Part shown: one piece after another, positions 1 through 40,898 of the stretch | Layout of the letters: each line of letters opens with the position of its first letter | How positions within the stretch are numbered: the stretch's first letter is position 1 | Assembly (NCBI GenBank): GCA_015295905.1 | Contig: DVEB01000006.1 | Coordinates: 1 to 40,898 of the forward strand | DNA: 40,898 bases | Reading direction: 5' to 3' | From: Synechococcales cyanobacterium M55_K2018_004 | GTDB lineage: Bacteria > Cyanobacteriota > Cyanobacteriia > Elainellales > Elainellaceae | Made by a program: the position numbers and the translations under genes | Notes under the pieces: generated by a model | Told to the model about the DNA's origin: nothing | Databases searched by the model: none | The model's input: only the letters and a program-made list of their open reading frames with translations

Positions 1-27
1 TACCAAAAACTAACCGACCCTATAAGC

Positions 28-130
28 AATGGATTCCGTATAAAATAGCAGTTTGATGGGGTGTAAGACGGGTGCTGCGCATCCGTCTTACACCCCATCA
101 AACCGACTTAATCAGCGACGGAGTCGGTTT
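28..130 (+). repeat. Palindromic MITE-like repeat, family A, copy 1
   Basis: Non-coding element of about 103 bp. A central perfect inverted repeat (TTTGATGGGGTGTAAGACGG and its complement) surrounds the short loop GTGCTGCGCAT. A second small hairpin follows at 102-129, with stem ACCGACTT/GAGTCGGT and an 11-nt loop. Related copies lie at 14966-15071 and, in the opposite orientation, 37504-37574. A solo right end is at 8072-8102. Left and right ends resemble each other as imperfect terminal inverted repeats of about 30 bp. No ORF or transposase is present. Confidence 0.7.
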
Positions 131-189
131 CAATTGCAGGGTATGGCAACAGACTTAGGCGAGAGCATCAACCAAAACTCATCACCCCA

Positions 190-897
190 TTAAAGGCGTT
201 GCAAAATACTTAACCCGTGGGTGTCCGTGCCACAGGTATGCAACAGTTGAAACGCTTCTCCTAGGCGCTTCACCAGTTCAGTTTGGCGCGGGCTGGGGAT
301 CCAGGGTTCTGGGTTGTTGTAGGCATAGTAGGTTTCGATGCCATCAATGCCTAGGCGGGCAGCGCTGGGGATCAGGTCTTCTGGCGATCGCCGATAACGA
401 GCAGGATGAGCGAGGACCGCAATGCCGCCAGCAGCATGGATGGCAGCAATGACCCGTTCTGCCAGGTAATCTTCTCCGGTGGCCGCCGTATTCTGGCAAT
501 AGGGGGCGATCGCTGCATGATCGGGATCAAAGGCATAGGCCAGAATATGGACCTCATCCCCTAAAAGCCCTGCATTCACCTCAATGCCGCTCCATAGCTG
601 GGGAAAAGCCACATCGGGGTTGAGCTGACGCTGTTGCTCTAGCCACTGCTGGGCGCGCCGGAAGCCATTCGTGCTGTGGTGGTCAGTGATTGCCAGTCCC
701 CGCAGATTCAGCCTGGTAGCCTGTTCGATGAGTGTTTCAGGTTGCAGTTTGCCATCGGAACAGACCGTGTGCATGTGAAAGTTGTAATCGTAGGGGCAAC
801 TTGTCGGTGCGATCGCCTCAAAAACGTGACGCAGGGCTGTGGCATCCTGCGCTGCCTGCCAGGTGGCAGAAACCTCTTGAGCAAGATTGACCACCAT
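190..897 (-). CDS. PHP-domain metal-dependent phosphoesterase
   Basis: 235-aa protein of the polymerase-and-histidinol-phosphatase (PHP) superfamily, which hydrolyses phosphoesters at a multi-metal centre. Visible metal-ligand motifs in order are HMH at residues 41-43 with a downstream Asp, ITDHHS near 71, GIEVNAG near 105, LAHPAR near 163 and GTDTHG near the C-terminus. This order matches the stand-alone YciV/TrpH-like PHP group, which acts on nucleotide or RNA ends; I cannot assign the substrate. The first ~37 residues precede the PHP fold and carry no motif. There is no signal peptide, so it should be cytoplasmic. The ATG at 897 has no strong ribosome site. It lies downstream of the M16 peptidase on the same strand, 168 bp away, and could be co-transcribed. 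Confidence 0.85.
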   Translation of the reverse strand: MVVNLAQEVSATWQAAQDATALRHVFEAIAPTSCPYDYNFHMHTVCSDGKLQPETLIEQATRLNLRGLAITDHHSTNGFRRAQQWLEQQRQLNPDVAFPQLWSGIEVNAGLLGDEVHILAYAFDPDHAAIAPYCQNTAATGEDYLAERVIAAIHAAGGIAVLAHPARYRRSPEDLIPSAARLGIDGIETYYAYNNPEPWIPSPRQTELVKRLGEAFQLLHTCGTDTHGLSILQRL

Positions 898-1065
898 AAA
901 AATTTCTTAATGATGATTTACATTCGCAATTTTAGTCGATCAGGCTTTGATCCGGGTGGCAATTGGTGTTGCTTTCAAGAAGGACTTAAAAACACGCGAT
1001 TAAAGGGTGCTGGTCATCGGCAGAGCAGAGTTAGAGCGAACCAAGAACTGCTGGTGGACTCAACG

Positions 1066-2673
1066 TCACGATTGGGACGCTTCGGGCGGCAGCAACTTGC
1101 CAATCGTCATCTTTTCAGGCACAAAGGTTGCACGGGCGACTCGTTGCACGTCTGCCGCAGTCACCGCTTCAATCGCTTTGAGTTCTTCAAACAAGTTGCG
1201 CCAGCTTCCTGTTTTAGCCTCATATTCTGAGAGCAGATCGGTCATGCCTTCATTCGAGGCCAGCAGGCGCAATAGCCCTGCCCGAGTTTGGGTCTTGACC
1301 CGATCTAGTTCTTCCGCAGAAACGGGTTCCCTCTTCAGGCGTTCTAGTTCCCTGCCGATGACGGCAGCCACTTCTTCAGGGGTGTGTCCTGGAGCGGTCA
1401 GCGCGTATAGCAGCATCATCGTGGGGTAGCGATCGCCCGGAAAGCTATTCATCACCGCAATATTCAGTGTCAACTTCTGCTCAACCAGCGCCCGGTAGAG
1501 ACGGGAGGTGCGACCACCCGACAGGATTGAACTGATCATGTCGTAGACTACGTGATCGCGATCGCGCACTGAGGGACGCTGATATCCTTCCAGATACCAG
1601 GGTTGGGTGGGTAGGCGGAGGGTGACTTCACGGGGAGCCGTCTGCACCGGAGCGGTTGCTTGCACGTCGGGGGCCTGCGATTGCGCTTTGTATCTGCCAA
1701 AGTAAACGTGCGCCAATTCCTTCACCTGGGCCGGGTCTACATCGCCCACAATAACTGAAATAATGTGGTTGGGCGTGTAGTATTTGTCGTAAAAATCTTG
1801 AATATCTTGGCGGGTGAGGTTGCGAATATCCTCTTCATAGCCAATAATTGGGCGACCGTAGGGATGACCAGGAAAGGCCGTCTTGAGGAACTCCTCAATC
1901 ATTTTGCCAATGGGGGAGTTGTCTGTCCGGAGGCGCCGCTCTTCCAAAATGACATCCTTCTCTTCAAAGAACTCGCGAAACACGGGTTCCAGGAAACGCT
2001 CGGACTCTAGCGACATCCACAGTTCCAACTTGTTGGCCGGAAAACTGTAAAAGTAGCGAGTCTCATCGGCAGAGGTGGTGGCATTTAGCCCTACCCCGCC
2101 TGCCCGCTCAACAATTTGCCCGTACTCATTCTGCCGCACGTAGCTAGCCGCTTGCTTACGTAGGGTCTCAAACTGCTCCTGCAAGGATTTGATCTCGGCA
2201 TCAGGTTTCCCAGCCGCTTTAGCCGCTTGAATCTGGTCGAACAGTCTGTCTAGGCGGTTCAACAGCGGACGCTCTGCCCGATAGTTGGTCGTGCCAATGC
2301 GGGTAGTTCCCTTGAAGGCAAGATGTTCCAAAAAGTGAGCAGCCCCCGTTTTGCCCTCCGCTTCGTAGGCAGATCCCACATCTACGTAGGTCATGAAGGA
2401 AATGACGGGTGCCTTATCGCGCTTCAGGACAATAAACTTCATGCCATTATCGAGGGTGAACTCAGTAATATTGTTCACCACTCGGTCGATGTAGGGTTGA
2501 ATGTTGATCGCGGGTTGAGCCGTTGCGTCTGCCCAACTAGACTGAGGGATGCCTAGACACAAAAGCGCGATCGCCATCAGCATAAGGAGCGATCGACGAA
2601 CCCCTCCCAGAACCCGACGCTGCTCTTGGGGGGAGCGATCGCCTAATGCTACAAACCAACGACTCGAAACCAT
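1066..2673 (-). CDS. M16 family zinc metallopeptidase (pitrilysin/insulinase type)
   Basis: 535 aa from the ATG at 2673, chosen because AGGAAG sits just upstream; a GTG at 2697 would add 8 residues. A hydrophobic segment at about residues 29-48 ends near SSWADA and looks like a signal peptide, so the protein is probably periplasmic. The zinc motif HFLEH (inverted HxxEH) is at 113-117, followed by a distal Glu in the ELWMSLESERF segment near 217-226. Between the two lies a charged, Ala/Lys/Gln-rich insertion of about 60 residues (127-188), predicted helical, that short M16B proteins lack. The C-terminal half is the inactive M16_C domain. M16B enzymes often pair with an inactive R/Y-motif subunit, and no such gene is adjacent. 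The family degrades or processes peptides; the substrate is unknown. Confidence 0.9.
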   Translation of the reverse strand: MVSSRWFVALGDRSPQEQRRVLGGVRRSLLMLMAIALLCLGIPQSSWADATAQPAINIQPYIDRVVNNITEFTLDNGMKFIVLKRDKAPVISFMTYVDVGSAYEAEGKTGAAHFLEHLAFKGTTRIGTTNYRAERPLLNRLDRLFDQIQAAKAAGKPDAEIKSLQEQFETLRKQAASYVRQNEYGQIVERAGGVGLNATTSADETRYFYSFPANKLELWMSLESERFLEPVFREFFEEKDVILEERRLRTDNSPIGKMIEEFLKTAFPGHPYGRPIIGYEEDIRNLTRQDIQDFYDKYYTPNHIISVIVGDVDPAQVKELAHVYFGRYKAQSQAPDVQATAPVQTAPREVTLRLPTQPWYLEGYQRPSVRDRDHVVYDMISSILSGGRTSRLYRALVEQKLTLNIAVMNSFPGDRYPTMMLLYALTAPGHTPEEVAAVIGRELERLKREPVSAEELDRVKTQTRAGLLRLLASNEGMTDLLSEYEAKTGSWRNLFEELKAIEAVTAADVQRVARATFVPEKMTIGKLLPPEASQS

Positions 2674-2751
2674 AGCCTTCCTGAAGCGCAATTCCACACT
2701 CCAGGATAAGACTTTTTAGCCGAATGTTCCCTCCTCTTCAAGGTGCTCCGG

Positions 2752-3060
2752 TTATCCATCGGAGTTACGCATATCTCGCAGGTTTTGTCCCCGGTAAAAG
2801 GTAAAACTGTCAAACAGAACACCAACCAGGCTGCAAACAACGCCAATCACCAGACTGCCGCGTAGGGCACTGCCACTACCGAACACCTGCAAGAATTGCA
2901 TCGCCTGCAGGATGCCAGCTTGAGCCATGGTATCGAGGCCAGGAACGTAGGTCAGGCCCATCAGCGTCAGTAAAATACTGCCGATCAGCAGCACGGGTGC
3001 CAGGAAGGCAAAAATACTGGTCAGAAGAAGCGATCGCAATAAATTCTGCATCCAACCCAT
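2752..3060 (-). CDS. Small membrane protein of unknown function
   Basis: 102-aa protein with two or three hydrophobic stretches (residues 7-36 and 66-85, with a weaker one around 40-60) and a polar, charged C-terminus (FYRGQNLRDMRNSDG). It resembles small conserved cyanobacterial membrane proteins annotated as hypothetical; I recognise no catalytic motif. The ATG at 3060 is preceded by a weak AGGT ribosome site. It lies 78 bp upstream of the M16 peptidase start on the same strand, so the two may share a transcript. Even residue composition and a fully open frame with no better overlapping candidate support a real gene. Confidence 0.65.
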   Translation of the reverse strand: MGWMQNLLRSLLLTSIFAFLAPVLLIGSILLTLMGLTYVPGLDTMAQAGILQAMQFLQVFGSGSALRGSLVIGVVCSLVGVLFDSFTFYRGQNLRDMRNSDG

Positions 3061-3275
3061 GACGACCTTTGAAGTTCAAGAAACGACGGCTGTCGTGCAA
3101 ACGTACTTCCACAATAGGGGTGGATCGGAGATTCCCGCTTCAGATGAGAGAAATCTTAAATTCCCATAAAAATGCTTGTTGAAGTTCTATGAAAAAAACT
3201 CAGAAACTATATCAGAAATTTAGGCAACAGTTGTACTCCTCTGACCCGTTGGTTAACGTGAATTCAAGATACGCT

Positions 3276-3323
3276 AACACCGTTGCTTTTCGTGCGCCGC
3301 GCGCACGGAAAAACAACGGTGTT
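3276..3323. repeat. Long intergenic hairpin
   Basis: Outer arms AACACCGTTG and CAACGGTGTT pair perfectly. The inner arms (TTTTCGTGCGC and GCGCACGGAAAAA) nearly complete a stem of over 20 bp with a 3-nt CGC loop. The right arm plus flank (3299-3329) is repeated directly at 3371-3401 with 28 of 31 identical positions. Confidence 0.65.
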
Positions 3324-3390
3324 GGGGCATCGCAAGTTATCCTGTACGCTCGATAGCCACTCGATCGTACGCGCGCACGGCAAAGCAAAG

Positions 3391-3444
3391 GTGTTGGGGC
3401 ACTGCAGTGCGGTGCTCCAACACCCGCTTAATCCAAACTGAGGT
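3391..3444 (-). repeat. Palindromic repeat, family C, copy 1
   Basis: Hairpin arms GTGTTGGGGCAC (3391-3402) and GTGCTCCAACAC (3412-3423) pair at 11 of 12 positions. They are followed by CGCTTAATCCAAACTGAGGT. On the minus strand this reads ACCTCAGTTTGGATTAAGCG, then GGTGTTGGAGCACCGC, which matches the elements at 29760-29797 and 40860-40898. A remnant of the end sequence is at 28637-28655. Confidence 0.6.
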
Positions 3445-3614
3445 GGATGGGCGGATCTCCTGCATCAATGCAGCTTTGAAGGCGTGAATGGTGGCGTCGC
3501 ATGGCCGTGCAATCATTCATGCCAGAAATCTTACCCCTGAGAGCTACGCTGCGCCGACATAGCATGGGTTGGAAGATGTCACTTTATGAGCGAACCTGTT
3601 TCTTAGCATTACAT

Positions 3615-3678
3615 TTCTGGACATCACCAGTTCTGGAGGTCACTAGTTCTGGAGGTCACCAGTTCTGGACGTCACAGG
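3615..3678 (+). repeat. Four tandem 16-bp repeats upstream of the MlaE-type gene
   Basis: Units begin at 3615, 3631, 3647 and 3663: TTCTGGACATCACCAG, TTCTGGAGGTCACTAG, TTCTGGAGGTCACCAG and TTCTGGACGTCACAGG. The array ends 33 bp before the TTG start at 3712, so it lies in the promoter or 5' leader of the downstream four-gene unit. Confidence 0.9.
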
Positions 3679-3711
3679 GCTGCGTCATGCTAGTTGTAAC
3701 GGAGAACACCC

Positions 3712-4509
3712 TTGAGAGACGACATTGGAAATTTTGGTTTTAGACGCTGGACTCGCCGACTCATCGCGGCCATTTTGTTGGGTGGCCAAGTGGTTATTCA
3801 TCTCCTGAAGGGAAAACTAAACTGGCGTAATATCCTAGAGCAAATGGCGCTGGTGGGGCCAGGTTCATTGTTGATCGCCCTATTAACTGCGGCAACAGTT
3901 GGCATGGTATTCACAATTCAAGTCTCGCGGGAGTTCATCAACTTGGGGGCGGGTAGTGCTGTAGGGGGGGTACTTGCCCTTTCCCTAGCACGGGAACTAG
4001 CCCCTATCTTGACGGCAGTGATTGTTACAGGACGAGTCGGCTCAGCCTTTGCCGCCGAGATCGGCACGATGCAGGTGACAGAACAGATTGATGCACTCTA
4101 TATGCTGAAAACTGACCCGATTGACTATTTAGTCATCCCCCGGGTGATTGCCTGTTGTTTAATGCTACCAATTTTGACGATTTTGTCCTTTGCGACAGGC
4201 ATGCTTGGGGGAGTGTTCATCGCTAGCTCGTTCTACGGCATCTCAAATCGAGTGTTTCTTGATTCTGCACAAAATTTTTTGACCACCTGGGATTTGACCA
4301 GTGCGGTACTCAAAGCAATTGTGTTTGGGGCGCTGATTGCCATTATTGGGTCTAGTTGGGGGCTGACCACCACTGGAGGAGCTAAGGGCGTCGGACAATC
4401 GACAACAACCGCAGTTGTGACTGCACTCCTAGCAATTTTCGTAAGCAACTTTTTTCTGTCTTGGATCATGTTTCAGGGCGAAGGAACGGCAACATTACCG
4501 GGGCTTTAA
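3712..4509 (+). CDS. mlaE: MlaE-type ABC lipid-transporter permease
   Basis: 265-aa inner-membrane protein of the MlaE/TGD1 family, the permease of ABC systems that move phospholipids between inner and outer membranes with an ATPase (MlaF) and an MCE protein (MlaD). The family signature EIGTMQVTEQIDAL is present, followed by the DPIDYLVIPRVIA segment and five or so hydrophobic segments. Length matches the family (250-270 aa). The start is a TTG with GGAG seven bases upstream; no ATG lies near the N-terminus. The partners mlaF and mlaD are not in the window, which is common in cyanobacteria where they are scattered. It is the first gene of a tight unit with the hydrolase, LysR and bestrophin-like genes. 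The symbol names the family, not a tested function. Confidence 0.9.
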   Translation: MRDDIGNFGFRRWTRRLIAAILLGGQVVIHLLKGKLNWRNILEQMALVGPGSLLIALLTAATVGMVFTIQVSREFINLGAGSAVGGVLALSLARELAPILTAVIVTGRVGSAFAAEIGTMQVTEQIDALYMLKTDPIDYLVIPRVIACCLMLPILTILSFATGMLGGVFIASSFYGISNRVFLDSAQNFLTTWDLTSAVLKAIVFGALIAIIGSSWGLTTTGGAKGVGQSTTTAVVTALLAIFVSNFFLSWIMFQGEGTATLPGL

Positions 4510-4563
4510 ATCCTGACAATACTATCTTTCATATCGTTCAGCCTATTGTTGAGGAGATTACTC

Positions 4564-5226
4564 ATGGGTACGAAGATTCAAGGGCAAGGATATCTGGCAG
4601 TTCCGACGGCAGGGTCGGGGCCGGGGGTTCTGGTATTGCAGGAATGGTGGGGGTTGGTGCCTCACATTTGCTCGGTTGCCGATCGGTTTGCAGCAGCAGG
4701 GTATGTTGCCCTAGCGCCTGACCTTTACGAGGGAAAAACAACTACGTCGCCCGATGAAGCCGGACGCTTGTTGATGGCTCTCAACATTGAAAAGACCGCC
4801 CAAAAACTAGAGGCCAGCGCTAACTATTTGTTGAGCTTACCGGAGGTAATTGGCGATCGCGTCGGTGTGGTTGGTTTTTGCATGGGTGGACAATTGGCCC
4901 TGCTGGCGGGGACTATGAGCGATCGCATTGGTGCAGTGGTCGATTTTTACGGCATCCATCCCAACGTCAAGCCCAACTTTACAAAACTATCGGCTCCAGT
5001 ATTGGGGATCTTTGGCGAAGCCGACAAATCCGTTCCAGTCAGTGCCGTTCATGCCCTGGAATCCGCAATTCAGGCTGCAGGCGGTAATATCACGACGCGC
5101 ATCTACCCCGGAGCCGGCCATGCTTTCTTTAATGACACCCGCCCTGAGGTCTACAACCCCGATGCGGCTGCCGATGCCTGGCAACAGACCCTGAGCTTTT
5201 TGCAGAAACACCTAGCGGTTGTGTAA
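4564..5226 (+). CDS. Dienelactone hydrolase family protein
   Basis: 220-aa alpha/beta hydrolase of the dienelactone hydrolase family. The ATG at 4564 is chosen because GAGGAG lies seven bases upstream; an earlier TTG at 4546 is unlikely. Motifs in order are LQEWWGL (oxyanion-side Glu), the nucleophile motif GFCMGGQ with catalytic Cys, an Asp in FGEADKSVP and the catalytic His in GAGHAFF. Cys-Asp-His is the family triad. Family members open dienelactone rings in chloroaromatic breakdown, but most homologues have unknown ester or lactone substrates. It lies 54 bp after mlaE and 33 bp before lysR. It should be cytoplasmic, as there is no signal peptide. Confidence 0.9.
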   Translation: MGTKIQGQGYLAVPTAGSGPGVLVLQEWWGLVPHICSVADRFAAAGYVALAPDLYEGKTTTSPDEAGRLLMALNIEKTAQKLEASANYLLSLPEVIGDRVGVVGFCMGGQLALLAGTMSDRIGAVVDFYGIHPNVKPNFTKLSAPVLGIFGEADKSVPVSAVHALESAIQAAGGNITTRIYPGAGHAFFNDTRPEVYNPDAAADAWQQTLSFLQKHLAVV

Positions 5227-5259
5227 TCTGGGCTTCTTTTCTCTGCTCCCATTGCCACC

Positions 5260-6162
5260 ATGACGATCGAACTCCGTCACCTGCGCTATTTTATGGCAGT
5301 CGCTGAAGAACTGCATTTTGGCAGAGCCGCAGAACGCCTGCACATGGCCCAGCCACCCCTCAGCCAACAGATCCGCCAGTTAGAGGAAGAAATTGGCTTC
5401 CAACTTTTCTATCGGACAAAACGCAGTGTGGCATTGACCGAAGCAGGAACCGTCTTTTTGCAAGAGTGCCAGCGCCTATTTCGGCAACTTGACCAGGCCA
5501 TTCAGACGGGGCGGCAGGTGAGTCGGGGGGAAATGGGGCAACTGGTGATTGGTTTTGTCAGTTCAGCCGCCTACAATGTGCTACCCAAAATCCTGCGAGC
5601 GTTTCGAGCTATGTTTCCCAAGGTTAGTCTAGAGTTGCACGAACTCACGACCGATCAGCAGATTGCATGGCTCCAGGAAGGCCGTATTGATGTAGGCTTG
5701 GTGCGTCCTCCAGTGATTGAGAAGGACTTTAAGCTCACCCCCATTTTTGAGGAACCGCTGGTGTTGGCACTCCCAGAGAGCCACCCAATGGCGCTGCTGC
5801 CTGCGGTTTCTCTGGCAAAGCTGTCCCAGGAGGGATTCATCCTCTTTCCTCGTCCCTTGGCTCCTGGCTTGTATGACCAGATTATTGGACTGTTTCAGGA
5901 GGTGGGATATAGTCCCACCATTGTGCAGGAAGCTATTCAGATGCAAACCATCATCAGTCTGGTGGCGGCGGAGATTGGGGTTGCTGTGGTGCCGGTGTCG
6001 TTGAAAAATTTGCAGCGTCCAGGGGTGATCTACAAGCCACTGGAGGAACCAACACCCAAAGCAGCGATCGCCCTACTGCACCGTTATCCCAATCCTTCGC
6101 CTACCGTCGCGCAATTTTTGACAGTTGTCCAAATGACGCTGCCGCCTGTGCCCTCAGAGTAA
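5260..6162 (+). CDS. LysR-family transcriptional regulator
   Basis: 300-aa LysR-type regulator. The N-terminal winged helix-turn-helix spans about residues 1-60 (HLRYFMAVAEELHFGRAAER through LSQQIRQLEEEIG), and the periplasmic-binding-protein-like effector domain about 90-295. Length is typical. The N-terminus and the effector domain resemble the BenM/CatM/ClcR branch, whose members respond to muconate-type compounds. That suits its position next to a dienelactone hydrolase, although the effector is not proven. Unlike classic LysR genes it is not divergent: it is embedded in a plus-strand unit 33 bp after the hydrolase and 30 bp before the bestrophin-like gene, so it may autoregulate the whole unit. 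Confidence 0.92.
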   Translation: MTIELRHLRYFMAVAEELHFGRAAERLHMAQPPLSQQIRQLEEEIGFQLFYRTKRSVALTEAGTVFLQECQRLFRQLDQAIQTGRQVSRGEMGQLVIGFVSSAAYNVLPKILRAFRAMFPKVSLELHELTTDQQIAWLQEGRIDVGLVRPPVIEKDFKLTPIFEEPLVLALPESHPMALLPAVSLAKLSQEGFILFPRPLAPGLYDQIIGLFQEVGYSPTIVQEAIQMQTIISLVAAEIGVAVVPVSLKNLQRPGVIYKPLEEPTPKAAIALLHRYPNPSPTVAQFLTVVQMTLPPVPSE

Positions 6163-6192
6163 ATCGTTGCCGCAAAAATTCATCAAATTACC

Positions 6193-7125
6193 ATGACATT
6201 TCAGCACCGACCCTGGTTTCGTTTTGCCTTGCAGCTAAAGGGGTCAGTCATTCCCTCAGTAATGCCTAGAACCCTGATCTGTGGCAGTTTTGGCATATTC
6301 ATTTCGATCCTGTATCAGGCAGGATTGCCCGTCTCGGTGCCAGTGTTGGGGAACCTCATTCCCAGCATTGTTTTAGGTCTGATGCTAGTCTTTCGCACTA
6401 ATACAGCCTACGAGCGGTTCTGGGAAGGTCGCCGGTTGTGGGGCAGCATTATTATCAATGTCCGCAATCTGGCACGGCAAATTTGGGTCAGTGTGATTGA
6501 GAAAACACCTGAAGATCATGCAGAAAAAATTGCCACTCTCAAGCTTCTCGTAGCCTTCGCTATTGCAACAAAACTACATCTGAGGCAGGAGTCTGTCAAC
6601 GATGAATTGCAGAATTTGCTGCCCACACATCGCTTCTCAACATTGAAAATGCTCAACAATCCGCCTTTAGAGATTGCCTTTTGGATCAGTGATTACTTGC
6701 AACAGCAATTTAACAGAAACCACCTGCATATTCATCAACTCACTGCAATGCAACAGTTATTGAACCAATTGGTGGAAGCCTTGGGTGGTTGTGAGCGCAT
6801 TCTCAGAACTCCAATTCCACTAGCCTATGCAATTCATCTGAAACAACTATTGCTGATTTATTCCCTTGCACTACCGTTTCAATTTGTGCAAAGTTTAGGA
6901 CTTTGGACGGGGCCAGTTGTTGCCCTTATTTGCTTTACTTTATTTGGGATTGAAGAGATTGGTATTGAAATCGAAAATCCTTTTGGACGCGACCCTAATG
7001 ACCTGCCACTTGACGATATTTGCAGAATTATGTTGCGGAACATTGAAGATTTAACTTCGCTCAAGCCAAGTAGTCGTCAATGGTTATTCATCCAGGATTC
7101 CATGCCAATCAAAGAAAAGCGTTAG
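6193..7125 (+). CDS. Bestrophin-like anion channel (UPF0187)
   Basis: 310-aa membrane protein of the bestrophin/RFP-TM family, which forms pentameric ion channels. Diagnostic features are the N-terminal segment ending near VIPSVMPRTL, the helix LVFRTNTAYERFWEGRRLWG, which is the family hallmark, and the C-terminal IEIENPFGRDPNDLPLD motif. Hydrophobic helices lie around residues 24-65 and 225-255. In cyanobacteria and plants such proteins carry chloride or bicarbonate; the ion here is not determined. The gene is visibly more AT-rich than its neighbours in its second half. It ends the unit that starts with mlaE. Confidence 0.88.
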   Translation: MTFQHRPWFRFALQLKGSVIPSVMPRTLICGSFGIFISILYQAGLPVSVPVLGNLIPSIVLGLMLVFRTNTAYERFWEGRRLWGSIIINVRNLARQIWVSVIEKTPEDHAEKIATLKLLVAFAIATKLHLRQESVNDELQNLLPTHRFSTLKMLNNPPLEIAFWISDYLQQQFNRNHLHIHQLTAMQQLLNQLVEALGGCERILRTPIPLAYAIHLKQLLLIYSLALPFQFVQSLGLWTGPVVALICFTLFGIEEIGIEIENPFGRDPNDLPLDDICRIMLRNIEDLTSLKPSSRQWLFIQDSMPIKEKR

Positions 7126-7408
7126 TCATTTTTCAGGAGTTTGGGAGCGGGGGCATCCTGAGCTTGCGAGTGGGTGAACTTCACCGATCCTGTTTGCAAC
7201 ATCGGGTTTAGAGATTTGTAAAAGGGGATTCACCCATTGGAACCTTGGCGTGATCCGACTTCTTGTTGACAAAATTTCTGACTAAGTTTGAGAAAATCTT
7301 TTATCAAGAGGAGGGGGACTTCTTTGGGTTGACTTCCGCTTTCGAACTGCTAAAGTTGTTAGTGAGAAGTCAGGGAATTCATTGTGACTGCCTAGGAGGC
7401 CAAAACTA
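7126..7408 (+). promoter_or_regulatory. Upstream region of the Dps gene
   Basis: 283-bp spacer. A TTGACA hexamer is present at 7266-7271, but no good -10 box stands 17 bp downstream, so I do not assign a promoter. A strong ribosome site AGGAGG (7394-7399) precedes the ATG at 7409 by nine bases. AT-rich compared with the flanks. Confidence 0.35.
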
Positions 7409-7963
7409 ATGTCGATGATCGAGAGTCCTGTGCAAGCGTTGAATCAAGTGAAGGCGAATCCCGTTGGACTAGAGCTGAATGTTACAACTGCAATTTGTGA
7501 GGGAATGAACGTTGTGCTTGCTAGCTTCCAAGCACTTTTTTTGCAGTATCAAAAGCATCATTTTGTTGTTGAAGGTGCCGAGTTTTACAGTTTGCATGAA
7601 TTCTTCAATGACAGCCGAGAAGCAGTAGAAGGTTATATCCATGAGTTAGGGGAACGGTTGAATGGTTTGGGTGGTGTTCCCGTTGCCAGTTTTGCAAAAC
7701 TGGCCGAGATGTGTGTCTTCACCCCCGAAGATGATGGGGCTTATTCTTGTCGGGCCATGGTGAGCCATGACCTGCAAGCAGAACAGGCGATTATTCAACT
7801 ACTGCGTCGTCAGGCTGCTCAGGCCGAAAGTCTGGGCGATCGCGCTACTCGTTACCTTTACGAAAAAATTTTGCTGGAAACGGAAGACCGTGCCTTCCAT
7901 CTAGACCACTTCCTAGCTCAGGACAGCCTCACTCCAGCGTTTCAACTGGCAGCCAATAACTAG
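7409..7963 (+). CDS. dpsA: Dps-family ferritin-like protein (DpsA)
   Basis: 184-aa Dps protein, a 12-mer ferritin that oxidises and stores iron and protects DNA from peroxide. The ferroxidase segment is readable: His51 (QKHHFVVEG), His63 (SLHEFF), Asn67-Asp68, His78 and Glu82 (IHELGER). In canonical Dps proteins the residue at 78 is Asp. A His there gives a three-His centre, as reported for the DpsA of Thermosynechococcus elongatus, where it was linked to zinc binding and preference for oxygen. A strong ribosome site AGGAGG supports the ATG at 7409. The gene appears monocistronic: 283 bp of upstream spacer and a hairpin repeat downstream at 8072. Confidence 0.9.
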
Positions 7964-8071
7964 TTAGCTGTGGCTTAAATTTCATCACTGACTTTATGGG
8001 GTGGGGCGCTTTGCACTTCCACCCTCAACGTTGGCCGTAGATTTCTGCCCTGGCTTCTGTCTTGAAGTGTG

Positions 8072-8102
8072 ATACCGACTCAATAACCGACGGAGTCGGT
8101 AT
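8072..8102 (+). repeat. Family A repeat, solo right end
   Basis: Hairpin with stem ATACCGACTC/GAGTCGGTAT and the conserved 11-nt loop AATAACCGACG, identical in design to the right ends of the full copies at 28, 14966 and 37504. It is about 108 bp after the Dps stop and could act as an RNA hairpin for that transcript, though no T-run follows. Confidence 0.65.
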
Positions 8103-8161
8103 CAGGCCTCTAGAGACGAAAGCAACTCGGCAAAACCTCACAACCTTACACCCGATTTCCC

Positions 8162-9016
8162 TTGGCAAGCTCTTCCGCCTATCTTCTGGTTTCCCACGGT
8201 AGCCGTGATCCGCGTCCCCAGATTCAGGTTGAGCAACTCGCTCGGCTGCTGGTTCCTCGGTTACAGCGATTTGACATGACAAGTTCGCCAGCCGTGGTGG
8301 CTTTGGGCAGAGGGGACTGCCTCACTGATCAGGCGATCGCCCCTCAGTCCACAGCTCATGTCCACCCCGTTCCCGCAAGGGTTGCACCCCTCACGCCACC
8401 TCCCCTGCTGGGAACGGCAGTGCTGGAATGTCATCCCTTGCCCCTGAGTGAGCAGATCCTACAATTTGCCCAGCAGGCCCTCGCACGAGGCTGCTGTCAG
8501 ATTGGAATTGTCCCTTTGTTTCTGTTGCCAGGGGTGCATGTGCTGGAAGATATCCCTGCGGAAGTGGCGATCGCCCGCACTCAACTCAATTTTTCCCTCG
8601 ACTGCAAAATTTATCCCTACGTCGGCAGTCATCCCAACCTGGCAGATCTGCTCCGGCGACCGGATGGTTCACCCCTGGGCGAACCATCGACAGCATGGAT
8701 TTTGGTGTCTCATGGGAGTCGTCGTCCGGGGGGCAACGCTCCGGTGGAGGCGATCGCCCGCACCATCAATGCCCATCCCGCCTACTGGTCGATTGCTCCC
8801 AGTCTGGAAGATCGCATTCTTGAATTGGAAGCCCAGGGGTATCGAGACATCACCGTCGTGCCCTACTTCCTGTTTCCGGGGGGCATCACGGATGCGATCG
8901 CCCAGTCTCTAGGGGCGATCGCCCAGCGCTATCCTCACCTCTCCCTTCATAGCACGGCACCACTGGGCACCACAGAGGCTTTAGCAGATTTGGTTGCAGA
9001 CCTCATCATCGATTGA
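8162..9016 (+). CDS. Two-domain sirohydrochlorin/cobalt chelatase (CbiX/SirB family)
   Basis: 284-aa tetrapyrrole chelatase that inserts Fe or Co into sirohydrochlorin for siroheme or cobalamin. Two CbiX domains lie in tandem. Domain 1 (about 1-165) has VSHGSRDPRP and the second metal His in LLPGVHVLEDIP. Domain 2 (about 173-284) has VSHGSRRPGGN, but the equivalent second site reads LFPGGITDAI with no His, so domain 1 probably holds the active site. A Pro-rich insertion of about 35 residues splits domain 1. The start is a TTG at 8162, the first possible start before the HGSR motif, without a clear ribosome site. Its 3' end overlaps the convergent gene by 70 bp. Confidence 0.88.
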   Translation: MASSSAYLLVSHGSRDPRPQIQVEQLARLLVPRLQRFDMTSSPAVVALGRGDCLTDQAIAPQSTAHVHPVPARVAPLTPPPLLGTAVLECHPLPLSEQILQFAQQALARGCCQIGIVPLFLLPGVHVLEDIPAEVAIARTQLNFSLDCKIYPYVGSHPNLADLLRRPDGSPLGEPSTAWILVSHGSRRPGGNAPVEAIARTINAHPAYWSIAPSLEDRILELEAQGYRDITVVPYFLFPGGITDAIAQSLGAIAQRYPHLSLHSTAPLGTTEALADLVADLIID

Positions 9017-9552
9017 TGAATCTTGGGGCGATCGACCGGGTGCATACCACTGAACCGGAGTAACGCTGCTACAAGGGCGCCCTGTTCTAGAGGTTGATGC
9101 TCCAAAAGCTCTAGCACTCGTTGCACCTTAGAGACCCCCCCCGTAACTAGGCGATCGGGCTGAAAACCCGCTAGCAAATCGGCTGCCCCTTGGTATTTCG
9201 CCCATTCCCGCTCGGTTGGAGTAATCACGGTCTGGGCGCCATTCACGAGCACAATCTTGAGATCTGGAAAAACCTGCTGCCCCCAGCGACACAGTTTGTA
9301 GGGATTGAGTGCCTGGATGCGAGTATCGATCAGCAGTAGGTTGGGCAGCTTAGCGTGATGATCTGCCAGGTGATTGAGGCTAGCGGGGAGGTCAACATCG
9401 GGTGACTCCCACAGGACTGACAATTTTTGCGATCGCAATACAGCCTGCCAAATAGCCCCCTGACGCCCTGTTGGATGCACCATCAGGACAAACTTTGGTA
9501 ACTGATCACCCATACTCAGCAGTGCCACCCCTTGCTTGCAAAACAACGTCAT
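8947..9552 (-). CDS. Degenerate response-regulator-like receiver protein
   Basis: About 201 aa from the ATG at 9552, chosen because GAGGA sits eight bases upstream; an ATG at 9582 would add ten residues. The core VLMVHPTGRQGAIW, LLLIDTRIQALNPYKLCRW and LKIVLVNGAQTVI resembles a CheY-like receiver, with the Asp of LIDTR at the phospho-acceptor position. The usual acidic pair near the N-terminus is missing (HPTGR). Similar proteins are annotated as response regulators in other cyanobacteria; the output is unknown. The last ~23 residues (rich in Ser, Lys and Ala) overlap the chelatase gene on the opposite strand and may be a read-through tail. Confidence 0.7.
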   Translation of the reverse strand: MTLFCKQGVALLSMGDQLPKFVLMVHPTGRQGAIWQAVLRSQKLSVLWESPDVDLPASLNHLADHHAKLPNLLLIDTRIQALNPYKLCRWGQQVFPDLKIVLVNGAQTVITPTEREWAKYQGAADLLAGFQPDRLVTGGVSKVQRVLELLEHQPLEQGALVAALLRFSGMHPVDRPKIHQSMMRSATKSAKASVVPSGAVL

Positions 9553-10539
9553 CGAACACTTCCTCATCCCAATGTCAAACACTAGAACGACGGCTAAGGG
9601 GCAAGGGGCAGCATCCCCTTGCGGAGGACGAAGTCCCTCACCCTCCTTCTATCAGAGCTGTCGTGAGAGTTTGAAGAATTGGTATGAAGCCAACCAGAGG
9701 GTTGCCTGAGGCAGAGTAGTGGAGTGCTCCCTCGGCATGAAGGCACGTCCCTACATCCCTGTCCTCACTCAAATTGCAACACCTAGCCTCTTTCTATCAG
9801 CGATTGGGGCACGTCTTGCTTGTGAGGCACTGCCCCATATCCAGTTCGCCAAAAATAAACTGCAAGTTGATCAACTGCCTCTACAAGAGGTTACTGCCAA
9901 TCACTTTTGTTGCTGATGATACCCAGCAGTATTCGAGACACTCTCTGGCTATTTCCTTTTTGATACTGGCTGAAAACGATCCTGAACTAGCCAAACTCCC
10001 TTCGTATAGATTGTGTAGATCATTGATAGCCTAACCCGTTGTGTTTCGGATGAGCGACTTCTCGACTCAAACTTAACCGTAATTTTACTGAAGTCATTCT
10101 GGTAAAAAGCATTTTGAGACTACGGAAAACCTCACACCCTGTTCCTTAGCGCTGGCCGCTTCACAGCTTCATAACTGACGGAAAACCCTTAACGGTTCTG
10201 GAAACTTCACTGGGTCTTTACAAACACTCCATCAACATTCAAAAAGTTCCTCAGGAAAACCCAGTACAAGAGATGTAGATGGAAGCAGTACCCAACCAGG
10301 TCAGATTTCTACCGGCTGTTGGGTTCCTGAATCGTCCGTTTCGTTAGTGAGCCAATTGGCTGTGCTGATCCTCAAGCATTGACCGTGAAATACGTCCAAT
10401 CTGCCTCAATGAGTGCCTTCTGTGCAGGAACATTGACATTCTTTGCCAGTCTTGATGAATTAGGTCAAATTACGGGAACACTAACGGAGAGAAATCTAAG
10501 AACAGCCCCCTAGATATCTGGAGCAATTGAGACAGCACT
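9553..10539 (+). other. Long gene-free region upstream of sigC
   Basis: About 990 bp. Near 9601-9650 there are small GC-rich hairpins, including GCAAGGGG/CCCCTTGC, just upstream of the minus-strand gene. The rest has only short open frames without protein-like composition (for example 9719-9916). The part nearest sigC contains AT-rich stretches and probably its promoter and a long 5' leader, but no box can be assigned with confidence and no strong ribosome site precedes the ATG at 10540. Confidence 0.5.
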
Positions 10540-11796
10540 ATGTCAGAACGATCCTTCTACGCTGATGCCGAATACGATGATGCCTCCAATGGTTTCTCTT
10601 TCCAGGCAGCAACCCGCAATGACCTGGAGCGGGATGAACTAGAAGCAGAAATCGAGCAGGACTTGATGAGTCTGGAACTAGAGTATGCTAGCGCCGCTAA
10701 GGGCGGGAACCGTCGAACGACTGATCTGGTGCGGCTCTACTTGCAGGAAATTGGTCGCGTCCGGTTGCTTGGTCGCGATGAGGAAGTCTCTGAGGCGCAG
10801 CGGGTGCAACGTTATATGTCGCTCCTAGAGGTGTGTCATGAGGCGGCCAAAACGGGTAACGAAGTGATGCAGCGCTACGTCAAGCTGATCGAAGCTCACG
10901 ATCGCCTGACCTCGTTGCTAGGGCATCGTCCCTCCTTGGAACGCTGGGCAACAGAAGCAGGCATCCCCAGCGAAGACTTGAAGCCTAGTCTGGCAGCAGG
11001 CAAGCGTCAGTGGGCAGAGTTAGCCCAGAAATCTGTAGAGGAGCTGGAGCGCATTCAGGCAGAAGGATCTGCGGCAAAAGACCACATGATCAAGGCAAAC
11101 TTGCGCCTAGTGGTTTCGGTTGCCAAGAAGTATCAGAATCGGGGTCTAGAATTATTGGACTTGATCCAGGAAGGCACCCTGGGACTGGAGCGAGCCGTTG
11201 AAAAGTTCGACCCTACTAAGGGCTATCGCTTCAGCACCTACGCTTATTGGTGGATTCGTCAGGGCATTACCCGGGCGATCGCCACCCAGAGCCGCACGAT
11301 TCGCCTACCAGTCCACATCACTGAAAAGCTCAACAAAATCAAAAAGGCTCAGCGCAAAATTTCTCAGGAAAAAGGACGCACCGCCACCATTGAAGACATC
11401 GCTGTTGAACTTGAGATGACCCCACCCCAGGTGCGTGAGGTGTTGCTGCGAGTTCCCCGTTCCGTTTCGCTAGAAACAAAGGTGGGGAAGGAGCGCGACA
11501 CTGAACTGGGCGATCTGCTGGAAACGGAGAGCATTTCTCCCGAAGAAACGTTGATGCGGGAATCGCTGCTGCGTGACCTACAACAACTCCTCACCGACTT
11601 AACCAGCCGCGAGCGCGATGTTATTCAGATGCGCTTTGGCCTGGGAGATGGTCATCCCTACTCCCTAGCAGAAATTGGTCGCGCCTTGGATCTCTCTCGT
11701 GAGCGAGTCCGGCAGATTGAAGCCAAGGCTCTACAAAAGCTGCGCCAGCCCAAACGCCGCAATCGTGTGCGAGACTACCTAGAAGCGTTGAGCTAA
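10540..11796 (+). CDS. sigC: Group 2 RNA polymerase sigma factor SigC
   Basis: 418-aa sigma-70 family factor. Region 1.2 (TTDLVRLYLQEIGRVRLLGRDEEV, about 62-86) is followed by a linker with HRPSLERWATEAGI. Region 2 (about 185-255) has the hallmark RFSTYAYWWIRQGITRAI, then come region 3, and region 4 (about 350-412) with the helix-turn-helix SLAEIGRALDLSRERVRQIE. The N-terminus MSERSFYADAEYDDA and the absence of the long acidic SigA extension match cyanobacterial SigC rather than the primary factor. In model cyanobacteria SigC is a non-essential group 2 factor linked to heat, carbon and nitrogen adaptation. It is monocistronic, with a terminator-like hairpin at 11804-11823. Confidence 0.9.
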   Translation: MSERSFYADAEYDDASNGFSFQAATRNDLERDELEAEIEQDLMSLELEYASAAKGGNRRTTDLVRLYLQEIGRVRLLGRDEEVSEAQRVQRYMSLLEVCHEAAKTGNEVMQRYVKLIEAHDRLTSLLGHRPSLERWATEAGIPSEDLKPSLAAGKRQWAELAQKSVEELERIQAEGSAAKDHMIKANLRLVVSVAKKYQNRGLELLDLIQEGTLGLERAVEKFDPTKGYRFSTYAYWWIRQGITRAIATQSRTIRLPVHITEKLNKIKKAQRKISQEKGRTATIEDIAVELEMTPPQVREVLLRVPRSVSLETKVGKERDTELGDLLETESISPEETLMRESLLRDLQQLLTDLTSRERDVIQMRFGLGDGHPYSLAEIGRALDLSRERVRQIEAKALQKLRQPKRRNRVRDYLEALS

Positions 11797-11803
11797 GCAA
11801 GTC

Positions 11804-11829
11804 AGGGGCACATCCATGCCCCTATTTTG
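11804..11829 (+). terminator. Terminator-like hairpin after sigC
   Basis: Stem AGGGGCA/TGCCCCT with loop CATCCA, followed by ATTTTGG, starting 8 bp after the sigC stop codon. The T-run is short, so termination may be partial. Confidence 0.55.
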
Positions 11830-11869
11830 GGGCGTTTGGCCTAAAGTGCGCGACGCATCTCAACTCTCA

Positions 11870-12027
11870 GCGCTGTGAAATGCGTTCTGAGAGAACATTT
11901 CGCAGCGCAAGCAGTGAAAATATCCAGTGCCCGTCCGGGTGGAGGAGCTTTGGGACACCGCGTGGTGCCCCAAAGTTTTTGGTTTTCCCTGCGCGTCGCG
12001 CAGGGAAAATTGAGGGTTTCATCCTCC
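11870..12027. repeat. Cluster of intergenic hairpins
   Basis: Three hairpins follow one another. The first has arms GCGCTGTGAAATG and CATTTCGCAGCGC around a 13-nt loop. The second has CTTTGGGACACC (11948-11959) and GGTGCCCCAAAG (11964-11975). The third has TTTTCCCTGCGCG (11983-11995) and its perfect complement ending at 12009. The second resembles the hairpin core of family C. No gene fits here. Confidence 0.6.
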
Positions 12028-12051
12028 GCAAAAAGGCGATGACTTACCCTT

Positions 12052-12534
12052 CTATGAATCAGCCGCTGCATCTGAAGATTGATGTGCTTCATCAAAAGCT
12101 TTTGTTTCTTCCTGGCTCAGCTTCTCTTCCAGTCGTTTCATCACTCGCTCTTGCAATTGTTGGGTGAGCGAGCCGCCAGCCAACAACTGATTAGTCTCAT
12201 TGATAACGAGTTGCTCCATCACCTGCTCCAGCACGTCAGAACCGTATTGTGACTGAATGCCGCGCAGTTTGGATTCCTTGGTTTCAAATAGAAAGGAGAC
12301 ACTGGCTGTTGTAAACATCAGACTGGTGATGCCGACTCCCCACTTGGCGATGGGATGCCAGGAAGAGGCGAGTGCCACAGCCGCTAGAACCGCAAATGCC
12401 CCCCCTAGGCCAACATTCAGGATCCGTTCAGCGCGACTCTCCACCTTCTCAACCTCCGCCACCAAGGCTTGAATGTTTGGCGGGTTTGCGCTCTCCTCCG
12501 GAGATTGGGGGTCACGTTTTTCAAGCTGGCTCAT
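12052..12534 (-). CDS. Small two-TM membrane protein of unknown function
   Basis: 160-aa protein. The N-terminus is polar, with a short helix (VEKVESRAERIL); two hydrophobic segments follow (about 43-62 and 65-85, GLGGAFAVLAAVALASSW and WGVGITSLMFTTASVSFLF). The C-terminal half is charged and predicted helical (QLQERVMKRLEEKLSQEE). No enzyme motif is seen and I do not recognise a named family. It lies 178 bp upstream of the Omp85 gene's stop... that is, on its 5'-distal side, but the two face the same way (minus) with this gene downstream of the Omp85 gene. Good codon structure and a hydrophobic/charged pattern support a real gene. Confidence 0.6.
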   Translation of the reverse strand: MSQLEKRDPQSPEESANPPNIQALVAEVEKVESRAERILNVGLGGAFAVLAAVALASSWHPIAKWGVGITSLMFTTASVSFLFETKESKLRGIQSQYGSDVLEQVMEQLVINETNQLLAGGSLTQQLQERVMKRLEEKLSQEETKAFDEAHQSSDAAADS

Positions 12535-12711
12535 GGCTATCGCTGCAGATAATGCACAGGTTAAAACCCATTACGAGCACCAGTTTAGCCAATGTATTGG
12601 GCTGCCGCAAAGTATATCAATCCAGAGGAGGGATGAGTTTGAGGATAAGCAGCGCTGTATGCCCCTGATCCTCAAACTCACAGGCTTCAAACTAGCGCCC
12701 CCGCAGTCAGC

Positions 12712-14493
12712 TTAAAAGCGATCGCCTATGTTAAACACGACTGTTGTGCCACCCTCGTCGCTGATGCCAAACTCTAGCCGCAGCAACCCCACATCAGTGG
12801 CGGCTAGGAGGCCCACTCCAAATCCCCAGCCTGCGCCTGGTTTATTGCGAACAACACCGGGTTCACCCGTGATTAACGCCTGAGTGCCAAAACCCGTAGC
12901 GTAGTCAACAAACACACTCCCAGCAAACACCGTTTCCCGCCCCAGCACGCGACGCAACAATCCCTCTCCCCAGGCCACAGAGGCAAAGGGGAAGCGGTAT
13001 TCCAGCGTTGCCTGGAAGAAGGTCTGGGGATTACCCAACTCACCGGCGGCAAACCCACGCACAGAGCTACTGCCCCCCAAGACAAACGCTTCGTAGGGGG
13101 GAGCATCGCCAATTAAACTACCAGCCTGGACATTGGCAATCAGAGTGCTGGGCGTATTGTCGACTTGGATAAACGAGAGTGGAATAAATTGTGAGAAGTT
13201 TGCCATAGGGCGCGTGTAGAAAACACTCGCTTCACCAATGGGAATAGACAGGTCAACCCCAGCCCGGAAGCGCGACCCCCGAGTTGGAAAAATCGGGTCA
13301 TTCCGCTGGTCTAGACTAATGGCTGTGTTGAGCGTGAGCAGGGTATCAATACCATCGTCACTGATGGTGAGGGCGTTGCCAAACTCGTCTTCCGCAAAGA
13401 CGCGATCGCCCCAAAACTGGTCTCGCACCGAAATTTGTTGAAACGACAGTCCGGCAGCCCAGGCCAAACCTGACAGAGGGCGCTGCACCACCTGCGCGCC
13501 AAACCCCAAGCGGCGCTCCCAAAAGTCCTCATTGGCGTTGGGCAATCGCACTGCCGTTTCACCCACATTGAAGGTAGGGTTGAGGTAGCTCAACCCTTGG
13601 ATGTTCACGGCATAACCCAACCGATTGGTCCCGCCAATCCAGGGATCGTAGAAGGTCAGGTTTATCCCGCCTGACCTGTCCCCGGCCAGCAGGTCCAAGG
13701 TTAGGGACTGGTCGTTTCCCCCAATATTGCGCCACTGCAAACTCCCCGGCAGTTGAAAACCGGACAGACGGGGTGGCTGTGCCCCTACGGTACGAGTGCG
13801 AGCTAGCCCTTGCAAGACCCAGGGGGTTGCAATCTGGTTATCCAACCGCACTGCAAAATTGTCCGTCTCTACGATCGTGATGACTATTGCCGCCGTGCCA
13901 GGGGAGGCATCGGGTTCAAGGCTGAGGCGAGCCGTCCGCACAGCGTTGAGATCCACCACGCGGCGCAAGCCTTCCAGTGCCCGCTGGGGGTTATAAACAT
14001 CCCCTGGCTTGAGGTCAAACTCCCGTGTGATGATGTATGCCTGGGTCCTGCCTGGGGTTGCAGAGCCAACCCGGTTAGCATACCGCACGCTGATCCGTGA
14101 AATTCTCTCGCCCTGACCTACGGGCACCTGCAATGGTGCATCTGCCCGGGCTTCTTCTAGAATCTCCTGAGGCTCGGTTTGTGCTAGGTCGAGGGGGACA
14201 GAGGGGTGGACAAAGGCAGGGGTTGAAAGGGGGGCAGGGGCGATCGCTGGTTCTTGCAATGCCTCTGCGTGGACCAGTGCAGAGGGCTGCTCTGTCAGCA
14301 GCGGCGGGACTCCTGAGACTGCTGCATCGGTAGAGGCGGCTGCATTGGTGGAGACTGTGGCGTTGGTAGAAAGTTCTGGAGTGGGGGCGGGCTGTGCGCC
14401 ACCACGCGATGCGGCCAGCAGAGGGAGAAGACTACTGCTCAGGCTAAGGAACAGCAGACGGGCGATCGCCATAAGCGGGGTAGACACAGGCAT
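12712..14493 (-). CDS. Omp85-family outer-membrane protein (BamA/TamA type)
   Basis: 593-aa outer-membrane protein. It has a signal peptide at about 1-33 (LLFLSLSSSLLPLLAASRGG), then a low-complexity Ala/Pro/Thr linker to about 130, a single POTRA-like domain (about 135-215, ISRISVRYANR to IVITIVET) and a Surface-Antigen/D15 beta-barrel to the end. The barrel carries the conserved loop-6 motif VRGF (SSVRGFAAGELG) and ends in an aromatic residue (NIGDRF), as outer-membrane barrels do. Classical cyanobacterial Omp85 has three POTRA domains, so this is a shorter paralogue. Family members insert outer-membrane proteins or work with TamB; a TamB-like gene lies 3.7 kb away. GAGGA nine bases upstream supports the ATG at 14493. 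Confidence 0.9.
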   Translation of the reverse strand: MPVSTPLMAIARLLFLSLSSSLLPLLAASRGGAQPAPTPELSTNATVSTNAAASTDAAVSGVPPLLTEQPSALVHAEALQEPAIAPAPLSTPAFVHPSVPLDLAQTEPQEILEEARADAPLQVPVGQGERISRISVRYANRVGSATPGRTQAYIITREFDLKPGDVYNPQRALEGLRRVVDLNAVRTARLSLEPDASPGTAAIVITIVETDNFAVRLDNQIATPWVLQGLARTRTVGAQPPRLSGFQLPGSLQWRNIGGNDQSLTLDLLAGDRSGGINLTFYDPWIGGTNRLGYAVNIQGLSYLNPTFNVGETAVRLPNANEDFWERRLGFGAQVVQRPLSGLAWAAGLSFQQISVRDQFWGDRVFAEDEFGNALTISDDGIDTLLTLNTAISLDQRNDPIFPTRGSRFRAGVDLSIPIGEASVFYTRPMANFSQFIPLSFIQVDNTPSTLIANVQAGSLIGDAPPYEAFVLGGSSSVRGFAAGELGNPQTFFQATLEYRFPFASVAWGEGLLRRVLGRETVFAGSVFVDYATGFGTQALITGEPGVVRNKPGAGWGFGVGLLAATDVGLLRLEFGISDEGGTTVVFNIGDRF

Positions 14494-14659
14494 GAAAGCA
14501 TTTCCTCACACAACACAACAGTAACGAACAAATGAATAGCAGTTCAGCATTGTTCAGCATTACTGTATAACGGCTTGCTGTCAAAGTATCGAGTTGCTTA
14601 GCAGCAATTCTCAGGATGAAAACCAGATGTTGGAGGTGCGCACTCTGGCGAACCTCCGA

Positions 14660-14769
14660 CGTCTAGTGTGGTGTTGTGGCGCTACGCGCTCATGATGTAA
14701 ACCGCGTTGGTCTAACCTATGCGTGTAACGCTATAGCCTGCCACGGGCGGGCTAACACTACACCAGACG
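14660..14769. repeat. Inverted-repeat element of 110 bp
   Basis: Ends CGTCTAGTGTGGTGTT (14660-14675) and AACACTACACCAGACG (14754-14769) are complementary at 14 of 16 positions. The interior carries the 25-mer at 14677-14701, which recurs exactly on the other strand at 36015-36039. Confidence 0.6.
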
Positions 14770-14965
14770 CCCAAAATGAGAATGGCGTTTTTTAGGGCAC
14801 CAGTCATCTATGCAGGCGTGCCTACCCTGCGGGCAAGCAGGCTCATTCCCCAATCCTGTTTCCTGCTGTTAGGCTGCGTGTATAGCGGTTTTCGACGCCT
14901 GTGCTAAACACGCCGTACTGAATCGAGACGGCGAGAGCGACATACACCACTCTCCCTCATCCCTT

Positions 14966-15071
14966 ATACGGAATCCGCCCGTAAAGTAGCTGTTGGTTGT
15001 GATGTAAAACGTGCGCTGTGCGCACGTTTTACATCACAACCAACCGACTCAATCACCGATGGAGTTGGTAT
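14966..15071 (+). repeat. Palindromic MITE-like repeat, family A, copy 2
   Basis: Begins ATACGGAATCCG. It then has a central palindrome in which TTGGTTGTGATGTAAAACG pairs with its complement around GTGCGCTGTGCGCA, and ends with the hairpin ACCGACTC-loop-GAGTTGGT. The palindrome sequence differs from copy 1 while the pairing is kept, as expected of a conserved structure. Confidence 0.7.
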
Positions 15072-15625
15072 TAGATGCTTCTCCCCTAGTGGGAGGGCAG
15101 GGAAACCAGACCAAACATGCGCCTCAGGGAGGGCGATCGCTCGATCAGGTCATCTAGTTGGATGAAGTAAAGCCATTCAAGTTTCAGTTATTTTATAACC
15201 ATGCAATATTTATAACCATGAAATATTGGAGATGATTTTGGAGATAGCTGTGTCAACGCTGATGTATTGAAACTCTCCTGAGCTTGAGGAATGAACTGAT
15301 GTTTACAAATGATATTGTCAACATCTAACAACATCTAAATGTAATGTATTAATTTGATGTGAGAATACACAGTTCACCCACACCACGTCACAGATAGCCT
15401 TTGTTGTGGCGACCTACATCGTATGGAGCGTTTCATAAACGCAAGACTAAAGAACCTGAAGATGGATTGGAACTTAATTTTTATGATTTTCGTCTATTAG
15501 GTTCTCTGCTGTTGATCGGTTCGGTTTTGGTCGGTCTGCTGCGACTTGCCGATCACTTCAGTCAATTATTTTGCGTCTTGATTCTAATTTTTGTCCTAAT
15601 TCTAATTGATGATTTGAGGTTTTCA

Positions 15626-17314
15626 ATGAACCTTCTTCTTTCAGGGTTAGCTGCTCTGGGTCAGCACTCGATGCGTGATTTTATGCGTAAAACAAACCAG
15701 GCAGATGTTGTGCAGGAACGCTTTTTGCGATCGCTCCTGCATCACCACCAGCACACGGAAGTGGGTCGCCTGTTTGGGCTGGCCGAGATCCGCACGATTG
15801 ACCAATTTCGCGATCGCGTCCCCATTCTCCCCTACAGCAGCTACGAACCCTACGTTGAACGGATGGCTAAGGGTGAGACGAATATTCTCACACCGGATCC
15901 GGTAATTTTCTTTAACCTCACGAGTGGTTCCACAGGCAAGCGTAAACTGATTCCCATTACAAAGCGATCGCGGCAGATTGTCGCCCGTGCCAACAGCATT
16001 GCCATTGGCTTTGCCACGGCTGCTGCCCGCCGCCGCCACATTCCCTTGGGCAAAATTCTCTACACCAGTCCCACAACTTTGTTGGGATATACCGACAGCG
16101 GCATCCCCTACGGCCCCAACAGCACCAGTGACCTGCGCTTAATGGGAAGTCTGTATCGTAGTGTGTTTGCCTTTCCATTTGAAGCCCTGCAAGTTGCAGA
16201 TACCACAGCCCGTCACTACCTCTGTTTGCTGTTTGCCCTGCGCCAACCCGATGTGGGCATGATTGCAGCCACCTTCCCAGTGCTGGCCTTGCGACTGGCC
16301 AACTACCTGGAGCAGTATGGTGAAGACTTGGTGAACGACCTGCAGCGGGGGACGATCGCGCCTTGGTTGAAACTCGAACCGCACCTGAGGGCCAAACTAG
16401 AGCGACAATGGACAGCAGCTCCCCAGCGGGCCACTGAGTTATGGCAGGTCTTAAGGACGGAGGGCCGCCTTACTCCCTACCGGGCGTTTCCTCGTCTGGC
16501 CTTCATGATTACCGCCCGCGGCGGCACCTCGGATTTTTACTTTGAACGCTACCCGGAATATTTTGGCGATACTCCCATCTTTGGGGGCACCTATGCCTCA
16601 GCAGAATGTGTCTTTGGAGTACACCGCGATTTTGGCACCGATGGGGTGATCCTTGCCGTCGAGAACGGCTTCTACGAATTTGTCCCCGAAGACCAGTGGG
16701 AGGTGGCTCAACCGAAAACCCTGCTACCCGGTGAGGTGGTTCCGGGGCAGCGCTATCGCATCCTCGTAACCAATTACAACGGTTTCTATCGGTATGACAT
16801 TGGGGATGTGGTGGAGGTTGAAGGCTTCTATAACCAAGCGCCGATCTTTGTGTTCCGTTATCGGCGGGGGGGCTTGTTGTCCTCCACAACAGAGAAGACG
16901 ACAGAATATCACGCCGTCAAGACGATGCAAATCCTACAACAGATGTTCAACCTGTCGTTAGAGAACTTCTGCATTACGTTGGCGGAAGACACTATCCCCG
17001 CTGCCTACTTGGTCAACATTGAACTGGCTCCCGGCTCTAGCCTGACAGACCCAGTCACATTTTTGCAGCAGTTTGACAGGACACTGAAGGAAGTGCACAC
17101 GTCCTACGAAGTGAAGCGGCGTGACCAAGTGCCGCCGCCTCGTCTGCGGATTCTCGCACCCGGAAGCTTTGCCCAAGTGCGCGATCGCCTCATCCAACGC
17201 GGTGCTACCGATACGCAACTGAAATTCCCTAATATCAGCGAAGACCGCACCCTGCTGGCAGGTCTACCCATCGAACAGGAAGTCAGGCTAGAGCAGCCTG
17301 CCCCAGTTGCCTAA
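15626..17314 (+). CDS. GH3-family acyl-acid amido synthetase
   Basis: 562 aa from the ATG at 15626, chosen because GAGG lies six bases upstream and the sequence before it is a hydrophobic, non-conserved extension. GH3 proteins are adenylate-forming enzymes that join carboxylic acids to amino acids; in plants they conjugate auxin and jasmonate. Visible motifs are the phosphate-binding loop NLTSGSTGKRKLIPIT (about 96-111), GGTYASAECVFG (about 320) and YRYDIGDVVEV (about 388), in the order and spacing of the family. Length matches (550-600 aa). Bacterial members have mostly unknown substrates. A 16-bp perfect hairpin follows the stop. The TVP38-type gene starts 110 bp downstream. Confidence 0.87.
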   Translation: MNLLLSGLAALGQHSMRDFMRKTNQADVVQERFLRSLLHHHQHTEVGRLFGLAEIRTIDQFRDRVPILPYSSYEPYVERMAKGETNILTPDPVIFFNLTSGSTGKRKLIPITKRSRQIVARANSIAIGFATAAARRRHIPLGKILYTSPTTLLGYTDSGIPYGPNSTSDLRLMGSLYRSVFAFPFEALQVADTTARHYLCLLFALRQPDVGMIAATFPVLALRLANYLEQYGEDLVNDLQRGTIAPWLKLEPHLRAKLERQWTAAPQRATELWQVLRTEGRLTPYRAFPRLAFMITARGGTSDFYFERYPEYFGDTPIFGGTYASAECVFGVHRDFGTDGVILAVENGFYEFVPEDQWEVAQPKTLLPGEVVPGQRYRILVTNYNGFYRYDIGDVVEVEGFYNQAPIFVFRYRRGGLLSSTTEKTTEYHAVKTMQILQQMFNLSLENFCITLAEDTIPAAYLVNIELAPGSSLTDPVTFLQQFDRTLKEVHTSYEVKRRDQVPPPRLRILAPGSFAQVRDRLIQRGATDTQLKFPNISEDRTLLAGLPIEQEVRLEQPAPVA

Positions 17315-17327
17315 ACTCATGGTTTTT

Positions 17328-17362
17328 CAGGCCCCGGTGTCTTGGCAAGACACCGGGGCCTG
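17328..17362. terminator. Strong hairpin after the GH3 gene
   Basis: Perfect 16-bp inverted repeat CAGGCCCCGGTGTCTT and its complement, with loop GGC, starting 14 bp after the GH3 stop. No T-run follows, so it may stabilise the mRNA end or attenuate rather than act as a classic intrinsic terminator. Confidence 0.6.
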
Positions 17363-17423
17363 AGAGCAACAACGATCGGGAGAGAAATCGTTAGAATGGC
17401 AACCGATACTTTTTGGCTCCGAG

Positions 17424-18131
17424 ATGAAACCTGTTTCTGAAAACCGTCATCTGTGGAAATTTTGCAGCGTTCCCAATATGCTGGCGCTGGGCTGTCTGGC
17501 TGCCTTTGCTCTGGGAGGGTGGTGGGTGTTGACCCAATCGCAGATTGACTTGGCAAATCCCAATGCCGTGATCAAGGCGTTTGGACACTCCGGTTGGGTT
17601 GGGGTGGTGGCCTACATAGCGCTGGTAACCCTGGCAATTATCGTAGGACCAATTCCCAGCACTCCGTTCACAATTGCTGCTGGCGCTGTGTGGGGGGGCA
17701 TCCCCGCTGGGATTTACGGCACAGTCGGCCTATTTCTGGGCAGTGTAGCGGCCTACTTTATTGGGCGAACGCTGGGCCGCACTGCTGTCAAAGCGTTGAC
17801 GGGAAAAGTGTTACACCTATCAAACCACCGCGGCGAACAGTTTTTAGGATGGCTGGTGTTTTTCAGCCATGCCTTTCCTATCTTGCCGAGTGAACTGGTC
17901 AGTTATGGCGCTGGAATTTCGGGCATGAATGCCTCCCGCTATGCCTTCAACAGCTTATTGGGGATCATTCCCAGTACATTTCTGTTGACGAATGTGGGGT
18001 CTGCTCTGACGATGAATCTTCCCCTGGCGATCGCCCTCGGCACGCTGTTTCTATCGACCATCATCATTCTTCCCTGGGGCATCAAACGCCACAACTGGTG
18101 GGGCTTGCGAGATGTGGTACGGTTTGAATAA
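17424..18131 (+). CDS. TVP38/TMEM64 (DedA-like, VTT domain) membrane protein
   Basis: 235-aa integral membrane protein with a VTT domain. Signature elements are GPIPSTPFTIAAGAVWGG (about 75-95), GLFLGSVAAYFIGRTLGR (about 100-120), and the re-entrant segment near SHAFPILPSELVSYGAGISGM. About five hydrophobic segments are visible. The family is linked to lipid scrambling or undecaprenyl-phosphate recycling and envelope integrity; specific function here is unknown. It lies 51 bp before the TamB-like gene on the same strand, likely co-transcribed, which fits a shared role in envelope lipid handling. Confidence 0.9.
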   Translation: MKPVSENRHLWKFCSVPNMLALGCLAAFALGGWWVLTQSQIDLANPNAVIKAFGHSGWVGVVAYIALVTLAIIVGPIPSTPFTIAAGAVWGGIPAGIYGTVGLFLGSVAAYFIGRTLGRTAVKALTGKVLHLSNHRGEQFLGWLVFFSHAFPILPSELVSYGAGISGMNASRYAFNSLLGIIPSTFLLTNVGSALTMNLPLAIALGTLFLSTIIILPWGIKRHNWWGLRDVVRFE

Positions 18132-18181
18132 CAGACGGTTCGGTTGACCTAGTTGGTTTGACTCAGGGGAGACGATTTTTC

Positions 18182-21100
18182 ATGAAACCCTCTCGCACTT
18201 CTGACATCACGTTGCTCCAGCGGCGGTGGCGATCGCTCCTGATGCAGACTAGCCTGTTCCTGGGAGTGCCCGTGCTGGTGGTGGGGACCGCAGGCATCCA
18301 CTGGACAACGGACTATTTGCGGCAACAGGTTGTCCCTACCATTGCCCGCGACCTGAGCAAAAGTCTCAACCGTCCCGTCTACTTGGGTGAACTAGAAGCC
18401 GTTTCGCTGGGCTACATGCAGCTTGGCGAGTCAGCCATCCCGCCAACAACAGCAGACCGCGACGGGGTGAAAATTGCGGCGGTGGAAATTCGCTTTGACC
18501 CCTTGCAGTCCATCCAGACTGGCAAGGTTGGGCTGGACGTGACACTTGTTCGTCCAGAAATCGTTCTAGATGAGCAAGCACCGGGAGAGTGGCTTGCCAC
18601 CGAGTTTAATTTTGGTGATGATGCACCGTTTGAAGTCCGCCAGGTGCGGTTGCGAGATGCGCGGCTGAGGCTGTCTCCTTACTCCTCCCCTCATTCCGAC
18701 GCAACGCTGCGGAACGGTGAGAGTCATCATTTGGGGAATGGTGACCAGCCAGCAAAACAGCCTCCCATTCAAGCCAATCACAGCCAGCAGCACAACCGAT
18801 CTTTGCATCAATGGATTGAGCTTGAGCATGGTAGTGCTGATGTTGTGTTGAGAGACAATGCCAAACTCATTGCATTTCAGGCAGCAGCAACGCTCACAAC
18901 CGGGGGACAGTTGTTGCTGAAGGGGGAGGTTGCGCCTGAGGATGATTTTGCAGAGGTCAGGATACAGGCTAAGGAGGTGGCGATCGCTCCCCTCAATGGT
19001 CTGCTGCCTGCCGATGTCACCGCCGAAACTGGAGAGATCAGTGGCGACTGGAAGCTTAAGCAGGTGGGCGATCGCCCACTTGACCTCAGGGGGAACGCTC
19101 GCATTCGGCAGGGAACGTTCTGGCTACAGGGCGAGCCTAATGCCTTTAGCGACATTGCGGCCCAACTGCGGTTTGCCGGAGCCCAGGTGGTGATTGAAAC
19201 TGGCTTTCTGCGCTTTGGGAAGATCCCCTTTCACGTCACAGGAACCATCCACCCCGACACAGGACTCGACCTTCATGCCAAGGTTGATTCAGTCAGTGCG
19301 GCTGATTTCATGCAGACCTTCAAGCTGGAATTGCCGTTTGCCGTCACAGGGGCGCTCAGGTCGGACCATGTGCGGGTGCAGGGCGAACCAGGGAAACACT
19401 TGGTTTTCTCAGGCACAGTTCACGATGCCCAACCGATTCAACTAGACCGGGTGAAACTCGCTTCGGCCCATACGGAATTTGTGCTGGAGAAGTTTGATCG
19501 CCAGTCGCGCGATCGCCTCATGCTCAAAAATCTCGTGTTTAACCCGGTTGGGGGGGGACGCTTGGGGGCAACCGCCGATATTTGGTTAGGCGACCAGGAC
19601 GAAGGCCAGGAAGATGACATCCAGGTGGCGATCGCCCTCAAGGATGTGCCCACAGATGCGATCGCGCAAATCTATGGAGCCAGGCTGCCTAAAATTTTTG
19701 AGGGTGCAGATCTGTCGATTGGACGATTGAACGCCACTGGGCAGGTCACTGTTCACCAAGACAATCCCCAGATTTCCGTGCAGTGGCAGACTAGCGGAGG
19801 AACGTTTCCCGCTCAAGGAACGCTGACGTTAGAGGACGAAATTCTCACGCTTCAGAATACACATATTCAAATGCAGCAGGGAACGCTGGCATTAACAGGA
19901 CGGTTAGCCAACGGACAATGGCAGACAACACTGGAAGGCAAGGGCATTTCTCTCAGTCAGTTTGCCCCGCAGATGCCTGGTATTTTGCAGGTAAAGGCTC
20001 TGCTAGCAGGGGATTTCAAGCAACCGGATCTAGGACTAGTGGGAGATGCCAGCGCCGTTGTGCAATTGCCCGAAGGCCAGATTTGGGCAACCGGAACGGT
20101 CGCCAAAGGCCGCTGGCAGTCGGTGGTTCAGGGGGATGGCATGCCCTTAAACCAGGTCGTTTCAAATCCTGCGGTTCCCACTGGGAAATTGGCAGGAGCA
20201 TTGAGGGCTAGTGGGGCGTTAGAGAATTTCCGGTTAGCGGCGATCGCAGCCCAAGCCTCGGCAACGGTGCATCTGCCAGCAGGAACGGTGGCGGCGACCG
20301 CAGACCTGACGGCTGGCCAGTGGCGTGCCAAGCTGCAATCCACCAATCTGCCGGTGTCGTCAGTGGTGCCGCAGTTGCCTGGATTACTCACGGGTGAGGT
20401 GTCGTTAACGGGGGATGTTGATCACCTCAGCGTGGACGCGATCGCCGCTCAAGCAAACGCCACCCTTCATACCTCAGCCGGGGTATTCCAGGCACAGGCA
20501 GGCGCGATCGCCGGAAACTGGCATGCCACAGTGCAGACTCCTGGCCTCCAGACTGCTGCTTTTCTGCCCCACCTGCCAGGACAGCTTGCCGGCGAACTGC
20601 AACTCACAGGCAGTTGGCAAGACCTTTCTCCTGAGGCAGTACAGGCCACGGGAGAGGTACGTTTTGCCGCCGAACAAGGGACGTGGCTGCGATCGCCCCT
20701 CACCGCAGAGTTGCAATGGACCGGCGAACGACTCCAGATCAACCATGCTAAGTCTGATGGACTCAGGATTCATGGCTGGGTTGATGCTAAATTGACGGAA
20801 AATTTACGGCCACAAATTACTGACATGGATTTTCACATTGATGTCAGTGCGTTTAATCTCAAGACACTTCCCCTTGCCCTGCCAGGATTCCTCAACCTGA
20901 ATGGATCGACTGATTTTACAGGCCGATTAACAGGCACACCCGAATCACCTCAACTAGAGGGACATCTGCAACTCAAGCAGTTTGCTGTTAATCAACTCAT
21001 GTTTGAACCACAACTTGCAGGAGCAGTGACATTTTCTCCCCAGCGGGGGGTGGTTTTGAATTTAGCAGGCGATCGCGACAAAATTCTGCTCAACCTCGAT

Positions 21101-22168
21101 CGCGACTTTCTGCCCCAACGAATTTTCCTGCAAACCAAAGAGGCTCGGCTTGAGGGAAGACGGAGGATTGATTGGTTAGACAAAGCATTTCACAGGCGCA
21201 CCAGACGCACACCGTTCAGCCTACAGGTCAAAGACCTACCCCTGGAAACTGTGAGTTTGCTGGTGGGCAGTTCGCTACCCCTGCACTCCCTCAGTGGCAA
21301 CGTTTCTGGAGCTTTTGATCTGGACTTGGCCGCGTTGGATGACCCCCATCTCCGGGGCTGGCTAACCTTGAGGCAACCACGGTTTGGCAGGCTAGAGGAG
21401 GGGGCGATCGCCCGTCATCAAGCCGACTTCTTCCATAGCAAACTCAACTTTGCTGGTGGACAATTGTCTTTAACGGAGGGTGCCCTGCGGTTTGGAGAAA
21501 GCCAGTTTCAGCTTGCAGGACAATTTGCTCCCCAGCAAGACGCTGCATTTTCAGTTCAACTGATGACTCAACAGGGCAACCTGCAAGACGTGGTGACGGC
21601 TGTGCGTTGGCTGCAACCCACAGCTCGAGCATGGCCTGAAGATGTGGCAACGGTGCGGGGACGATTTCAGACCCAGATCACCCTCTGCGGCTCTCGCTCC
21701 AGTCCCCTGACAGCGGCAATGAACCTGCGGGGGCAAGACTGGCAGTGGCGCAACTTCACCCTGCAAACCATTACCCTGGCAAACCTGCGCCTGACCCAAG
21801 ATGGCCTAACGATTCCAAAAGCCCAACTGGAAGGACTGCTGTATCGACGGGCAAAGGCGCTGCCAACCGAGCGACCGCTGGCTTTCCGAGATCTAGCGCT
21901 TAATTTCTCCGGAAATTTGCGATCGCACCAGTCCACCGGACAACTGAAGGCCAGAAATATTCCAATTCCTTTAGTGTTGGATCTGATGAATAATCCTCCG
22001 TTGCCGGTTGATGGCAGTGTGGATGCGATCGCCACCCTCTCTGGCAGCGTGAGTAATCCCGAACTACAAGGCATTGTCAACCTTTCCAACGTCTGGGCAA
22101 TTGGCGTCATTCAGATCAAAAATGAACTGGCGTTCCGCTATCACAACGCCCAATTGGAAATTCGTTAG
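18182..22168 (+). CDS. TamB-like (AsmA/DUF490 superfamily) large envelope protein, apparently C-terminally truncated
   Basis: 1328 aa from the ATG at 18182 (AGGGGAG ten bases upstream; a TTG at 18158 is less likely). A single N-terminal membrane helix (about 24-43) is followed by an AsmA-like start (RDLSKSLNRPVYLGELEAVSLG) and a long beta-rich body of the repeating-beta-groove type. Such proteins span the periplasm and move lipids between membranes. Residues about 596-830 hold three to four copies of a ~75-residue repeat marked by LPGxLxG, AIAAQAxA and AGxWxA. The C-terminal TamB/DUF490 domain, which contacts the Omp85 partner in Proteobacteria, is not visible: the chain stops at RYHNAQLEIR, 60 bp before a perfect palindromic repeat. 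Cyanobacterial homologues are usually longer. Confidence 0.85.
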   Translation: MKPSRTSDITLLQRRWRSLLMQTSLFLGVPVLVVGTAGIHWTTDYLRQQVVPTIARDLSKSLNRPVYLGELEAVSLGYMQLGESAIPPTTADRDGVKIAAVEIRFDPLQSIQTGKVGLDVTLVRPEIVLDEQAPGEWLATEFNFGDDAPFEVRQVRLRDARLRLSPYSSPHSDATLRNGESHHLGNGDQPAKQPPIQANHSQQHNRSLHQWIELEHGSADVVLRDNAKLIAFQAAATLTTGGQLLLKGEVAPEDDFAEVRIQAKEVAIAPLNGLLPADVTAETGEISGDWKLKQVGDRPLDLRGNARIRQGTFWLQGEPNAFSDIAAQLRFAGAQVVIETGFLRFGKIPFHVTGTIHPDTGLDLHAKVDSVSAADFMQTFKLELPFAVTGALRSDHVRVQGEPGKHLVFSGTVHDAQPIQLDRVKLASAHTEFVLEKFDRQSRDRLMLKNLVFNPVGGGRLGATADIWLGDQDEGQEDDIQVAIALKDVPTDAIAQIYGARLPKIFEGADLSIGRLNATGQVTVHQDNPQISVQWQTSGGTFPAQGTLTLEDEILTLQNTHIQMQQGTLALTGRLANGQWQTTLEGKGISLSQFAPQMPGILQVKALLAGDFKQPDLGLVGDASAVVQLPEGQIWATGTVAKGRWQSVVQGDGMPLNQVVSNPAVPTGKLAGALRASGALENFRLAAIAAQASATVHLPAGTVAATADLTAGQWRAKLQSTNLPVSSVVPQLPGLLTGEVSLTGDVDHLSVDAIAAQANATLHTSAGVFQAQAGAIAGNWHATVQTPGLQTAAFLPHLPGQLAGELQLTGSWQDLSPEAVQATGEVRFAAEQGTWLRSPLTAELQWTGERLQINHAKSDGLRIHGWVDAKLTENLRPQITDMDFHIDVSAFNLKTLPLALPGFLNLNGSTDFTGRLTGTPESPQLEGHLQLKQFAVNQLMFEPQLAGAVTFSPQRGVVLNLAGDRDKILLNLDRDFLPQRIFLQTKEARLEGRRRIDWLDKAFHRRTRRTPFSLQVKDLPLETVSLLVGSSLPLHSLSGNVSGAFDLDLAALDDPHLRGWLTLRQPRFGRLEEGAIARHQADFFHSKLNFAGGQLSLTEGALRFGESQFQLAGQFAPQQDAAFSVQLMTQQGNLQDVVTAVRWLQPTARAWPEDVATVRGRFQTQITLCGSRSSPLTAAMNLRGQDWQWRNFTLQTITLANLRLTQDGLTIPKAQLEGLLYRRAKALPTERPLAFRDLALNFSGNLRSHQSTGQLKARNIPIPLVLDLMNNPPLPVDGSVDAIATLSGSVSNPELQGIVNLSNVWAIGVIQIKNELAFRYHNAQLEIR

Positions 22169-22194
22169 GAATGTGAATTGATTGAGATGCTAAG

Positions 22195-22227
22195 AGATAG
22201 AACCACAAGATAGAACCGCAAGATAGA

Positions 22228-22233
<6 letters not shown>
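22195..22233 (+). repeat. Three tandem 13-bp repeats
   Basis: AGATAGAACCACA, AGATAGAACCGCA and AGATAGAACCACA follow one another 26 bp after the TamB-like stop and run directly into the hairpin at 22228. Confidence 0.85.
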
Positions 22234-22290
<57 letters not shown>

Positions 22291-22354
22291 CTCCAGAGGA
22301 TTCAATCCACCTGCTCGGTCTGGACTGAACGCTGTTTTAAGGCAACGTGCATCC

Positions 22355-22732
22355 CTATAGACTCCAGTTCAAGGCGGTAGCCACTTGGCTGGCTAGTTGC
22401 AGGGGGTCAAATGGCTTGGCGATCGCAGCCCGAATGCCGAGGGCTTCATAGCGTCGTCGGTCTGCTGCTTGCACTTTGGCAGTGAGTAAGACGACTGGAA
22501 TCGAGCGAGTCGCTTCATTTTCTTGCAGTTTTTGGAACGTGGCGATGCCATCCATATCTGGCATCATGATATCGAGCAGAATAGCATCGGGTTTTTCCTC
22601 GATGGCGATCGCAATGCCCTCCATGCCAGAGGCTGCCGTCAAAACTTCCCATCCAGCAACCGTCTCCAGACAGATCTGGGCCACTTCCCGGATGTACTCC
22701 TCATTGTCAACCACCAAAATTCGCTTACTCAT
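22355..22732 (-). CDS. CheY-like single-domain response regulator
   Basis: 125-aa receiver domain with all key residues: the acidic pair and N-terminal strand (ILVVDNEEY, with Glu in place of the second Asp), the phospho-acceptor Asp in DAILLDIMMPDMDG, the Thr in VVLLTAK and the Lys in IAKPFD. With no output domain it should act by protein contact, as a shuttle or sink in a phosphorelay. The start codon lies 31 bp after the stop of the hybrid kinase on the same strand, so the two are probably co-transcribed and functionally paired. Confidence 0.93.
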   Translation of the reverse strand: MSKRILVVDNEEYIREVAQICLETVAGWEVLTAASGMEGIAIAIEEKPDAILLDIMMPDMDGIATFQKLQENEATRSIPVVLLTAKVQAADRRRYEALGIRAAIAKPFDPLQLASQVATALNWSL

Positions 22733-22763
22733 GTACTGATTAGGAGAGGGGGCAATACTCAGC

Positions 22764-25745
22764 CTACTCTGCTTTGGTAATACCGTTCAGAATATCCAGC
22801 ACACGGTGTTCGAACTCCTGGGTGCTGACGCGGCCTTTGGTGAGGAATTCGGTTTGTCCCAAGCGCAGGCGATCGCGCTCCTCCTCATTAACGTCCTGGG
22901 CCGAATAGACCACCAACGGCAGACTGGAGAGGCGGTTGTGTTGGCGCAACCATTCCACCACCACAAAACCATCGCCATCGGGCAGGCTCAAGTCCAGCAC
23001 TAGCAGATCAGGATTGAGTTGCTGGCTGAGGCGAATGGCTTCCCGGCCAGTGTGGGCGCAATAGGTCTCAATATTGTGGTGTTGGAAGAGCGTACAAAAC
23101 ACTTCCGCCAGGTCTACGTCATCTTCAATGATGAGAATTCGCAGCTTTTGGGAATGGCCTGTGAGGGCTGATCGCAGAGACTGAAAGAGCGAAATACTAT
23201 TCAGCGGTTTGTCTACCCAGCCCACATAGTTCTTCTGACTGCGGACTTCTGCCTGGGCTTCCGCTTCAGGAATGACGCTACACACCAGGATGGGGACATT
23301 GCGAGTCTCTGGACGGGCTTTTAGATTAGCCATCACATCCCACCCATTCATTTCGGGCATCATCATGTCCAGTAAGATCACATCCGGCTGACGGGCGATC
23401 GCCACTTCCACCGCCTTTGCCCCCGACTCCACGGTCACCACTTGGTAGCCACGCTGTTCCAGTAATGCTTGCAGCACAGACAGGGTGGAAGGGTCATCGT
23501 CGCAGACCAGCACCAGTGGGCCTTTGGGCGAATCAGCGGTGGCTGGCAAAGGGGCGTTGGTGGCAAGGCTGCCCCCTTTCCCGGCTAGTGGAATCGTGAA
23601 GTAGAAGGTACTGCCCACGCCTAGGGTGCTCTCGACCCAGATCTGCCCGTTGTGCTGGTGCACAATGCTGCGACAGATGGCCAGCCCCAACCCGGTGCCA
23701 TCGTTGTTGCGGGAGTCGGAAGCATCCACTTGTTGAAACCGTTCAAAAATCGTATCGAGCTTGTCAGCGGGAATGCCACGTCCCTGATCCTTAACAGTAA
23801 ACAGCAGGTAGGGAGGCTGACAAAGAGGACAGCGGGGCGGCTGGTTGGCGTCAGAGGCAAGGGGAGGGACTGGCGAGTCGATCCGTTCAGCACTGAGGTA
23901 GACCGTTTCACCCCGGGGTGAGAACTTGATGGCATTACTCAGCAAGTTGGTCAGGGTCTGGATAATGCGATCGGCATCAGCATAGAAGGAGGCCGAACAG
24001 GAAGAAACCTTGAGGGTGATCCCAGCTTTGTCGGCGATCGCCTGTACTGTATCCACCGCCTCGGTCAGCAGCTTTTCTACCTCACAGATCTCTTTGGCCA
24101 TCTTCACCTTGCCAGACTCGATCCGCTCAATGTCCAAGATGTCGTTGATCAGGCGCACCAGCCGGTCGGTACTATCGACTGCGATTTGCAGGAGGCGTTT
24201 GCCCCGCTCTGAGGTAGGGTCTAGCAGGCCACTGGCCAGCATTCCCAGAGAGCCGTGGATCGACGTCAAGGGAGTACGCAGTTCATGGCTGACCACTGAG
24301 ATAAACTCGTCCTTCATACGTTCGACCTGTTGCCGCTCGGTAATGTCGCGGAAGGCGATGACGGCTCCCACAATTTCGCCCTCTTCCCAAATGGGTGTGC
24401 TGACGTATTCAACGGGGAGGCTGGAGCCATTGCGTCGCCAGAACTGCTCCGTATTCACCTGGCGCACGGCTCCATCTCGGAGGGAAGTGTAGATGGGCGA
24501 CTCAGAGAAGGGGTAGGGAGTCCCGTCTGGGCGCGTGTGGGGCAGGATCAGACCAACTGGGCTGCCGATTAATTCTTCCTGGGTGTAGCCCAACAGTCGT
24601 AAGGCGGCAGGGTTAGCAAAGGTAATCCGTCCCTGACGATCGAGGCCGCATAGCCCCTCCCCAATTGCGTTCAAGAGCAATTCATTCTGGTGACTGAGGC
24701 GCTGCAAGGTTTCTTCCGCCTCTTTTTGCTCACTGATGTCACGCAGGATGACAGTGAAAATCGTCTCTCCACCCTGACTCAGCTTGGAGATCGAGGCTTC
24801 CGCCGGAAACTCTGTTCCATCCTTGCGGCGCCCAAAAATAGGGCGGCGTTCGTCCGCAGTTCGCAGGGCATGCTCTCCCATGCGTCGCGCCTTGCCAGAG
24901 GACGCGCCAAAGTTTTGCACATGGCTCCGATGAGCGGCGATCGCACTCTGGGGCAGCAAGATATCTAAGGGTTTACCTAACACTTCAGCGGCAGTGTAGC
25001 CAAAAATCCGTTCGGCTCCCTGGTTGAACAGGGTGATCTGCTGCTCTAGATTGACTGAAATGATGGCATCGTCGGCAATTTCCAAAATTCCTGCAAACCG
25101 CGCCTGGGAGACGCGCAAGGCCGCCTCAACCCGCTTTCGTTCCTCTAACTCCTGTTGCAGTTTTTGATTGACGCTGATCAGTTCGGCAGTTCGCTCTGCG
25201 ACGCGCAGTTCTGTCTCGCCCTTCGACTTGCGCAGTGCTGCTTCCGTTTGCTGGTGGGCGGTTTCTAAGTCCTGGGCCGGGGTGATGTTGAAGCCAATGA
25301 GGAACACCCCCGTGATGGCGCCATTTGCCTCTCGTAGGGGACTGTAGGTTATTTCATAGCTGGAGCGATCGCCGCTGACCAGACGGGCATCGCCTAGGGG
25401 GGCGTATTCTGTAGCAGGGGGGGCCAGGGGTTCAACAGTCCGCAAGCGATCGCCTGCCATAGCCTGGTCAAGGGCCGCTCGCATTTTACTCAAGCTCTGG
25501 GGAAAGCTGGCCAACGCCTGACTAAGCGACAGCCCGACCTGGGGCCGAAAGCCGAAAATGTGTTCAAATTCCTGTTGGTAAAGCTGATTAAAGGCAGTGA
25601 AGCGGTAGTCTGTCTTGCCAGCATCATCCACCCGCTCAAAGGCTGCAATCAGTGCTGGCACGCCTTCCACCAGAGCACGCAAGGTTGCCAGTTCAGCGAT
25701 CAACTGATCGTTTGATTTTTCTCGGTCTTGCATATGCCACGCCAT
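22764..25745 (-). CDS. Hybrid sensor histidine kinase (PAS-PAS-PAS-HisKA-HATPase-REC-REC)
   Basis: 993-aa soluble kinase; no membrane segment is visible. Domains in order: a PAS-like sensor (about 20-160), a short coiled coil with TELRVAERTAELISVNQKLQ, PAS (about 215-340), PAS (about 350-475), HisKA with His487 in SHELRTPL, and HATPase with the N box NLLSNAIKFS, DQGRGIP and GTGLGL. Two receivers follow, with acceptor Asps in VILLDMMMPEMNG and LLVLDLSLPDGDG. An insertion in the ATPase lid region contains a CPLC pair. Three PAS domains suggest cytoplasmic sensing of a cofactor-bound or redox signal, which is not identified. The gene is followed 31 bp later by the CheY-like gene. It is 232 bp downstream of the Hpt-containing regulator that could complete a phosphorelay. 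Confidence 0.93.
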   Translation of the reverse strand: MAWHMQDREKSNDQLIAELATLRALVEGVPALIAAFERVDDAGKTDYRFTAFNQLYQQEFEHIFGFRPQVGLSLSQALASFPQSLSKMRAALDQAMAGDRLRTVEPLAPPATEYAPLGDARLVSGDRSSYEITYSPLREANGAITGVFLIGFNITPAQDLETAHQQTEAALRKSKGETELRVAERTAELISVNQKLQQELEERKRVEAALRVSQARFAGILEIADDAIISVNLEQQITLFNQGAERIFGYTAAEVLGKPLDILLPQSAIAAHRSHVQNFGASSGKARRMGEHALRTADERRPIFGRRKDGTEFPAEASISKLSQGGETIFTVILRDISEQKEAEETLQRLSHQNELLLNAIGEGLCGLDRQGRITFANPAALRLLGYTQEELIGSPVGLILPHTRPDGTPYPFSESPIYTSLRDGAVRQVNTEQFWRRNGSSLPVEYVSTPIWEEGEIVGAVIAFRDITERQQVERMKDEFISVVSHELRTPLTSIHGSLGMLASGLLDPTSERGKRLLQIAVDSTDRLVRLINDILDIERIESGKVKMAKEICEVEKLLTEAVDTVQAIADKAGITLKVSSCSASFYADADRIIQTLTNLLSNAIKFSPRGETVYLSAERIDSPVPPLASDANQPPRCPLCQPPYLLFTVKDQGRGIPADKLDTIFERFQQVDASDSRNNDGTGLGLAICRSIVHQHNGQIWVESTLGVGSTFYFTIPLAGKGGSLATNAPLPATADSPKGPLVLVCDDDPSTLSVLQALLEQRGYQVVTVESGAKAVEVAIARQPDVILLDMMMPEMNGWDVMANLKARPETRNVPILVCSVIPEAEAQAEVRSQKNYVGWVDKPLNSISLFQSLRSALTGHSQKLRILIIEDDVDLAEVFCTLFQHHNIETYCAHTGREAIRLSQQLNPDLLVLDLSLPDGDGFVVVEWLRQHNRLSSLPLVVYSAQDVNEEERDRLRLGQTEFLTKGRVSTQEFEHRVLDILNGITKAE

Positions 25746-25782
25746 TTGTTCAATCAGTTGTTTCTTTAACCTAGCGTTGAAT

Positions 25783-25814
25783 GGAGCCTTGCTGTAAAGG
25801 AGCCTTGCTGTAAA
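25783..25814 (+). repeat. Two tandem 16-bp repeats
   Basis: GGAGCCTTGCTGTAAA at 25783-25798 and again, identically, at 25799-25814, in the spacer upstream of the hybrid kinase. Confidence 0.9.
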
Positions 25815-25977
25815 ACAGTACCTATCAAACAGAGCCTAGCTACGTCCGAGGTCCGAGATATACTGCGTCGGCCCATAGTCTCTCAGGTTGCAGTCCCTCC
25901 TTAAGTGGGCTGACTTCAGTGAAGACTACCAACCGTTGCTGGCCCAAGGCTGTCCCGTAGGCAACGGCAGACCTAAA

Positions 25978-28401
25978 CTAACCATGCGCCACTTCCTGAT
26001 CGGCAGCGGGCAGGGGCGCAAGCATGATGCGGCTGCGGCCTGTTTGCTTAGCTTGCTGAAGTGCTTCATCTGCGGCCCGGTAGAGCGATCGCAAGTCCTC
26101 GCCGTGCGACGGAAATTCGGCCACTCCAGCACTGAAGCTGACATGTCGCAGCGGGGGTTGGGCATCAGGGACGGGGTCTATAGCAGGCGTGTTGTTGCCA
26201 GTCGGTTCGGTGGGCACAAAGGCATGGTGTTTGAGGGTGTCCAGCACCTTGAGCAGTCGTTGCACTGCTCCCTTCTGGTTGACACCGTACATTCCCACCA
26301 CAAACTCGCCTCCCGCCCAACGAGCAACCACATCTTCACCATAAAAGGACTGCCGCAGCAGACCACCCAAGTAACGCAGCACCGCATCTCCCATGGCGTG
26401 ACCATATTGGCCGTTAATCTGCTTCAGCGCGTCTAGATCCAGCACGGCTAGGCAGAGGGGGTCACCGTGCTTCCTAGCCCGCTGCAAGAAGTGGTCGAGA
26501 TCCTGAGTGGATTTTTGCCGGTTTGCCACCTTAGTGAGCGGGTCTACCTCGGCGCGATCGCGCAGCAGCTTGAGCCGCTCTAGTCGATTCATAATGCGAG
26601 TGACTAGCTCTGGCCCCACAATTGGCTTGCTAATAAAGTCATCGGCTCCAGCCGTAAACACCTGATTCACGACTTCTGGTTCTGTGTGAGCCGTGAGAAA
26701 CAAGATCGGCAGGCCGCCCCAACGGGAATCATTCCGCACCACGCGGCACAGTTCAATGCCACTGATGTGAGGCATCTCCACATCCAGGATGAGTAGATCG
26801 GGAGAACAGGCTTCCAGGGTTTCCAGAAAGTGGCGCGGGTCGGCCAGCGTGGTGACGTGCAACCCCCAGGGACGCAGCAGAGTCTGTAGGGTGCTGAGGG
26901 TGCCAACATCATCGTCTACGATCATGACGCGGGAGGCGGCTTTGTCGATGCGCTGCAACACCCGTAGGACGATCTCCAGAATTTGATCGGGGGGCAGAGG
27001 TTTTTGCAAAAAGGTATGACGCCCCTGCTGAGCGATCGCCAGTCGGTCATTCACGTCTGCCTGGGCCGAGTAGACCAGGATGGGTGTAGGCGGGGTATGA
27101 CGGTTCAGATCTGCCAGCAGTGCTAGCCCATCTTCCAGGTGTTCAGCAATCTCTAGGTCCAGCAACACCACATCGGGGCGATCGCTGTGAAACTGGCGAC
27201 GGGCCGCAGAAAGGCTGAGGGCGATCGCTCCCCGCAGTCCATTTTTCTGCGCCTCTGCCACAATCTGTTCTGCCAGCACCCGGTCTGGGTCAACTACCAG
27301 CAACAAGGGACGCGATTCATCCTCACTTTCGGGGAGCAGGTGTTGACCGTGGGGCGGTCGCTCGATTTCGTGGCGCAATGCCATCACCCACTGTTGCAGC
27401 GACCGGCACTCTTTTTCCCCCAGTAACTTTTCCCCTTGGATCAACTGCTCAATTTGCCGTGCCAGTCGCGACCCTTCAGGAAAGCCAAACGTTCCTAGAG
27501 AACCCGCTAAGGTATGAGCTTCCTGCCGTGCCTGTTGTCGCAGTTCAGCGGTCAGCGCATGACTCTGGAGGGCCAGCACCGCCTGCTCAATCACACTCAC
27601 CTGCTCGCTCACTCGACCTTTGAAGCGGTTCCAGGTCTTCATAAGTAGGGCGATCGCCTGTTGCTTCAGCGGCTCGGCTGGCTCACTGGTGGTTGTCTTA
27701 GCAATTTCTGGTGAAGCAGGAGTTGGTTCCAGGGGCTTCAGCCGGTAGCCAATGCCATAGACCGTCTCGATCGCATCAGGGGGGAGTCCTGCTGCTTTTA
27801 ACTTCTGCCGTAACCCTTTGATGTGGGTCCGAACGGCCTCCTCGCCCGGTGTTTCATCGTAGGACCACAGGTGCTCCAAAATCATGCCGCAGCTAAACAC
27901 GCGGCGACTGTTGCGCAAAAACAGTTCCAGCAGGGCATATTCCTTAGGAGTCAGGGAAAGCGGTTTGCCATTGCAGGTGACTTCGCAACTCGTGGGGTCG
28001 AACCGCAATTTACCCCATTCCAACACTGGCATTGAGGCCATGCCGCTGCGTCGCAGCAAGGCCCGTACCCGCGCCACTAATTCCTCAGCATCGAACGGCT
28101 TGACAACGTAATCATCGGCTCCCGCATCCAGCCCGATCGCCTTATCGTGTCCGCTATCTCGTCCAGTCAGCAATAGCACAGGCATCGTATAGCCGTGCGA
28201 TCGCAACTCACGACAGAGCGAGATGCCATCCATGCGTGGCAGCATCACATCCAACAGAATCAGGTCATAGTCGTAGGCTTCCACCATCTCCCAGCCCGCT
28301 ATGCCATCGCTGGCCACTTCGACTGCATAGTTTTGGCTGGAGAGGATTTCCGTTAATGCCTGCGCTGCCAGTTGATCATCTTCAACGACAAGAATCCTCA
28401 T
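25978..28401 (-). CDS. Multi-domain response regulator REC-wHTH-Hpt-REC-REC-GGDEF
   Basis: 807 aa from the ATG at 28401, where the receiver motif begins (MRILVVEDD); an ATG at 28422 is less likely. In order: receiver 1 (acceptor Asp in LILLDVMLPRMDG); OmpR-type winged helix (about 128-225, LTPKEYALLELFLRNSRRVF to VYGIGYRL); an Hpt domain with the phospho-His in QEAHTLAGSLGTFG (about 290); receiver 2 (VVLLDLEIAEHLEDG); receiver 3 (LLILDVEMPHISG); and a GGDEF fold (about 615-790). The GGDEF signature reads WAGGEF, replacing the metal-binding Asp/Glu with Gly, so cyclic-di-GMP synthesis is doubtful. The protein joins DNA binding, phosphotransfer and a diguanylate-cyclase fold in one chain. It lies upstream of the hybrid kinase on the same strand. 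Confidence 0.92.
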   Translation of the reverse strand: MRILVVEDDQLAAQALTEILSSQNYAVEVASDGIAGWEMVEAYDYDLILLDVMLPRMDGISLCRELRSHGYTMPVLLLTGRDSGHDKAIGLDAGADDYVVKPFDAEELVARVRALLRRSGMASMPVLEWGKLRFDPTSCEVTCNGKPLSLTPKEYALLELFLRNSRRVFSCGMILEHLWSYDETPGEEAVRTHIKGLRQKLKAAGLPPDAIETVYGIGYRLKPLEPTPASPEIAKTTTSEPAEPLKQQAIALLMKTWNRFKGRVSEQVSVIEQAVLALQSHALTAELRQQARQEAHTLAGSLGTFGFPEGSRLARQIEQLIQGEKLLGEKECRSLQQWVMALRHEIERPPHGQHLLPESEDESRPLLLVVDPDRVLAEQIVAEAQKNGLRGAIALSLSAARRQFHSDRPDVVLLDLEIAEHLEDGLALLADLNRHTPPTPILVYSAQADVNDRLAIAQQGRHTFLQKPLPPDQILEIVLRVLQRIDKAASRVMIVDDDVGTLSTLQTLLRPWGLHVTTLADPRHFLETLEACSPDLLILDVEMPHISGIELCRVVRNDSRWGGLPILFLTAHTEPEVVNQVFTAGADDFISKPIVGPELVTRIMNRLERLKLLRDRAEVDPLTKVANRQKSTQDLDHFLQRARKHGDPLCLAVLDLDALKQINGQYGHAMGDAVLRYLGGLLRQSFYGEDVVARWAGGEFVVGMYGVNQKGAVQRLLKVLDTLKHHAFVPTEPTGNNTPAIDPVPDAQPPLRHVSFSAGVAEFPSHGEDLRSLYRAADEALQQAKQTGRSRIMLAPLPAADQEVAHG

Positions 28402-28841
28402 GGCGCTCCCTGGGCGTCTCACCCGCTCACGCCCATCCTAGAACATGGGGGGCAGCAGGCTGAGGAAGGTTTATAAAAATTTCAGTCGAAGGTAGAACAG
28501 TCCAGTAGCGATTGGGATATCCGCACGAAATCTCTCTCCCAAGTTGGGAGGGGAACTTTGAGATGGCTTAGATCCCCTGCTCCCAAGCTGGGGGAAGAGG
28601 CTGGGGGATGAGGGCCTGCAAAAGTAACATGCTCTCACCCGCTTAACCCAAATTGCTCACTTCATCAAACGCTGCAACTCGTAGGCGATCGAGTTACGTC
28701 AGTTCTGACTAAGAGTTCTGATTAAGAGAGTTCGCGGTGACCCGGAACTCTCTTAATGTTCCGTGCGCGTTACGCACGCAGCATCAAGGGTTTCAGTCTA
28801 TCCGGAAGTCACATGAGTAGGAGATCTCATGAGTAGGAGAT
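28402..28841. other. Gene-free spacer with hairpins
   Basis: About 440 bp. It holds a remnant of a family C end (28637-28655), a perfect 12-bp inverted repeat TTAAGAGAGTTC...GAACTCTCTTAA (28722-28756), a small CGTGCG/CGCACG hairpin (28762-28778) and the start of a 16-bp duplication (28812-28843). No protein gene is supported. Confidence 0.55.
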
Positions 28842-28843
28842 CT
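28812..28843 (+). repeat. Two tandem 16-bp repeats at the peroxiredoxin 3' end
   Basis: CATGAGTAGGAGATCT at 28812-28827 and identically at 28828-28843. The second copy covers two bases of the peroxiredoxin stop codon, so the duplication falls just after the coding end and does not change the protein. Confidence 0.9.
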
Positions 28844-29477
28844 ATTTGTTGGGTTGGGGAGTCATCCGCAAGTAGGGCTTCACTTCAGTGACCCCTTTGG
28901 GGAAGCGCTGACGCGCTTCGTCGGTGGGAATGGAGGGCACCACCACACAGTCGCCGCCATCCTTCCAGTCAGCAGGAGTAGCCACGCTGTAGTTGTCAGT
29001 CAGTTGCAGCGAGTCGATCACGCGCAGAATTTCGTCAAAGTTGCGTCCGGTGCTGGCGGGGTAGGTCAGCGTTAGGCGCAGCCTCTTTTGGGGGTCAATG
29101 ATGAACACCGAACGCACAGTGAGGGTGTCATTGGCGTTAGGGTGAATCATGTCGTATAGGTTAGAGACCTTGCGATCGGGGTCTGCCAGGATGGGATAGT
29201 TTAGCTGAGCGTTCTGGGTCTCCTCAATGTCCTTAATCCAACCGAGGTGGGAATCGACATCATCGACGCTGAGTGCAATCACTTTGACGTTGCGCTTGTC
29301 AAACTCAGGTTTCAGATTTGCAACGCGACCCAGTTCAGTCGTGCAGACGGGGGTATAGTCTTTGGGGTGCGAGAAGAGCACGACCCAACTATCGCCCGCC
29401 CACTCATAGAAGTTAATCGTGCCTTGGCTAGATGCTTGTGTGAAATCGGGAACAACGTCACCTAAACGAAGTGCCAT
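28842..29477 (-). CDS. 1-Cys peroxiredoxin (Prx6 family)
   Basis: 211-aa peroxiredoxin that reduces hydrogen peroxide and organic peroxides. The active-site motif PVCTTE is at about 44-49 (KDYTPVCTTELGRVA) with the peroxidatic Cys. Conserved Prx6 features are FSHPKDYTPVC, IALSVDDVDSHLGWIKDIE, and the C-terminal extension with TPADWKDGGDCVVVPS and KGV.EVKPYLR. A second Cys exists in GGDCVVVP, a position common in Prx6 proteins and not a classical resolving Cys. Length is standard. The gene is alone on its strand between long spacers, so it is probably monocistronic and stress-induced; no binding site is identified. Confidence 0.95.
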   Translation of the reverse strand: MALRLGDVVPDFTQASSQGTINFYEWAGDSWVVLFSHPKDYTPVCTTELGRVANLKPEFDKRNVKVIALSVDDVDSHLGWIKDIEETQNAQLNYPILADPDRKVSNLYDMIHPNANDTLTVRSVFIIDPQKRLRLTLTYPASTGRNFDEILRVIDSLQLTDNYSVATPADWKDGGDCVVVPSIPTDEARQRFPKGVTEVKPYLRMTPQPNK

Positions 29478-29759
29478 GATGCGAATACCTGTAGCTTAAA
29501 CAACAAAATTGAGTTCTCTCGACTATCATGCCATAAAGCCCACTATTCCGAGCGGAGTTTCGATCTTTTTACAGAATTCAATCCTAGGGATGCTGTCCTC
29601 CATCCTCCAGACCCTCAGCTTGGGGAGCGACGCCGGCCCCACCCTCCCTCAAGTCATTGCTTCTGGGCGGCCGCCTTTGCCCTGCAAGGTTCCTGAGCAA
29701 CAGAAAAGACTCCTGAGAAACAGAATGTGTTGGTTCTTGCCAGGGCAGCGCTGGTAGTC

Positions 29760-29797
29760 ACGTCAGTTCGGGTTAAGCGGGTTTGGCGACACCGCAC
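29760..29797 (+). repeat. Family C repeat, copy 2 (partial)
   Basis: ACGTCAGTTCGGGTTAAGCG followed by GGTTTGGCGACACCGC. The first 18 bases are identical to those at 40860 at the right edge of the window. The minus-strand reading of 3391-3444 is a third relative. Confidence 0.6.
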
Positions 29798-29939
29798 ATG
29801 AAAAATTGAGGGTGGCAGTGTATACCAAATTCACGTTCAGACTGCCTGAGGACAGCCTACTCAAGAAGAACTACGGCGGTTTTCGGGCGAAGAGGGTAAG
29901 CACTTCAGGCTAGAGGTCTTGGCTGTTCCGCAGGAGGCC

Positions 29940-30022
29940 TTGCTGATTTAACCAATGATGGTTTGAGTGAGGACCGCACTCTGTGCCCCCCTCACTCAAA
30001 CCATCATATTTGGATTAAGCAA
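29940..30022. repeat. Palindromic MITE-like repeat, family B, copy 1
   Basis: 83 bp that fold on themselves. Left arm TTGCTGATTTAACCAATGAT then GGTTTGAGTGAGG pairs with right arm CCTCACTCAAACC then ATCATATTTGGATTAAGCAA. The inner 18 bp (ATGATGGTTTGAGTGAGG) pair perfectly. The same element recurs at 35918-36006. Confidence 0.75.
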
Positions 30023-30278
30023 CGTCCCGCAGGATTGCGGCGACACTGGCGATCGCTCTCGCACTAGCGATCGCACCCTGGAATGGGGATTTCCCGACGA
30101 GATCTTAATCAAGGCTTCATAGAGGAAGGCAGCGCCCGAAGTTTTGATGAAATACCCCGGAGGAGACGGCCTCTCCCTAGAAGACCTGTGTAGGAAATCA
30201 GGGCCGTATCTTCACGTATCTTCATGTCAATTTTTGCCTTGGCTTAGGCATCTCGACCGTGGTGCTTTCGTAGTTTTC

Positions 30279-30357
30279 CAGAAATTCAGTTCTCCCGAAA
30301 TTCAGTTCTCCCGCAGTTCAGTTCTTCTGAAGTCAAGTTCCCCCGAAATCAGTCGTC
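30279..30357 (+). repeat. Five degenerate tandem 16-bp repeats abutting a start codon
   Basis: Units at 30279, 30295, 30311, 30327 and 30343 (last one 15 bp): CAGAAATTCAGTTCTC, CCGAAATTCAGTTCTC, CCGCAGTTCAGTTCTT, CTGAAGTCAAGTTCCC, CCGAAATCAGTCGTC. The array ends at the base before the ATG of the export gene, so it occupies the whole ribosome-binding region. It shares the CAGTTCT core and the period with the array at 3615. Confidence 0.85.
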
Positions 30358-31884
30358 ATGCTACCCTACGCAACTCGTCCCCTTGCCCCGATCTCTTTGG
30401 CGGTGCTGATGGCGATCGCCCCCACTGCTCCAACTCTGGCGCAACTCATCCAACCGACTGCTGACTCTCCTGCTGCATCCCCTCCGACTCCTTTGCCCAG
30501 TCAGCAGATCCCCCTACTCACTGCGCCTAGGCGCCTGCCTGGAGCACAGCCGACCAGTCCGCTGCCTGCCGCCGTGCCAACAACCTATACCTTGGGAGCG
30601 GGCGATCGCATCCACGTCGATGTCTTCCGTGTGCCCGGCTACAGTGGAGAGCGCGAAGTGCTGGTGAACGGCACCCTCAACCTGCCCATGGTGGGCAGTA
30701 TTGCGGTGCAAAACCTCACCCTTGAGCAGGCCGAGGCCGCCATTTCAGCCGCCTATAGTCGTTTTCTCCGCCGTCCCATCGTTACCGTCACGCTGCTGGC
30801 GGCGCGTCCACTCCAGGTTGGGATTGCGGGGGAAATCACCCGCCCGGGTTCCTACAGCCTCACCCTGCAAGGGTCCCAGTTCCCAACCGTGACTCGACTG
30901 CTGCAAACGGCTGGCGGTGTGACCCAGGCAGCAGACCTGCGGCGCGCCCAGATCCGCCGTCTAGTGGGTAACCGCACCCAGGTGATCAACGTGGATCTGT
31001 GGGCGCTGATTCAGAATGGCGACCTGCGCAACGACGTGAGTCTGCGGGATGGTGATACGGTCTTCATTCCCACGGCAGAGCGGATTGACCTGGCAGAAGC
31101 CCCCCAAATTGCAGCAGCCAGCTTTGCGGCAACAGTCAACCAACCGGTCAATGTGGCAGTGGCAGGAGAAGTCTTCCGTCCTGGCCCCTACACCGTGTCT
31201 GGGGGCACGGCTCGCACAGGCGAGGCGGGGGTGCCTGGCGGTAGCGCTGGTAGCTCCAATAATGTGCCGACGGTGACCCGTGCCATCCAGATGGCAGGGG
31301 GAATTAAGCCAATGGCCGATATTCGACGGATCCAAGTGCGGCGGCTAACCCGCTCTGGCACCGAACAAATTTTGCAGGCAAACCTGTGGGATCTGCTGCA
31401 AAAAGGTGATTTGCGACAGGACGTGATCTTGCAGGAGGGCGATACGATCCTGATTCCAACAGCAACGGAAATGACCCCAGAGGAGAGTGCCCAAATTGCC
31501 GCTGCCAGTTTCTCCCCCAGTGTGATCCGCGTCAATGTGGTGGGAGAAGTGAATCGTCCAGGTGCGATCGAACTGCCTCCCAACGTACCCATGAACCAGG
31601 CCATTCTTGCTGCTGGTGGGTTTAATACCCGGGCACGGCGTAGCTCGGTGCGGTTGATCCGCGTTAACCCTAATGGCACTGTCACCCAGCGGCGCATCGA
31701 GGTGGACTTTGCCCAGAATGTCAACGACGCTAACAATCCCACCCTCTATAACAACGATGTGATTGTGGTGGGACGGTCGGACATTGCCAGTGCTGGCGAT
31801 GCGCTAGGCAACCTCCTGCGGCCAGTCAGCGGCATCCTGTCCATCCTCAACTTACCTTTCCGGATCTTTAACTTGTTTGATTAG
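30358..31884 (+). CDS. Wza/KpsD-like polysaccharide export protein with SLBB domains
   Basis: 508-aa envelope protein. It has a signal peptide at about 1-29 (LAVLMAIAPTAPTLAQ), a Pro-rich linker, a Poly_export domain (about 76-160, YTLGAGDRIHVDVFRVPGYS to ARPLQVGIAGEI) and three SLBB-type modules (about 160-240, 260-345 and 385-465), each with the GEV.RPG pattern (GEITRPGSY, GEVFRPGPY, GEVNRPGAI). Each module is followed by the segment on which SLBB folds depend (TRLLQTAGGVTQ, TRAIQMAGGIKP, NQAILAAGGFNT). It likely forms the outer-membrane or periplasmic channel for exopolysaccharide. No ribosome site is visible because a 16-bp tandem array precedes the ATG. It heads a three-gene export locus. 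Confidence 0.92.
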   Translation: MLPYATRPLAPISLAVLMAIAPTAPTLAQLIQPTADSPAASPPTPLPSQQIPLLTAPRRLPGAQPTSPLPAAVPTTYTLGAGDRIHVDVFRVPGYSGEREVLVNGTLNLPMVGSIAVQNLTLEQAEAAISAAYSRFLRRPIVTVTLLAARPLQVGIAGEITRPGSYSLTLQGSQFPTVTRLLQTAGGVTQAADLRRAQIRRLVGNRTQVINVDLWALIQNGDLRNDVSLRDGDTVFIPTAERIDLAEAPQIAAASFAATVNQPVNVAVAGEVFRPGPYTVSGGTARTGEAGVPGGSAGSSNNVPTVTRAIQMAGGIKPMADIRRIQVRRLTRSGTEQILQANLWDLLQKGDLRQDVILQEGDTILIPTATEMTPEESAQIAAASFSPSVIRVNVVGEVNRPGAIELPPNVPMNQAILAAGGFNTRARRSSVRLIRVNPNGTVTQRRIEVDFAQNVNDANNPTLYNNDVIVVGRSDIASAGDALGNLLRPVSGILSILNLPFRIFNLFD

Positions 31885-32188
31885 ACAGATTTACCTAGAC
31901 AGAAACCTCAGGGATATCGCCCACCCGATCACGTTAGCCCGTTGGAACGCTTAGGGTGAATCTTAGTCACACGAATTTGACCAGATCACTCTGGCCAGCG
32001 TCTTTGCACCGCATCTCATTCACCTACCTGAAAACAGACCGATGAATGCAATGTAACTGTCACGACCAGTGAATCCAACGCTTCCTAGTGAACAGGCACA
32101 GTTTCTTGACTGGCATTTTCCCGATGCAGCGGGCGATCGCCGTAAGAAGTAACCAGGAAGCCAGTCCCTTATCTCCCCCACACTGCCC
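31885..32188 (+). other. Gene-free spacer in the export locus
   Basis: 304 bp between the SLBB gene and the Wzc-like gene. I see a HIP1 site and no convincing hairpin, promoter or gene. Confidence 0.4.
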
Positions 32189-34426
32189 ATGAAGACTGGA
32201 GCTATGCCCCAACCCCAGACTCTCGCCCTCCCAAGCGAGCCATATACCTACGAGTCAGCCGAAGGGGGGTTGAACTTACCACAAATGTTTTCGGCACTGC
32301 GGCGCAGAGCCCTGCTGATTGCTGGGATCACAGCCCTAGTTACAGGGGGTGCCTTTGTGCGGGCGATGATTGACACGCCAGTGTTTCAGTCGCAGGCCGA
32401 GATTTTGACCCAGCCCTTCACGGCAGAGAGTCGATTGGTCTCGTCTGTCCCAGAAACCCTGACTTCGCAGGCGCCTGTGCCTCGCGTGGTGATCGACAAC
32501 ACCATCCTGCGCGTGCTGACCAGTCCCCGGGTGATTCAAATTGCCGTGGACAAGCTGAAGACGCGCTACCCTGACCTGACCTATGGAGATATAGCGCGAA
32601 ACCTCAAGCTCCAGCCTAGCGGCAAGGACAGTAACGTGCTGCAACTCTCCTACCAGGGAGAAGACCCAGAGCAGGTTCAAACCATTTTAGGGGCGGTGTC
32701 GCAAGCATTTTTGGACTACAGTTTGCAGTCACGGCAGGCCGATATCAAGCGCGGCATTGAATTTGTGGAACAACAACTGCCCATTCTGCAAAAGAATGTG
32801 GAAGATTTGCAGGCTAATCTGCAACAGTTGCGCCTGCGTAACGACTTGGTTGACCCAGAATCGCGGGGGCAGCAACTGACTGGACAAATTTCTGCCTTCA
32901 CGCAGGCCCAACTTGAAAATGAGGTGCAACTGAAGCAACTGCGGACAGTCTACGCAGACCTGCGGCGACAGCTTGCTTCACGCAGCCAGGAAGATGCAGC
33001 CTCCTCTGCCCTTAAGGACGCTCCCCGGTTCCAGAGTGTGCTGGGGGAACTCCTTAAAGTGGATACTCAACTGGCAGAAGCCTCCACCATTTTTTTAGAC
33101 ACAACCCCTGAAATTCAAACGCTGCGAGAGCTACGGCAAAATTTGCTGGGGATTCTGGCACGGGAAGGAGGACGCGTTGAGGCCCAAATTCAAAGCCAGA
33201 TCAATGAACTGGAAGCGCGCGATCGCGCCCTGAAGCAGACCATTCGCAACCTGAACGGCAACGTCAAAACCCTATCGGGTATTGCCCGCGAGTATACCGA
33301 CATCCAGCGCGAACTGGAGATCGCCACAGAAAACCTCAACCAATTCCTGGCTAAGCGCGAAGCCCTGCGGATTGACTCAGCCCAGCGCGAAATTCCCTGG
33401 GAATTGATCACCCCGGCCACCCTACCTACACCTTCCATGACCAGTGTGCAAAACCAAGTCTTGTTGGGGCTGGTGTTGGGCCTGTTGCTGGGGCTGGGGA
33501 CAGCCATCTGGCTAGAACGCATGAGTGATGTCCTGCACTCCTCCCGCGACATCAAACGCATCGCCAAGCTACCGTTGCTGGGAGCCATCCCCTTCCAAGA
33601 GCAACTCAACCGTCCCGCTGAGGAGGCGGCAGTCTGGCTCCAGAGTGTAACCGAAGCAGAAATTGTTTCCGTGGGGAATAACACAATCTATCGGGCAATC
33701 CCCTTCTTTGAAGCCTTTCGATCGCTCTACACCAACATTCGCCTGCTCAGTCCTGATAACCCTGCCCGCTCCCTCGTCATCAGTTCACCCGCCTCAACAG
33801 ATGGCAAGTCCGTTGTCTCGATTGGTCTGGCCCAGGCGGCAGCGGCCATGGGGCAGCGAGTCCTGCTGGTGGATGCGGACTTGCGCTATCCCCGTCTGCA
33901 CCAATACCTAGGGGTGCCAAACGACCAAGGACTCACCGATGTTATTTCTGCTAGGGTGGGGCTGAAGGCCGCTCTGCACCAGTCTTCCCTAGAACGCAAC
34001 CTCTACGTGCTCACTGCCGGTGCTGCCCCTCCTGATGCCACCCGCTTCCTGGCCTCCCAGCGGATGCAGAGCTTTATGGCACAGGTGCAGAAATATTTCG
34101 ACTTGATTATCTACGACACCCCTCCCCTGTTGGGATTTGCCGATGCTTACCTGCTAACTCCCCAAACCGAGGGCATGGTGTTGGTGGTGGGACTCGGTAA
34201 ACTACGAGCCGCACAGCTTGAGGAAGCGCTGGAGCAGTTGGGCGTGTCGGGGGCAACCGTGTTGGGCATCGCTGCCAACGGCTCCCGCGAACCTGTGTTG
34301 GCGACAAAGAGCTACGATCGCCAAACTCTGGAGATTGAAGACCGCCGCAAGCGCAACGGCAAGGTGCCCCATGAAGTCGCCGAGGAATTGGTTGGCTCAG
34401 TTGGAGAGAAGGCGAGTCGGGAATAG
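32189..34426 (+). CDS. Wzc-like chain-length determinant fused to a BY-type tyrosine kinase
   Basis: 745-aa inner-membrane protein. The Wzz domain starts near residue 30 (two membrane helices, about 40-58 and 428-448, flank a large periplasmic coiled-coil region with the PNQ-like exit VQNQVLLGLVLGLLLGLG). The cytoplasmic kinase part has a Walker A variant SSPASTDGKSVVSIGLAQ (Lys540), Walker A' VLLVDADLRYPRLH, and Walker B LIIYDTPPLLGFADA. The C-terminal tail has only one Tyr, unlike the Tyr-rich clusters of Wzc or CapB, so autophosphorylation control may differ. The family controls polymer length and export of exopolysaccharide. Starts at ATG 32189; an ATG at 32204 has a ribosome-like GGAG too close. 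Confidence 0.92.
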   Translation: MKTGAMPQPQTLALPSEPYTYESAEGGLNLPQMFSALRRRALLIAGITALVTGGAFVRAMIDTPVFQSQAEILTQPFTAESRLVSSVPETLTSQAPVPRVVIDNTILRVLTSPRVIQIAVDKLKTRYPDLTYGDIARNLKLQPSGKDSNVLQLSYQGEDPEQVQTILGAVSQAFLDYSLQSRQADIKRGIEFVEQQLPILQKNVEDLQANLQQLRLRNDLVDPESRGQQLTGQISAFTQAQLENEVQLKQLRTVYADLRRQLASRSQEDAASSALKDAPRFQSVLGELLKVDTQLAEASTIFLDTTPEIQTLRELRQNLLGILAREGGRVEAQIQSQINELEARDRALKQTIRNLNGNVKTLSGIAREYTDIQRELEIATENLNQFLAKREALRIDSAQREIPWELITPATLPTPSMTSVQNQVLLGLVLGLLLGLGTAIWLERMSDVLHSSRDIKRIAKLPLLGAIPFQEQLNRPAEEAAVWLQSVTEAEIVSVGNNTIYRAIPFFEAFRSLYTNIRLLSPDNPARSLVISSPASTDGKSVVSIGLAQAAAAMGQRVLLVDADLRYPRLHQYLGVPNDQGLTDVISARVGLKAALHQSSLERNLYVLTAGAAPPDATRFLASQRMQSFMAQVQKYFDLIIYDTPPLLGFADAYLLTPQTEGMVLVVGLGKLRAAQLEEALEQLGVSGATVLGIAANGSREPVLATKSYDRQTLEIEDRRKRNGKVPHEVAEELVGSVGEKASRE

Positions 34427-34462
34427 GAATGATGGAGTAGACGTTGGACAGGAGGGAACACC

Positions 34463-35896
34463 ATGAAATTAAATGCGACTGACTCATCCTGGCTGCCTCC
34501 GCTGGGAGATCTGGTCGGTTGGCCGCCGGCCAAACCTCAGTCGGAAGGCTGGGAGCCATTGCCGGATGTGGTGGCTCAGGCGCAGACCTCCACAGTACAG
34601 CGGTGGCTGGCAGATATCCGGCAGCCGGGAATGATTATGGCGGGGGTGGCGATCGCCGCCACTACTGCCAGCGCGGCCAAGCTGCTGGTGCCGCCGGCCC
34701 AATATGAGGGCAATTTTGAGATTGCGGTCAGTCCCCTCAGCCGCGCCACAACGACGATCCCGGCTCCCCAAGTGGAGGATGTGAACCAGCCAGTGGCCGT
34801 GCCTACAGTAGACAGCGAGACCCAGGCCAAGCTGCTGAAAAGCCCGCGTTTCCTGGAACCCGTGCTGGCACGGCTGCGGGCACAGGGCATGGAGATTGAC
34901 TTTGCCACCCTGCGCCGCAATCTGGAAATTACACCCGCTACAAAGTCGGGGGTGCTGACAGTGCGCTATTGGGACAGCGATCGCCAGCGAGTGCAACAGG
35001 TGACCGAGCAAGTGATGCAAGCGTATGTGCAGGAAGGCCAGCAGTGCCAAACGCAGACCTGTCTGGGGCTGGAGTTTGTCGAGACGCAGATCCCCCGCAT
35101 CCAGCAGAAAGTGCAAACCCTACGGACCGACTTGGCTGCTTTTCGGGCACGCTACGACATCAATAACCTAGAGGTCTACGGCAAGCAACTGCGCCTCTAC
35201 ACAACAGAACTCTCCCGCCAAGAAGCGGCCACGCGGGTGGAGTTAGACAAAACCCGCAGCCAGTTTCACCTGTTGCAAGAACGGCTCGCCTTGAAACCAA
35301 ACGAGGCGATCGCCCAGTCACTCCTCCAGCGCGACCCCCAGTATCAAGCGCTATTTCAGCAATTTCAGACCATTGAAAAGGGAATTGCCGAGCAGTTCCG
35401 CAGCCCCCATGTGAGCCAGGAAACCCTCAAATCTCTCTATGCCGCACACCAACAGGTGTTGGCTCAGTTGCGGCAACGGGGACAGGTGGTGTTGGCACAA
35501 CAGTTTGCGGGCGATCGCCCCCCCGTTCACCCTGTGTTTGAGTCCACTGTGGATGCAGCCACCCTGCAGCAATGGTTTGACACAGCCACCCTCCTCCAGA
35601 CCTTCCAAGTGCGGCAACAAACGATCGCCACCATCCAAGCCCACCTCAACCAACAGGTGGACCAGTGGGCAGCGATCGCCCGACGCTATACCGACATGCA
35701 ACAACAACTCCAAGTTGCCAGCGAAAGCTTGAACCTGTACCTAAACCGACGAGAAGCCTTTAAGGCAGACCCAGGGGCAGCCCAAGTGGCCTGGCGACTC
35801 GTCACCCCCCCCAGCATCACCGATCCCCGCAGCCCCCTGGAGGCATGGTTGGCTCGTCATCACGTCCAACCTGAGGCGGCAGCCCCCCAGGGCTAG
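34463..35896 (+). CDS. Wzz/GumC-like chain-length protein without kinase
   Basis: 477-aa protein starting at an ATG with AGGAGG upstream, 37 bp after the Wzc-like gene. It has one hydrophobic segment (about 57-74), then a Wzz-type region (TQAKLLKSPRFLEPVLARLR, RNLEITPATKSGVLTVRYWD) and long coiled coils (about 190-270 and 395-440). It closes with the family segment RRYTDMQQQLQVASESLNLYLNRREAFK. The second membrane helix and the kinase domain of the neighbour are absent: the chain ends 45 residues after that segment. The upstream neighbour has the same segment order, so this looks like a diverged paralogue of its Wzz part. A partner or scaffold in the same export machine is likely. Confidence 0.85.
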   Translation: MKLNATDSSWLPPLGDLVGWPPAKPQSEGWEPLPDVVAQAQTSTVQRWLADIRQPGMIMAGVAIAATTASAAKLLVPPAQYEGNFEIAVSPLSRATTTIPAPQVEDVNQPVAVPTVDSETQAKLLKSPRFLEPVLARLRAQGMEIDFATLRRNLEITPATKSGVLTVRYWDSDRQRVQQVTEQVMQAYVQEGQQCQTQTCLGLEFVETQIPRIQQKVQTLRTDLAAFRARYDINNLEVYGKQLRLYTTELSRQEAATRVELDKTRSQFHLLQERLALKPNEAIAQSLLQRDPQYQALFQQFQTIEKGIAEQFRSPHVSQETLKSLYAAHQQVLAQLRQRGQVVLAQQFAGDRPPVHPVFESTVDAATLQQWFDTATLLQTFQVRQQTIATIQAHLNQQVDQWAAIARRYTDMQQQLQVASESLNLYLNRREAFKADPGAAQVAWRLVTPPSITDPRSPLEAWLARHHVQPEAAAPQG

Positions 35897-35917
35897 GGGA
35901 ACCTAGTGGTTGCATGA

Positions 35918-36006
35918 GCATTGCTGAATCCAAATATGATTTTTCGAGTGAGGGACGCACTCCGTGCGTCCTTCACTCAAACAATTATTGGTTCAATCAG
36001 CAATGC
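35918..36006. repeat. Palindromic MITE-like repeat, family B, copy 2
   Basis: Outer ends GCATTGCTGA and TCAGCAATGC are perfect complements. The inside reads ATCCAAATATGAT...GAGTGAGGGACGCAC TCCG GTGCGTCC with matching right arm. It matches the element at 29940-30022 in both arms and centre, and sits 22 bp after the third export gene. Confidence 0.75.
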
Positions 36007-36014
36007 CGAAGCGT

Positions 36015-36056
36015 TTTACATCATGAGCGCGTAGCGCCATATTGTAGCGCCATATT
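36015..36056 (-). repeat. 25-mer shared with 14677 plus a 13-bp duplication
   Basis: 36015-36039 is the exact reverse complement of 14677-14701. It overlaps a 13-bp tandem duplication GTAGCGCCATATT (36031-36043 and 36044-36056). Confidence 0.8.
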
Positions 36057-36434
36057 TTTTATGTCAGGTTATCCGGGTAGTTTCGCGGAAGTACTGTAGA
36101 AACTCCTTGTAAAGTCGCATGACTTGTCCTGTAAAAATACGATAAACTCACCCTCTGTTTCTGGAAACTATTGATTCCATGAGTCAGAATGAGTGCAGTG
36201 AAGCGTATACGCGACGCTAACAGGCGTGTCTACCAGAGCATCTGTTCCGTTCGCTGCTTCTTTTTGAGAATGGTTCTACGCCATCAGGGGATTTGAACAG
36301 ATCGCTCTCTTCCATTGTTGGGACTCGCATCGTCCTCGTCCGGGGTGATCTACCAAGGCTACCGGACGAAAGACTCCTTCATTCACATTCATGCGTCCTA
36401 ACTTGGACAGCACGTTTGGGGAGTGTGTGATTGA

Positions 36435-36524
36435 CGAACTGTGTCAAACGAACAATACTCATTCAGCAAAGCATCTTGCTTGCTGAATGTCGGTAGCCTA
36501 CCGAAGTTTGCGAACGCTGTCAAA
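36435..36524 (+). promoter_or_regulatory. Operator-like direct repeats and hairpins before the PTPA-CTERM gene
   Basis: Direct repeats CGAACTGTGTCAAA (36435-36448) and CGAACGCTGTCAAA (36511-36524) match at 12 of 14 positions. Between them lie a hairpin with perfect 10-bp arms CATTCAGCAA/TTGCTGAATG (36460-36489) and a small palindrome CGGTAGCCTACCG (36491-36503). The block ends 35 bp before the ATG. A regulator-binding or leader-RNA role is inferred. Confidence 0.5.
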
Positions 36525-36559
36525 GTTCAACAAACGTACACTGAGGTAGGTTTTTAGCT

Positions 36560-37195
36560 ATGAATTTCAAACCTTTCGCTGTAAAGATGGCAGCAGTTGC
36601 TGCTGTAGTGGCCGCAGGTGCGATCGCCTCTGCAACCCATGCACAAGCTGCTGTAATTAGAGCTGGGGATACCATTGACATTTCTAACCGCCCTGGCTTT
36701 GGCGTTCTTGTTGTGGGAACTGGCCTAACAGGTCCCGCTCCAAATGTTACGAAGCTTGATTTCTCTCCAACGGGTGACGTCGGGCAGATTCAAGTCACAG
36801 GTGGAACGGGTGGATTTGCTCCCTACATTGGTAGCACTGGTTTCATCAAGGATCTGACCTTCGTGGGGGGGGTCTCTGGCTTTGTTGATGATTTCCTTTC
36901 AATTGCCCCTGACCTGTTCTTTGATCTCACGCGCGCAACTGTAACCGTTGGTTCTGTCAGCCGTGGTTTTCGCCCTGTTGATGTGGAACTGGTTGGCGTC
37001 TTCACCAATAGCGCAGGTAGCATTTTGAGTGAGGGGCTGCTCACCGCTCAGCTGCGTCTTGCTAATGTCAATCAACGACGCTCATACTCTATCTCCGCTG
37101 AGGCAATCCCCACGCCTGCTCTGCTGCCAGGTCTGGCTGCTCTGGGCGCAATGGCACTGCGCAAGCGCAAGGAAGAGGCTGAGGCTGAAGCCTAA
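36560..37195 (+). CDS. PTPA-CTERM sorting-domain protein (exosortase substrate)
   Basis: 211-aa secreted protein. It has a signal peptide at about 1-31 (MAAVAAVVAAGAIASATHAQA), a beta-rich body without recognised fold, and a C-terminal sorting tag of about 30 residues: AIPTPALLPGLAALGAMALR followed by KRKEEAEAEA. This is a PTPA motif, a hydrophobic helix and an Arg/Lys cluster, the tripartite PEP-CTERM-like signal cut by exosortases. The tag continues past the basic cluster with an acidic EEAEAEA tail. The presumed enzyme is encoded 1.3 kb downstream. The body has no Cys and carries repeats of Gly/Val/Thr. Function beyond surface or secreted location is unknown. Confidence 0.9.
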   Translation: MNFKPFAVKMAAVAAVVAAGAIASATHAQAAVIRAGDTIDISNRPGFGVLVVGTGLTGPAPNVTKLDFSPTGDVGQIQVTGGTGGFAPYIGSTGFIKDLTFVGGVSGFVDDFLSIAPDLFFDLTRATVTVGSVSRGFRPVDVELVGVFTNSAGSILSEGLLTAQLRLANVNQRRSYSISAEAIPTPALLPGLAALGAMALRKRKEEAEAEA

Positions 37196-37763
37196 AGCGG
37201 GTTGTTGGGTTGATGGAGGAGTGCTGGTCTGGCTCATGCCGCGATCGCCCTCCTCCATCGGCCCTCTGAGCAACTCAACCAGCCAGAAAATCAAACTCTC
37301 TTGCACAGCTTGACTGTTGTGGGAGTGGGGTGAAGGGTGTTGGGGAGCGATCGCTCCGCAGGGGCACCATTGACCCCCCTTTTTTTGCGAGGGTTTTTGC
37401 AAGGAGATGTACTCGTGTTCTCCCCTCATCCCCTAGCCTCTACTCTCCACCGTGGGAGCAGAGGAGCACGGCTAGAGGATTCAAAGTCCCCCTCCCACGA
37501 TTGATACCGATTCCGTCGGTTATTGAGTCGGTTCACACCACAACAAACCGCTACTTTATAGACGGATTTCGTATGAGAGGGGAATTGGGGGCACAGCCTG
37601 CTTCCCGTAGGGTGAACAGCCTGAGTCATGATCCGCGGTTTACGAAGTTTTCGTGAACTCACGATAAAAGTCCCGTAGATCTACTGAAACCCTCCCGAAG
37701 TGATGAGGGCCGCCCTGAAAAGTGTGACGGACCCCACCTAAAATCCTTACAGGATCTACCACT
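37196..37763. other. Gene-free spacer between PTPA-CTERM and HpsJ-like genes
   Basis: 568 bp. An inverted repeat GATGGAGGAG/CTCCTCCATC (37212-37221 and 37250-37259) follows the PTPA-CTERM stop and may end its transcript. A family A repeat lies at 37504-37574. The rest has no supported gene. Confidence 0.5.
37504..37574 (-). repeat. Palindromic repeat, family A, copy 3 (reverse orientation, shortened)
   Basis: Reads ATACCGATTCCGTCGGTTAT then TGAGTCGGTT on the plus strand and ends CGGATTTCGTAT. On the minus strand it aligns with copies 1 and 2 at both ends, but only one arm of the central palindrome remains (about 14 bp), so the inner hairpin is lost. Confidence 0.65.
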
Positions 37764-38360
37764 ATGGCTGTTAATACGGTTCAAAACTTTACCTCCCCAA
37801 CCGTCCCCAAAAACCTGTGCCGCATTGTTGGCCTGGTTTGTTTGGCTGGTTTTTTCATTGATATTCTGGCGCTCGCAGTCCCTCCCAACCCAATGGCGTT
37901 GGAATGGCGGGTCAATTTCTTGCAACAAGTGGGCGATCGCAGCATTGTCTTATTGTTTGGCTCTGCCCTGATGATGTATGGCATGTTCGAGAACCGCCGC
38001 ATGTTGCGACAGTTCTCCCTGGTCATGCTGGCGGTTGGGGTGTTTTTCTTGGTTTCTTCGCTGCTGGTGATTCGAGACAGTTTGGTGCTGCAACAGCAAG
38101 CCATCCAAACGATTAGCAACCAAGCATCGCAACTACAAACCCGGATCCAGCAGGCGCAGGCAAATCCTGGTAGTTTGCCTGAAAACGTGACCCCGGAACA
38201 GCTCACCCAGGCCAGCCAGCAGTTGACTGCCCAAGCGGAGACGTTGAAGCAAAATGCCCGTCTTGGGATTACCCGGGTCGGGTTTTCTAGCATTGGCAAC
38301 CTTGTCGTTGTTGGCATGGGGTTGATCAGTCTGGGACGGCTTGGCCTCAAGCGTCGTTAG
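37764..38360 (+). CDS. HpsJ-like membrane protein
   Basis: 198-aa protein with three or four hydrophobic segments (about 20-40, 55-75, 80-100 and 173-192) and a helical, Gln-rich periplasmic or cytoplasmic coiled coil in between (about 104-165, QQQAIQTISNQASQLQTRIQ, QLTQASQQLTAQAETLKQN). This layout matches HpsJ-family proteins, found near hormogonium-polysaccharide and cyanoexosortase genes; that assignment rests on layout and my family recall, not an alignment. The ATG at 37764 has AGGA ten bases upstream. It lies 98 bp before the exosortase gene on the same strand. Confidence 0.7.
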   Translation: MAVNTVQNFTSPTVPKNLCRIVGLVCLAGFFIDILALAVPPNPMALEWRVNFLQQVGDRSIVLLFGSALMMYGMFENRRMLRQFSLVMLAVGVFFLVSSLLVIRDSLVLQQQAIQTISNQASQLQTRIQQAQANPGSLPENVTPEQLTQASQQLTAQAETLKQNARLGITRVGFSSIGNLVVVGMGLISLGRLGLKRR

Positions 38361-38458
38361 GGGTGGCTGGCGCACGTAACTCCTTCGCCAATTTCTCCGC
38401 AGCTCCCTCGCCAAGCAACGACCCGTAGGGGCGAGTCTTGACATCCAGCCATGGCGTT

Positions 38459-39433
38459 ATGGATGCAGTGTCAGCACACTCGCCCGTCCCCACAGGCCCC
38501 TTTTTGCAAGTAGACGTTTCTATGCAGTGGCTCGCGCAACTCCAACAAGCAATCGTGACCTGGTTTCAAACTGCCGTTCGTACTACGCATGGCCGCATCG
38601 TTTTGTGTGGCCTGTTGGTTGGATTGGCCTATTTCCCCTTCTGGTTTGGCTTCTTAGCCCAACGCGCCTTGAAGGGGGCTTCCAGTTGGTTCCTGATTGC
38701 GTCGATGTTGGCCTTGGGCCTCAGTGAGTTCTGGTTCAGACGCAAACGATTGCTGAAGCTCCAGGCTTCCGAGGAAGACCAAATGCTGGGACACATCTTG
38801 ATCGTGGTTTGTGTCGTGTTGTTCCCTTTCTTTCGGTTTGCCCTCTGGTCTCAATCTCTGGTGTGGCTGGCAACCCTGATCGGCATCGCCATTAGCACTT
38901 GGGGGCTATCGTTCTTTCGTCACTTCTTCTTCCCCGCTTTTTTGCTGGGGATGTCGGTCTACCCCCGTCTGGGCATTATTTCCCGCAATATCTGGGAGTT
39001 TTTTGTGCCACCCAATTCGCTGGAAAACCTGATGGCCCAGTTAGGCACAATGGGCCTGAACTTAATCGGGCAAGAGGCCACGGCCAATGGTCGGTTTATT
39101 TCCTTGCCCGATGGAACGGTTGAAGTGGGTTGGGGCTGTAATGGCCTAGATATGGCGGTGACGATGAGCGCCGCAGGACTGCTGTTGGGTTTTTTGTTCA
39201 GACTGACGCGATCGCAGACTCTCCTGCTCATTGCCTCTGGCTTCATCCTTGCCATGATCTTTAACATCCCCCGCATCATGCTCGTCACTATTGCCAACGT
39301 CTATTGGGGAAAGTGGTGGTTTGATTTTTGGCATGGCTTCTGGGGAGGACAGATCTTCGTTGGCATCCTGTTCACAATTTATTATTATGTATTGATGGCA
39401 ATCGTAAAAGATGAAATAAAGTCTAGTGCCTGA
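38459..39433 (+). CDS. Cyanoexosortase (exosortase-family transpeptidase)
   Basis: 324-aa polytopic membrane protein with about eight hydrophobic segments. The catalytic residues of exosortases are visible in order: Cys227 in GWGCNGLDM, Arg272 in FNIPRIMLVT, and His292 in FDFWHGFWGGQ. Exosortases cut PEP-CTERM-type tags and probably move the protein to the surface. The ATG at 38459 is used; a TTG at 38438 or an ATG at 38522 is possible and would not affect the core. The class (A, B or C) cannot be settled without profiles. It sits between an HpsJ-like gene and a PTPA-CTERM gene, with another PTPA-CTERM gene just upstream, a classic enzyme-substrate neighbourhood. Confidence 0.9.
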   Translation: MDAVSAHSPVPTGPFLQVDVSMQWLAQLQQAIVTWFQTAVRTTHGRIVLCGLLVGLAYFPFWFGFLAQRALKGASSWFLIASMLALGLSEFWFRRKRLLKLQASEEDQMLGHILIVVCVVLFPFFRFALWSQSLVWLATLIGIAISTWGLSFFRHFFFPAFLLGMSVYPRLGIISRNIWEFFVPPNSLENLMAQLGTMGLNLIGQEATANGRFISLPDGTVEVGWGCNGLDMAVTMSAAGLLLGFLFRLTRSQTLLLIASGFILAMIFNIPRIMLVTIANVYWGKWWFDFWHGFWGGQIFVGILFTIYYYVLMAIVKDEIKSSA

Positions 39434-39994
39434 AACTTATCCGGCTTTATGTAAAAAATTTTCTCAAATTCATCCTGTAGGTGAGATGAAAAAAGTAGCA
39501 TGATACCTCTGCCCTTTCTTGTTTCTATCTGACAAATACACTATGTTTTCCTAATTCTATGAAACTTTTCTTGATTCCATATGCTATCATGTTGTCAAAT
39601 TAATAGCCGATTAGTTAGATTCTGAACTAAGAGTATAGACTTAATTGACTAACATGAAGTCTAATAACCTAGAACCTTCTTGCATGAAATTCAAATAAAC
39701 TGCTGAGCAGTTAGCATTGTCTTCGAGGCAAGGGTTTTGGGGGGACTCAATTCTGTTTTCAGACACCTCTGATCAGCATTGAACTTTTCAGTTTTGAACC
39801 TGTAATCATTGAAAGTAAACCATCAGGTTCTTCAGATGTGGTCATCTACCAAATGATGAAAGTCCGTTATTCGACTTTCTGATCTCCTTCAACACAAACC
39901 TTATCAACAATAGGTTGTGGGATGCTTCATTATCTTCGATGTATTTCACACTGTGTTGATTGCAAAATGACTACACTTTTACCAGTTGAGAACC
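39434..39994. other. AT-rich gene-free region upstream of the second PTPA-CTERM gene
   Basis: About 560 bp, clearly more AT-rich than the rest of the window. It carries several small palindromes: AACTGCTGAGCAGTT (39698-39712), GAAAGTC...GACTTTC (39858-39879) and CACAAACCT...AGGTTGTG (39893-39918). No protein gene is visible. It probably contains the promoter of the PTPA-CTERM gene. Confidence 0.5.
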
Positions 39995-40750
39995 ATGATA
40001 AATCGTGTCTTAAGAGGAACTGCTTTACTTGGGGCGATTGCCGCAGGTTTAATGCTCACTCCTCATTCCGTTGAAGCCTTCACTATCAGACGTACGCTGA
40101 CAGGTGATCCTCGTTCTGGCAATCCTGACCAATTACGTCTGACGCTCACCATCCAAACAGGAGCAGATGCAGGCCTTGCTGATAACCAGGCGTTATGGAC
40201 AGTTGATATCGATTCTCCTGCGCATCCAAATATTAGGTTAGATGAGTTTTACTTCAACCTAAGCGATCGCATTCGCAACTTTGTCACCTTTTCGAACTTT
40301 AGCCCCGTTAGTGATACAGGCAATACTTGGGGAGTCTTCTCCCCTGCAAATAATGCACAAGGGTCGGGTGGTGCTGATTTCGATTTTGGTGTTCGTAAGG
40401 CTGTGCCAGGTGGGCGACCTAATGAGCGCACACCCGATGTCACCAATGCAGTTAACCTTGTCTTCCGCATGACCTTAAGCGATGCCTCGCTGGGAGCATT
40501 GCAACTCACTGACTTCACAGCAGCTCGCTATAGTGAAAGCAGAGATTCTTTGCTCGGTTCAGGTCAGGTTGGCGCTCACCTCCAGTCCCTCACCGTCAAT
40601 TCCACAACCTGTCCTGAGGGGGGTTGCAGTAGAAGCGGCTTTGTCATGGGTGAGATTCCTACACCCGCCATGCTACCTGGTCTGATGGGGCTGGCTGCCG
40701 TTGCAATGCGTCGCAGAAAGGCAGAGGAGGACGCTGAGCAATCGGCCTAA
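39995..40750 (+). CDS. PTPA-CTERM sorting-domain protein (second exosortase substrate)
   Basis: 251 aa from the ATG at 39995 (a TTG at 39986 would add three). It has a signal peptide at about 1-28 (LLGAIAAGLMLTPHSVEA), a beta-rich body that resembles PEP-CTERM secreted proteins with a cohesin-like or beta-sandwich fold, and a C-terminal tag EIPTPAMLPGLMGLAAVAMR then RRKAEEDAEQSA. The tag has the same PTPA, helix, basic-cluster and acidic-tail layout as the protein at 36560-37195, although the bodies share no clear similarity. One Cys pair is present near TTCPEGGCSRSG. The gene is AT-richer than its neighbours. It ends with a strong terminator at 40829. Confidence 0.88.
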   Translation: MINRVLRGTALLGAIAAGLMLTPHSVEAFTIRRTLTGDPRSGNPDQLRLTLTIQTGADAGLADNQALWTVDIDSPAHPNIRLDEFYFNLSDRIRNFVTFSNFSPVSDTGNTWGVFSPANNAQGSGGADFDFGVRKAVPGGRPNERTPDVTNAVNLVFRMTLSDASLGALQLTDFTAARYSESRDSLLGSGQVGAHLQSLTVNSTTCPEGGCSRSGFVMGEIPTPAMLPGLMGLAAVAMRRRKAEEDAEQSA

Positions 40751-40828
40751 GCGCGATTGAGCAATCGGTGAATGCTCGCCTCTGAGACTTCACGAGTTCA
40801 TTGCTTATTGATCTAGACGATTGGTTAG

Positions 40829-40858
40829 GGGAATGGCGATCGCCATTCCCTTTTTTTT
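40829..40858 (+). terminator. Intrinsic terminator built on a HIP1 palindrome
   Basis: Perfect 22-bp palindrome with half GGGAATGGCGA, centred on the HIP1 core GCGATCGC, followed by eight T bases (40851-40858). A textbook stem plus U-run, 78 bp after the PTPA-CTERM stop. The stem has no free loop, so the central bases must stay unpaired. Confidence 0.85.
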
Positions 40859-40859
40859 A

Positions 40860-40898
40860 ACGTCAGTTCGGGTTAAGAGGGTTTTGGGGCACCGCGCC
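40860..40898 (+). repeat. Family C repeat, copy 3, cut by the window edge
   Basis: ACGTCAGTTCGGGTTAAGAG followed by GGTTTTGGGGCACCGCGCC. It repeats the end at 29760 and the minus-strand reading of 3391-3444. The partner arm of the expected hairpin lies beyond the window. Confidence 0.6.

Follow-up and report, generated by a model that had tools for sequence, protein, structure and literature searches.

The plus-strand interval 36560-40750 of the window, by which we mean the whole 40,898-nucleotide stretch of cyanobacterial DNA that was analysed, is a four-gene locus in which the gene for an HpsJ-like protein and, after it, that for an exosortase lie between two genes for PTPA-CTERM proteins. 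A preliminary description of this DNA had placed substrates, enzyme and accessory protein together, and all four genes were found where it had put them; its assignment of the three roles was right, and profile searches sharpen it to cyanoexosortase C, the HpsJ-like associate of that enzyme, and PTPA-CTERM. It is highly probable that the locus is a cyanoexosortase C/PTPA-CTERM sorting system, situated beside polysaccharide-export genes and acting by the mechanism proposed below. The coordinates of the genes, tags and predicted active-site residues are collected in Table 1. The start of the enzyme is probably TTG 38438, ATG 38459 or the in-frame ATG 38522, the last giving a protein of 303 aa, and the open-reading frame of substrate 2, listed as 39986-40750 from a TTG, has a better start at the in-frame ATG 39995 (251 aa).

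Table 1. Position, strand and supporting evidence for the features of the sorting locus and of the export genes upstream of it
Feature	Position	Strand	Evidence
Wza-like polysaccharide export protein (Poly_export + SLBB)	30358..31884	+	PF02563 74.5 bits, PF10531 97.1 bits
Wzc-like tyrosine autokinase / chain-length protein	32189..34426	+	NCBIfam TIGR01007 136 bits, cut-off 108
Wzz-like chain-length determinant	34463..35896	+	weak: PF02706 16.4 bits, TIGR03007 31.5 bits, both below cut-off
Substrate 1, PTPA-CTERM protein predicted to be exported, with a predicted small beta-barrel body	36560..37195	+	211 aa; NF033465 46 bits
PTPA-CTERM sorting tag of substrate 1	37106..37183	+	NF033465 positions 1-26
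Acidic extension EEAEAEA, behind basic cluster of substrate 1	37172..37192	+	sequence; class statistics
HpsJ-like protein, cyanoexosortase C-associated	37764..38360	+	198 aa; NF050019 279 bits
Cyanoexosortase C	38438..39433	+	331 aa from TTG; NF033464 405 bits; PF09721 106.6 bits
Predicted nucleophile Cys (WGCNG)	39137..39139	+	invariant, 26 homologues
Predicted active-site Arg (N-x-x-R motif)	39272..39274	+	invariant, 26 homologues; exosortase motif per PMC1569441
Predicted active-site His (H-x-x-x-G motif)	39332..39334	+	invariant, 26 homologues; exosortase motif per PMC1569441
Substrate 2, PTPA-CTERM protein predicted to be exported, unrelated body	39995..40750	+	NF033465 43.9 bits
PTPA-CTERM sorting tag of substrate 2	40655..40729	+	NF033465 positions 1-25
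Acidic extension AEEDAEQSA, behind basic cluster of substrate 2	40721..40747	+	sequence; class statistics

The N-termini of both tagged proteins, judged by eye, resemble signal peptides (...SATHAQAA in substrate 1 and ...TPHSVEA in substrate 2), and both proteins end, as had been described, in a PTPA motif, a hydrophobic helix and a basic cluster, the complete C-termini being IPTPALLPGLAALGAMALRKRK-EEAEAEA for substrate 1 and IPTPAMLPGLMGLAAVAMRRRK-AEEDAEQSA for substrate 2. The PTPA-CTERM profile NF033465, with a curated cut-off of 29, matched each protein at its C-terminus, with 46.0 bits for substrate 1 and 43.9 bits for substrate 2. The bodies that carry these tags have no detectable similarity to each other (BLASTP E 0.27), in agreement with the earlier statement that they are unrelated. 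That of substrate 1 belongs to a 24-member family of PTPA proteins encoded mostly just 5′ of the HpsJ-like and enzyme genes on the same strand; this family is a strict cluster of the PTPA bodies in the set, which alone was used because iterative body profiles drift and draw in most PTPA proteins. The AlphaFold2 model of substrate 1 is an all-beta small barrel with a helix at residues 190-210 (mean pLDDT 77.9), for which no match in the PDB stood out (best Foldseek E 0.038; VIA-align Z of 7.9 or less, at the level of common arrangements), and since no distinct structural relative was found, we claim no function for this body. Substrate 2 has a single relative by body among 195 genomes, 54% identical and also PTPA-tagged. 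Relatives of this body with VPEP tags, as would be expected from body swapping, were not found in the 195 genomes, a comparison made uninformative by there being just the one, PTPA-tagged, relative.

Behind the basic cluster both tags continue into an acidic tail, which had been called unusual and proposed to mark a substrate class. The tail is real and rare in VPEP tags, but it is typical of PTPA tags and not special to these two, as at least two acidic residues follow the basic cluster in 67 of 95 PTPA tails compared to 6 of 63 cyanobacterial VPEP tails (p 6e-15). As a class mark it is therefore enriched but not universal, 28 of the 95 PTPA tails having fewer than two acidic residues and 13 having none. 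In the original description of the PEP tag (PMC1569441), by comparison, the last element is a basic region of five residues. The NF033465 profile runs 26 positions and therefore already covers the start of the extension; with a tag profile of the first 21 positions, blind to the extension, an acidic extension was still present in 48 of 63 cases in the GTDB-locus set, which overlaps in part with the set of 95 PTPA tails. Read from these tails, the extension is a mark of the known PTPA class as a whole and not of a new subclass, and it would most simply belong to the tag's cytoplasmic end.

Whether such a tail does anything in sorting is a separate matter, on which two readings compete. The acidic residues might have no sorting function and reflect neutral, lineage-biased drift of the C-terminus behind the basic cluster, a reading to which we give slightly less than an even chance and which bears on the function of the tail, not on the identity of the locus. 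Its patchiness fits such drift: besides the 28 tails poor in acidic residues, only 3 of 15 tails in genomes G045, G078, and G091 carry the extension, and among named loci it is less common with more divergent enzymes (11 of 19 compared to 37 of 44, p 0.05). Against drift stands the composition of the extensions: across many unrelated bodies, 27% of their residues are acidic in PTPA tags, compared to 9% in VPEP tags from the same phylum. The difference holds when only extensions of at least six residues are considered (acidic in 67 of 85 PTPA and 5 of 31 VPEP tails). Alternatively, the extension may be a functional fourth element of the tag that helps to steer substrates towards cyanoexosortase C or its HpsJ-like partner and keeps them from the cyanoexosortase A of the same cell; we offer this only tentatively, as a rather unlikely but specific proposal.

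The PTPA tag and the enzyme go together well beyond this locus. Among 98 genomes, cyanoexosortase C exceeded its cut-off in 23, and its HpsJ-like partner was found in exactly those 23, while PTPA tags over the cut-off occurred in the same 23 genomes and in G020, G029, and G034, whose assemblies are 68-78% complete (co-occurrence Fisher p 1.8e-19, in a test that treats related genomes as independent). A scan of GTDB recovered 63 cyanoexosortase C loci, all cyanobacterial by record title, the nearest being that of Leptolyngbya foveolarum ULC129bin1 (57%). Nodosilinea nodulosa PCC 7104 is an example of a relative that can be cultured and has cyanoexosortase C. The examined flanking DNA held a PTPA-tagged open-reading frame at 44 of these 63 loci, lying on the same strand upstream in 26 and downstream in 15, and an HpsJ-like gene at 49 of the 63; 54 of 64 tags lay on the strand of the enzyme. 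Since many of the loci sit near contig ends, these flank counts are lower bounds, and several loci show no PTPA gene close to the enzyme. The arrangement of the window is seen again at other loci: in L227, from cf. Phormidesmis sp. LEGE 11477, the series of tag, HpsJ-like gene, enzyme, and tag is accompanied on one side by Wza-, Wzc-, and Wzz-like genes, and in L177 and L228 the enzyme likewise lies between tagged genes. Co-occurrence and neighbourhood thus support the suggestion that the tag sets apart a class of substrates belonging to this enzyme, although not as something new, the class being already catalogued as PTPA-CTERM.

Variations on this pairing were also observed. Two copies of cyanoexosortase C over the cut-off lie on different contigs in each of five genomes (G004, G013, G030, G032, and G055). 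At loci L149, L154, L156, L121, and L162, PTPA genes near the enzyme or the HpsJ-like partner encode a helix of variant sequence, PTPAL(V/I/L)PAALGFGAAML or similar, that differs from the PTPALLPGLIGMG usual in dispersed genes of some of the same genomes. A pairing of tag subtype with enzyme paralogue, considered for the local PTPALVPAALGFGAAML tags of some loci, was rejected, two such genomes having one enzyme and standard tags too.

Searching the 5.0 Mb genome of the present organism with the PTPA profile gave seven matches, six of them over the cut-off, including the two at the locus. Two of only six such tags in the whole genome therefore flank the matching enzyme, which is far beyond chance. 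The search also bears on the earlier description of the locus as self-contained, which was too strong. PTPA tails do occur elsewhere, and because four other PTPA proteins over the cut-off are encoded outside the locus, it is not self-contained; a separate cyanoexosortase A, with VPEP tags, is present in the genome as well, and three assemblies have cyanoexosortase C on one contig and a PTPA gene with an HpsJ-like gene on another. These three loci, from one genus (L165, G016:C63; L144, G032:C298; L145, G026:C461), have the PTPA and HpsJ-like genes adjoining one another, with Wzc/Wzz-like genes also near the pair in L165 and L144, and fragmented assemblies may be partly behind the separate contig of their cyanoexosortase C.

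The presence of that cyanoexosortase A (contig C256, 299 bits), the only other exosortase in the genome, together with the one architecture common to exosortase tags, would allow the PTPA proteins to be processed by cyanoexosortase A or by both enzymes, in which case neighbourhood would not mean a dedicated pairing. We consider this very unlikely, as PTPA tags track cyanoexosortase C across genomes, and cyanoexosortase A is accompanied by an HpsJ_A and a TIGR04153 associated protein of its own and has a few VPEP tags elsewhere in the genome to act on.

The identity of the enzyme itself is clear from class profiles. Cyanoexosortase C (NF033464, cut-off 225) matched residues 48-324 with 405 bits, and the three other classes compared stayed far below their cut-offs, with 56.9 bits for cyanoexosortase A (TIGR03763, cut-off 150), 26.6 for cyanoexosortase B (TIGR04156, cut-off 300), and 53.2 for XrtA/EpsH (TIGR03109, cut-off 208); the Pfam exosortase family PF09721 agreed, with 106.6 bits. 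The HpsJ-like protein likewise reached 279.3 bits with NF050019 (cut-off 140), compared to 73.5 for HpsJ_A and 53 for HpsJ_B, both under their own cut-offs. The preliminary description had recognised a polytopic protein with the exosortase Cys, Arg, and His, and all three are invariant across 26 aligned homologues, as C206, N248/R251, and H271/G275 numbered from ATG 38522, the Cys being Cys234 in the 331-aa form; Cys, N-x-x-R, and H-x-x-x-G are the proposed exosortase active-site residues (PMC1569441). That the protein might belong to another membrane-protein family merely resembling exosortases, for which only its general hydrophobicity speaks, can be dismissed with near certainty given the strong PF09721 and NF033464 matches and the invariant motifs. 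A search by sequence for a solved exosortase structure returned no credible match, and the enzyme had no match among plasmid records.

Upstream of the locus, the three export genes (30358-35896) fit the usual setting of an exosortase. The link to polysaccharide export is modest, because recognisable homologues were present in the flank of only about 8 of the 63 GTDB cyanoexosortase C loci (Wza-like in 7, Wzc-like in 8, and Wzz-like, near the enzyme, in 7). Two further gene groups were seen in the window. A response-regulator cluster on the minus strand (22355-28422) comprises a single receiver protein, a large hybrid histidine kinase, and a protein of 814 aa whose one chain combines receiver, winged-helix, Hpt, and GGDEF domains. 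At 12712-22168, an Omp85-family gene on the minus strand lies near plus-strand genes for a GH3-family protein, a VTT-domain protein, and a protein of 1336 aa with weak similarity to TamB, possibly an outer-membrane assembly group.

In the proposed mechanism, the substrates would be exported by Sec, and the PTPA tag would then anchor them in the inner membrane, with its motif at the periplasmic face, the helix next, and the basic cluster and acidic tail on the cytoplasmic side. Cyanoexosortase C would cut at or near the PTPA motif through its Cys/Arg/His site, and the mature protein would either be set free or be handed on to a surface acceptor associated with exopolysaccharide, with the help of the HpsJ-like protein. 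This scheme builds on family membership, the invariant active-site residues, co-occurrence, neighbourhood, and tag anatomy as found here, and borrows topology, cleavage, acceptor, and surface role from the exosortase literature. In Nostoc punctiforme, deletion of cyanoexosortase B reduced several extracellular PEP-CTERM proteins as well as motility and biofilm formation; tag removal was not directly observed, as tag peptides were detected in neither strain (PMC12188702). Our literature search turned up no experimental work on cyanoexosortase C or on PTPA proteins, and the term PTPA-CTERM was absent from the literature searched, which included few subscription journals. Because this term is mentioned nowhere there, the class appears, within that literature, to be unstudied at the bench.

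The residual interest of the locus lies in the acidic extension and in the presence, within one genome, of two exosortase classes whose tags can be told apart. Having two enzyme classes and two distinguishable tag classes, this genome could be used to test how parallel exosortases distinguish their substrates, and the acidic extension is a concrete and easily mutated feature for such a test of discrimination.

Among characterised systems, the locus resembles the cyanoexosortase B/PEP-CTERM system of N. punctiforme (PMC12188702) in that its cyanobacterial exosortase is accompanied by a Wza-type export gene and by proteins, presumably exported, that carry a C-terminal tag, and differs from it in the class of the enzyme, which falls far short of the class B cut-off, and in a tag that has PTPA, usually with an acidic extension, in place of PEP. 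With the proteobacterial EpsH/PEP-CTERM system (XrtA; PMC1569441) it shares the tag architecture, the Cys, N-x-x-R, and H-x-x-x-G residues, and the link to exopolysaccharide genes, but the XrtA score is again below the cut-off, the motif is PTPA and not PEP, and the published PEP tag stops at its basic region. Its closest counterpart is the cyanoexosortase C/PTPA-CTERM system of NCBIfam (NF033464, NF050019, and NF033465), of which enzyme, HpsJ-like partner, and tags all exceed the curated cut-offs, and by these profile matches the locus belongs to a system for which NCBIfam already has a name, and a model for each part. The order of substrate, HpsJ-like gene, and enzyme recurs in many of its relatives, and two tagged genes flank the enzyme here as in L177, L227, and L228. 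Nothing essential differs from that system, the body of substrate 2 being rare, and the less familiar detail is that most PTPA tags, as far as the compared tails indicate, end in a short acidic tail unlike other cyanobacterial tags.
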